From the NCBI RefSeq assembly GCF_021134715.1, contig NC_060017.1, positions 4,650,001 to 4,714,000 on the forward strand: a stretch of DNA of 64,000 bases, read 5' to 3'. Positions within the stretch are counted from its first letter, which is position 1. Every line of letters starts with the position of its first letter. Positions 1 through 64,000 of the stretch are shown in pieces. A model generated the notes under the pieces. It was not told the DNA's origin, ran no database searches, and saw nothing but the letters and a program-made list of their open reading frames with translations. Made by a program: the position numbers and the translations under genes. This stretch comes from Daphnia pulex (taxonomy: Eukaryota; Arthropoda; Branchiopoda; Diplostraca; Daphniidae).

Positions 1-1667
1 GCATCTCTTGCCGAAGAACCAGCATTAGATGCAGAGTTCCTTGATGTCTATAAAGGGACGCATGGAGTAATTATAATGCTAGATATTACCAAGCAATGGT
101 GAGTGCACAGGTTGAAATATTATTGTAAGCCTTTAACTAATGTATTTCAAGGTCAATAGGACATTTGACTACGTTAAACGAGAACTTCCAAAGATTCCAA
201 CAACCATTCCCGTTATGGTGCTTGCAAATCATCGAGATATGGGACACCATCGATGTGTCTCTGAAGACGACGTGAAATTTTTTATTGAAAGCTTAAATCG
301 GTAAGAAAATAACTAAAGTTAACAATTTTTTTTGTATTTCTTTTCGAATACTTTTATTGAATCTAGGAGTAAAACTGATGCCCAAATTCGATTCGGCGAA
401 AGCTCTATGAGAAACAGCTTTGGACTAAAGCTTCTTCATAAATTTTTCAACTTACCATTCCTAGCTTTGCAACGTGATTCTCTCCTTAAACAGTTGGAAA
501 CAAATTTACAAGAAATGTCTCTAACTAATGAAGAACTTGATCTCTATTTAGAGACGGATGATGCTAGCTATGATAAGTAAATTATTATTAATTTTGTTTG
601 TTTTTTTTCGAATTATTTGTATATTGTTTCTTTTTGTTGACAGATTTCTAGATCTACTTACTCAAAAACGACGGCAAACAGCTGATTCACTAAGCGCAGC
701 TACAGCGTCAAATGCCGTACAAGCTCCTGCTCCTAACGCACCTATATCATCCGCACCCGCCGCAAAACCGCAAGCGGCGGTCAATCCAGTTCAAGCAACC
801 ACATCTAAAGTAATGAAATCTTCCATAGACCAACCAAAACCTGCAACACAGACCGTGAATAGTAAGCCAAGCCTTAAAATCTTTTGACAAAAAAAAAAAT
901 ATATACATAATATTATGTCCATTATAGCAGGCGATTCTACTAAAAAGGAGAACGAATTTTCCAGCGTCGAAGACTTTATTGTCGATGGGGACGACGGAGA
1001 GCAAGCCTTGGGTTTCCTTTCTTCCATCGACGAAATACCTAGTTCAACGGTAAAAGGGGTTTTAGTCGAGCAAGATTCAGACAGGTAAAAGAAACAAAAA
1101 TATGAATTGATCAAAATTTTATTTTAAATCGTAAAATGGGAATTTAGTGATGCTGAGAATGAAGGCAATCCCATGGTGATGGGTTTTCAAGATGAAATCG
1201 ATGATGAGGATTATCTTCGAGCATCTGAGTTTGGAAATCCTGTTACACAGATCTCAGATTCTTCTTCGGACGAAGAAGTACCAGTTCCACAGACCGATAA
1301 AAAAGAAGCAGCTGCTTATAAAGTGAATAAAACGGTTGAGGATATTACTATCGAGGACGACCTAGATGACTGGCTCAATGATGGGGCTGAAAAATTACCT
1401 TCATCAAAATTGAAAGTTTCTTCATCATCGAGTTCCCTGAAAAACAATGAATCTGTCAATCGAAAAGTTCCTGAACCAAAGACGGTAGACGTTTCGCTCG
1501 AAGAATTGTCCCTTGAAGTGACAGGCAAGAGTAAAAGAGTAAAAGAAAAAAAAAGCAAACGGAAATCCAAAAAATCATCAAAGGATGAAAGAACCTCAAG
1601 TAGTCCTGCTCCGGATTCCGATGTAGTTGAGGAATCCCGTCCTTATAACGAATACGAAGAACTCTAA
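1..1667 (+). CDS. RABL6: RABL6/Parf-like GTPase, 3' part (5' end outside window)
   Basis: Six exons join in phase: 1-98, 160-300, 367-576, 644-861, 931-1084 and 1148-1667, giving 446 residues with the N-terminus cut by the window edge. The product resembles RABL6 (Parf), an atypical Rab-like GTPase with a long disordered tail, reported in animals to act in proliferation and to bind ARF. Seen here: the C-terminal half of the G domain (LDAEFLDVYK, MLDITKQW, VLANHRDMG in place of a standard NKxD), then the family block SSMRNSFGLKLLHKFFN. After that come an Ala/Pro-rich linker (exon 4), the SVEDFIVD motif (exon 5), an acidic and Lys-rich tail, and the terminal residues YEEL, which match the family. 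All donors are GT and all acceptors AG. A poly(A) signal lies at 1884. The protein identity is firm; the function is from the family. Confidence 0.9.
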
Positions 1668-2150
1668 AAGATATTCATTTTTATTATTATTATCTAATCA
1701 TTTAGACCACAATATCGATTTGTTTACTTTTCTATTTTAAGTTAAGTGGTGTACAAGGTATAATGTGTTCTTAAGCTTTTCAAATGCAAAAATATGTTGA
1801 CAAAGGCCATCATTTATTTATTAGTTAAAAAAAGAAAAAAAAAGCATAATGAAGCCTTAAATAATTTTGGATAATTGCCGCTTAATAAATGTATGAGTTT
1901 TCTAACGCCGCTTAACTTTATTTTTATTTTATAACCGTTAAAGTTGGCTTATGTTATTTTATACAGAACTGGAAAGCAATAGAGAAGAAAAAACGGACGC
2001 TATAATGCGAGATGAAGATAGTTAATGAAGGGCAGGGAAAGGGTTATGTATATCTGATATTACAACAATATGTAAATTACAATATGGGATGAATTTGATA
2101 ATGATGACTGATACAGTATTGCTTTCATGGAAGTCGCTCATGGAAGTAAT
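1668..2150. other. Convergent intergenic region with two poly(A) signals
   Basis: AT-rich spacer between the 3' ends of the RABL6-like gene (+) and the TTK-like gene (-). AATAAA at 1884-1889 (+) suits RABL6. TTTATT at 1813-1818 is AATAAA on the minus strand and suits the kinase, so the two 3' UTRs probably overlap. I see no other gene here. Confidence 0.55.
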
Positions 2151-4942
2151 TCACATCCACTGTCGAATATTTTCCTGCGAAAAGCCGAAGCAGTAAGTTT
2201 ATGTAAGCTGAGACTTAAGGATGTCTAATTACCTTGACTTCCTCAGTGAGTGGACCACCTTCTAGTAGAAATTCAAGCTGAATACGCAGCTGAGGGGGAA
2301 TGTTCTTCGAGGATTGGACCGGAGACTGACTTGTACATGTCAAATATGGATGGGATAGAAGCTGCTCAATTGATGGTCGATTGCGCGGATTGCGATCGAG
2401 ACAGCCTTTTAGAACTGCTATAACCATCGGATCAGCAGTCAAAGGAAAGTCTATAACATGACGCTCATCAACGATGGCACTGATTTTCTCGATCGTGTCC
2501 CTGAACTTGCTAAAAGGTGGGTTCTTGTAGATGAGACTGTACAACATACAGCCAAGAGACCACACGTCTGTTTTCCTGCTTATCTGTAACTCAATAGTGT
2601 AATATTAATACGAAGATTTCGAACGGATAAGAATTCAACATACCTTATACTCTTGGTACGTTCCAGAAGGCGTAGCAGATTTGATTGCTTCTGGTGCCAT
2701 GTAATTGTATGTACCGCACTGGCTGTCCTTCATTATCGACGTCATGTCGGCCTAGAAAGAAAACGATTAAATCGATTCGTTTAAGATTTTAACAGTTCTC
2801 ATACCTGGATAGAAGTGGCAATACCGAAGTCGATCAACTTTAAGCCTCCATTGACCAAAAGAAAGTTAGCCGGTTTCAGATCTGTATGAATCACATCTAC
2901 AACGACAAGATTAATGAATGCTCATACTTATAATAGAAACAGTAATTACTTTTGTCATGAATCTCTTTCACAGCTTCTAACATTTCCTGCCAGTAAAAGC
3001 GAATCAGGGTAGGGTTGATGGCGTTGAGACTGGTGCGAGTCCGGATGACAGTTGCGAAGTCGGTATCACCCTTTTCCATTACCAACAACAATTTCTCTTC
3101 TTCTTCGTTGTACTCGCTACAGATTTGTATTACTTTACGGAATTGGAGGGCACATACTAGCAATTAACTTACTATTCAAGAAGGCGGACGACGCGAGGCA
3201 AACCTTGCAGTTGTTTCAATAGCCGGACTTCATTAATATAGCCTTCAGCTGTGACTTCGTCAACGGAATCAAGACGAACAACTTTTAAGGCAAATATGTC
3301 AGTCATTTCTTGGTTCAGTACCTGCGTTTCAAAAGTCAATAAATAAATCTAAAAAATGAGTTACGCAAGATTTCAAGTTCAACCTGATATACGACACTTG
3401 ATCCCCCACGCCCAAGCGGTTTCATAACGCTGTAAACCTTGCCGTTTACTGCTATCTGCTTGGTTTTCGGAGTCGGTCGAGCATTTGGAGGGGGTAAAAT
3501 ATTGTTGCTGGAAACTGGGGGAATTAATTTGCTTCGTTGCTCCACATGTTGTTGGATGGGATCAATTGGTTGAACTTCTGCCACGACGCTTACCACTGGT
3601 TGAATAGGTACTGGCAGCGGAGGTTTAGAGCTTGCTAGATTGAAAATTGGAGACGTTTCTGCCTGTACTTTGGGTAATAAAATGCCGAGTGATGGTTTTT
3701 GTTCATCGTTATGCATTTCAGTCTTCGAAGTCGAAGCTAACGAAACTAGGGATGATTCTCGTATTTTGGTTGTACTAAATGATGAATGTCCAGTCCACGT
3801 CAGCTTTTTAGCTAGTGGTGTTTGCGCTTGATCTAAAGGATGCATTTTGACAGTCGGTTGTGTCGGTAGTCCAAGAGCACTCGCTGTATCTGAAGTAGAA
3901 TTCAATCCTGATTTGTTCTTGGCATTGGTGAAAGCATATATTTCTTCCATTTCCGAAGGCACAGATGGTAACTTATGGGTCGAAAAGGATGACTTTTCCG
4001 GTTGGTTCCATGCAACAAATTCATTTTTTGCTCCAGGTAGAGGCATACGTGAAACATCTGGTTTTAGAATAGCAGCACAAGGTGCTTCTTCTTTTACTTG
4101 TGTTACTATCCCAAGTCCTTCAGTAACTAGTTTGATGGAGGACTCTTTATGAGATTCTGGATGATTGATTTTCGTGCCAAAACCTTGTTGGGTATTTGTG
4201 GAGGAAGGGCCATAACCCCATTTTGAAACCTTATCTTCTGAATTGCCAAATTTAGACTGTAGGTTGAGTGGAACCTCATGTTGCTGTTGGCTAATAGGCT
4301 TACGAAAGATGTCTGGGAGAGAATCACTGGTGAGAGTCAAAAGATTGGATACATTACTTTCTTGGAGAACATTGTTGTAATGTGCTTTTTCTTGAGTGGT
4401 GTTTCTCTCAACCGTGTGAAGAGAGTGGTCCAACTTTCTTATCCTGTGTAGTTCTGGTGTTGATTCAGAACGACCAAACCTTGCATGAAAAGGAGTTACA
4501 CAGTGGAATTTAACTTGAAATTTAAAAAAAATACTTTGGAGTTGATGGAAAATCATGTGTTCCAAATCTTGAATTATCATTTTCTTTGAAGCAAAGTCTG
4601 GGTGTCCGTGGCAACTGAGGCCTTCCTGGTGTCATAGGATTGAGATTGGAAGCAGACACACTGGATGGGCGGATCGGCTTCAAACCACTCTTCTTCCTTG
4701 CATATCTACTGGAATTGGTTCCTGTACCTCCATCATGATTCTGTGTATTTTCTCCTTTTGTAGCATCATCACTAGAAGTGGGACTTGGTCTTTGCCAACC
4801 AGGGGTGGCAGCAGTAGAGATTATTCTGTCAATAGACACATATATAAACCAAGTACCAAGAGAAAAGTTTGCTGACACTACTTAAAACTTACATCGGTGG
4901 TTTTTTTCTATCAATATCTTCTTTTCTTATAAGTCCATACAT
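2151..4942 (-). CDS. TTK: Dual-specificity spindle-checkpoint kinase TTK/Mps1
   Basis: Nine exons read in phase: 4893-4942, 4535-4825, 3384-4479, 3173-3321, 2950-3116, 2805-2896, 2644-2751, 2233-2583 and 2151-2174, giving 775 residues. TTK/Mps1 phosphorylates kinetochore proteins to run the spindle-assembly checkpoint. The first ~465 residues are Ser/Pro-rich and disordered, mostly in one large exon; I do not recognise the TPR domain of the vertebrate protein. The kinase domain follows: Gly-rich loop [11 protein letters not shown] (~469-479), ATP-binding Lys in FALK (~492), catalytic loop [10 protein letters not shown] with Asp ~590 (HTD where human TTK has HSD), LIDFG (~607), NYMAPEAIK and DVWSLGC. 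The DLKPANFLL and MAPEAIK blocks mark TTK rather than other kinases. The start at 4942 has an in-frame ATG and opens a short 50-nt coding exon. The last exon is only 24 nt; without it the frame would stop at 2215. Confidence 0.9.
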
Positions 4943-5211
4943 TGCTTTAAATACTTTATATATTTTTTCCTTGCTAACGGTCGCTCTCTACCGCATCAGT
5001 TAAATTCAAAACTTTTTGTCTGAATTTGTCTGCATTCGGCTGTTGCCAGATTTCACAGATATGGATTTCAGAAAGTCAATTACGATGATTTTCCTCTTTT
5101 TTCTCTTGAATTTATGCAGGTATGGAGCCGACAACAGCAGATTCGCGTGTAAAGTTTTTATTTTACAGCTCACATTTTTAAAATAATTTAATTATAGGTG
5201 AATACGTGATT
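4943..5211. promoter_or_regulatory. Compact spacer: TTK promoter overlapping lipase 3' end
   Basis: Only 269 bp separate the lipase stop codon (5212) from the TTK start (4942), both on the minus strand. The interval must hold the lipase 3' UTR and the TTK promoter. A minus-strand AATAAA (plus-strand TTTATT at about 5157-5162) is a likely lipase poly(A) signal. On the plus strand an ATG at 5061 opens a 41-codon frame with a hydrophobic N-terminus (ITMIFLFFLLNLC) and a possible GT donor. I do not call it a gene. Confidence 0.4.
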
Positions 5212-7918
5212 TCAGATGGACGCAAACAACGGCGAGGGCGAGGATAAAAGAGCGATGACTTTGTCGTACAATTTTTCTTTTACATCATTTCCCTGTTGGC
5301 ATCAAGCATAAACATATGTTACGGTTTTATACGGTTGTGATTTATCGGAAATTTTTGTTCTTCTAGTATTTCTTTTTTTTTACCCATATGAAGTCCAAAT
5401 GGCTGTAATCACTAATACGCTCAGAGCCTATCATATTCGTAAGTTTGGATAGTAGCCAATCCACGTCCTAAGTAAAAAAAAAATTCAGATGTTTTTACTT
5501 TATTGAACAAGGAAAGAAAAATAGTTATAGCTTACCATTGGAGTAACTAATCGATCCCTTCCCCCAGAGAAGACGTAAATCTATGCAAAGCAGGTATCAC
5601 AAAATGTTGATTCCAATTTGACTTCATATAAATTTAATACAAATATAAATACCGGAGCTGTAATATTTCCAAGGTGATATTCAAACGGTTTAATTGATCC
5701 GTAGCGTAGCAGATTACCCTTTCGTCCAAAGTCGTAAGCCTGAAATACATTACCTGTACAAATGAACCGAATTAAACGCAAATAAATAATCGTTAATCAT
5801 GAGGCCAAGTAAATCCTGGCCATCACAATAAAAATAGGGCAGCAATAGCCGGTATTGTATTTGCACATGTAGTCCTACCCGCGTTGTAATTTTGCGCAAA
5901 TTGAGCAATAACTTTCACAGATGTTCCGCGTAAAAAATTTGCATCAAACAGTGGGATCAGAGTCTATAGTTAAGAACAAACAAAAAGAAAGGTAAACAAA
6001 TTATTGCCTTATCTATATTGGATGAATATTTGATAACAACTTACTGGGTCTAAATTTTCACTGGGACCTACAACCGCACGGAACCAATTTTTACAATACC
6101 GCGCTTGAATGTAAGTCTGTTCGCATATCACTTCCAAAAAGCGATCACCGAAACCTTCACTGTCAAGCCATCCATGAACACCAACAGCGTTGAGCGCAAC
6201 CTATAGGTGGGAATAGTTTATACACGTAACAGATTTTAAAATTTAAAATGTGGACATCTAACCTCAATGTGGTTAGTAAATGGAGTCAAAACGCGCAAAA
6301 ATTCGGTAGTAAAATGAGCGAATGACGACAGTGGTGCAAGGGCTACCTACAAAATAAGTTTCAAAGAATTTAAGTTTTAATTCTATAACTTTTTTTTTTT
6401 TAAATATTACCATCATTTCTATTTTTTCATTAAGCTCTGGATGCTTGACCATAGCGATGAAAAACACTCCACATCCTAATGAATGTCCAATGTAAGATAA
6501 CTTGGGCTGACCCGTCTCCTTCAGTATATAATCGATCATGGACGGGATATCAGAATTTCCTATTTCATCCCAACTAATTCAATAATCAAGCATGGGTAGT
6601 TAGTCTTGAGTCGAGTCGAAGTTTTGATCCAAAAAGTCGTTTGCAATAGAGATTGTTACCTGAATTCCCAAAACTCTGGTTCATCGGGATTGAGGGTGGT
6701 GTGTCTCCTTGAAAATCTGTTTCCCCGAAAATTGCCGAGCCATACGTCGTAGGATTGTTCCGCTAATAAAGTTGCTGAGGTAAGAGAAAGCTCTGGTCAG
6801 TTTTATTTGAATGGAAAAATAAATTTAGCTAACCGATTCAACTAGCATTTTAGCAATTTAGTTAAGGAATAGTAAATGTATTTTTTTTTTAAATTCATTT
6901 AAACCAAATAACCTTAACTTGAAGATTTTAATTGTAGATTTAAGAATTCAGCTTTATCAAAAGGGTTCAAGCACCGCCAGGCGAAGGGAAAGAAGGGAGC
7001 AATGAACTTATAGAATAAAAGGTGAATAAAGAAGAAGTAAACCCAGGTCAAGGTATAAAATCTATATGGTGGCGGATTTTTACTATAGTGATAAAGCAAA
7101 CTTAAAGTGGGTGGTAAATATCCAATGTAAGTAAAAAGAAAAAAAACGAGAACATTTCGAGAAACTTCCGCTAAATATGGGTCGTTAACCTCTCATGGAA
7201 TACGGATCCCTTAGATGCGAGCTCGTTGAAGTTGAACCATATAGACTAAACAAGACCATCCTTTCCTAATTCTAGTGCATCAACCAACATCAAGGTCCAT
7301 TTTAACAATATAGATGTTGCGTAAATAATTGAAAAGAAATATTACGTCGAAATATTTACCGAGGGAACGACTTGACGGGTTAACTACCCAAGTGCCGGAC
7401 GATTGCATTACTCCATGTTGTAAAAATACAGCTTTTTTTAGAGTATCGAATGATTTGGGTGGGATTCGGTGAAGTTCCAAAATGTATCTGTATACAAACC
7501 AATCACTGAATAGTAAAACAATTTGTTCGATCTCATATCACATCAACTGTTATTTGAAAAATTTCTAACCCATCGTCCGTAGTCACTTGATGAATTTCGA
7601 CGGGAAAGCCACGATTTTTGATAACTTGCGGCTATTACATTTCACGTAATGTTGACAGACGGGTAAACAAGAATTTTTATTTTATCATTAGACATCGTGT
7701 GTTAGACAACTTACAGGTGTAAACGAACGTTCAATGTTCGTAGGAAGGCGATCCAATAATCTCACTTTCTGTTCTTCCGCTTTTCTCCACCAATTTTTTA
7801 GTATTGCGCGAGATTTAAATGAATATTGATGTTGCTTAATTGAGTTGTAAGACGCACCACAGAAAACTATTGTCATAAATGAAAACCAACAATGCTTCTT
7901 CAGTCGGGTGAATATCAT
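5212..7918 (-). CDS. Acid lipase, alpha/beta-hydrolase (lysosomal acid lipase/Lip3-like)
   Basis: Twelve exons join in phase: 7715-7918, 7570-7631, 7360-7487, 6660-6774, 6411-6573, 6263-6346, 6045-6200, 5879-5963, 5653-5753, 5536-5580, 5384-5467 and 5212-5292, giving 435 residues, close to the ~400 usual for the family. These enzymes hydrolyse triglycerides or cholesteryl esters in lysosomes or the gut lumen. Seen: an N-terminal hydrophobic stretch (CWFSFMTIVFCGAS) suiting a signal peptide, then HGVMQSSGTWV, the YDVWLGNFRGN block with SRRH (family form GNSRGN), and the nucleophile elbow YIGHSLG (Ser ~201). The rest of the triad is the Asp in GGRDRLV (~375) and the His in YSHLDFIW (~404). The ATG at 7918 is the first in frame after an upstream open stretch. 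The catalytic triad is complete, so it is probably active. The substrate cannot be told from sequence. Confidence 0.88.
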
Positions 7919-8950
7919 GATGATATATTTACTCGACTTTACTAACACAAAACCTTTGAGCGACTGACATTTAAAACTGGTCGCCTATACCTGTCGCCAG
8001 GGAAACGTATCTTGTAGTAGAGAGAGAAGAGTTGAGAGAAGTTTCTAGTTTTTAGTGCAATATTTAGCATCCCAATTCAGTTTAGAATGATTTTTTTACA
8101 GTACGTATATTATTTAAAAACATATTCTTTATGAGCTCATTTTAAGTGCTTAACAGTTAAAATGATTTTTAAAATAGGCGCCGTTGAGCTTCGGAAAATG
8201 GCAACACCGTTTCCCATTTCTCATTGAAGTTCGTCTGCACCTCTTAGTTCTCCAACCCTCTAACCTCGTGTAGTCGCACGGTCAGACATTACTCATCATG
8301 GCCAGACTTCACGTATGTACACGTCAGTTTTGTAAGTTCTCATTGTAAAAGAATTTACTGATTTTTTAAAATTTAGCTAAATAAGCTCTTTTTCTGTAAT
8401 ATTTGTTATGTTGATGGCACAAGTGTGTGAACTGTGAAGTAGAGAGGACAAAGGAAATCTGTAATGGTTTGAAGAAGGAAGTGCATTGGCCGATTTTGAG
8501 ACAACAGTAACTCTACTTAACAAGACTTTTTGGCTAAAAGTTTTTGTGTTGCAATCTACTAGTAAAATTAAATGTGTCTGATCAATTCAATCAATTTAAT
8601 CATGTTACTTGTCTGGCTGAAATCTTTTAAGATTAAACATACAATTTGAAAACAAATGTAATGTAGAATTGTTGTATTTGTCCCACTGTCCACAATTCCA
8701 CCTCGTTTCAACATGCAGTGATATTTATGATTACTATCCTAAACAAAAAACACAAACAAAATGGTTTCCCTGTTGTCTGGCACACATAGATTGTCAATTT
8801 TTTAGTCTACTTTTGATGTCAAGTTGAGAGAAGTGTTAGCAGCAAGTTAAGAGCAAGTCACACGTATTAGGATGTTTAAATTTACCTTTAGTGCACGTTG
8901 TTTTAGTTAAGTTGATGATGTAGCCCTAATCCGCCTAAATGCGCACGTTT
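7919..8950. other. Intergenic stretch, no gene supported
   Basis: Upstream region of the lipase (which reads leftward), running into a decayed hnRNP fragment. At 8297 a short ATG frame (MARLH) ends at a possible GTATGT donor and could be a relic first exon, but its phase does not fit the downstream fragment. I see no conserved protein or RNA gene. Confidence 0.4.
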
Positions 8951-8960
8951 TTTTAACAGA

Positions 8961-9660
8961 TAGGGAAGACCCTCCACCTCCAAAAGGTATTGAAATGTTT
9001 GTGGGAAAATTACCACGTGATGTGTTCGAAGAATTGAATCGAATCTTCTCTACAATCGGTACTTCAAGGTGAAATGGAAAGGTTAGCCTAACGCGTAACC
9101 CAAGTCATTGTTTACATGTGAGTTGGTTAAAATTCCTTGTAATCTAATTAACCTTAAGTTTACTTTTTGAATTCAGTTCCATCAGAGATAAAACTAAAAA
9201 TAGTCGTTTTGCATTTGTCGAGTACGTTAATCATCGTGCAGCTTCCAAGACTCGTAGAAAGTTGATACCTAACCGCATTCAATTAACAGAGATAGCTGTC
9301 GACTGGGTCGAGTAGGGAAATGAAATCGATGAAGACGCCATGTCGCAGGTATGATAATTGCATTAATCGTGTTTAACTGAACTGGAGTTAAATATTTTGT
9401 TTCTCGTTTAGGTTACGTTCTTGTACGTCTGCAACTTGTCGCTGACAACTGCAGAACAAGTTCTTCGTGGAAATTCAATTATACCTTTACTGACAGTATG
9501 TAGAAGCTTCAAATGATTTTGCATTTATCTATTTTCGATCTCGAGAAAGAGCTTATAAAGCTATGCGCACCATAACTAAATATTTTGTTTCGTTCAAGGT
9601 TCGACATCTTTCATGCCGAATTATTACAACAGTGGAGAACATTCGAGTACAACAGCTAGC
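8961..9660 (+). pseudogene. hnRNP R/Q (SYNCRIP)-like RNA-binding protein fragment
   Basis: Scattered pieces match the multi-RRM hnRNP Q/R (SYNCRIP) proteins, which bind mRNA for splicing, transport and translation control. In order: PPPPKGIEMFVGKLPRDVFE (start of RRM1, 8966-9040), then the end of RRM2 with [20 protein letters not shown] and the linker TEIAVDWVE. The reading frame is then broken by a TAG at about 9313, followed by EIDEDAMSQ, a retained intron and RRM3 start LYVCNLSLTTAEQVL. A last piece, NDFAFIYFRSRERAYKAM, is the RNP1 half of RRM3. Most of RRM1 and the first part of RRM2 are missing. The retained intron with GT/AG ends shows it is a duplicated genomic fragment, not a retrocopy. 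I call it dead because of the stop and the missing domains. Confidence 0.72.
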
Positions 9661-9664
9661 GTGT

Positions 9665-12080
9665 AAGATTGTCCCACGTCTTACAACAGGTAATTGATCT
9701 GGCTTGGCTTAACCTGTTTATCTTTTATATTGCTTTGTTTGCTTTTATATGTATTTAGCGCATATTTGTTAGTAGAGGTGTGAGTAAAGAGTTAGTAATT
9801 TTGTTAACATATTAAGCCAGATATGGGGGCACATCACGTATAAACTTTCTTCGATTGTCGATCATATTATCCTATATAGCGTATTAGGATAATAGAATTC
9901 TACACTCCCATGATTTTTTTTTATGTGGTTCGATCAGTAGCTCAGCAAACGGCAGGTCCAAAATTTGTTGGTTGTATTTAACGAGTAAAATTTATTGACT
10001 TCTGGAGAACATTGGACGTGGCTTTCCATGTTCCGTCTAATTGGAGCCCCCCATCTCGACTCACGCCTCATGAGTAGGATTCACTCAACAAGTCCTCTAC
10101 GAATTCCCAAAGGTTTCGCTCTTTTGGACCGCAGTAAGCGGTGCCCTTCGATCGGTAATAATTTACTTTAGTTGATTTTAGGATAGAGACGAAAGCTTTT
10201 GACGAGGCTAAATAAAGTTATGCGAAGCCTCTCGACATTTCACGCTCTACTACGCCGTCGGTTACCTAGTACCTACTCAGTACCTTGGGGTTCGGTCATC
10301 GTGTTTTCACTGACGCCGACGAAAGGGAAGTAACGGAAGTTGTTGTTCGCCTTTTGTTGATACGAAATCTACGTCTATGAAAACATGCCTGGACTACTAC
10401 GGACACCAGTTCGAATTAATTAAGCAACCCGTGCCTGGTTTGGGATTAGGCCATCAATCAACTTTCGCAACATTTCGGCATCGACCTTATTCTCAAGTAT
10501 GCGGCGGCCACTTTTTCTTTTGGCGCTTCTTTTCTTTCTTTTCATAGACGGATGGCATTGCACTACAAGCATTGTACCTAACGAATTCACTTTGTTTTGT
10601 CTGTTGTTGCTTGCCATGCACGTTGACCGCGACCCGCAATAGCCAGTCACGCCTGTTAAATACGCCCGCCTGCATGTAATCCGAGATCCCCAAACAACTT
10701 TCTATCGAAAAGTACGACAACAAAACTTTCGGAGCACGAGAACAAAGGTTATGTTCACCAGCAGTCTGACCATGATTTTTGTCTAATACTATCTTTGCAA
10801 TTTGATCTAGAACACCTGGAGTTTCCAGAGCAAGGATCATAACAAACTCATGTTTTTTTAGTTTTTAGTTTTTTTTTTTCAATCTGGCAATTTGACACTC
10901 TTACTTCCGGTGGAGTTCCGGTGCAAAATTAGACGTGATTATAGAATTGCAAATTTGCAACACTAGATGGCGAAGGGTATATTGTTGTCGTTTTAATGGC
11001 GCTCATGGCGAACAGCAAATGTCGAAAGTTATTTTTACTTTTTGTTAAGTTCTTAGTTTTTACGGACCAAATTTAAAATTATGTGTAAGTAAATCTGCAA
11101 CTGTTTTTAGTCTAACCGGCAAGGCGGCAAAGTTAATTGCTTACATTTATCTCTTAGTCTACTTTTCCTATTTCTAGTCTACCTTTCCTGTTGTCTCGTC
11201 AAGGTAAATTATCAACTAAAAAATCGTCAACATTCAGCTTCATGCCGATGACGGATAGAGGTGAAATTTTATTGCTATTATAGTTAAAGCAAAAAATTCA
11301 CAGCAATTTTTTCTTTAGATATTTACAGCAAAGAAATTGACAGCTTTATGACTTGGTGCAACAAATTAGACATCTCGCATAGGACCAACTTCCTGACATA
11401 ATGACTCTTCTGTCATTTGGGGATCCAGCCAAGAAAACCATCACTCATAACCAATGCGGCAATGCCCATAATGCCCATCAAATATTCCGAGTACGTCAAA
11501 TGAGATCCCTGTCGACTCACCATTTCATATCGAACGCCACTCCTCCCGTCAATCTGGAAAAAACTTTCTGACGAGGTAAAACTGTTATTTCTCTTATTCA
11601 TTTATATGAAACTATCACGTATTTATTTGGTACATCGGGTCTCATTTCCAACCTCAGCGTCAGACAATGGAGATACCGGTACAGTTTATCTGGCTTGCCC
11701 TGAATAGTTTATCTCAAGTATCATTTTGGGTTTTAAATGCCACAGAGTATTAGCTAGTGCTAGTAAATGTAGAGTTAGATTTTTTTTAGTAGCTGTGTAT
11801 GTTATTTTATACAGACATACATGGGAAACAGTGGGAGTGATAGGACGTAGATTGTGGAGGGAGTAGAAATCGAACACGCGGGACATTCCGTATCGACAAC
11901 ATAACCATCATGCTCGCACATCTGGTCTTGTCCATCTCCGGTTAAGTTAATCATAGCCTTAAAAGGAAAGTAGCTGAGAGTGATCTGGAATGTTTACTTA
12001 AAATATAGGAATAGTTTGTGGTTACAGCTTCCAATTCCCAAACATTCACCTTTGGAAAAATGATTCGAAGAACTCTTAAC
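9665..12080. other. Unassigned region between two gene fragments
   Basis: No recognisable gene. A minus-strand frame at 10493-10840 (115 codons, starting ATG) has ordinary composition at first (e.g. LDQIAKIVLDKNHGQTAGEH) and ends in a Lys-rich run; a second frame overlaps at 10420-10650. I do not recognise either, and they could be one frameshifted relic. A plus-strand frame near 11320-11400 (KEIDSFMTWCNKL) looks exon-like but is short. Together with its neighbours the segment reads as accumulated gene debris. Confidence 0.35.
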
Positions 12081-12088
12081 AATTTACA

Positions 12089-12270
12089 AGGATTCGGTCG
12101 TATGATGTCGGTCGTTTTGACGTCGTCCACCGCGAGGAGACGCTACTCGATGTTATCCACTCAGTGAGCCGAAACGGCAGATCCATCTTTTTCACTGTCG
12201 TTTTGACTCTCATCCCAGTCTACATGTTTTCCATCATCGGGTATCACGTTCAGTTTCACGCCAAATTGTT
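12089..12270 (+). pseudogene. IP3-receptor transmembrane-domain fragment
   Basis: One open frame contains [20 protein letters not shown] followed by [20 protein letters not shown]. This closely follows the segment of inositol 1,4,5-trisphosphate receptors that links to and includes a late transmembrane helix (family pattern YREETLLNVIxSVTRNGRSI ... LVYLFSIIGY). IP3 receptors are ~2700-residue ER calcium channels, so this single piece cannot be a working gene. Homology stops just after GYH, and the frame ends near 12300 without the pore helix. An AG at 12088-12089 could be the old splice acceptor. It is best read as an orphan exon copy lying just outside the palindrome. Confidence 0.6.
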
Positions 12271-13224
12271 ATTATATCTACAACATAGTGTCTTAAATTA
12301 ATTACAATTTTTCTACTGTTCGTTTCAGAGATGTCCGTCAGTATGTGCGTATGTGCAATTAGTGGATTGTCCTTATGCTTTCAACTCTCGACAAAGCATC
12401 CACCGATAACAACGCTATATTGTTTCCTTCAATAATGTTCTTTTGCTTTGTAAGAGTTCATGGTCAGTTGGAGCTGTTTACATTGTTGCTGTTTGGTGTC
12501 CAGTGGTTTTGCAGTCCCTTTCCAGTTGAGAGATGCTCTGAAATGGAGTTTGTGCAGACTTGCAGTTCAACATCACACTTAAATGTGTCATTTGTCTATG
12601 TTGGTGTCCATGCAGTATTTGCAGTGTTGAACAGTTGGGTAAAATAGTTCATGCTGCCTGATGGCTGTCGGTCTTATTTTATCGGTTGCATTTTTTCGAT
12701 ATGTCATCCCTTGCTACCTGTATCGTCGTTTAGGTAATGCTTGATGTTTCGTTCAGTTATTGACTTTAAATTAAAGTCTCTATTCGTTTTTCAGTTTCAT
12801 CGTTTGCTGCCGTTCCATAGACTTGATCCATTGGTAAACTGAGGAGAGGTTGCTGAAATTCAAGAATCGTCAATAAATTATGTAGATGCTGTAGAAAAAT
12901 TACAAGTGCATATCTGGGCTCCCTTCTTCAGTGGCCCCGTTTCCCTAAATAACCACTAACCAACGCCCGCCGGTGGTCACTCACTCGCTGCGACAACCAG
13001 GAGGGAGGGAGATGTTTGGTCGAACGGGGACTTGCAAGGCGCATGATTCGATGAAATCTGTTGGAGGGTCATGAGTCTAAGCCGGAAGTCTACTATGATG
13101 CATTGCTCTCATAATAACTGCTCCTCAGCTCTCTTCGCTCTTTTTCCGGTTTCTCTTAACCACGGCCGGGTAATCTCCCTGGTAGAGTCAGTCGGGCAGT
13201 GTCTCCCCCTGCTTGACTGGCTGC

Positions 13225-13389
13225 AGTTTGTACCGGACGGTTTGTTTAATAAATAAAACAAGTAAAAAAAACCCATAAAACTTTCATTTTATAAATTGTT
13301 ATTCATTAATTAAATATGAAAGGTAACAACTTGATTAACAATCATATTTATATAACATTGCTTATTAAACAGACCGTCCGGTACAAACT
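13225..13389. repeat. Small inverted-repeat (MITE-like) element, left arm
   Basis: About 28-bp imperfect inverted ends (AGTTTGTACCGGACGGTTTG... and its reverse complement ending at 13389) flank a ~110-bp AT-rich centre. No clear target-site duplication is visible. A second copy occupies the mirror position in the other arm. Confidence 0.55.
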
Positions 13390-14980
13390 CTTAGTTAGTA
13401 CTATTGCTCAAAAACTGATTCTCTTTGAATCAGCAGACTCGAGAGTTTATAGCGCCGTCAAGGTAGATATTTCTGAATGGTACCCGTCTTGTCAACTGCT
13501 AATGATTCGTGTTCTTGGTTTGACAGAAGCTGTGTTGTGTGTGTTGATCGTCTCCACCATGCACGCGATAATCAAGACCAGCAACGTCTTGATCGAGAAG
13601 AAGAAAAGAACGGAGAAGCAAAGAACGACGATGTAAATAGCGGGGTGGGTACCGCTAAATTCATTCTTAGTTGAATGTCGAATCGCTAATATCATTGTTG
13701 GTTATGGTAGAACAGTTTTCCACACTGGTACGCTGTATGACGTCGAGCATTGCCAAAATGGAAGTGCTCTTTGAAGAACTGAGCGTCTAAATCTTCTTCA
13801 GTCAGATGAAGCTAACGGATTCGGAAATCTTAAAAGAAGCAGAGGACATCACAGCTAAAAAAAAACGTGAGTCAAACTCCTGTGGTTAAGTTCTGCAGCT
13901 ACTCTCAAAATATTTTGTCATGTTTGCTCGTGTTGATTGTAGACTGCTTTTAAATTATCTATCAGGGAAGCCCTAATAAGAGGTCCAAGAGAAATTTATT
14001 CGGGTCAACTGATACCATACCAAGTACTAAATCGTTAATGGTTTTCAGGTAAAAAATAACCATGAGAATATGGGGTCGCAGAAATAGATGTCAACTGGTG
14101 GAAAATAAGAAGGTGATATGGTATTTTTCTTTTCTTTTTTAAAAATATTGTCTGGTGATCAGATGATCAGATTTGGTGAGGAACATCCAATCTGTCCATC
14201 GCGGTCGCTAACTAATTGGTAGAAAAACAGCACCAATAATGGTAAGAAGGTGTGCTGTGAAGTGGCATGATAATTTTAATCATGGACATTCAGGTTTCAT
14301 TTCGTGATTTGTCAGGTCGAACTCGGATGTGCTTTATTCGAGATTTTAACACAAATTGCATTTTATACATAAAAAAATGTATCATAAAGCTATGTATTAC
14401 AGCATTACCCGTACTATGGCTCGTCCCGGTTTGTATTGCTTTGTATTATCTTTAGTTGAACGCTAAATTAATTAGAGGCTAGCTAAGAGAATTTGGCTAG
14501 ATCTTTACAAGATTAGTGAATGTGATTTTTTAAAGAAATTGTGCCTGTTGCACATCGATATTATTGGCCTTGATTCTTAAAGGTGGCTTGGCTAAACTTT
14601 CGACGGTTAAACTCTATTTAATAAATAGATAATATAACATTTAGCTAATGATCTAGCATTCTTGACTAAATATTTTCAGGCAACTTTTGAAGTTTATGTG
14701 GGCACTGATTTGCAGAGTGCTCGTGACGCCAACAGATAAAATGGCCCAATCCATATTGCAAATTTGCAAGCTGTCTTCCAAAACCATCCAAAACCAAGGA
14801 ATTTCTATTTGCAAATTGGTAATTATTTCAACCAATGTTTCTTTTTATTACTGTGCTAATAATAATTCAAGTGATGAAGTCTAATTAGGTAGAAAACCTT
14901 TCTGAAAAGTTTGGGAGCCATTGTTAATTTCAATTGGTATATAAAGTGAGTTTTAAGCCATAATCATTTGGTAATAATTT
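13390..14980. other. Left-arm sequence with exon-like fragments, no intact gene
   Basis: Between 13560 and 13640 a frame reads RLDREEEKNGEAKNDDVNSG. At 13712-13788 another reads EQFSTLVRCMTSSIAKMEV and on to ELSV before a stop, and at 13806-13860 a third reads MKLTDSEILKEAEDITAKKK. They look like exons of one protein, but the phases do not join across the plausible introns and I do not recognise the family. All have mirror copies at 23980-24490. The rest is AT-rich. Confidence 0.3.
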
Positions 14981-14984
14981 TTAT

Positions 14985-15370
14985 ATCATTGGTTGTTGTA
15001 GACCCATTCCAATCCCCAGCAACGTAAACCTGCAGAAGGAAAGGCACGTAAAACTTGTCATGCAGTGGTGTAGAGGTTGGGTGAGAACGGGATGTGTTAC
15101 ATAACCATTTGGTATTCATTTTGATATTGGTTGTTGTAGACCCATCCCCAGCAACGACAACCTGCAAAAGAAAAGGCACGTAAAACTTGTCAAAAAGAGG
15201 AAGGGTGAGAACGGGATGTGTCACATAACCATTTTCATTTTGATATTGGCTGTTGTAGACCCATCCCCAGAAACTTCATCCTGCAAAAGGAAAGGGCAGT
15301 CCACATTTCCTTCACATTCGAAGGTCACGGAGATCATTACATAAAACGTATCATGCAGTGGTGTAGAGGT
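14985..15370. repeat. Three-unit tandem repeat upstream of tyrosine-rich gene, left arm
   Basis: Three diverged units begin with GG(T/C)TGTTGTAGACCC at 14991, 15129 and 15248 (spacing 138 and 119 bp). Each continues with CCCAGCAACG-type sequence, an AAAGGCACGTAAAACTTGTC block and GGGTGAGAACGGGA. They end ~85 bp before the TATA box of the first tyrosine-rich gene and could be duplicated regulatory sequence; that is inference. Confidence 0.7.
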
Positions 15371-15454
15371 TGGGTGAGAACGGGACGTGTTTCATCATTT
15401 TTAAGCAGCTGCAATAGCCGCAAGGCTTAAGAGGTGAGGGTGATCAAAAAATCG

Positions 15455-15490
15455 TATAAAACGAGAGAGAAAAGGCGAAGGTAAATCAGT
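15455..15490 (+). promoter_or_regulatory. TATA box plus initiator, left-arm tyrosine-rich gene 1
   Basis: TATAAAA at 15455-15461 is followed 33 bp later by TCAGT (15486-15490), the arthropod initiator consensus, at the expected spacing. The presumed start site precedes the ATG at 15549 by about 60 bp. It faces the palindrome centre. Confidence 0.7.
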
Positions 15491-15548
15491 TGAGGGAGCA
15501 TCTCCGACACGGCAACAACTGCAGAGCTCTGTCTGTCAGTTCGCATCT

Positions 15549-16540
15549 ATGGGTAAATATTCTGTCTTTTACAAAGAGTGTGGTATATCAATCCTTCTTT
15601 TGTTTATGTGTGCTTGTTATAATGTAATATTTATATTTAAATTTATAATTGTCTAGTAAACTGTGGCGTCGTGCTGCTGTTGTGTGTTGAATCATTAATG
15701 GCTGGGTCGACCACTGGTGTACCGATGTCTTCTTGGTATGGCGGATACCAAACCGCAACGCCACCGCCTTACTACCCAAAAGCAACTTACGCAATGACCA
15801 GTTCCTGCACCGATGTCTTCAAGTACTACACCACTAAAGCACCGGAGTTTTATAGCACAATTTACGCTGCCCCGAGCCACTACACTGACGCCACGAAGTT
15901 TTACTCTGCCCCGAGTTACTACACCACCAAGGCGACGTAGCATGACTACCCATGCTGCCCCATCCTACTACACCGAAGCTCCTAAGTATTACTCTGTTCT
16001 CATCTACTTATTGCACCGATTTTCCTAAATACTACTCTGTTCCCAGCTGCTACACCGAGACTCCCGCTGATTACTACACCGAAGCGGCAAAGTACTACTC
16101 TGCCCCGATCTACACAACCACAACTGAGGCGGCCAAGTATTACGCTGCCCCGACTCACTGCACAGAAGCTGCTCTTTCGTACTACGTTGAACAGAAATAC
16201 TACACCGATGCTCCAGTTCACTACACCACGACCTACGCTACACCACGACCTACGCTACACCACGACCTACGCTACACCACGGCCTTCGCTACACCGCAGC
16301 CTCCAAGTACTACACCGAAGACGCCGCCTACAACAACGTATGCTGCCTAGTTTAGTTCACCGAGGCTCCCAAGTACTACATCACTAAGGCGTCGGAATTC
16401 TACACGTCTATGTATGCTGCCCCTGCCTGCTCCACCGGGGCCCCGCATTACTACAACACTGAAGCGCTCAAGTACTACACTACAACCTGCGCTGCCCCGA
16501 GCTACTACACCTACGTCCCGGAGTATTACTGTGCGTAAAA
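15549..16540 (+). pseudogene. Tyrosine-rich YYT-repeat secreted protein gene 1, disrupted, left arm
   Basis: Exon 1 holds only ATGG (15549-15552) before a GTAAAT donor. The intron ends at TAG (15656) and exon 2 starts at 15657. The spliced frame opens with signal-peptide-like VVLLLCVESLMAG and continues into repeats of Tyr-Tyr-Thr with Ala/Pro (AAPSHYTDATKFYSAPSYYT), stopping at 15940 after 95 residues. Repeat sequence continues beyond the stop in other frames (HAAPSYYTEAPKYYS, then YYTEAAKYYSAPIYTTTTEA) to a last YVPEYYCA stop at 16540, so one longer gene has been broken by frameshifts. A 17-bp tandem repeat at about 16223-16296 adds another frame change. Such Tyr-rich secreted proteins are likely cuticle, egg-coat or adhesive material (inference). 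A 95-residue product could still be made. Confidence 0.75.
16223..16296 (+). repeat. 17-bp minisatellite inside tyrosine-rich gene 1
   Basis: About four tandem copies of a 17-bp unit (GACCTACGCTACACCAC), the last one diverged. Because 17 is not a multiple of three, each copy shifts the reading frame. The mirror copy lies at about 21666-21739. Confidence 0.8.
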
Positions 16541-16626
16541 GGAGTCGTAAGAAAAAAGAAGTGCCCGAACTGCAGTGCCCTATCTGTCACCAACTGCATT
16601 CCTCGTCGTGTAACCGATTCGCAATT

Positions 16627-17366
16627 ATGGGTAAATATTCTTTTTCTATTTGTTAATATGCTTGTTAATATTTAATATTCATGTTTCAATTTACCAACTA
16701 TGGCGTCGTGCTCCTGTTGGGTGTTGTATCGTTGATGGCTGGGTTGACTGCTGGTGTAGCGATGTCTCCTTGGTATGGCGGAAACTGAACCGCAACGCCG
16801 CCGCCTTCCTACACAACTAACGCAGCAACCAGTTCCTGCACCGAGGTCTTCAAATACTACACCACCGGAGTTTTATTGCACAATTTACGCTGCCCCGAGC
16901 CACTACACTGACGCTATGAAGTTTTACTCTGCCCCGAGTTACTACTCCATCTAGGAGACGGAGTACTACATGACTACGCATGCTGCCACATCCTACTACA
17001 CCGAGGCTTCTAAGTATTACTCTGTTCTCAGCTACTTATTGCACCGATTTTCCTAAATGCTACTCTGTTCCCAGCTGCTACACCGAGGCTCCCGCTGATT
17101 TCTCCACCAAGACGGTTGAATACTACACCGAAGCGGCAAAGTACTTCTCTGCCCCGATCTACGCAACCACAGCTGAGGCGGCCAAGTATTACGCAGTCCC
17201 GACTTGCTACACACAGGCCGCTCTTTCGTGCTATGTTGAACAGAAATACTACACTGATGCTCCAGTCTACTACACCACGACCCTCGCTACACCTAGCTTC
17301 AACACCGCGGCCCCCAAGTACTACACCGAAGAAGCCGCCTATTACACAACTACGTACGCTGCCTAG
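16627..17366 (+). pseudogene. Tyrosine-rich YYT-repeat gene 2, disrupted and acceptor lost, left arm
   Basis: Tandem relative of gene 1. Exon 1 again ends ATGG (16627-16630) at a GTAAAT donor. In this arm a 12-bp deletion near 16697 has removed the 3' splice site seen in the mirror copy, leaving ATTTACCAACTATGG with no AG. The signal-peptide frame (VVLLLGVVSLMAGLTAGVAM) then meets TGA at the position of the first repeat. Repeat sequence continues in shifted frames (YYTEAAKYFSAPIYATTAEA and similar) to a final YYTTTYAA stop at 17366. It cannot encode a full protein. Confidence 0.78.
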
Positions 17367-17369
17367 TTT

Positions 17370-18884
17370 ACTACATCGACGAATTTAAGTATTGCCCCGC
17401 TCCAAACTACCAAACTTAGGTTCATATGTATTGCAATTTTCATGACTATATCACCACTGCTCCGACCTACCTAAGTTCTGAAGTATTTCTCTGTATTTGT
17501 GAAAGATTGCTGAAATACAAGATTGATTTTAAAACACAAGTGCATGTTTCTATTTTCTCCTTAAATACCTTCTGCTGACAATTGCATGATGTGAGAAAAT
17601 TTTTCTGAATGGTATGTAAACTTACAAATAATTGATCTTGCCAAATACACTGATGAAAATTCAAACTCTTTTTTCAATAATATTTAAACTCTTCCCTTTT
17701 TATAAAATTGAAAGTCCAACAAATTTTCTGAAAAATTCAAAGTCCACACACCTAATTTTTCTGCTAAGTCCAGACTTTTGTTTTTGAAAAAAAATTTAAA
17801 AAAATCCCCCTTACACGAGATTTTAAGAAATTCATCGCGAAAAAGATTGATACGAATATTTTATTGCATACAAAATTTATTTTTATAACATTTTACATAC
17901 ATCATATACATTTTTCCTGTGGCCCCCAGGGGGGGGGGGCCTGTCGCTTTCTCTACCGCGATAATAACATGATGCAAGTTATATGCAAGTTATTATTTGT
18001 TTGGCGCAGAAAGCTTGTTTTATCTAGCAGTTCTCGACTGTTTCAAACCTGACATTGATCAGGTTGCCTCAGTCGTATACTGCATGATTGAATGAAAACT
18101 CAAGACAACAGATCAAACTTTTAACGCAGCAACACAAAATATCACTGGCAGAGCAATTTCATATGGCATGGATGAAAACGACAACACCAAATTTTTGAAG
18201 TCAGGAACCCAGATAGAACAGCTCAGCTACAACAGCACAGCAACTTCTGGATTACACTGCAACTGCATACAAAGGCTCAATCTGTCTTCGTCACACCTTT
18301 CACCATTTGGCTGCAACAAGGTAACCACCAGCGTTAAAGAAGTGTTTGTTATACCTGTTCAAGAAAAGAAAATTAGTTTCGAGAAACACAACTGTGTACA
18401 TATGCATACTCATTATAACAAAAGAATACAAAGAGTAACAGAAAACTACGCAGACTAACAGAATAACTTTGATATCTGATTCAAACTTTCTATAGAAGCA
18501 GAGCAAATCATTCTACTCTCTAGTCATGTTAACTAAATCTGTAGTACTTTAACAAGACATTTGATCAAAATAATTACTTTTTTCTGTTGCATGAGATGAG
18601 ACGTACGCCTAAGAAGAGGCAGCGAGACACACGAGGCAAGCCATTTCGGAAATGTACAGGGACTTCCAAGTCTGAGTTGAATGATTTGGCAAATTAGTTT
18701 CAACGTGCTAAATCACCTGTAAATTTACACATCAACATTTTACATTCAATAACAATAGAAAATTAACAATAAATACCTTTTAATTTTTATCGTGAGGAGC
18801 GTGACAGCCAACAACCTACTTCAGCTGCGTCTAGGAACAAAATGGCCGCTTAGTGTTCCTGAAGACACTCGCGCTACCTGGTGG
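17370..18884. other. Inner part of left arm, no gene
   Basis: AT-rich sequence with a run of ten or more G (about 17929-17939). Short frames here appear identically in the mirror arm and show no codon bias or family resemblance. The last ~600 bp resemble the diverged third copy at 25955-26905. Confidence 0.5.
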
Positions 18885-19062
18885 TATCATATCCATAGAT
18901 ATCATTCATCCACTTATTTAGTTAGCAGTTAGTCATGTTGAATCTAAAGGAAATATGTCAATAAATATTCCAATATTCATCCAATAAACTAAAGTTAATG
19001 GTTACCTACTGCTCGTCTTTAACATTCAGAAAAAATACTTATGAATGATGAATGAATGATAT
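18885..19062. other. Spacer at the palindrome centre
   Basis: About 178 bp without a mirror partner, apart from a short ATATCATTCATC similarity on both sides. It contains AGTCATGTTGAATCTAAA and AATAAACTAAAGTTAATG, which recur in the same order at 26820-26870. The spacer therefore belongs to the ancestral unit and sits in the orientation of the left arm. Confidence 0.75.
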
Positions 19063-20583
19063 CCACCAGGTAGCGCGAGTGTCTTCAGGGACGCTTAGCG
19101 GTGGCCATTTTGTTCCGAGACGCAGCTGAAGTAGGTTGTTGGCTGTCACGCTCCTCACGATAAAAATTAAAAGGTATTTATTGTTAATTTTCTATTGTTA
19201 TTGAATGTAAAATGTTGATGTGTAAATTTACAGGTGATTTAGCACGTTGAAACTAATTTGCCAAATCATTCAACTCAGACTTGGAAGTCCCTGTACATTT
19301 CCGAAATGGCTTGCCTCGTGTGTCTCGCTGCCTCTTCTTAGGCGTACGTCTCATCTCATGCAACAGAAAAAAGTAATTATTTTGATCAAATGTCTTGTTA
19401 AAGTACTACAGATTTAGTTAACATGACTAGAGAGTAGAATGATTTGCTCTGCTTCTATAGAAAGTTTGAATCAGATATCAAAGTTATTCTGTTAGTCTGC
19501 GTAGTTTTCTGTTACTCTTTGTATTCTTTTGTTATAATGAGTATGCATATGTACACAGTTGTGTTTCTCGAAACTAATTTTCTTTTCTTGAACAGGTATA
19601 ACAAACACTTCTTTAACGCTGGTGGTTACCTTGTTGCAGCCAAATGGTGAAAGGTGTGACGAAGACAGATTGAGCCTTTGTATGCAGTTGCAGTGTAATC
19701 CAGAAGTTGCTGTGCTGTTGTAGCTGAGCTGTTCTATCTGGGTTCCTGACTTCAAAAATTTGGTGTTGTCGTTTTCATCCATGCCATATGAAATTGCTCT
19801 GCCAGTGATATTTTGTGTTGCTGCGTTAAAAGTTTGATCTGTTGTCTTGAGTTTTCATTCAATCATGCAGTATACGACTGAGGCAACCTGATCAATGTCA
19901 GGTTTGAAACAGTCGAGAACTGCTAGATAAAACAAGCTTTCTGCGCCAAACAAATAATAACTTGCATATAACTTGCATCATGTTATTATCGCGGTAGAGA
20001 AAGCGACAGGCCCCCCCCCCCTGGGGGCCACAGGAAAAATGTATATGATGTATGTAAAATGTTATAAAAATAAATTTTGTATGCAATAAAATATTCGTAT
20101 CAATCTTTTTCGCGATGAATTTCTTAAAATCTCGTGTAAGGGGGATTTTTTTAAATTTTTTTTCAAAAACAAAAGTCTGGACTTAGCAGAAAAATTAGGT
20201 GTGTGGACTTTGAATTTTTCAGAAAATTTGTTGGACTTTCAATTTTATAAAAAGGGAAGAGTTTAAATATTATTGAAAAAAGAGTTTGAATTTTCATCAG
20301 TGTATTTGGCAAGATCAATTATTTGTAAGTTTACATACCATTCAGAAAAATTTTCTCACATCATGCAATTGTCAGCAGAAGGTATTTAAGGAGAAAATAG
20401 AAACATGCACTTGTGTTTTAAAATCAATCTTGTATTTCAGCAATCTTTCACAAATACAGAGAAATACTTCAGAACTTAGGTAGGTCGGAGCAGTGGTGAT
20501 ATAGTCATGAAAATTGCAATACATATGAACCTAAGTTTGGTAGTTTGGAGCGGGGCAATACTTAAATTCGTCGATGTAGTAAA

Positions 20584-21335
20584 CTAGGCAGCGTACGTAG
20601 TTGTGTAATAGGCGGCTTCTTCGGTGTAGTACTTGGGGGCCGCGGTGTTGAAGCTAGGTGTAGCGAGGGTCGTGGTGTAGTAGACTGGAGCATCAGTGTA
20701 GTATTTCTGTTCAACATAGCACGAAAGAGCGGCCTGTGTGTAGCAAGTCGGGACTGCGTAATACTTGGCCGCCTCAGCTGTGGTTGCGTAGATCGGGGCA
20801 GAGAAGTACTTTGCCGCTTCGGTGTAGTATTCAACCGTCTTGGTGGAGAAATCAGCGGGAGCCTCGGTGTAGCAGCTGGGAACAGAGTAGCATTTAGGAA
20901 AATCGGTGCAATAAGTAGCTGAGAACAGAGTAATACTTAGAAGCCTCGGTGTAGTAGGATGTGGCAGCATGCGTAGTCATGTAGTACTCCGTCTCCTAGA
21001 TGGAGTAGTAACTCGGGGCAGAGTAAAACTTCATAGCGTCAGTGTAGTGGCTCGGGGCAGCGTAAATTGTGCAATAAAACTCCGGTGGTGTAGTATTTGA
21101 AGACCTCGGTGCAGGAACTGGTTGCTGCGTTAGTTGTGTAGGAAGGCGGCGGCGTTGCGGTTCAGTTTCCGCCATACCAAGGAGACATCGCTACACCAGC
21201 AGTCAACCCAGCCATCAACGATACAACACCCAACAGGAGCACGACGCCATAGTTGGCTAAACACTAAATAAATTGAAACATGAATATTAAATATTAACAA
21301 GCATATTAACAAATAGAAAAAGAATATTTACCCAT
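20584..21335 (-). pseudogene. Tyrosine-rich YYT-repeat gene 2, disrupted, right arm
   Basis: Mirror of the left-arm gene 2 but with the first intron intact: ATGG at 21332-21335, GTAAAT donor, and acceptor TTTAG with exon 2 starting at 21256. Splicing gives MANYGVVLLLGVVSLMAG and on to MSPWYGGN, then TGA at 21162-21164, a 32-residue product that is little more than a signal peptide. Repeat-coding sequence follows in other frames to the stop at 20584. The premature stop shared with the left arm shows the gene was already broken when the arms were last identical. Confidence 0.78.
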
Positions 21336-21421
21336 AATTGCGAATCGGTTACACGACGAGGAATGCAGTTGGTGACAGATAGGGCACTGCAGTTCGGGCA
21401 CTTCTTTTTTCTTACGACTCC

Positions 21422-22413
21422 TTTTACGCACAGTAATACTCCGGGACGTAGGTGTAGTAGCTCGGGGCAGCGCAGGTTGTAGTGTAGTACTTGAGCGCTT
21501 CAGTGTTGTAGTAATGCGGGGCCCCGGTGGAGCAGGCAGGGGCAGCATACATAGACGTGTAGAATTCCGACGCCTTAGTGATGTAGTACTTGGGAGCCTC
21601 GGTGAACTAAACTAGGCAGCATACGTTGTTGTAGGCGGCGTCTTCGGTGTAGTACTTGGAGGCTGCGGTGTAGCGAAGGCCGTGGTGTAGCGTAGGTCGT
21701 GGTGTAGCGTAGGTCGTGGTGTAGCGTAGGTCGTGGTGTAGTGAACTGGAGCATCGGTGTAGTATTTCTGTTCAACGTAGTACGAAAGAGCAGCTTCTGT
21801 GCAGTGAGTCGGGGCAGCGTAATACTTGGCCGCCTCAGTTGTGGTTGTGTAGATCGGGGCAGAGTAGTACTTTGCCGCTTCGGTGTAGTAATCAGCGGGA
21901 GTCTCGGTGTAGCAGCTGGGAACAGAGTAGTATTTAGGAAAATCGGTGCAATAAGTAGATGAGAACAGAGTAATACTTAGGAGCTTCGGTGTAGTAGGAT
22001 GGGGCAGCATGGGTAGTCATGCTACGTCGCCTTGGTGGTGTAGTAACTCGGGGCAGAGTAAAACTTCGTGGCGTCAGTGTAGTGGCTCGGGGCAGCGTAA
22101 ATTGTGCTATAAAACTCCGGTGCTTTAGTGGTGTAGTACTTGAAGACATCGGTGCAGGAACTGGTCATTGCGTAAGTTGCTTTTGGGTAGTAAGGCGGTG
22201 GCGTTGCGGTTTGGTATCCGCCATACCAAGAAGACATCGGTACACCAGTGGTCGACCCAGCCATTAATGATTCAACACACAACAGCAGCACGACGCCACA
22301 GTTTACTAGACAATTATAAATTTAAATATAAATATTACATTATAACAAGCACACATAAACAAAAGAAGGATTGATATACCACACTCTTTGTAAAAGACAG
22401 AATATTTACCCAT
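21422..22413 (-). pseudogene. Tyrosine-rich YYT-repeat gene 1, disrupted, right arm
   Basis: Mirror of the left-arm gene 1: ATGG at 22410-22413, exon 2 from 22305, first stop at 22022, last repeat stop at 21422. The 95-residue first frame is identical in the portion compared. It has the same frameshifts and the same 17-bp minisatellite. Its promoter mirrors the left-arm one and also faces the palindrome centre. Confidence 0.75.
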
Positions 22414-22471
22414 AGATGCGAACTGACAGACAGAGCTCTGCAGTTGTTGCCGTGTCGGAGATGCTCCCTCA

Positions 22472-22508
22472 ACTGATTTACCTTCGCCTTTTCTCTCTCG
22501 TTTTATAC
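22472..22508 (-). promoter_or_regulatory. TATA box plus initiator, right-arm tyrosine-rich gene 1
   Basis: Exact mirror of 15455-15490: TATAAAA on the minus strand, then TCAGT 33 bp downstream. Together with the left-arm promoter it gives two convergent start sites about 7 kb apart. Confidence 0.7.
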
Positions 22509-22591
22509 GATTTTTTGATCACCCTCACCTCTTAAGCCTTGCGGCTATTGCAGCTGCTTAAAAATGATGAAACACGTCCCGTTCTCACCCA

Positions 22592-22977
22592 ACCTCTACA
22601 CCACTGCATGATACGTTTTATGTAATGATCTCCGTGACCTTCGAATGTGAAGGAAATGTGGACTGCCCTTTCCTTTTGCAGGATGAAGTTTCTGGGGATG
22701 GGTCTACAACAGCCAATATCAAAATGAAAATGGTTATGTGACACATCCCGTTCTCACCCTTCCTCTTTTTGACAAGTTTTACGTGCCTTTTCTTTTGCAG
22801 GTTGTCGTTGCTGGGGATGGGTCTACAACAACCAATATCAAAATGAATACCAAATGGTTATGTAACACATCCCGTTCTCACCCAACCTCTACACCACTGC
22901 ATGACAAGTTTTACGTGCCTTTCCTTCTGCAGGTTTACGTTGCTGGGGATTGGAATGGGTCTACAACAACCAATGAT
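22592..22977. repeat. Three-unit tandem repeat, right arm
   Basis: Mirror copy of 14985-15370, with the same three GTTGTAGACCC-type units in reverse complement. Confidence 0.7.
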
Positions 22978-22999
22978 ATAAAAATTATTACCAAATGAT

Positions 23000-25170
23000 T
23001 ATGGCTTAAAACTCACTTTATATACCAATTGAAATTAACAATGGCTCCCAAACTTTTCAGAAAGGTTTTCTACCTAATTAGACTTCATCACTTGAATTAT
23101 TATTAGCACAGTAATAAAAAGAAACATTGGTTGAAATAATTACCAATTTGCAAATAGAAATTCCTTGGTTTTGGATGGTTTTGGAAGACAGCTTGCAAAT
23201 TTGCAATATGGATTGGGCCATTTTATCTGTTGGCGTCACGAGCACTCTGCAAATCAGTGCCCACATAAACTTCAAAAGTTGCCTGAAAATATTTAGTCAA
23301 GAATGCTAGATCATTAGCTAAATGTTATATTATCTATTTATTAAATAGAGTTTAACCGTCGAAAGTTTAGCCAAGCCACCTTTAAGAATCAAGGCCAATA
23401 ATATCGATGTGCAACAGGCACAATTTCTTTAAAAAATCACATTCACTAATCTTGTAAAGATCTAGCCAAATTCTCTTAGCTAGCCTCTAATTAATTTAGC
23501 GTTCAACTAAAGATAATACAAAGCAATACAAACCGGGACGAGCCATAGTACGGGTAATGCTGTAATACATAGCTTTATGATACATTTGTTTATGTATAAA
23601 ATGCAATTTGTGTTAAAATCTCGAATAAAGCACATCCGAGTTCGACCTGACAAATCACGAAATGAAACCTGAATGTCCATGATTAAAATTATCATGCCAC
23701 TTCACAGCACACCTTCTTACCATTATTGGTGCTGTTTTTCTACCAATTAGTTAGCGACCGCGATGGACAGATTGGATGTTCCTCACCAAATCTGATCATC
23801 TGATCACCAGACAATATTTTTAAAAAAGAAAAGAAAAATACCATATCACCTTCTTATTTTCCACCAGTTGACATCTATTTCTGCGACCCCATATTCTCAT
23901 GGTTATTTTTTACCTGAAAACCATTAACGATTTAGTACTTGGTATGGTATCAGTTGACCCGAATAAATTTCTCTTGGACCTCTTATTAGGGCTTCCCTGA
24001 TAGATAATTTAAAAGCAGTCTACAATCAACACGAGCAAACAAGACAAAATATTTTGAGAGTAGCTGCAGAACTTAACCACAGGAGTTTGACTCACGTTTT
24101 TTTTTAGCTGTGATGTCCTCTGCTTCTTTTAAGATTTCCGAATCCGTTAGCTTCATCTGACTGAAGAAGATTTAGACGCTCAGTTCTTCAAAGAGCACTT
24201 CCATTTTGGCAATGCTCGACGTCATACAGCGTACCAGTGTGGAAAACTGTTCTACCATAACCAACAATGATATTAGCGATTCGACATTCAACTAAGAATG
24301 AATTTAGCGGTACCCACCCCGCTATTTACATCGTCGTTCTTTGCTTCTCCGTTCTTTTCTTCTTCTCGATCAAGACGTTGCTGGTCTTGATTATCGCGTG
24401 CATGGTGGAGACGATCAACACACACAACACAGCTTCTGTCAAACCAAGAACACGAATCATTAGCAGTTGACAAGACGGGTACCATTCAGAAATATCTACC
24501 TTGACGGCGCTATAAACTCTCGAGTCTGCTGATTCAAAGAGAATCAGTTTTTGAGCAATAGTACTAACTAAGAGTTTGTACCGGACGGTCTGTTTAATAA
24601 GCAATGTTATATAAATATGATTGTTAATCAAGTTGTTACCTTTCATATTTAATTAATGAATAACAATTTATAAAATGAAAGTTTTATGGGTTTTTTTTAC
24701 TTGTTTTATTTATTAAACAAACCGTCCGGTACAAACTGCAGCCAGTCAAGCAGGGGGAGACACTGCCCGACTGACTCTACCAGGGAGATTACCCGGCCGT
24801 GGTTAAGAGAAACCGGAAAAAGAGCGAAGAGAGCTGAGGAGCAGTTATTATGAGAGCAATGCATCATAGTAGACTTCCGGCTTAGACTCATGACCCTCCA
24901 ACAGATTTCATCGAATCATGCGCCTTGCAAGTCCCCGTTCGACCAAACATCTCCCTCCCTCCTGGTTGTCGCAGCGAGTGAGTGACCACCGGCGGGCGTT
25001 GGTTAGTGGTTATTTAGGGAAACGGGGCCACTGAAGAAGGGAGCCCAGATATGCACTTGTAATTTTTCTACAGCATCTACATAATTTATTGACGAGTCTT
25101 GAATTTCAGCAACCTCTCCTCAGTTTACCAATGGATCAAGTCTATGGAACGGCAGCAAACGATGAAACTG
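23000..25170. other. Outer part of right arm, mirror of left-arm exon-like fragments
   Basis: Mirrors 12.79-14.96 kb. It holds the same unrecognised exon-like frames (about 23980-24490, minus strand) and the same small inverted-repeat element at 24573-24737. No intact gene is seen. Confidence 0.45.
24573..24737. repeat. Small inverted-repeat (MITE-like) element, right arm
   Basis: Mirror copy of the element at 13225-13389, with the same ~28-bp inverted ends. Confidence 0.55.
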
Positions 25171-25515
25171 AAAAACGAATAGAGATGTTAATTAAAAGTC
25201 AATAACTGAACGAAACATCAAGCATTACCTCAACGCCGGTACCAAGAGACGACATATCGACAAAATGCAGCCGATAAAATAAGACTGACAGCCACCAGGC
25301 AACATTGACTATTTTACCCAACTGTTCAACACTGCAAATACTGCATGGACACCAACATAGGCAAATGAAACATTTAAGTGTGATGTTGAACTGCAAGTCT
25401 GCACCAAACTCCATTTCAGAGGATCTCTCAATTGGAAAGGGGCTGCAAAACCACTGTAGACCAAACAGCTACACCAAACCAACCACAAACTCCTACAAAG
25501 CAAAAGAACATTAAT

Positions 25516-25954
25516 GAAACAAAAACATTTTGAAATGTGAAAAAGGGTACCAATAATAAAATTTACTAAATTTAAAATTAATAATAAATTGAAATTAAAA
25601 AAGAAACCAGGAAATAATTCTGTACATCTACTTCCAATATGTTACAAAAACTTGGTAATACTAAGTGGGAATTTTTGTTCTAGTGGGACTAATTTAATTG
25701 GAAGAAAATTGAAAAAAAAACTCAGTGGAAGTTGACCACTAATGTGGCTATTTTTGAAGGGAACCAATTGTTTGGAAGGGGGAAATATAAACCCTAATTT
25801 TCTACATCACATCAAATTAAACTTGTCTGTTGAATACAAAATAAAAAAACAAACAAACAAGCAAACAAAGAAAACACAAGACTTGCCAATAACCAATAAT
25901 ATCAATATAATTACCAATTCAAGAAGTCTTCCTGCAGTGACACTTTAGATAACA
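25516..25954. other. AT-rich spacer, no gene
   Basis: Lies between the outer edge of the right arm and the third diverged copy. It is mostly A-rich, with an AAAC repeat around 25845-25875. Nothing coding is seen. Confidence 0.5.
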
Positions 25955-26905
25955 CCAGCTTGATAAACTGCATGCGGCAGCTGCAGCTCAACTTGACTCG
26001 ATCACACCTTTCACCAGCTGGCTGCAACAAAACCATGTTAATGAACGACAGCCATGAAGCTCAGACTTTGTTGTGTTTTCAATTTCTGCAACAGTTGAGC
26101 AAACGGATCTCTGTCTCTGAAATATATATATCAACTAATAAATCCTATTGCATTATTGCAGGGAAATTTATCATCAAAATTACTTTATTACAAGCTCTGA
26201 AGTGTTTCTGCACGAGATGAGACGTAGAGCCGAATAGGTAGTTAGGTACAGCTAACAATCGCCGACATTTCGGCAAAATGGACAGCAGTTTCGACCCAAG
26301 TGAAATTATATGCCAGATTGCCTGTAAATTCAGACAGAAACGTTAAGATTAATCAAATTTAAGAAATCCAAACTAGCACTACCAATTACATTTCATGGCT
26401 GAAAATGTAGATCGACACCGCAATTCCGATAATAAATTTGGAGTACACTTTCAGTCAGCGTCTCGGAAACAAATGGCTAATTTTCGTCCTCACGAAGACA
26501 CTCGCGTCACCTGGTGGATGAACCAAATTTTTAGCCACCTACTGACGGCCAAAACATTTGACAGTGCGGAACGGATGGATTGCTATCCGAACTCTGTTTC
26601 CGAGGCTTAAAATCACGACTCACGAGAAATGGATTATTAGATACACTTCACATACAAATAAATCTGATGAGATTGGGGGTATGGGGGGTCTAGACAAAAA
26701 ATAAAACTTACAATTTTCTGAAGAAAAGAATAATTTTCCTGGCTGTGGCTGTAATACGGTAGCAGCAGCAACGGTTATCTGTGTATGAGTTAGAGTTCCA
26801 ACTAACTTTGGCATCAAACAGTCATGTTGAATCTAAACCAACATTAATGCAATAAACTAAAGTTAATTGCTACCTACTGCTTGAGTAAAAAATTCAGATA
26901 AATAC
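25955..26905 (+). repeat. Diverged third copy of the palindrome's inner segment
   Basis: Blocks recur in the same order as at 18255-19035. They are TCACACCTTTCACCA with GGCTGCAACAA (25993-26027), GAGATGAGACGTA (26215-26227), GAAGACACTCGCG with ACCTGGTGG (26497-26518), GTCATGTTGAATCTAAA (26821-26837) and AATAAACTAAAGTTAAT followed by CTACCTACTGCT. It runs parallel to the left arm and includes the spacer sequence, so it predates formation of the palindrome. Divergence is far higher than between the arms. Confidence 0.75.
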
Positions 26906-27634
26906 AACACATGTTTGTATGTGCCAGGCTGCATCTTTTCATGCGACTTCCCCTAAGTTGCTGAAATAAACCTGAAGATTACCCAAATACCCATGGCCTT
27001 GATTATGTTCTCATAGCTTTCTCTATGATAGAATTTAAAAGTTTTATGAGCTAACAATTTTAATGGAAGAATTCCCTGAATCCCTTCCATTTCTGCAGAC
27101 GCACTTTAGTTTAAGGGAACATCATCTATCAAGCGTAACCAAAATTTTCGTTTCTGCTATCGCATTTGCGTAAACTTCGCACGACTCTTTGGCATGTTTA
27201 CTACTTTAGGGTTGGAATAACATACATCTATACCAGTATTCTATAGCTGTGATCGGCTGTGATAGAAGAGTAACTCGAGCCTCTCACTCTACGCTTAGTG
27301 AGAACCTTGGGGTTTACCGTCTTTTTATTTTGATAAAAGTTTAAGTTGCTAAAGCTACAGCTAAACCAAGATGTATTTCCAATCGCTTGATTAACATACA
27401 AAAATAACATTATTAAAGAAAAGAAACTCAACATAACTTCTTTGTTGACGAATGATCAAAGGAAAACAAATGTGAAGAAACTCCCTTACTCGAGTCAAGG
27501 GAAGTAATCAGTGAAAAAAAAAAAGACATAGGGTTGTCAAATCTTACTTGACTCGTCTGTTAGTTGTACGAAGTTGGAAATGTCAATTAATAAAATTCCA
27601 CGTATGCGACAAAATAAGAACTCACGCCTGCAAG
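26906..27634. other. 3' flank of the PIWI gene
   Basis: AT-rich. The part from about 27365 to 27634 is the PIWI 3' UTR or immediate flank and has a decayed copy at 33222-33655. No separate gene is seen. Confidence 0.5.
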
Positions 27635-30600
27635 TTAAAGATAGTAAGGAAGTCTCGATAAATTGTCGTGCGGTTGCTGCATAATGGATTCACCAACTAG
27701 GTATGCCAGTTTATGAGCATACTGGATCGGAGCTGGGATACGCAAAGTACCCTAAAAACAAAAGTGATAACATAAAATAAGATTACCGATAAAATATTTT
27801 GTACCGGCCAATTGTAGTAGAGATGCGTTAGGGCGTACGCCAACCTCTGGTGGATGTCAGGACTGATACCAGTATCATCTTCTATGATATTGTAACTTGT
27901 AGGTGAGACAGTCCCTTGAGTGACTTTTTGTGAAACAAGAAAAAAATCGTATCTCTCTTGTAGCGTCACTTTACTGTCCACAACCGTGCCACAAACAGGA
28001 TTCATCGGGCTACGACCACTCATTTGAAAAAAACGAGTGTTGATGCGCTTGCTGACAACGATGAAAGCAATGGAAGGAGTGTACTCTGTTGTTCCACGAA
28101 GTCCCGCAGTCCTTATGCCAGCTTCACGGCAGGCTTCCTACTCAGCAACAACAAAGTTAGGGGAAAAAAACTTTCTTTACCTACCAATGATCAATATTAC
28201 CTTCAACGCGGCGATTTCTGTATCTTTCAGGCGTGGAATATCGCCAGCTCCTACACCATCACGGTAAACAATGATGGATGTCGGCAAAGTCTTATCGTTT
28301 ACAATAAAATAAGCTCTGTGGAGTTTAAATCAATTAATGAAATGCCAATTTAAATAAAGCACGTAGATAAACTACTTCAATGCTCCGAAAAGATGGTCTT
28401 TGAAACTTGGAGAAATCTCTTCATTGTTTTCGTGGATTTTGACAGAAGAATAGTATTTGGAAAACGTTGGGTTAGTGGAGGCAACAAATGCCCCTACAGC
28501 TTTTCTCTGACGAGCATCATGGTACGTGTCATAACCGATTACCATCCATTTCTAATAAATAAATAACAGTAAAGAAAAAAAGAAATTGAAAAAAAAAATT
28601 ATTTTCAGTTACAGTGTTAGGAACCGAGACTCTCCAAGGTTCTGCTCCTAATTTGGATGCAATTTGGATCATGACTTTTGTAGCAATCGACATGAGTTTG
28701 CCTGGTTGTCCCTTTATGTTCCGCCCGGTAATTACCTGTTCAAATTAGTTGAAAGCGTTGTTATTCAGAATATAGCTATACTACTTGTGATTACAAAAAA
28801 AAAAAAAAAAAGCAATACCTGTGAAGGAATACCAAATTCTGCACATGTCAGCTTCTTAATTGAAGAATACGTGTCAGCACGAGCGCTTCGTAGTACACAA
28901 AATATCAGACTAAATCCTTTTTGGCGACATTCATTACGAATCGCATCAACGTAATTTGACGTACGATCCATTTGCATCTGGGAACTGTCATAGAAAGCAA
29001 TTCAGTTCATTTCGAAAAACGTTGATACGAGAGCAACTGACAAAAATAAAACTTACACAACAGGATCTGGGATATCAAATCCTTGTCCACGTCCAACATT
29101 TTGGACCATTTGAATGAAAGGTTTTACTTCTTGCGTCATGGAAGATGGGGTGAACAAAGCCCAATCACGGAGTTCCACCGTTACACACATTTTGGACCCT
29201 AATTAATGAAAGTCTTGATTAAATTTCTTCATGTTAAAATATATAATATAAATGTTATTAAAAACCAACGTTGAATATTTCGACTCCAGTCTCCATCCTG
29301 GGTTGTAAAACTATTACCGCCCTGTTGAATCGTTTGTGGAGGAATTACACGCGCGTTTATCCGAACTATGTCGCCAGCAAAATTTAATCCCCAGCTATTG
29401 AGTTCTCTTTGAATCTAAAAATGACGTTATTGTAGACTGCTTAAAATGATCTGTAGATGAAACTCACTTCCGGGTTGTCCGCCAATCGTTTGCGAAACCT
29501 CATTAGGCTCTCAACACGCTTGTCTGGCATTACGCGTGTGATGTTGCCAACATCTTTCATAAGGGTAAAGTTTTTCCTTAAAAAAAAAAACAACAAAAAG
29601 TTAAATTACATTTAAAAAAAACATTCACATTTATCAATTTTTACTTTTGGTCATCTGTTAGGCCAGTCATTCCACAGAGCTCAGGAATAAGAAAGATCGG
29701 TTGATCGTCACCTCGATTGGCGTCACGACGAGTGGGGCGAGACACCAACAAAGGCTGTGTGGGTTGTCTCACTTCGATGTTGTAGCGAGTCTTGTAATAC
29801 TCCAAGTATGAAATGTCACGATCTTCCCTTCGAAGATGAAAAGTTGAGTTCGGATTTTTCGTGAAGTCAATGTCATCGATTCGGTAAGTTCTCTTGTTAT
29901 AGTGAGTCATGACAACTTTTCCCACTAGCTCTGCAGAGCACATTGCCTAAATATGGTTAGGTGGATAATGTTTGTCATTGAAAACGTAACACGAACACAA
30001 CTGAGACAGAAATCACCTGAAAGTCACCACCAGCCTGGCGAATTTTTTGCATCACATCCAAGGCAGAATCTCGACGCAAAACACGATGAATGATTTCAAC
30101 TCCTAACAAAAATCCTTCTTCGTGGTGGCGTATAGTAGTGACATACCCAGGCCAAATATTCAAAAAATGTTGCTACACAAGAAATGTTTTATTACATTAA
30201 AATTATAAACATTTGAAATGACGACAAATAACTTACTGGAATTTCTGTGGCAGCTGCCGGATCATAGTAATCCCGTTTCCAAAGAGTTAGATTAAGCATG
30301 CCAAGACAACGTCTCAATATAATATTCATAACCTAAATAGATTGTAAATAAAATAAACCCAATCATTCTAAGACAATGCACCACTTACTGTTGTATAAGC
30401 AGCGTCATCCTTGTGAATTTCTCCGACTAATCGTAAATGAATAGCAACATCCGAGTTATCTGAAATGCGTTTAGATAAGAGCTCCAGCGGCTAAACAAAA
30501 AATATAAAGCTATTAAGTAGTTTCAGAATGGCTCCAAAACTTAAACTTACTTGGGGAAGGCGAGTGATATTGTAAAGCAGAGTTCCATCAAAAAGATACT

Positions 30601-31358
30601 TTCCCAGTTGGGCCTCATGTACGCGGATTAGTGCCTTACGGGCACCAATATGGTCAACGTCAGGAACGAAGTCAACGCGATATTGCAGCAAATGCATATC
30701 AGGGCGCTTCATAAGTTCAAAATAGTTTGAAGTCACAGGAAGTTCCGTGCCAGTTCGCCCTGATGATTACAACACATGCATTACGACAATATTAAAAAAC
30801 AAAAAAAAAACTTGAAAAATACGATTCCAATTCACGCCAAGAAAAAAAAAAGGTTTAATTATGACAGTTTCTTTAATTTACCCAATTTACTGAAGTCGGC
30901 CGAAGGTCGAGTGACAATCATTGCTTCCCTCTGCTCGCGAAAACGACTGGCTCCACGGCCACCAACAGTTGTTCCTTCTCCACTTGAAGCCCCGGCCAGA
31001 GGAGCAGCCCCTCCATGAAAGGATGCCCTACCATGTGGAGCCCCAGATTGTTCCTGTGGAGCTTCACGACTTAGCACAGCTCGACCACCTGAACCTGAGC
31101 GCTGCAAAGGTTTACTTTCGGGTTCTTCTAAAATGCGTTCACGGCTTCCGGCTCGCCCCGCATGCTGCAGTTAGAAAGAAAGAATCCTTAATTTATAGTT
31201 GACCATTGAGCAAAAATTTAACATACATGAGGTGGATGAGTTGTATATGGGGCTGTTCCATGTTCTCTTGGTCTTCGAATGGATTCGTCCGGATCCGATT
31301 CTCCACGTAAACTACGTGCCCGGCCTCGTGAACGTCCATGAGCATCTTGATCTGACAT
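27635..31358 (-). CDS. piwi: PIWI-clade Argonaute (Aubergine/Piwi-like)
   Basis: Sixteen exons join in phase: 31227-31358, 30882-31164, 30551-30759, 30389-30490, 30237-30332, 30017-30172, 29645-29946, 29468-29576, 29270-29414, 29057-29198, 28819-28984, 28613-28735, 28376-28551, 28201-28315, 27805-28137 and 27635-27751, giving 901 residues. PIWI proteins bind piRNAs and silence transposons, mainly in the germ line. Seen: an Arg/Gly-rich N-terminus ([12 protein letters not shown]; further Gly/Arg in exon 2) of the type methylated for Tudor binding, [10 protein letters not shown], a PAZ domain (exons 6-7, about 280-427), and the PIWI domain. Slicer residues are present: Asp663 ([10 protein letters not shown]), Asp733 (IVYRDGVG) and His876 ([10 protein letters not shown]). 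[19 protein letters not shown] and the terminal LPYYL are PIWI-clade, not AGO-clade. The ATG at 31358 is the first in frame. Which PIWI paralogue it is cannot be settled here. Confidence 0.93.
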
Positions 31359-33221
31359 TCTTGAATGGTTTGTAGGTGAATACTTTCTCCGACCAAACTA
31401 GACAAAACTGAACACAATAAAAAAAGAAAAGTAAGAATTTAGTTCAACTATTTTACAACAACTTTAAGATCCACAACGTCTGAGTTATAAGATGAACAAA
31501 GTGCACAAAAAATAGAGAAAAAATGAAGTGAAGAATAAATTATGATTCCGTGATATGAAATAACTCCAAGCACTGATGTCTGCTGACATCCCGTTGAAAT
31601 ATCAGCTTTTAGATCTGTATTCTCTGCGAGTCAACAATCTAAACTATGACAAGGATAGTATTAGATGATAGTATTAGCAATTAGATTAGGTTTCTTTCGA
31701 ATTTAGAATTATGCATGAACCTTAATTAGCTGGTGATTTAGACATAATGAAACCAAAACTAATATCCTGACTAAGTTCACAAAAATTACCCAACAATTTA
31801 GTTACCTCTAGATTGGCTCAAGTATATGTATGAAAAAAACAAAGTTAGGGATAAAAAATTCTAGGAAATGAAAATCTTAACACAACAGTCCCAAATAGTG
31901 AATTTAATGAGAATATTTCATTTCGAATCACATTTTTCGACCGGTAATTCTTAGCAACAATTCAGTAACACAGCACAAAAAATAATAAGAAAGAAAGAAA
32001 TTATCACCCTAAACGAAATTAGATTTCGATGACGCAGTAATTGAATCGACGTCCGTTCTGTCTGAACTTTGGTCCCACTGTGCCTACGAAGTACGAACAT
32101 ATAACAAAAGCGGGAAAGGGGGAAGAGAAACGAGGCTAGCAGCGTTGCCACACACAATAATTGAACTCAAATTGGATTCAATTTTTTCCGTTTCTCCGGA
32201 AATCCAAATTCAACCCGTTTTTTTTTACCGAAAAACGATTATTTAGAGAATTATTGAATTATTAGTTGATTTGAATTGATGAAAATTTGCTGGTTATTGG
32301 AATCCTGAAACAATAATCAATAAGTCGTATAAAATCGATCACTCTATTAAGAGAAAACATAAGATGATTTGACCTTGAAACAAATGCCTTAAGGTTTTTA
32401 CCCTCACCCGAACTGCGACCCAACTTCGTTCTTTGTTTCCATTTCCAACGTCGATATTTTAACGTTGATGGGAACCCTTATTTCTCTTAGTTCCCAGCAT
32501 GTCTGCCAGAAAGACACCACGTGGTCAGTTCCATCTTAATTGTAATTAAGTCATAAGAGAAGATAACTTCACCCAAAAGAGAGGTTGAGACAAAAGGAAA
32601 TCCAGATGAAATGACCTTGTAATCCAGGAAAAGTAAACCTGTTTTTAACACAAAATGATTTATTTTTAAATCATATTTACCCATTAGAACCTTTGGTTTG
32701 ATTACCCTACCCGTAAACCGTGAGAAAACTGCTCAAAGTAAACAGTTGGTAGGTTATTTTCATGTTAAATAGATTAACTAAGCATTTCCTAATACAGAAA
32801 GATTGTCGATCCCTACAGCAGTAATTATTCGTAATTATTTCCCTCTGTAGAGGGGCTGTCGAAATAAAAAAATTCCTCGTTTATTTGATAAAATAATGCA
32901 AAAATTTTCAGGTTTTTTCCTAGAAGTTTGCAATCTAGAACTATTTGATTGTTTTTCCTTAACAAACTGCCTCTCGCGAGTTTTCTGTTTGGAAGAAGGC
33001 AATTTTAGACGAGAAATGTAAGAAATTTTTTTTTTTCTAAATCTAAAGAAAACGAGCACAACCTATCGTCTTTCTGGCCCGCCCTGGCCAGAATCTCCCT
33101 ATCTTTCCTCTCATAGAATCTTGTAGAATGTTTCAGAATCTCCCTAGATTCCCGAATCTTCGTACACCCAAGCTGTGAGTTGCCAACCCCTCGGTCTTCC
33201 TATTAACTCACGAAAACAAAG
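31359..33221. other. PIWI upstream region, no further gene
   Basis: AT-rich sequence between the PIWI start and the PIWI relic. It must hold the PIWI promoter and any 5' UTR exon, but I found no clear TATA box or initiator. Short frames on both strands are interrupted and resemble nothing I know. Confidence 0.45.
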
Positions 33222-33720
33222 ATTTATTTCCAATTCCTTGATTATCGACACCAAAGAGCAAAGATAAGATGTTCAACGCAATTTCCGTGTTGACGCATTA
33301 AGTATTAACGAATGAACAAAGGAAAACAAATGTGAAGAAACTCCCCTATTTGAGTTAAAAGGGAAGTAATCAATAAACAAATACAGGGTTACCATCGAAT
33401 TTTACTTGAATCGTTGAGCTGGTTAAATACGGTTAAATATTCGTGTTGACGTAATTTCTGTGTTGAACTGTTGATAAAAGATATATTAACGAAATAAACA
33501 AAGGAAATCAAATGTGAAGAAACTCCCCTATTTGAGTTAAAGGGAATTAATCAATAAATGACAGGATTGCCATCGAAGCTTACTTGAATGTTTAAGTTGT
33601 TGTAGAAAGTTGGTTAAACGTCAGTAAATAAAATGCCTCATACGCGACAAAATTAAAACACGCCTGTTAGTTAAAAGATAATACTAGTTAAGTCTCGTTA
33701 AGCTATCATGAGGTTGTAGG
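33222..33720 (-). pseudogene. Decayed copy of PIWI gene 3' end and 3' flank
   Basis: Order and sequence follow 27365-27690. ACAAAGGAAAACAAATGTGA with AGAAACTCCC occurs at 33313-33342 and a second, slightly diverged copy at 33498-33527. GCGACAAAATTAAAACACGC at 33642-33661 and AAGTCTCGTTAA at 33691-33702 match the PIWI stop region and last codons. Homology ends at about 33720, some 17 codons into the PIWI last exon, where a G-rich tract begins. The relic lies in the same orientation as the intact gene and carries an internal tandem duplication. It is most simply the stump of a second PIWI gene. Confidence 0.65.
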
Positions 33721-35848
33721 GGGGTAGGGGGTTGTAAGGGGTGTAGTTTGAATTCATATATTTAAAACAAAATGAGTGCGAAGTAAAAGGCGGAGGGGGG
33801 AGGGCACGACCTTGGGTGAAAACTCATTTCTTTTCTCGTTGAATTACCCGCCGATCGTCCACTCATAAATACCTGTCTTGGAATTTTTCGGACTTAGAAA
33901 CAGAAGATTAGCTAAGTAACGACGGAGAAATGAATTCTGAAAATTTCCCATGGAAAAGTGGACATTCCCGATCTTTTTCTCGGCATAATGTCGGGGAGCT
34001 GGAAGCTAGACGGAGAAGTGTCGATATAAAAGTCAACCATTGTCTAGTTTTTCCAACTTTTTTTCTAGACAGGAATTTTCCGTGTTTGTTTGTGTTCTGT
34101 CCTGCAATAAAGACTTATCTTGTTTCCTCCTGGAAGCCAAAAGGGTCCTGGGAGCTGTTGTTAGGGCAGGTCTCTTGCACATTTTTGCGGTATGGTTTGG
34201 GTTTAGGGAAGGGGTCGATTTTTTTTTTTTTTGGGGGGGGGGGGGAAGGGGCTGGTTATTTTTCTTCGCGAGGGGGGGGGGCCCTACCCTACGTTTAAGG
34301 GTCGTCGTTATGACTCATTTTTTTTTTGTCTCGTTATTACTTTGACGTCTGCTTTTGTTTCGTTTTCAGTTCAGTCGTTAAGCGGACGACCTAGCCTATA
34401 CACAAGAAAAACAAGGGGGACCTCTTGGTTCAGCATTAGCATAAATATAAAATCAACCAAATTACCCATTTTTTTATTTACATTTCTTCGAAATACATAG
34501 TTGGGTAAATGCGCGAGAATAGACGGTCACGATGTTAATTGTGAGATAAAATGAACCAGCGAAGATGCCAGTTTGCGATTACATTTAAGATTAGGCGGTA
34601 GCTTATCATATTCGAAGAAAAAAAAGTTGATTGGCCATGTTTTAATCATGAAAGTATTCCCATAAATTAGCTTACGGCTTACCACACAATCTACTAATGG
34701 TACCATTAGTCATCACCTGGATCAATTCATATCGAAATTGTCGCAAGAATTGACAATCGTCTTTGACTTTTTCAATATGATGTATGCATACCAATTGTTT
34801 CTCATTACCACATATAGTCTTCCACAGTTCATTTTAGAAAACTCTTTCTTGAAAGCAATATTTTGTACTTTTTGACTCTGTAAATGCGGACAAAACAACC
34901 GAGAAGACTGTACTATGGAGAAGACGGGGAGAAGACTACACCGACGTTCGGTTGGCGTTTGATTTGATTGATAGTCTCTCGCATCGAAAACAACTTTAAT
35001 TGAGGACAATAGATTGAAGTAAAAAAAAGAAAAAAACCTAACCGTGTCATTAGTTGCTGGCCTGCATCACCAAGATAAGACTTCATTTCCTTCACGTCGA
35101 TAGACGAACCATAGATTGATGGACGTCAGACTTCAATTTTTGTCCCGTGTCGTGAGACGTCAGGTGCCTTTTCTTTGGGTCCTTTGGGTGCAAAATATGG
35201 CTGTAGCTGTACGCCTTCCAGTTCCAGATTAAATTTGGATACCGCGGTGACGTCGTGTCATGAGCGGGCATCAGTTTGACGTCCCCCGGACAGGTATTAG
35301 GCTACTATACAAATTCTGGTGCACAAGACTCAAGTGGGCGAGTAAAAAAAGGTATTATATAAAATGTGTGACAGACGGGTCACGTTCAATTTCGACCGCA
35401 AAGAGCGTGAAAACGCTATAACAATTTGAGCCGTGCAGACTTCCATCGAGAGTATAAACGTTTAAAAGCAGAAATCACATTTTCATCAAGGGTTACACGT
35501 GACATTTAGCTCACCGGTATGTGTGTAGTGAAACACAGCAGCATAAAACCGTATATAGACGATGCACAGTTTTCCAAGAACGATGGGGAGGTCTTACATA
35601 ATATTTACAACTGTCAAAACAAGAAAGAAAAAAGGACGTCGTAAATCGGGTTGACTTTTCTTCCACCAAGAACAGTATCGTATACACATAGAAGGATATG
35701 TGACTGCTTGAATGGATGTATATATAATTATATATATATATATAGGTACATTTATGTTGGTTTCTTTATACGACACTTGGAATGGATATCGTGATAATGT
35801 TGTGGGGTTTTTTTTCACAGGTAACTGAATAATCCTTTTTTTTCCGGA
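33721..35848. other. Non-coding region with homopolymer tracts; GPCR 3' flank
   Basis: Contains GGGGTAGGGGG-type sequence (33718-33735), a T15 tract joined to a G13 tract (about 34218-34246), a further G10 run (about 34272-34282) and an (AT)n tract at 35722-35744. The right part should include the 3' UTR of the receptor gene. No protein frame here is convincing. Confidence 0.4.
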
Positions 35849-38800
35849 TTACAAAGAAGTTTTAGATATAGCCTTGAGAGGTTTGATGGTCAAATCGGCT
35901 AAAGATATCGCTTCGTCATGGTCTTGATGAGTCCGGATATCCAAATGCTCGGATTCTTCGCTCTCGCTAACGATCTGCCGTGAAAATAAATGTGATTACT
36001 ATTGCTGCTGGCATTGCGACGCGGACCCCCCCAATTTGCCTCCTCCCAGCTTAACCTGGTTATATAACCTAATAGAATACCTTCTCCAGACGATTTGCAA
36101 TGGTGATTGGCTTTGAACAGCACGTCCGTGTCAGGCCGGCCGCCGTGCTGCTGTTGTTGCTGACTGATTGATGGAGAGAGCCGGTAATGGAAGTGGATCG
36201 CGTGCCAGAGTCGTAGCTGGTGGCAGAGTTGTTGGGATTGCTATTGTAACACGCTATAAAGGGCGGGGTGAGAGAGCGGAGTCGGTAGTCGCGCCGGTCG
36301 CCGCCCGTCGACGTGATCTGAATCGAGTGAAACGACGTCCGCCACCCGCGCGTCGTGTTTGTCCTGCATCCATTCAAATGAAGAATCCTAATAGAGTTGT
36401 CTTTCATGCGCTTTCTATATCCCCCGAGAAACAGATATACATCTTTGGCCGTGAGACGAAATTATACCTCGAGTTGTTGGTGATGCTGTACTGCGACCAG
36501 GGCGAGTCCAAATTGTGATTTTGACGGAATCGCTTCCAGCGACGGGAAAGTTCACCTCGCACCTCGCCGTTCATCAGACAGTAGAGGAGGGCCACCAAAA
36601 ATCCCTGCAATCAAAAACAGCCGTTCGTTACATCTTCTTCAAATGTCGTAATAGGGACTTGGCCGTTTTGATTGGATATATTTGGATTATTTGTTACTTG
36701 AAACGAAGCGAAAAGTTGGTCAGAGACGAGTAGGGCCACTTCGACGGCTTCGCCGAGTCCATCGGCTCCGTGCATGATGCAATAGACGGTGTAATGAACT
36801 CCGAAGAGAGGCACCAGCACCAGCGTCGACTTTGCCCATTTCCTGTCACCCAAATAAGAAGAAAACCAATCAGTTGGTGAGCGATGGCCTTCATTAGATT
36901 GATTATAACAACTGTAGATATTACGTCCCAATCAACTGGGCGGCCGACATTCTTTCCATGCAGGTACATTCATGGAGAAGAGGGTCTTTTTTTAAAAAAA
37001 TCGGAGACGCTAGAACACGTGATGCGGCGTCAACAGTTTATGTGTGTGTGCATTCTGATTTTGATTTATTGTAAGTGAATATAAAGTAGTGGCGTATAGC
37101 GAGTGCAGTGTCAGTGAGCGTGAGGACCCAGGCAATAGAGTGTGAGAGTACCTTTTGTCTTGAATGATAAAAGCTTACCTGTACCTGTACTTGCGTGTCT
37201 CTGCAGAAACAGACGATCTTAACTTTGACAGGAGCACCCAAGCAATGTGCAGAAAGAAAATCAAATTGACCTGCCGGCGGGAAAATCAAATTGTCAATCC
37301 CAATTTTTTTCGAGATGAAAACTATAAAAGTGAGAGCCTTATTCAATACCAAAATAGAAGCTGTGATAGGACCCCGGATGAGCAACCAAAATATGATTTT
37401 GTTCTCGTTCGTCGTCCAGCACAGGAGATTTTCAAAGATGATGCGCATGACAACCCACGACGAGACGAATATGAAGGGTAATCCTATCAATCAAATTTGA
37501 AAGGATTGATCATACATATGCAGCCTTGTAATAGTATGTTGGACATTTCGGCTGTGTTTCACTTGACACACGTCCGCCTAGAAATATTATGTACAGCCCT
37601 ACAAGTGCAAAAGAAATTAGATTCTCATCCGCGCAATAATAAAACACGTACCCCATCCGAGGATGATGTAAATGGTGATGGCACTCGAGTCGGTGAAAAG
37701 CGCCAGGAAAATTAAGTTGTGCAAGTAGAGGCCTTCCATCAATATCCAAGAGTAATTGGCCATGATGAAATACTGCCACAAGCTCGTCACTAATTTGCAC
37801 TCCCACTGTATAAAGAAGATAGAACCAAACGTGACACAATAAGATCAACACTCTTATAAAACCGGACGAAAATAAAATCGCCAGCTGGGAAATCATTCTG
37901 ATATACTAAAAAGTAACCAAAAAAGATATACTGACGCCGCTCGTGCCGGGATACTGATGAAGGACGCCGTCGCTGGCGGCTTCGACCAGGGCCTCTTCGG
38001 TTGACAAGGCCAAGCTATCCAGTCCGTCGACAAAGAGGTTATCTCTGAGGAGGGCCATGAAGGCCCTCATGATGAAAGAGATGAACAGATGCATGTGGAG
38101 AGTGTTGCGAGGACAGTACAGCTTCCTATCACCAGTCCAATCAATTTTTGAAATTCATTTTTATAGATTGAAACAAAAAGATTTGAGATTTATACTTGAA
38201 CGACGCTAAAATGCAGAGGGCGATGAGCAAGGTGCCGAGAGAAACGCCGTAACCGACCTGCGATATCCTCCTGATGATTGGCAGCCAAGTCTGTGTGCAT
38301 CGTCGATCAAAGGACACACAAAAGCATGAGAGTCGTAAGGAGGAACCTCGGCGAGCAAATTGCGCAATAGATAACTTCAAAGTCTATAATATTCTTACCT
38401 CGAAGAGCGTCGTATTGAATGGCGAGTGCCGAGACAGTCCGCACGATGAGTAATTGGTCCAAGTTCTATTTTCTTGGAGGTTAAAGTACCACGTCGCTTC
38501 TTCCGTGCAGTGCCGAGTCGCCAAAGCCTGTTGGTATTAGAATAGAGTAGATTGATTGAATTATCATTCATGAGGCTCCTCTTAAAGTTATGGCTGTGCG
38601 CACACACAACTATAAACTCGAGACGCATCACTGCCACTAGCCTAAACTCTCCCCCCCCCCCCCCTCCTATACTTGAAATCTTTTTTTGTTCTTCATTCGT
38701 TTATTTTAGTCCCGAATTGAAAGTCAATGGGAAACTTTAAAATTCTGCATAGAAACTGGAATTTGTCTATTTTGAGGAGCTCAATTTTTCGGCCTATAGT

Positions 38801-40305
38801 TTGCAAGGTGCCGCCGGCCTTTTTTTTCAAACATTTGCCTCCGCACCGGATTTGATTACGAGCATCCGTATCAAAGAGTGCTGGCGGAGGCTCTTCCATA
38901 GCGCTGGTGGCCGCAAGCCCCTGTTGTCAGCAGCTACCGTAAACAACCGGATTTGCTGGCTGGATTCCGCCAACAGGAATGATGGACGAGAGACTTTGCT
39001 GGGTGAGCCGTACCAAAAGTATAAACATCAAAATGCTTTCAAAACGGCCATTGTGTGATGACGCTGGAAATCAAGTCCGGCTGAGGAAGGGAAGTTAGAA
39101 AAGGAGGGGAGTCTTTTCTATGGGTCCAGGAATGGAGACGGGCAGGAGCAGCCGAGTAAATGACATGACGCGTGATCTGAAAGCTCCTAGATGACCATTG
39201 GCGAGCCTTAAGCAGACACGGACGCCCGCCGAGACGCGCGGAAAGAACGGAAATGACGCTGCACTGTCATCCGACAGCAGTGCGTGTATAGAGAGGAGTA
39301 GGTAGGTCGAGTTTCTCCGAATGCCGGACACAATAGAAGAGCGGCCAGCAGTGTCCATCAGTTTAGTGGGGGAAAGAGGAGATTGCGATGTCGGATTTGA
39401 CAAGATAAAAATAATATTAAGACTCACCAGGACGTCAAAGCCGTCGACGTAGCCCGGACAGGCCAGATGGCTCGTGACGTTGGCCGGTGTTGGTGGCCAG
39501 CACAAAAGGCCATCCCAGATGCGGGGACATTCCTCTCCTATTTTCGTCAAGTATAAACGTCAATCAGAGAAGGAAGAAGGAAAAGAAAAAAGAAATCAAG
39601 TCAAATGATCCTAATCCAGTTGAACGCCGTCGTTGAGTCAACAACAAACATTTTGATTCGACGATCGATAAAAGGAATCGAAATAATTCAGAGAAAAAGA
39701 ATCAATTATCATTTGACTGAAAGCTTCCCTAGGCGACGTCAACTATGAATGATCGATAAAAAGAAAAGAAAAAAAGAACTCCCGACTTCTTTTTGTCGAA
39801 AACCGTCTCAGCTGGAGCGGATGCAAACTCACTTGATTAGACGTCAAGTCCGGATGAACGGGAAAGTCTTTCTTTTCTTTCGTTCTTTTTTTTTTAACTC
39901 GTTACATCATCTGGTGGCGACAGCCGTTATTTCTTTCTTTTATTCCCTCAATCATTAACGGAGAAATCAGTCCCAACACATTCAGCCAATAGAAATTCTT
40001 TTGTTCGCAGTCGTGCGTGATTTAATCAAACGCGGAACTCTTCATCCGGCTCAAAATGTCTGTACAGAGCCATCCAGCTTGTTCAATTCTTTTACACAGC
40101 TTCTTTGTCTATTATATAGGCTGCCAAGAGCAGTGTAAAGTAGTACGTAGGAGAAGACTTAAAGCGAAACGAGCGCTTGGCATTTACCTTTGAGTTCCGT
40201 GTCTGATGTCAACGACGCTTCCAAGCAATCGCTTTCCAAACGGTCGAGCAGGGCCGCCAATTCATGCATTGCTGTCCTTATTCCGGAATCGGTCTGCCGA
40301 TGATT
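35849..40305 (-). CDS. Family B GPCR, parathyroid-hormone-receptor-like (signal exon not found)
   Basis: Twelve exons join in phase: 40188-40305, 39428-39537, 38399-38527, 38196-38290, 37936-38125, 37652-37805, 37350-37483, 37179-37270, 36698-36842, 36468-36604, 36081-36363 and 35849-35974, giving 570 residues without the first exon. The ectodomain has the six family cysteines (model positions 27, 43, 52, 66, 83, 105) and the WDGLLCWP motif. Seven helices follow; PRNTLHMHLFISFIMRA, YSWILMEGLYLHNLIF, LCWTTNENK, STLVLVPLFGVHYTVY and ALLYCLMNGEVRGEL match family B. RNTLHMHLF and PLFGVHYTV point to PTH receptors over CRF/DH44, calcitonin/DH31 or PDF receptors. Such receptors bind peptide hormones and signal mainly through Gs. 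The tail is Ser/Thr-rich and ends in KTSL, a possible class I PDZ ligand. The signal peptide must lie in an exon upstream of 40305. Confidence 0.82.
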
Positions 40306-41015
40306 CTGCGATAGCAAAACAAATATCATCAGGAATAAAAAAAACCAATCAAAAACTCAAGTGGCAATCAAAAATTGTGACAAGTATGACATATATGTAT
40401 ATAGGTCGCAAGATGGGGAGGACCAACATGATACATATGGAAAGTGAATACTGATAAAAAAAATATTAATTTGCCCGGTTGCCATGGGTTACAAGTGCTT
40501 CAAATGCACTGGATGAGGCTTAATGCAAATCATAATAATATAATCGGATTTTTCTATTCGCCCAGCAGCATATATACTCTACGAACAAGACGAAAATAAA
40601 TTGAAGAAAATCTAATTCAGTGGAACGGAAGAAACCAAGAGAGAGTCTGATCGAATGTGTACGAAAAAAAGAAACTGATTTGTTTCAGCACGACCGCGAA
40701 AGAGCTTTTTTTCTTTTTTATTACCCTCCTATAGATCTATAAAGGTACATCTCGTATTTTGATTGGCGGGTATTGAGACATGGGGATACAGACTCGTCGT
40801 TATCTTTGGTTGTTGGTGATGACGAAGCGAGCGGGGGGCCAATCGATTGGGGTTGATTTATTGCAGCAGCTTCATTGATGGTTGTGCTGCTGGGAATAGC
40901 TGGTCGTTGCACAATTCAGAATAGAACGCCGGCGACAACAGAGCCAGACGGCCGGCCGGCCCTGAGGGACAAGGTCCAAAAATGACGTGTATAGCCCTTT
41001 CCATCGGCAGCTGTA
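40306..41015. other. Intron or upstream sequence of the GPCR, no exon found
   Basis: A minus-strand frame at 40721-40912 (63 codons) is Ser/Thr/Pro-rich without conserved features, and has no signal peptide that could supply the missing first exon. Confidence 0.4.
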
Positions 41016-41912
41016 CAGTACCCACCAAACTATTAGGTACACCCCCCTATTTTCAATGCATTCTTATGGCACTACGTGTCCTAGAAAAATGCAATAACTC
41101 TTGAACCGCTTGGGCTAGATTTTTTTCCTTTTGGCCCTGAGTAGATCTAATGATGATCTACATTTTTTCTACACATGAAGTTGTCGTAGGATTAACCCCC
41201 ACGGCGCTACGGTATCGTTCAGTTTATTAGGTACACCCGTTTTCCCCCCATATGCGCCGTGTTAAATACGGCGTTTTCCAAAATTTACAAAAAATACTAA
41301 AAATCAAGCTAAAATCTTTTTCTTTGTGCCAAAAGATGCAGAATTCTTCACTCTATGCGAATATAAAGAATAATTTACAATCAAACCAACTCAGAGAACC
41401 CTTCCCTATACCTCAAAGTTTTCCACTTCAAAATTTGGCGAAATTGGGCGCCCTCTGCTGGCGAAAGTGCAAGTTTGTTGAAAAAAGTACAAATTTTGAA
41501 GTGGAAAACTTTGAGGTATAGGGAAGGGTTCTCTGAGTTGATTTGATTGTAAATTATTCTTTATATTCGTATAGAGTGAAGAATTCTGCATCTTTTGGCA
41601 CAAAGAAAAAGATTTTAGCTTGATTTTTAGTATTTTTTGTAAATTTTGGAAAACGCCGTATTTAACACGGCGCATATGGGGGGAAAACGGGTGTACCTAA
41701 TAAACTGAACGATACCGTAGCGCCGTGGGGGTTAATCCTACGACAACTTCATGTGTAGAAAAAATGTAGATCATCATTAGATCTACTCAGGGCCAAAAGG
41801 AAAAAAATCTAGCCCAAGCGGTTCAACAGTTATTGCATTTTTTCTAGGACACGTAGTGCCATAAGAATGCATTGAAAATAGGGGGGTGTACCTAATAGTT
41901 TGGTGGGTACTG
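41016..41912. mobile_element. Fold-back MITE, Tc1/mariner type, with TA target duplication
   Basis: A near-perfect palindrome: ~420-bp inverted arms starting CAGTACCCACCAAACTATTA at 41016 and ending with its reverse complement at 41912. The element is bounded by TA on both sides (41014-41015 and 41913-41914). TA duplication and a CAGTACCC-type terminus fit Tc1/mariner transposition. It has no transposase, so it would need one in trans. About 50 bp of non-palindromic sequence lie at the centre (about 41439-41489). Arm identity is very high (visible differences include CTCTTGAACC against CTGTTGAACC), which suggests a young insertion. Confidence 0.85.
41448..41461 (-). promoter_or_regulatory. 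CTCF-consensus match in the MITE loop
   Basis: The minus strand reads CCAGCAGAGGGCGC, matching the CTCF core consensus CCASYAGRKGGCRS at all 14 positions. It lies 3 bp from the exact middle of the fold-back element. Binding is not shown by sequence alone. Confidence 0.45.
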
Positions 41913-41914
41913 TA

Positions 41915-44900
41915 TATTGCAGCTAGCAGTTGGCCAAAGAATATAAAGACAAAGTGGACGGGCAGAGTGACAAATCGTGTTCTTGTCACCTGACGCCCGT
42001 CAGGGAATCAACACTGCGATATCCATCTCTCTGCTGGAACTACGTGAGGGTTGGTTCCGTCATACATTCACCGCCAAAGAGCACGTCTTTCCTGTTGGCG
42101 AATAATCGTCTGGAATTTCCAGCCAATAACGGGAATAACAGACAAGAGCCCAGCAAGCCAAAAGTGAAACTGACGTGTCAAGCACTACTCCAACAGTTTC
42201 TTTGTCAATTAGATTTCGTCGGCGTGACACGGAAAAAGGCGTGAATCAAAAACTTGGGAAAAGTATTTGGAAGGGGGAAACGGATATGAGGAAAGCGGAC
42301 GACATTTCTTCATATCCCGGCCGCTCCTATTATGTCGTCGTGTTGGTTTCTTGGAAATTTTCGCCTCCCAATAAAGGACTGACCGATCGCAGCTCGACAT
42401 TGAATGTTAATACTCCTCACTGCGTGTCAGCCGTGCTGCTGGATGGCTGTCGCAAACGGTGTGTGGAGAATCGACTCCATTAGTCCCGAACAAGGGAGAC
42501 TCTGGCTGGCGCTCCTTGTTGGGTAACATATTATGATTCCTTCCAGCCCATCCGACGCTTTCTTAAGCCTGCCGCTATTCGATACCTTCGGCAACAAAGC
42601 GACGACACACACACAATGTACGGAAAATCCCTAACCAAAACGCAGGAGCACAGCCAGCCAACACAACAGACAGACCCACCGTTTTGGGTGAGAAGCTGCC
42701 ACCGCCAACGCACAGGGGCGGGTCTGCCTATAGAGTTGGCAATGGATCAATTCGGCTCAAGGAGGGATCCCAATGGGGAAAAGGATATATTATCATTCGT
42801 GTGTGCGAGATGTGTAATATTGTCGCGGTATATTCCCGTCGATTTCCCAGCGGCAGGGCATTACATAAACCCCTCACCATCACCACCACCACCAGCAGCG
42901 TTGTGGTTCAGTTCATCTTTAGTCAAAAAATTCGATAGGCCCAGCCCTTCGGCTGTCGTATAGAATCCCGCCAGTATGCAAACAAGCATCAAAACGGGTC
43001 CAGCACCGAGATCCGCACGACAAATACTATGCCCAGATTTACACAGTCTATGTAAACCTGCCTGGTCAATCCAAAGTGTCCTCTCGCTTGCGTAGATTTA
43101 GTTGGGGAGGGTGGAATATCCATTAGGCAAACACGAGTGCGTTTTCGAGACGTGCTCCCGATCGTCCCGGACCTTCTCTCACGAAACTTTGGAAACGACA
43201 ACGGGATGAAAAGTGGAAAGAATAAATAAAAAATATAAAAAAAAACATACCCTGGGCACTCTGCGAATAACTGTCAATACATATGTCCAGGGGACGGCGG
43301 CCTAGACACCATTACTTGTCTATTCCCACTCTATATGGTGGACGAACAGACGGGCAAGAATAGAGAGAGCCAATATTATCCAAAGGCATGAAACGTTGCT
43401 GGACTAGAACATTCGAGTCGCTTGTTGAGCTCCCAGGATTTTTCATCCCCCAGGTAAAATCAAGGAACGGCACGCGCGCCTACATATTCACTTCTTCTTC
43501 TCGTGCAAAGGTATGGGGAGTTATGGGACTAGAAGATTTCGTCCCGTTTTTCGTCCGCTGCCCTTCAATCGCACAATGTTCACGCGGTGGGGGGAAATCA
43601 AAGCAGTCGTGCGTGATTCGCAACAATCCCGCCTTTTCGTGAGCTGTGCGTGTGTTTGGCGGGTTGGCTGCCTTCCTGTGCTGAAGGTCGGCAGGTTCTT
43701 CATTTTCATTTGTCTAGTGGCGCACAGTTAAAGCGACTCGATGGTTCCGTCGTCGTTCCTTTTTTTTTATTTTTTTATTTTCTCCCGCGCACTCGGGGAA
43801 AATTGCGTTTACAGGATTTCCTTTGCTCCCGGCTCGTCTTCCCCATTATTTCTCGTATCTTAATAACAGATAAAAGTGAAATAGACTGGCGAGATAGAGT
43901 GAAAAAAAAGGGAAGAAGAAACTCTCGCCCCCCAAAGGCTCACGCGTTCTCCCCCTAGAATCCCGTGAATGCAACGCTCGCAGTCCCGACAATCTCCACA
44001 AGATTTAATTAGCTCATTATTTGAATCGCAGAATAGAAACAAATTTCTGGAGGTTTTTTTTCCCCCCGTGGATGAATGGATGCCCTAATAATTTCCCGCG
44101 GCAAGCCAAACTGTTGAGAATCCTCCAGGAAAACTGTTCAGAATCCCCCCACCCCAAGCGAAAGTGAATTCATTTCTATTAGTATTTTCAAGCTCATACC
44201 AAGATAATACCGCGCGGTACAAACGAATAAAGGCAGACCTTTGTCGGGAATGAATTCCGGGAGATCTTACAAGGTCTGACACATGATGAGGTGGGCGTCG
44301 TTCCTTTTAAAAGGGAGAAAAATACTTTTCTTTAAGGGAATAAAGCGAGAAAATCTCACACACATATTGTTGTTCAAAATCAATTAATAAAAAAAAAGGA
44401 AGAAGAAAGTCTGGAAGCTACTGAATCCTCCGGAGAGATGAGAGAACCTATTAAAAATGTTGGAAGCCATTGATGATCATTTCCCAAACTGAACCTCCAT
44501 CTACTATAGGCGGGAATTAGCTGATGATAATCAATGGCTTCATCTTACACATTAGACGCATATTATCCAAACAACTTTGGGCGCTCTCACAAAAGAGTCT
44601 TATAGATCTATTTGCGTATTACATCGCTGGGTATAATCCCATGATATCAAATTGGAATTGATGAGCTATTGATGAGCCTGTACCAAAATAGAAATTCCGG
44701 GAGATGGTCTATACTGAAGAAAAATTGCGAGCGATTCGTCGTGAGGCAATCAGATGAAAAACAATGATAACAACAGAGGAGGAGGAGGACGACTGGTGGA
44801 CAAGTTAACGAGCGGGGCGGTTTTTTTTTTTTGTTTTTCTTTTTTAGATTGGACGACCTGATGAGATATTTGTGCGTTCACCGGAACTGGTCGAAACTTT

Positions 44901-45340
44901 GCCCGGCAAACTTCTTGGAAACGACAACAAGAAAAGACGTTGGGCCAGCCAGTCGCGGGTCTGATATTTGGGAACCTCAAATAAATAAATAATAATCATT
45001 TTAAAAAATAAAATAAAAATGCGTGTCGGGCAAAAGAGAAGCCAAAACAAACAGAGGGGGGCCGTCATCATCATCATCGACTGTCGTAATAAATACACAT
45101 TTCAATGTTTGCCTACCTTTTTCGAGTGGGGGCGAGGGTAGTTTAGTTTTTCTTTTCCCCCGGCCAATAATAAAATGGCAAAGACGGTGGCCACTCAACA
45201 GCGTTGGGCGCTGATCGACCAAACTTGAGCCAAATCAAAATAATAATAATAAAAAAAATAAACGGTGGCGGTGGTCGTTGAAAAGAGACTTGAGAGGGGC
45301 CACTTGTTGATAACGAGGCGACGACGTGAGTGAGAGAGCG
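41915..45340. other. Long non-coding stretch, no gene supported
   Basis: Mixed-composition DNA with A-rich and pyrimidine-rich runs. Frames are short, overlap on both strands and show no family resemblance. It may be the first intron of the GPCR, whose remaining 5' exon should lie to the right of 40305. Confidence 0.4.
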
Positions 45341-45544
45341 GACAATGGGCCAGCGACAACACAATCCACCGACGGCTCAAGAAGCTTCAAACACTACTAG
45401 TCCTAGTCCAACTAACGTACATTTACTCTCTCTCTCGTGTGGAAAAAAGGAGATAAGAAAAAACAAAAATAAATCGAAAAAGGCCAAATGGTCGCGTCCG
45501 GGGGGACGAGAGCAGAGAGAACGAGCTGACACACAACAGGAGGA

Positions 45545-45576
45545 GCAGCAACAGCAGCAACAGCAGCAGCAGCAGC
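45545..45576. repeat. CAG/CAA triplet repeat
   Basis: About eleven triplets, mostly CAG with interspersed CAA. On the plus strand it lies in a 96-codon frame as poly-Gln; on the minus strand it reads as poly-Leu. Neither frame has other coding support. Confidence 0.8.
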
Positions 45577-45579
45577 TTG

Positions 45580-48500
45580 ATGATGCTGACCAGACGCCGG
45601 CTCTTCAAGTCTTGTTCTAGCTCCTATCCCGTCTCTAGATCGACTTGTATAGTCTGCCAGCCACCAGCCCAGCCCAGCATAGCCCAGCACAGCTTGACTA
45701 AATGTTGGTCTGGTCCCGAGACTGCGCTGGCGGGAAGCGCATCGCTTCTCTCCAGAGACGCGCACGACCAAGTCAAATAGGAAAAAAAAAATAAAAAAAA
45801 ATAAGACAAACTAAAGAAGCTAGGTCAGAAAATAAAAGAGTCAACCTCTCTCCCTCTCTCTCTTGTCTGGCTAAGAAAAATACAAGAGAATGTGGGGGAC
45901 TATTTTGAAGCGCGTGCTGCGCAATTCTTTTCGAAACCCGCGAGCAGAACCGCCCAAAAACTCTTGTGCACAGCTCCTTTAGCTTCCCAACCCTGTAGGG
46001 AATAAATAAGCACGTCTCACTCTGGCCGGCCAGCCCTTAATAAAGATGTTGCGTGTGTGTGTCTTCATTTGGCGAAAACTCGTCAACGGCCAGCAGCAGC
46101 GGCGGTCGAGAGACGAATCAAGAGCGCGGCATTGGTGCAAAGACTCTCCCGTCTGCGCTCGCATATGCACCAACATATACTTAAGAGAGCGAAATGCCGT
46201 TAGATCGTGGCCCAACTACCAAACAAACCACACAAGAGCATTACATAATAATACAAGACGGAAAGAATAGAATCCAAACACAATAAGAGAAAGAACAAAC
46301 AAAATGCCCGGCCTTTTCAAATAAGCTGTCAACTTTACAACCCCCACGAAAAAAAAAAGTTTTTAAAACAACAACAACAAAAGCATCACTATTTACAGAG
46401 TTGTTGTTGTTTTATATCTCCCTCGTTTCCCGCAAAATTTCCCGAAAAAAAAGAGATGCTGTTGGCCGGGGCTTTTCTGTTTTCTTTTAAAATAAGAACG
46501 TTATCGACTATTCATTCCACATTGACGATTTGCGAGCGAAAGTTGAACGAAACAACCAGACTCCGCCCTCGTGAAAAACCCACACCATCCTTCAGCCTAC
46601 TATGTGTGTACTGTACTCCCTTTCTCTCTCTATATATACATATAAGAAAGCGGGCTTATCTAATTGACGTGAACCGGTTATGAAAGTAGAGAAGCTACCG
46701 GCTCTCATTCACATTATATATAGTACGTTTTTCATTTTACGAGACAGCCTTATATTCCCCGCTCAGTTTTGCTCATAAAATTTTTCAAAAAGGGAAAGAA
46801 AAAAGAATAAAAATAAAATAGCGGAGCGGCCAGTCAATAGAGTCGAGTCCGCATATCGATTTTGTGTTTATATTCATTTTATTTTTTACGTCCTTATACA
46901 AGAAAAAAGAAAACCTACAGAGTCTGATTCCTCTATATATATATATATAAGCCGGCTCGAAACCCAGTCATCCGTTTCAAAATCCAAATAGAAATGTGTG
47001 TGTAGACTTTTTTCCATTGTGATTGAGGGAATATACAGATAAATACTCTGTCTCTCTCTCTCTTCTATACCATCGAAGATTTCGATGTTTTTCACTTTTA
47101 TTTATTTTTGAAATAAAATTCGCGTTAGTTGTTTCACCGTCGACTGCACACGGGCTTTTCACCTCAATGTCATTAGTGCGAAATCGCTGCGTCGTCGTGG
47201 GCTTTCCAACGAAAACGCCACAATGGGAGGCCTTGAAACTTTGGCCTATAATAGAACTTCCCGTGCCCAACCTTTTCAAAATAAATGATAAAAAATAAAA
47301 AAATATATAAACGATGAGAAAAAAAGTTGGTTTAACCCAGCCTAGTAGCCTATATAATCTAGAGAGTTGACGATGTATAAATGACGTGATAAAAAGATGC
47401 GCGTTCCGTTACACAGGCCGGCTGCTGCTGCCTGGTGACGGCATGGAAAGAAAAAGAAAAACCTCACCACACAATATTTAAATAAAAATCTAAGAAAAAA
47501 AAAATACGAAGCGTGTCGGCATAATAGATCCGGGCGATATCTATATATCAACATATTTATAACGTCGTGAAAATAAATATAGGAGAGCCCAGCACGAAAA
47601 AAAAGGGAGCCGGGCGGCGCCGGGCAGAAAATAAAAAAAAAAAACGTCGGGGAGGCCCAGAGTTGTACACAGGATGCTGCTGCTGCTGCTGCTGCGCATT
47701 GATGCTGTGTAAATAATGTAGTCGTGTAGGTGTTGATTATTGACTCAGCGTCACGGGGACGCTCGTATACAACTTTATTCTACACGTCTAGTATATATAT
47801 ATATCCACCTTCCTCTTTCATTTTTGCGCTCTTCTATATGTACGTATGGATGGATAAATATAGGTCGGGTCATACTGGTGTTGGTGTGTGTGTGTGCTAA
47901 GTCCCGGCAATGCCACGGGCATCTGGCACCGACTTGATTCCAATCACATGCGACGAGAGAGCCGGAATAAACTTTTATTTCACGGCCCAGAGAAAATAAA
48001 AAAGGAAATCCAATAAAACAGAAATAAGAAATGGCGCTGTCGTCGTGAAGGTAAAACACGGTTGCAAATTGACGCAAGCAGTTGTCGGCAATATGGAAGT
48101 GTGATGATGACGACGACGCGAACAAAAGTTGCCAACCGTCGGCGAACCAACTCTTGGCGACAAGCTTTTCATCACGATGACAAAGTTGGGATTTATCACC
48201 TAGTTGAATTTCCCGCGCTCCAGATGCGATTAAAAGATTCGGCGCAAACTCATTTTGCACCGAGGAAAAGAAGAAGCTTACGGCTTATCTTTGCCCGAGG
48301 CTACAAGAGCGAGACAACTGTATTTATACATACACATAGGCCGTGTTAAACGAAAATGTTGCAGAGTCTACGCATTTATATTACGTGTTTCTCGGCAAAT
48401 GCAAATGAGTGCACCCATCTCCCACGAGCGATTGAACTGACGCAATGCCGCCCCACCATAGGGCAGAGCTAGAAAAATCTTGATCCTGGCGGAGGGGGAT

Positions 48501-49990
48501 GGATGAGACCCGGGATTATTTTCTTGGGTATATAGTACGCATTCAAAGCCTCTATATAGCGCATATTCACAGCAGCTCAAAATAAAAAAATCTCATCCAT
48601 CGCTTATACGAAATTAAACTCCTTTTTCGGAGAAGAAAAAAGGCAAATCAAATGAGTCGAATTCTTGCAGCGAAAAAAATAAAAATGAAACTTTTCGGCA
48701 TTCCTAAATCTGTGCTGCAGCATCTGTTGATATCAAGAGTCTCTCTCTCGCAGAGACTTTTTGAATCGAGATCAAAAGTGAGTCATGGAATCGCTCCTAA
48801 CATTTTCCTTCCCAGTTTTATTATTTCATTGAAAACGCAGAGGGGATATATCAGGGATGTACATGGCAGCCACCCCCGTATATATCGCCTGACTTGGCTC
48901 ACGATAGGATCCCCCCCACCAAAAGTCCAAAACGCTGAAGCACACAGCTGCGACTCTCTCACTGCCTTTGGCCGAAAGATCAAAGTCTCCTGGGCGACCG
49001 TCTTCTCTCTTAAGACAAACTCAACAGTCGAGAGAGAAAAGCTCATTAGTCGATCCGATTTCAGACTCTCCTTCTCTCTCTCTCTCGGATTAGAGATGCG
49101 TATAAAGGCGATGAGAGAAACTTTTGACTTTGGGCTCCAGCAAGACGATACGGTCAAAAGAGTCCGGGCGCTAATACGACTCCGATCCGGGCGTATTACA
49201 ATTAGTCGAATAATGGTACAGCGCGCTATAACCAACGGAATTACATGTGTAGAGCTATTTAGTTGTTGTTGTTGTTGTTTTAACCCACCCTTTGAATTTC
49301 ATTGGGTTTTGTACATCTTTCAAAAACAAAATAAAAGGGGGTTAGAGCTCCTTATCTCGGCTTGGACAGCCCTCCCATGTCCATGCAGATGAAGATTACG
49401 TAATATCTCTCTCTCGGCACAATGCCAGTCAATAAAACAAGGTATTTTCGGCTGAGACCATCGGTCAATCATTGGAGACAAGTCCAGTTTCAATAAAAGA
49501 AAGAAAAGAAAAGAAAGTTGTTGTTGTTGGCCGATTCGATTTAGCGCGGGCGTGCCGTTCGCGATCGATCAAGCGTCCAGCCGAGAGACGACAAGTTTGT
49601 TGCCCGTAATATCCTTCCCGGAAGAGTTTGGTGGAGGGAGGTGGAAAGAGAGTGAAATGGAGAGAGAATTAATATTTGACTGGGCTATATATATAGACAT
49701 CTAATACAAGGGTTCTGGAATGTGTTGATGGAGCATCGAACATGACAGAAACGTTTCATCATCACAAGAGCGGCATTCACTTAAAAGCATTTTCAATCGT
49801 CGCTTTTCTGTCGTTGCATAATAATAACATTCACAGCTTTCAACTCAACGTCTCGAAATCTCATTTTGACATTCGTAACTAAATACATGTAGCGCCGGTT
49901 GTTGGGTATACATACAACACATTATTGGATTGAAAAACAAAACCCATCGCTCTTATCCTCTCCCTTATTCTAGACATAAACTTGAGTCGA
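45580..49990. other. Low-complexity non-coding region
   Basis: Simple sequence dominates: CT-rich runs at 45848-45865, 47047-47062 and 49069-49085, (TA)n at 46932-46950, and GTT repeats at 49262-49280. The longest frame (48652-49392, plus) is Ser/Arg-rich with simple-sequence runs and no recognisable domain. CT/GA-rich runs can recruit GAGA-type factors, but no promoter can be placed. Confidence 0.4.
47675..47694. repeat. CTG triplet repeat
   Basis: Six to seven uninterrupted CTG triplets in non-coding sequence. Confidence 0.85.
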
Positions 49991-52900
49991 AATTGCGATT
50001 GAAGCAGTTGCGCTGCCCGTCACAAAACGGAAACCGTTTTATAGTGGCAACAAATTCAACCGGGCGCGCTCTTGCTGGCGTCCGCTTAGTTACCAACTCA
50101 CGGCGGCCGTCGTCGTTGCGTAATAAGGTCCAAAATGTATTCCCATGTTATCCCCCCCTCCCCCAAAGAGGTCGATGAGCCGAGTAGGAGAGGAATTGCG
50201 ATTAGCAACACAACAAGATTCCCGAAAAAACTAGATAGGCGCAGAGTCACGGCATATAATTAGTCTCATCTCCTTAATACCCAGCGGCCGGCCGCTGCTG
50301 TCGTCAAGAGCCTTCGCATCCACCTCCTCCGTGTTGCCGAAGATAATTGCGGTTTCTTCCAGCAATCTCTCCACATCGCCCATCACAATATAAATATGCC
50401 CATAGACAACTCAACAGTCAAACATGTTTCTAATTGGAGTGATTTATGTTGGATGGATTCGACGTGCTGCCCAATCATTGGCCTCATCCTCAGCATCAGG
50501 TCGCGTTATTATCACAGGCGACTGCATTTTCTATTACACAACTCGACGGCAAGCGCCACTTGACGACTACACACATACGGCCGTCTAACTGTTAGTTTGT
50601 TTCATTTTTTTTCCGCCATCGGTTATTTCCTTTTTTCTTTCTTTCTGGACCCTTAAATTGACGGGAAATGTTCTTTTTCTCGCCGTTCAAGTCTTTTTTT
50701 CGCTATTTAGTTTCGAGTTTTTCCTGCTTCTTTCATGTTACGTAACAAGTCGGCAGGTATAATAATAATAAAAAAAGAATTGGCTTTCTTAAGGGTCACC
50801 AGGTTCACCTTGGAAGTCTATACACGACCCGTGGCAACAGCATCGTGTCGAATTGAATTAGGTTGGCAAATATATTGGGCGATGCTTCAAGGTATGCATG
50901 TATGTATTGTTAAACCGACGGGGGAATATAACTATTTCATTAGCCGGGCGAGCGATATTATAGACATTAGATACACAAGAAGTAATTTGAAGGAGGTCGC
51001 GGTCGGGAAAAAAAATAATATGAGAGATTGCCAAATAATGACAGATGGACTGCAGACTATAGCCGGTCTGTGGCCAGATAAATATGATGGACGACCGTGA
51101 CATCATCAGCGATGATGTCGATCAATTAATTCGACTTCTTCTATGCTCCATACACCCATGAAAAAACAAAAACAGGATGGAATGATTATTCCCCTCCCAG
51201 CAGACTGGTTCTCCCGAGCTATTTGGCATTCACAAAATCTGGTTATCCCATCGGCTTCGACGACTACTGCATGTAAACGGAGAGCGTAAGTGTATATAGA
51301 CAGTAATAGACGAACATAACCCGCGCATACCAAATAAGAGACTTGTGTGTGTATAAACATCATCTATAAATATTCACGTACATTTCCATTGGGTTTATAC
51401 GGCGAAAATTATTTGTTTTGATAGCGCATACTATATACGCACAAGATATAGCCCCAAAGGCCCATATACGTCAAGCGTTGTAGCCGATATATGGCATGGA
51501 TAAACAAATGCACACACAAGTATATGCTGGCCGATCCTGCAGTGCATATGAAGCTAGTATGTATAATGCGTGAAAAAAATAAAAAAATAAATAAAAATAG
51601 TAAAAAGTTTGAAGACTTTCAGGTCAACGAGTCTAACCCAAACACTGGAGGCTTTTTCCCGTTGACAAGGCCGTCAATTTCCCTTTCACGATACCAGCAG
51701 AGTGCAAGTTTTTTGTCATTATTCCCGATTGAATTTGAATTTTCGCTGGAATTCTTGGCTTTCCATAAAAAAAAAAGCAACAACGAAATGACAATGATGA
51801 AAACTCTTGCCAAGAAATTACCGACAATGAAAGACCAGACGAGTTATTCCAAAATCGCGCACCTTATTCAACTCAAAATGGGCAGCTGGATGATTATTGA
51901 TGGGCTCAAAGTCGCAAACTGCATATCAAGAGCACCGGCCAGATCAATCATTCGACATAAGGACAAGACCCATTTTGATGTTTGTTTTATTCGCCATCCA
52001 GGCATCAAAACCGAAATGGCAGATGTACTAGATACTTTGCCAGGCTGGACCAAAAGCTTGGCGGCCGCGAATCACACACAAAAAAACAACCGAACACATC
52101 AGTCCAGGAGCCTCGTCAAAGGTCAGAGCGATCATCAAACGAGTCGCATTAACTGCACAATGCTACAAAACAAGAGCCCTGGCCAATTTCACGGCTTGAT
52201 ACAATTCACAACGACATTCTCTCGGGGATATAAAATGTTTTTCCACGAAACTCTCCCCAATATATATGGCCGGCCATAGATAACGAACGCGGTTCGCTGG
52301 TTTCGCCCGGCAGATGAGACCCCCCTCAAATTGTTTCGATTCGCCCAGTGAAAATAAAATTTGGTCAAGTGATGAAGCCGAGGGGACGACGAAATGAAAA
52401 AAGAGAAATAAAATAAAATCGATGAAAAAGAAAGTGATGATGATTGGTCCGTGCGACGGCCATCAAATACAACAAAACGTTACACACTTTTATGTGAACA
52501 ACAATGGCGGGATATTATAGTCCTCTATACACGCACTATAAGGACGTGTGTGTGTGTGTCTATATTGTCCTTCTATATCTGTACAGAAGCGGATGATAAC
52601 GCCCTTGTTTGTCCATGGCACTTGGCGTCCAGGCGGCAAATTGGACGTTGCCCAGAAGTAAACTGACCGCTAATCATCGTCGCCCGGCCGGAAACACAGT
52701 TTCGGGCACTATACATGTTCGCCGAACGACGAATAATCAACAATGAATTGATGAGCTTTAGATATACATGTCCCCGTGTGGGTACATGGCTAGTTGGAAG
52801 GGGGGGGGATAGACTCGCAAAAGCTACACGGGGAAGGCCGGCGCTGGGCCGCTTTACAACGATCAATACACGTCGACGAGAAATGATGATGATGCCAGTC

Positions 52901-55000
52901 TCGTGATGTGATCCATCACCATTGTCTTGTGCATTAAAGGGCGGGGCTCTCTTATACGTTGCTGGCCAAACTTTGTTACTTGTGTCACACACAGAGTCTG
53001 CTGCTGCTGCTGCTACCACGGGTATGCACCTGCACGTCCTAGAGAGAGACGGGCAAGCAGTACCGGGCGAGGTACATCAGATCCCATAGAGAGACAAGAT
53101 TGATGAACGGACCAAAAACAAAAGAGTTACCAACGGTATAGTCCTGGGGTTGCTGCCAGTGATGCAACCAAAATAAAGAAAAAGAAAAAACAAAAACAAA
53201 AGAAGAATCGGTCACCAGGCAACACCCAAATCCAATCTAATCATCAAGGAAGGACGCGCCCATCGTCTTATTTCTTTTTTCCCAATCCTCGAATTTCTCT
53301 CTTGTTTCTTTTTTGATTTCCTTCCATTTTTCATCCGGTCCCGTTTCCACGGTTTGACAAAGTCCCCCGAGTCCTCCACTGTGTCCCTCATAATAAAAGC
53401 ATCCGAACAAAGTCTGAACGCCGAGATACGGGACGATGGCGAACGATTTTTGCCCGTCCTTTTGTCCTTTTTTGTGTTGTCTTCACTCAATCGCTCTTTT
53501 CCATCGCCGATCCTTGTCGTCCTTTAGATACTTTGGCACTTGATATCGATCGAGCTTGTAATGGTGCCTCTATTGTACATATACGCAAAGAAGTGAAAAA
53601 ACAAAACAAAAACCAAAAAACAAAAAACAAAAGAGCGGCCATCGATTATGAAATGACGGCCGGAAATGCATCACAAGTTATTCCGCATATCGGAGCAGTT
53701 GCAAGCTTTGCATCCGGAGTGGTTTTTTCTGTTTTTTATTTTTGTTTTGTTTTGTTTCCCAGCTCACTCATGCACGGCAAGCAGGCAGGCATCAAGTCAA
53801 AAATAAAGAGCTAAACAAAAAAAGAAGCCAGACAGCGATGAGGGCGTGTTATATGAAGGAAGGTATTACACACACAAGAGAACGTGAAGTGGTCGTGAAA
53901 TGTCAAACGACCGCCAACCCAGTTCAGCAGACCCGAAGAAAAGGCGCTAGAATTAATTCATGGGGGGGTTTGTGTGTGTGTGTCTGGGGGCAATCGAAAT
54001 GTCGACTACGTACCCGCGTATTATATAATATACGTACGCAGACACACACACCAAAGTGAGTGAAAGGAGTCCAGCAGTCTCTACCATTGACAAAAGAAGA
54101 AAATGACGGACGACGAAAAAAGAACATGTCCGTTTTTGGCATCCAGTTTTTCCCGTGCGCGTGTTTTCATTTTCAGCTCTGTTTTATTTTTCTTTCTTCT
54201 TTCCCAAACACAGACATGGAACAAGTACGCGTCATTGTTGGACGGCTTTTCGGCAAGGTCGTAAAAATAAGGCCGCGGCTGCTGGCTTGACTTTTTCACG
54301 GTATGCCGGGCAGCAGCAGTATAAAGAGCACAGAACACTGCAAAAACATATCATTTCCTTTTTTTTTATTTTTTGAAATGAAACTCTACGATATCCTACC
54401 ACTACTTGTTACAGAAATAAGAAAAAACGACAGCTATATCCTCACATTTTTCTTTTCTTTTGTCCTTTTCTTGTTTTTCGTGATTGCCGCCCACCCTGTA
54501 GATGTAATGCACTGTATACGGCCGCTAGGGCTATATAACAACGAGGGGCTACAGAGACGGACCAAAGAGTTTCCGTCATAAAACAAGAGACGGGCCATTC
54601 AGTCCCTCGGTGACGTCAAAGCGCTCGGCGTAATTCACGATGACTTTGAAAACTTGGCCATCGCAAAAATAAAACAAAAAAGAGTTATATGGAATAGGGG
54701 CTACTACTACTACTGTAGATATGGAATCCCCTATTTTGCTATCTTTAGTTATATATTAGATATTTTCGAGAAGGGGGGAAATAAGAGAAATCTGGAGATG
54801 TCAGCACAGCAATGCGAGGGCGGCAAAAGTTTCGGTTCGCTCGTGAAGCGGTAAACGAAAAGTAGAAAAGCAATAAGAAAGAACCTAGCAGAGAAAGAAA
54901 AAGGGGAGTGACTACTGAGATGAACATCATCATCATCATCCCTGCTGACGTACACACACTTTGAGTGGCATCCAACAACTGCAGCCCGTCGGCGAGCGCG
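49991..55000. other. Low-complexity non-coding region
   Basis: Holds (GT)n tracts near 52545-52558 and 53970-53980, a CTG run at 52998-53014, and a palindromic CRE (TGACGTCA) at 54611-54618. The 262-codon plus-strand frame at 51491-52279 is the longest in this part but has Lys/Asn-rich, simple-sequence composition and no domain. Confidence 0.4.
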
Positions 55001-58000
55001 CGCGATTTTCGAAATGTAATTACTGTTTGTTGCGCAATCTTAAATATGTAGACATATCGATATTATAGTCGTTCCTCGGCTCAACCTCAATCACTCACGA
55101 ATATATAGAACTAGGGACGTGTACCCTGCGACTCTCTCAAAAAGAAACGGCGTCTACGGCGTCTACTTGTGTACTCGACGCAGCGAGGTGATGTTTCCAC
55201 AATGAGCCAATCAATCGATAATATTGGAGCCGTGCGTCGGAGTGAAACCACTTACATACAAATGCCGAAGAGTCTACATGGGCGGAAGAAATTTCTTCTT
55301 CTTTATTTATGTACGTGTGTGTGTGGGAGTAGCCGGATGACTGGATCGGCATTTCTGTGTGAACAACATTTTGACGATCGCCATTTTACCGTCCTGTTGT
55401 ATTGACATCGAAATCTCGACGGTTATCTATTCGTACACACACACAGCACATGGGAGCGAAAGAAACGGAAGCTCGTTACAAGACTCTGACCGGAATATCA
55501 AAGTGTGTGGCCGAACAACAATCCAGCAGCGGCCGACTGGCATGGAATCTTCCACCAACAACTTTATCGCACCTAAACAGATGCTGGTCCCAGCTATTTC
55601 ATTTTTGAAAGTCTTTTACAATTCGAATTCTTTCCGTGTCTGCCCAGATACAAATCAAAGAAGAAGAGAACCAGAAGCTTGCGACACGGTCGCGATAAAT
55701 AGCCGCCCAACCCCAAAAAAGCGCAGAGATGCTTCCACCAGATTACAATCATAAATCAAAAAGCAAGAGTCCCCAGATTTGTTTCCTCCCGTCAGCTGGA
55801 AGGCGATGCTGGCTGCGCAGATTTTCTTTTATTCCAAAAACAAAATAAATATTTTCCCGTCACCCTTCCCAACTTCAGCATTCAACGTTCGGGTAGAAAA
55901 ACAAGAATTTGTTTGGTTGTTGTTGAAAAATTCGTACCTGATGCTGCAGTGATTTCCCTGGCGAGGTGCAAAATGAGCGTCAGGATTTTTATGAATGACT
56001 TGGGGCTGCGATTGGCGGACAAGAGCGACGACACTATACACCGTCGAGATGTGCGAAAACATTTGCAGCAAGTTTCCCCCAGCTCCTTTACTGTAACAAG
56101 AGAGGATCACGTCACCGAGTCCCAAGTTTCTAGCGCACAGACGTGACAAAAGTGGGCGCGCAGTTTCTTTTTCTTCTTCTTTCCGGAACCAAATCAACAA
56201 AGCGCAAGATCCCTACAACCCTAGCGCTGCTCCTTCCAGAGTCTATCTCTCTTTGTGTGTGTTTAACACGACTGTGAGCTTTGCTCACGCATTTTTCTAA
56301 GGCTGCTATGGGCTCTTGGGGATTCGCTTCCACTGCGACGAGGGGGGGATCATCGTCATAAGCCCGGGAAGCATCGACTGATTTGAATGTTATAGTTTAA
56401 AAAAAAAACCAACACACCTGCCTAGTGGAAACAGAATAAAAGAGGATCATTGTGTGTAACCCTCTTTCCATCCCATTTGTCACGTTACTCCCCCTCCAGA
56501 GTTGATTCAGCCAGATTGCTTTAGATGTATTGTATACAGGGAAGTGGATATAGCGTTACGTCGTCGTCTAGACAGCCACGTAAGATTCGAAAGCAAACGG
56601 GGTCCCGTTTCCCCTAACGACGTCAGTCTCAAAAGTAAACAGCAACTTCCTCCTCCTCCACCCAATTCATCCGAAAAGCGCGTCATTCAATATCTTTCCT
56701 GATCGAATAAACGCAGTAGCTATAGCAGACGTTAGAGTTAAGCAGCCGTTCCAGCCAGCAGTCTATTTTCGCCCTAGCGGACGGACGGAAAAAAGCGCTC
56801 GTTCTTCCGCTCCATTAAGTGGCGGCCAATAAAAAAGAAAAAGAAAAGAAAAAAAGAAATCTGATTGGTCCTCCTTGACTGGCCGATGATGAGCCAGGAG
56901 AGTGCCGAGTATTGTTACAATTCGCCTCCAGAGAACAACAACAAGATCAAGTTAGCCAAGAGACGTTGTCTCCGGAAACAAGACTAGCGAAATCCGGCCC
57001 GTTTTTTCCTTTTTCTTTTTCCTATATTCCGGAGATTCCGGCGTTAGCTTATCGAGTTACGCTCCCGTCACCATGACTATCTCTTCCCTTTCCCCTCCTT
57101 TTACTTCCGGCACGCCCAAAACGAATCTAAACGCGAGAAAAAAGCCCAAAAGATGAACTGTATAGAAACATAGAAGACGAACGTTATTAGATCTCATCAC
57201 GAGCGAATAACAAATAACAACGACAAACAACAATTTGATTGCACAGTTTTATTCCAATGCCCAGTATTTGGCTTATTCCTCTCATTTTTTTTTCCTCTAG
57301 ACATTTGCTGGACCCGTGCTGGATCCACGTGACGTGTTGAACAAGACATCACGTTGCAATTCGTGTCTAAAAAGGTGGGGCGCGCGCAAATCATTTCGTT
57401 TTATCACTTTGAATATGATCAGCCGAATAAAGACAAATGAATAAGACGAATGCATCGTTCGTGACTGATTGGCCCTTATTGGGTGTGATGGGCCACGCTC
57501 GCGCGCGTGAGAAAGAAAGAGAAACCGACAGCTATTTCATTTTTTGATCCCGCCGTTGGTCTAATCGCATTTTTTTACGAGTCACTATTCGCCTTTTAGT
57601 ACATTGGGAAGATGAATCTCGTGTTAACAGAAGAAAGGCTCGGCTTATCGACACGCCCCCGCTATTACATAACGCGACAGGCCGGCTGTATTTCAATTTC
57701 CAAGGCGATACGCAACACTAAGTTCTATCCTTCACCTCCTTTTGGTCTCCGACGGCTTCATATGGTCATTGGCCGGATGGCAATCGAATCAATGAAAGTC
57801 AAATACATCAAAAACAACTTGTGTGTGTACAGCACTAGAAACAATGGCATGGGGCACACAGTCGTATCAATTGCCGGGCCCATTGGGTTTCATATGCCGC
57901 GCGGTGTGAGACAGAGAGAGAGAAAAATAATCGAATATCTATCGCCTGCCAGATCGCGACGGGTCTCCCATAAAAAATAGATCCTAACAGACTTGAACAG

Positions 58001-60230
58001 CACCACAGAGAATTGCCATTCGAGAGTAACCCGTCTCGTCGAAAATAACTGCGCCATTTCGAACGCGCTAGAGTCGGCGTGAACCTTCTGTTGTTCTTCT
58101 CGCCCATTCTTATTTCGTTCCAGTTGCTGACCAACAGCAAACGAGACCAACCAAAATACATTTTCGACAATTCTTAAATTATATCCGACAACCCCCCCAA
58201 AAAAGACAAGAACAACTCCAACAAATCGCCAAAAAGAAAAAACCGAAAAACACCTGCACGATGATGATGAGTCAACGCTGCACACACACGTATAATCTGG
58301 CAGCGTTCGGCCGCACCAAACAAGGACGAAATTGAAAAGATACACAAGGGTATAGAAAAAAGGGGAATATAAAAATAATATAAGAGAGAGACAAGAGGCA
58401 AGTTGGGATAGATAATGAAGCACGATGACCCAGCATAGCCCAGGCGCAGCCCCAAAAAGGAACTATCGCCTTTCCCCTGCTGCTGCTGCTCATACAGCCC
58501 TAGGATCTAGGCACTTAACGCCAGCACAGCAGTTATTCTAAAGGAGATTTCTGATCCATTTCGCGTGCTCTGTTTCTATAACTTGACTCGATGGATGGAC
58601 TTGGATCACTCAAAGAAATAACAATAACATTGCCTATATACGGCACGTCGAAAACAAACTTTTCATTCCGGGATTTTTCGACCCTTTTTCCCGAACGGTT
58701 TATGTTGGGTGGGAATTTTTGTTTCGTTTGAAATCTAATCGCTTTCAGACGCGTTTTAGCCGTCGGGATCGCTGCGACGTTGAAGTATAGAGTGGAAATT
58801 TGTTTGGTCGGGTCGTGAAGGAGTTAAGAAGAAGAAGAAAAAGAGAGTGCCAAAGTCGATTGTAAAAATGATGACTCGTATCGTAAACTCCCTTCACCTC
58901 CTACCGACTGGCAAGCGGCGCAAGCCATAAGACGGACAAACGGATGGACAGCTCCGGCTGACACTTATGGCGTTGCTGGCTGGATATATATATAAGTTAT
59001 GTTAAGTACAACGTACTACAGCAGACACGTACCCCACCAACACTTTGTGTATACGGTCCGGTTTGTCTGGCTGCACGTTCCACTCATCCATCCAGCGTGT
59101 GTGCGCTTGTTGAGTCGCGTTATACCCTTGGAGTTTTGCTGGCTGGGCGTCCCTTTTATAGACAAAACAAAGTACTACGGGCACGGGTTATTATGGCCCG
59201 GTCGTTCAATGCCTCATTCTAATTTTTTTTGTTCTCCTTCGTTCGCTCAATTTTTGTTTGAAATTTCCCGGTCGTGGTGGTCTCCGATTTCTTTCGTGCT
59301 TGGGAGGAATAAGATGCAAACAGCAGTAGAGAGTCGAACGAGCTCTTTCAATCACCATCCAATCACTTGGGCAACAGCCGGGCAACACAAAAAACACACT
59401 CGTCGACCCATTCAAAAATCCCAAAAGTCCTTATGTCTATAGTAGGTATCAGTGTATGTCTATCTAAATATATAAGAGAACGCGGTGTCGTTGAGAAAGG
59501 GGGAAAAAGAAGAAATTAAAGAGAAAAGTAAAAAGATAAAAATGGGAGGGAAACGAAAAAAAAAAGAAATTTAAAAAAGAAGAAAACAATAGATGGTTAT
59601 CTCTTCTTTTAGTTGTTGGCGAGTTGAAAACGATACGGGCGGTGGCGAGTCTCCCGACGAGACCCCAGCATCAGATGGTCCCGTCTTTTTTTTTTTTCGA
59701 CTGACCTAAAAAGGCGCGATTTTTTAAACTGATTTAAAAATAATTTTTTGGTTTTAGTCTTGCCCGATTCGGTGGCGGTGAATTAAAAGAGAATCGAGAA
59801 TCAAATTAAAAAAAGAGTTGACCGCAGACCAGCACAGACACACTTCCTACCAACTACGCACCTTGTGGCTGTTCGTTTGTGACGCCATCTCGCCACACAT
59901 GAAGCGGCCGTATGTATAAAATATGTGAGAATTAGCTCAATATAACGCGAACTCGGATGGTGTGTCTGTGTGTGGCGCTCGCAGTTAATTACATCAATAA
60001 GAAGGTGGCATCGCGGCGAGTGCAAAGTAGACGAGACACGGTCATAAATTATCGACTCGAGCCATTTATTTCGATCTCAACCAGGGCCTCGCTGCTTGCG
60101 CCCGGCCAAATGTCTTTGTCGTACACACAGACTTGCGCTCTGCTGGACCGTTGGCTTTACTGGTATATAGTGCTGGGCCTCCGAAAGAGAATGTTGGAAC
60201 GCTAATGGACAAAACAAAAATCTCCCGAGA
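55001..60230. other. Low-complexity non-coding region
   Basis: A-rich and GA-rich runs, a short CTG run at 58477-58491, and no supported gene on either strand. Frames up to ~180 codons on the minus strand (57890-58423) are Phe/Leu-rich readings of A-rich DNA. Confidence 0.4.
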
Positions 60231-63200
60231 AAGGGAAAACACGCGGAGCTCAAGGACCAGCCAAAATCAGCAGCAACTCGTCACGCTTGTCCCTCCGCCA
60301 TAAAGCCTATGCTGCTCTTGTGCTCGTTCCGTCTGTTTTACTTACACGCACCGACGTATATGTGGTCTACAGACTTTTTAAGTGGAAGGTTGAGACAGCA
60401 AAACAAAACAAAACAAAACGAAAGAAAAACGGCAAAGAGATGAACCGATGCCAAAAAGTCGAGAAAGAAATACAGAAAGAGCCAAAAAACCATGTCCGTG
60501 TTTTGTGCCATCGAGGCCGACTGGGAGAGCAACAGCTGAAAAATAAATTAAAACAAAAAAATGAGAGAGAGAGTAGCTTACACCATCACCGAAAGGATGG
60601 AACCCCCCCTTAAAAAAAGAGTTGCTATTCAAAAAAAACAAAAACAAAAGAAAAATATGGAAAAAACGAGATCTTATCGCCATAGAGTTTGGAGGATGAC
60701 GAATCAACGTGGCCTCAGAAAATGACCCGCCGCCTCATTTCCTTGCCAAATACAAACGCGCATAGCGTCGGCAATGAGAGGGAGCTGTGTCCCATCCTTT
60801 TCTGGGATGGGGGGCTACTATGTCAGTTGCCGGATGGCACGCGGAACCAAGTAAGGTGCTCCGCACGGGAAAGAAAAAATCACAATAAGACGACAAGGCA
60901 GAGGGTCATCGAGTGTGTTTTCTGGATAATTTTCAAATCTAATCAGAAAAAAAAAATCACATAACTTAATTCTATATTATCATCGACATTTCATCGGATC
61001 GTAAAAATGGGTGCGGATGTAAGAAGCCAAGATCGTCATCGCAGACATCATTCAACAAAATGAGCGCGGGGAAATTCCAGGACTCTACTACTAGTACGTG
61101 TCGTCCCCAAAAATGGTCAGTTGACTCTATTCATGTCGGGACTCGGCTCGGTACCTCAACCTCCCCCCCCCCTGTTCTGTTCGCCAAATGATTCATGAAC
61201 AAATGCCCCGGTCCATTACGGGCTTATTGCGCTTTTCTTTTCAACGCTCCCCAAAATAAAAATAAAATAAAAAAGCCAAAAGTTTCGTGGTTAGCGTGTT
61301 CAAAACATTCCGCGATTCTTTGTTGTTATAATCGCCATTTTGGGCATTCACGTCAGATGAAGGGGAAAGGAGAGAGAGAAACGGGAACATCAAGGTGACA
61401 GAAACCTTTTCTGGCAGGCTTTTAGCACTTCCTGTTGGCGACAGAATCCAATCGAAATTTGTTTGCCATTCAATTGAAAACAGGGGGGAAAAAATAAAAT
61501 AAAAATAAAATCGTTCCGCCTGTCTAAATCAAACGTCATATGAATAAGCCAACCAATCACCAGCCAATCACAGTGGAATACAACAGGCGGCAACGAGGTT
61601 TGCAATTTCCGACGCAATCATTTCCGACACAATCGATGAATAAAGAACCGCCACATTAATGTCAATCTCAAGGATTTAAAAGCTGAGAAAAAAGAAAAAT
61701 ATATAAGAAACTGCAAAGGCAATAGAAAAGAATTCTACTGGCGAGAATGGATGCACTGCAATTTGTTAAGATTACCTCCAAAAAATGACTGACGCTCTAC
61801 GCTAAGGGCGGCCAAAGTTGAAGGCGCACATAAACGTGAATGGCGACGGAATATATCGCGTGAATATCATAAACCCGCACCGAGTATGGTCAGCAACAGC
61901 AGCAGCAGCAGCTCCGAGCCTGTAGTCTGTTAGTAAATCTATACGACTTTGCCGGGGCAGGCAAGCGCGGCCCATATAATCAAACCCCCCAGACACTTGA
62001 AACGACCTGTACATGTGTCGATCGCGGCGGACAAACACGTCAGACTTACAAATACTTAATAACACGTCAAATACGAGACAAAAATATCGATCCGTAATCA
62101 CTACGTACCATCAGCTGTGGGCGACGTTGTTCTGGGCTGCTGCTGCTCACACTTTTGTATTAGTATACCGTCTCTCTATAAAAGGCTGGCCAAAACTGAT
62201 TTGGGCTCTTTTACCTCTATGCACCTCGAAGCAGTTAAGCTAATGTTCTACTCAAAACAAACGAAAACGGAAGACCCCGGCTGGGTATTGCGCGCACCTG
62301 TTTGAACCTTAACACTAGACTGAGCTTGCACATTGTGCATGCACGTTCCTGACGAACTCCATCGTAGGGAGATCGTAATCACGAAAACAGCTTTCCTAGC
62401 ACACACTCTGTACACACACACACACAGAACACAAGCAGTCAGTTGAACAAGTTGAACCAACTTTTTTATTTACGATTCCCCAAACTTTTGAAAAAAGATT
62501 TATACCTACCCCCTTCCACCTTAGTAGAGCGTGCAGTATATACACATAGCACACGTCTATTTCCGTTTACCCGTTATTCGTCACCAGAGTTTTTGTTTTT
62601 GGGGGCTTGGAATTCTCATGCAAATTACATAGTGAAATGCTAATCAAAATTGAATGGCGACTTACCGGAATAGCGGCCGAGTCGCTCCTGGGCTGATTGA
62701 CGTCCGACCTGCAGATATGCGCCGGGGTTGAAAGTGTCAAAGTCGCTCGATACGGTCGTCTGTCAAAAGTCGAGAACGCGGCTTCCCAGCACAGCCACCC
62801 AATTTTCTTAGTTGTTTCGATTCTCCTCCTGCATATGCAAAAGCACCGATGAAGTGATTGGTTCGTACAGCAAGAGTTGAGTGTCCAGTAGAGTAGAAAC
62901 GGCAATCGATCACTCATTCAGGATCACCGCTGGATACATCAAGAACGGGGGGGAAGGATCGGGGGGTTGGAAAATAGTCGTCTGGTTGTCAAAGACGACG
63001 CAAAAGTTCACCAAGGAGAAGGAACAAAACCCAAGAAATACGTCATGCGGGACCACGACCACCTCTGCTTCTGTATGCTGCGGGCACACGACTGTACGGC
63101 GGGCGCACGGGTTAAATGTCGGCGGGCTAAAGGCCAAAGTGTCCGCCTTAGATTCTTGTGCCGTGTCACGATCCCAGAGGGAAACCCAAACACAAATAAT

Positions 63201-63966
63201 AAAAATAAAAAAGGGCGACTACTAACAACGTTCAATGTTTATAGATTCTGAAACCGCCTAGCAGCAGTTGCCGCCGCCGTTGAATCACAAACACAAATGC
63301 ACCGGCCGCCAACCAATCGATTGTCCACTGAAACTTTTCGAGCGGCGCGCTAGAAACTGTCCAGTGCTGGAATTTCGCGTCTATACAGACGGACAAACTC
63401 TTCTTCTCCTTCGTCTGCTGCCCAGAAAGCAACAACGTGGGGTTCTTTTTTTTTTTTTTAAATAATCCAGACAGTGTCGAGCTGCTTCCGATACCTTAAC
63501 GAGCCACAACCACACGGCCGAAATGAGCAGATCGCATCAGCAACGCTTCGGAAAGACGGTCTGACGCAGCAAATAAGCTGTGGCACAGCAGCAGCAGCAG
63601 CAGTTAATGGCTGTCTTATGTTTTTTTCTTTTTTTTTTTAAATACTTGAAAACTGTCGACGACGAGCTTGGCTGAGTCAAGAGCCGAAACTTGTCTCTGC
63701 ACGAAAAAAACAAACTCTTGCGTTCGCCTGTTTACACAAGGTCCGGGCGAGACTAGCGCTTCTGCTGCCGACGACGACGAGAGTCGACCCGCACCGTTCG
63801 GCTCCAACCGAACCTTTATATACACACGCACACGCGGAGGGAAAAAACCAAAATAATGACACTAGAACGAGAAGGAGAAGGAGAGAAGAAACTCTTCACG
63901 ATATACACACGAAAGGAGCGAGGATAGCCACATATATACAGCAGAGTATAAGGCAAAGAACAAGAA
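60231..63966. other. Low-complexity region with a possible untranslated first exon
   Basis: Holds CAG runs at 61891-61912 and 63586-63603 and an (AC)n tract at 62411-62424. On the minus strand a GTAAGT donor follows position 62666 in a GC-balanced stretch (about 62667-62830), which could be an upstream, probably untranslated, exon of the GPCR gene. A minus-strand TATATAAAGG near 63816-63825 could be a TATA box, but I see no initiator at the right distance. Both are weak. Confidence 0.25.
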
Positions 63967-63989
63967 AGAGAGAGAGAGAGAGAGAGAGA
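63967..63989. repeat. (AG)n dinucleotide repeat
   Basis: Nearly pure AG repeat of more than 20 bp at the right edge of the window. Confidence 0.9.
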
Positions 63990-64000
63990 TTGAAAGCCTA

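Follow-up and report, generated by a model that had tools for sequence, protein, structure and literature searches.

Are the two arms of the long palindrome in this part of the Daphnia pulex genome alike because the palindrome is young, or because they are kept alike? When the window (the whole stretch of 64,000 nucleotides analysed here) was compared with itself using BLASTN, the arms formed one long inverted match of 98.95% identity (6480 columns, 34 mismatches and 13 gap openings; Table 1), and the length and identity of this match rule out chance. The 13-kb near-perfect palindrome described in the earlier note is thus borne out, and its centre, placed there at about 18974, was measured at about 18973; the spacer has to be corrected, since the matched arms leave 165 bp (18891-19055) rather than the 178 bp claimed. 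The arm differences that had been described were also found, namely a 12-bp indel (21257-21268 present, missing at 16693), one of 3 bp near 18845, point changes and diverged outer ends. They are concentrated in the outer 440 bp and the centre-most 60 bp: within 12870-18830 the arms are separated by only two substitutions (13920 A/T and 14374 A/C) and the 12-bp indel. A second palindrome, of 0.9 kb, is present in the window at 41014-41914.

Table 1. Positions of the palindrome, its parts and a neighbouring relic in the window
Feature	Position	Strand	Basis or remarks
Left (U) arm	12428-18890	+	In sense with core; inverted BLASTN match to 19056-25518
Outer-end dispersed repeat	12428-13256	+	Found at many other genomic places; outer end of D arm is the mirror copy
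TATA-box-like TATAAAA	15455-15461	+	Upstream of gene copy 1; from sequence
Gene copy 1	15549-15940	+	ATG at 15549, intron, exon 2 at 15657-15940; splice sites by eye
Gene copy 2	16627-17366	+	Tyrosine-rich pseudogene with broken frame
Inner arm segment	17420-18890	+	Common to compared loci; unmatched in two long-frame relatives
Spacer between arms	18891-19055		165 bp, non-palindromic; BLASTN self-match
Central core	18926-19034	+	109 bp, common to other family loci; AATAAA at 18960 and 18983
Right (D) arm	19056-25518	-	Inverted BLASTN match to left arm; arms of 6.46 kb
Relic of a further unit	25986-26902	+	Fragments of the inner arm, plus a core fragment (81%) at 26838-26902

The window palindrome belongs to a set of related mirror-image loci that numbers some two dozen or more. 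Across the genome (133.2 Mb in 13 contigs), 69 arm-gene clusters were found among 150 scored hits; 25 of these clusters, on 10 contigs, are convergent inverted pairs and none of the 69 is a divergent pair. In 23 of the 25 convergent pairs the outermost hits of both arms have equal bit scores. The inner arm end near window position 18890 is the same in two-armed and one-armed loci across many contigs, and the unit common to the loci measures about 4-6 kb per arm. At most other sampled loci, homology to the outer repeat extends further outward than in the window. The second arm is broken or diverged at L018, L020 and L024, and in six loci that retain a single arm the survivor is the one in sense with the core. 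The core was recognised in 22 of 27 arm loci (in one of them partially); loci L009-L028 had been chosen for core similarity. Because the inner arm end and, mostly, the core are common to the loci, the inverted structure is probably older than the spread of the family. Membership of a genome-wide family was absent from the earlier note, and no account of the family was among the papers listed from the open-licence PubMed Central literature on Daphnia and on dispersed palindromes.

A tree was computed for 31 arms, which came from 20 loci: the window palindrome and 19 of the 20 loci fetched. Arms that matched over less than about 1.2 kb were left out. The U and D arms were sisters at 10 of the 11 two-armed loci, with 100% support at nine and 63% at L012; L026 provides the non-sister pair, and separate clades of U and D arms did not form in this tree. 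Differences between U and D per ~1.4 kb numbered 0 at seven loci, then 1, 6, 27 (substitutions at L012) and 105 (substitutions at L026), and the mean distance between loci was 3.4% for A-A, 9.3% for B-B and 10.5% for A-B comparisons. The structure is therefore common to loci that are 3-11% apart, yet at most two-armed loci the arms are near-identical to each other, which supports homogenisation. The earlier note had offered recent origin or active homogenisation: the latter gains from these comparisons, whereas they do not support a recent origin of the window palindrome alone. The common inner breakpoint and the sister arms indicate a structure older than the divergence of its arms, as in concerted evolution. 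At L026, the sole locus with a mosaic-like pattern, the arms differ by about 1.4% in the outer 2.2 kb and by about 10% in the inner part, with a 600-bp indel between; divergence climbs to 3-5% over the last 450 bp before this indel. The apparent likeness of arms could be inflated by multi-mapped reads at polishing.

We consider it likely, on the strength of these sequence comparisons, that the loci form a dispersed family of convergent inverted duplications whose arms are kept alike by gene conversion. The starting unit would have comprised two tyrosine-rich gene copies, the inner segment and the 3' core; this ancestral unit would have given rise to a head-to-head pair centred on the core, and the palindromic block would then have spread to many sites by some duplication route. 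Gene conversion between the arms, the best-supported step, would since have kept both alike at each site. It would act between the arms of one locus but seldom across loci, so that arms are alike inside a locus and diverged between loci. Conversion presumably fades at the outer edges and in the spacer, where differences collect, and some copies would leave the homogenised state through loss of an arm or symmetry-breaking indels.

Function of the gene copies is not needed to explain the likeness of the arms. Copy 1 has a predicted product of about 95 aa, a secreted tyrosine-rich protein (TAG at 15938-15940), and TATA and exon 1 are retained at many copy-1 genes of the family. Elsewhere in the genome there are relatives whose open frames are long (548 and 360 aa), and the TATA layout before copy 1 recurs ahead of the long-frame relatives in L065 and L066. 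A pN/pS of 1.19 was obtained from nine A-type gene copies with few differences (L011 and L017 counted despite an in-frame stop, L015 left out); it replaces a value of 1.11 from a set including L023, in which an indel puts the codons out of register. With this ratio and truncated or broken frames, the arms gave no indication of functional genes under constraint. Five arm frames, drawn from 81 stop-to-stop frames of at least 60 aa around the palindrome, were scanned against Pfam, and none matched a family above cut-off. Retroposition was discounted as the source of the one-armed copies, since they still contain the intron and sequence from upstream of the TATA.

Near-perfect arms are a usual sign of artefacts in which missed-adapter chimeric reads, or two haplotypes joined head to head, create false palindromes. 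We regard such an origin as highly improbable: the 165-bp spacer holds a core that is homologous at many loci, the same inner breakpoint occurs on many contigs, and the arms differ at L012 and L026. A missed adapter is not known to produce an asymmetric spacer. The earlier argument against an assembly mirror is strengthened by this asymmetric core and by these unlike arms. It is also very unlikely that each palindrome is its own recent, independent inverted duplication that arose without gene conversion. Near-identical arms at many loci, and outer arm stretches of other loci that are absent from the window, would suit such an origin, but the common junction would demand identical breakpoints repeatedly, and at L026 the two degrees of arm divergence adjoin each other. 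Neither fresh duplication nor an assembly mirror thus appears to fit as well as arm-to-arm gene conversion.

A foldback-type transposon with very long inverted repeats, mobilised by a transposase in trans, would account for the dispersal over 10 contigs and for the common unit in each arm. It is nevertheless an unlikely explanation. No common outer terminus was found at 22 outer ends (2 in the window and 20 fetched) or in flanks of 4 kb at four further inverted pairs, but this is weak evidence, as only the pair at 9.82 Mb on C12 is known to contain arm genes. The arms of the C12 pair extend 1.6 kb beyond the left-arm end of the window palindrome, and the three other outer-repeat inverted pairs, as seen from their flanks, extend 0.8, 1.4 and 3.3 kb further. 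The lack of Pfam families in the five scanned frames would also tell against a transposon, although non-autonomous elements encode no transposase. Alternatively, the loci may be sources of hairpin RNA, in which convergent promoters or read-through yield a putative long dsRNA that silences intact tyrosine-rich genes. The convergent gene orientation in 25 of 25 pairs, the retained TATA and exon 1 and the long-frame relatives as possible targets are consistent with this proposal, which we find very unlikely: exact arm 21-mers matched the two long-frame loci in only 13 and 18 of 3391 cases, and the AATAAA sites, at 18768 and within the core, could bring read-through to an end. On these matches, the case for arm-derived small RNA that targets the intact genes looks weak.

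With gene conversion retained as the preferred reading, the role of the core remains to be considered. The AATAAA in the core is kept at 21 of 21 aligned loci. A candidate CTCF-like site, GCGCTACCTGGTGG (18871-18884, +), lies where the arm ends on its inner side, with a mirror candidate at 19063-19076 (-). On contig C5, 16 cores lie between 7.0 and 11.4 Mb, with gaps from under 0.01 to about 1 Mb. There is a slim chance that the palindrome centre is a working device, with cores spread along the chromosomes as putative transcription-stop and boundary points. The components of such a device would, equally tentatively, be a constrained core with AATAAA and a divergent CTCF-like pair where both arms survive; the arms might then persist, though we would not expect it, because gene conversion keeps symmetry around the core. 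The core is dispensable for the palindrome structure, being unrecognised in 5 of the 27 arm loci, and as a driver of homogenisation it was set aside on account of the same five. Two of these five have equal or almost equal inner-arm scores, 1768/1768 (C1, 5.23 Mb) and 1786/1784 (C2, 1.22 Mb), and in their centre pieces the arms were 98.9% identical over 176 bp at L058 and 99.7% over 373 bp at L061. Counter-examples are L059, with only 91.3% over 184 bp, and L062, where one arm was seen; at L060 the centre piece examined held only a 22-bp inverted match. A 35-base core pattern had no match in an IMG/VR scan, no Rfam family was found across the window (two weak matches near the centre, far below gathering scores, were taken as chance), and ARAGORN detected no tRNA genes.

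Primate X/Y palindromes are much larger than those of Daphnia. They resemble the Daphnia family in arm-to-arm gene conversion, which keeps arm identity over 99% (PMC3723533, PMC8981503), but they are sex-linked, whereas the Daphnia family is dispersed on 10 of 13 contigs and has broken coding frames. In Caenorhabditis, the consulted part of one report describes paralogous gene pairs in long near-perfect inverted repeats for which active maintenance was proposed, with, at one locus, 2207-bp arms that are 99.7% identical around a 126-bp spacer (PMC1803023). Long near-identical arms, paralogous genes and a short spacer are common to both systems; the Caenorhabditis pairs are convergent or divergent and lie at separate sites, no common core being reported in that part of the source, whereas in Daphnia one family with a common core occupies many sites, is convergent only and consists mostly of pseudogenes. 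Gene palindromes of Adineta vaga and Folsomia candida, likewise inverted duplications of invertebrates in which a part for gene conversion has been discussed, were detected through annotations as colinear gene arrangements, in a survey whose palindrome screen omitted D. pulex for want of annotation (PMC7953838).

Large palindromes are usually studied singly, and in many cases on sex chromosomes. In this genome a single palindrome type is repeated at many sites that differ in spacer, in arm loss and in state of decay, so that the Daphnia family offers natural replicates for the speed, reach and ending of conversion and for its need of a selected gene; no such need is visible in this family. Many Daphnia isolates have been sequenced. 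Since mutation-accumulation lines are also reported for D. obtusa (PMC12926508), the rates could be measured directly.

Self-comparison of the window yields one long inverted match, 12428–18890 against 25518–19056, at 98.95% over 6480 columns, which bears out the large near-perfect palindrome claimed in the earlier note; the spacer, put there at 178 bp, measures 165 bp. Column-by-column comparison places the arm differences mainly in the outer 440 bp and in the 60 bp nearest the centre, and just two substitutions and one 12-bp indel separate the arms across 12870–18830. The left arm ends early, at a point where most of 20 sampled outer ends run on. Adjoining the right arm is a relic of a further unit (25986–26902, plus orientation), made up of fragments of the inner, core-side arm at 75–82% and a fragment at 81.5% of the core, the 109-bp central segment at 18926–19034. 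The palindrome is real and is one member of a dispersed family.

The genome searched comprised 133,188,837 bases in 13 contigs, and the window lies at C1:4650001–4714000; the thirteenth contig (15,333 bp) has, within its first 10 kb, what looks like a mitochondrial cytochrome oxidase 1 frame under code 5. A 387-base arm piece found 484 candidate places, and the best 40, which were scored, include many plus/minus pairs ~2.8–6.1 kb apart; a similar pattern was obtained with an inner-arm query (best 40 of 184 candidates scored) and an outer-arm query (best 40 of 528). Searched as protein, the arm's gene returned 1588 candidates, the best 150 of which were scored and fall into 69 clusters: 25 convergent (plus-then-minus) on 10 contigs, 44 in a single orientation and none divergent, the counts of 69, 25 and 44 being lower bounds, with the second arm unscored in some of the 44. 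The cluster at C5 9.717 Mb, for example, is single-orientation by gene matches, yet both arms are present in the inner-arm search. The outermost matches of both arms have equal bit scores in 23 of the 25 convergent pairs and unequal ones at C2 3.81 Mb and C4 5.665 Mb; at C12 9.40 Mb an inner match pair is unequal. Parts of some contigs, C4 and C5 in particular, are dense in family copies.

Twenty loci (L009–L028), picked from the best core matches, were fetched as 10-kb pieces centred on the core. Nine contain an inverted match of 3.6–4.9 kb at 96.8–100%, the longest being bounded by the pieces themselves. Shorter strong matches occur in L020 (1.9 kb at 100%) and L026 (2.2 kb at 98.2%), the palindrome is degraded in L018 and L024, and no such inverted match across the core was found in the remaining seven fetched loci (L010, L011, L015, L021, L022, L023 and L025). 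The unit common to the loci runs from ~14930–15230 to 18890 in window coordinates, and reaches ~12.4 kb at several of them. Two kinds of spacer were distinguished, a short one of ~165 bp (A type, including the window) versus one of ~1.0–1.4 kb (B type); the A-type loci L016 and L017 have additional spacer sequence, and the U side (the arm in sense with the core) is short in L019. The inner end of the opposite, D arm, like that of both arms of B-type loci, lies at 18878–18893 wherever it could be placed, and A-type U arms extend across the spacer and on into the core, with 18895 as the end of the query. The core is common to both types; its immediate flanks are unlike between them. In L021 the core lacks an arm match on the sense side, and those gene copies found on the opposite side belong to the C5 9.29-Mb palindrome cluster.

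When the core itself was searched for, all of the best 40 of 98 candidates matched at ≥90%, mostly over the 109 bases alone, and a 35-base core pattern allowing ≤3 mismatches gave 41 matches genome-wide (reversed control, 0). Inner-arm matches were grouped into 27 arm loci, 21 of which adjoin a core; a 22nd, at C4 1.44 Mb (L063), retains an exact 41-base core piece, and no recognisable core was found in the fetched pieces of the other five (L058–L062). Across the fetched loci and the window, the core diverges less than the inner arm within the A type (1.8% vs 3.4%; core lower in 41 of 45 pairs), within the B type (4.3% vs 9.3%; 41 of 45) and between types (4.1% vs 10.5%; 100 of 100), in a comparison whose pairs are not independent and whose loci were selected by core similarity, which favours low core divergence. 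Outside the core, the B spacer diverges by 9–11%. Of 21 cores, 18 have the sequence GTCAATAAATATTCCAA intact (exceptions L013, L026 and L027); the AATAAA inside it is kept in 21/21 and a second AATAAA in 18/21, which suggests a poly(A) role.

The motif GCGCNMYCTRSTGG, which we take to be a CTCF-like consensus, has three occurrences in the window, where 0.01 would be expected. One sits at each inner arm end and the third, a 14-mer at 41448, in the loop of a second palindrome. Of the 20 fetched loci, 18 contain a slightly looser form, as an inverted pair in ten, as two sites in the same direction in L024 and as one site each in L012, L014, L016, L018, L022, L023 and L025; it is absent from the fetched pieces of L015 and L021. 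A longer pattern gave 51 matches genome-wide, mostly in family loci and some elsewhere (reversed control, 0). The recurrence of these sites is mostly explained by descent, and a CTCF role is a lead only. The second palindrome (41014–41914, 0.9 kb, arms of ~424 bp, TA at both edges) has at least 23 matches of 99–100% over a full 447-base query, its own included, among the best 40 of 135 candidates scored, and probably represents a foldback or MITE-like element with recent activity. Elsewhere in the window are direct repeats of 74–87% identity (27445–27661, 33303–33415 and 33484–33701) and, on the minus strand at 2215–4878, protein kinase exons (Pkinase E 5e-15 for 2215–2604), presumably of a TTK/Mps1-like kinase.

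Six fetched loci are one-armed (L010, L011, L015, L022, L023 and L025), and in 6/6 the survivor is the arm in sense with the core; L010 and L011 retain a ~26-bp remnant of the D arm. The core is downstream and in sense in 18 of the 18 single-orientation clusters that have one within 9 kb, a figure that is not a number of arm losses because at least one of those clusters is in fact two-armed. Either the sense unit is selected or ancestral, or the loci descend from few events.

Features of the tyrosine-rich gene, with a putatively secreted product, in the left arm (window coordinates)
Feature	Position	Basis
TATAAAA	15455	arm sequence, by eye
Likely start	near 15487	arm sequence, by eye
Gene copy 1, exon 1	15549	arm sequence, by eye
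Gene copy 1, exon 2	15657–15940	arm sequence, by eye

The product of copy 1 starts with a signal-peptide-like MVNCGVVLLLCVESLMA, followed by Tyr-rich repeats up to a stop at 15938; in a second copy, from 16627, the frame is broken. In two relatives on C7 (L065 and L066), open frames run to 548 and 360 aa and encode tyrosine-rich repeat proteins that begin with a signal-peptide-like stretch; the promoter layout is similar to that of the arm gene, and an inner-arm match is absent from the 6 kb examined around each. Nine A-type copies give a pN/pS of 1.19, with means of 1.1 silent and 4.3 replacement differences per pair, so that on this small number of changes no protein constraint is seen in them.

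No common outer terminus was found among the 20 sampled ends and the flanks of four other inverted pairs. The arms of the C12 9.82-Mb palindrome extend 1.6 kb beyond the end point of the window's left arm and another 0.75 kb beyond an insertion in one arm, and three further pairs, recognised by the outer repeat alone, extend 0.8, 1.4 and 3.3 kb further. Segmental duplication is our default guess for the spread of the family; movement as an element could also account for it. The outer end of the arm (12428–13256 and its mirror) is a dispersed repeat also found away from known arms; read by eye, it appears to contain small introns and to carry an AATAAA at its end.

No account of this family was found among the papers listed by our searches of the open-licence PubMed Central literature. 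Judging from excerpts of the two papers, the nearest published case among those listed is a Caenorhabditis study (PMC1803023), and D. pulex is omitted from the palindrome screen of a survey of parthenogenetic animals (PMC7953838). This kind of palindrome is already known; as far as these searches show, its multi-copy form, dispersed and with a common core, is undescribed.

The window and 19 of the fetched loci, 20 loci in all, supplied 31 inner arms for a tree, with U and D assigned by core direction; arms lacking a ~1.2-kb match were left out, which excludes L021 and the second arm in each of L018, L020 and L024. U and D are sisters in 10 of the 11 two-armed loci, with 100% support in nine and 63% in L012. 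Were the palindrome as old as the split of the A loci, ~48 differences in 1431 bp (3.4%) would be expected between arms without homogenisation; per ~1.4 kb there are none in the window, L009, L013, L014, L017, L019 and L028, one in L016, six in L027 and 27 in L012. The arms of L026 are not sisters (105 of 1312 positions differ): over its outer 2.2 kb, 31 of 2221 differ (1.4%), climbing to 3–5% over the last 450 bp, and a ~600-bp indel then precedes an inner part with ~10% divergence. Repeated inverted duplication, with identical breakpoints each time, is much less likely. Most likely, the symmetry of the window's palindrome is kept by arm-to-arm gene conversion, with no visible need for the genes that its arms carry.
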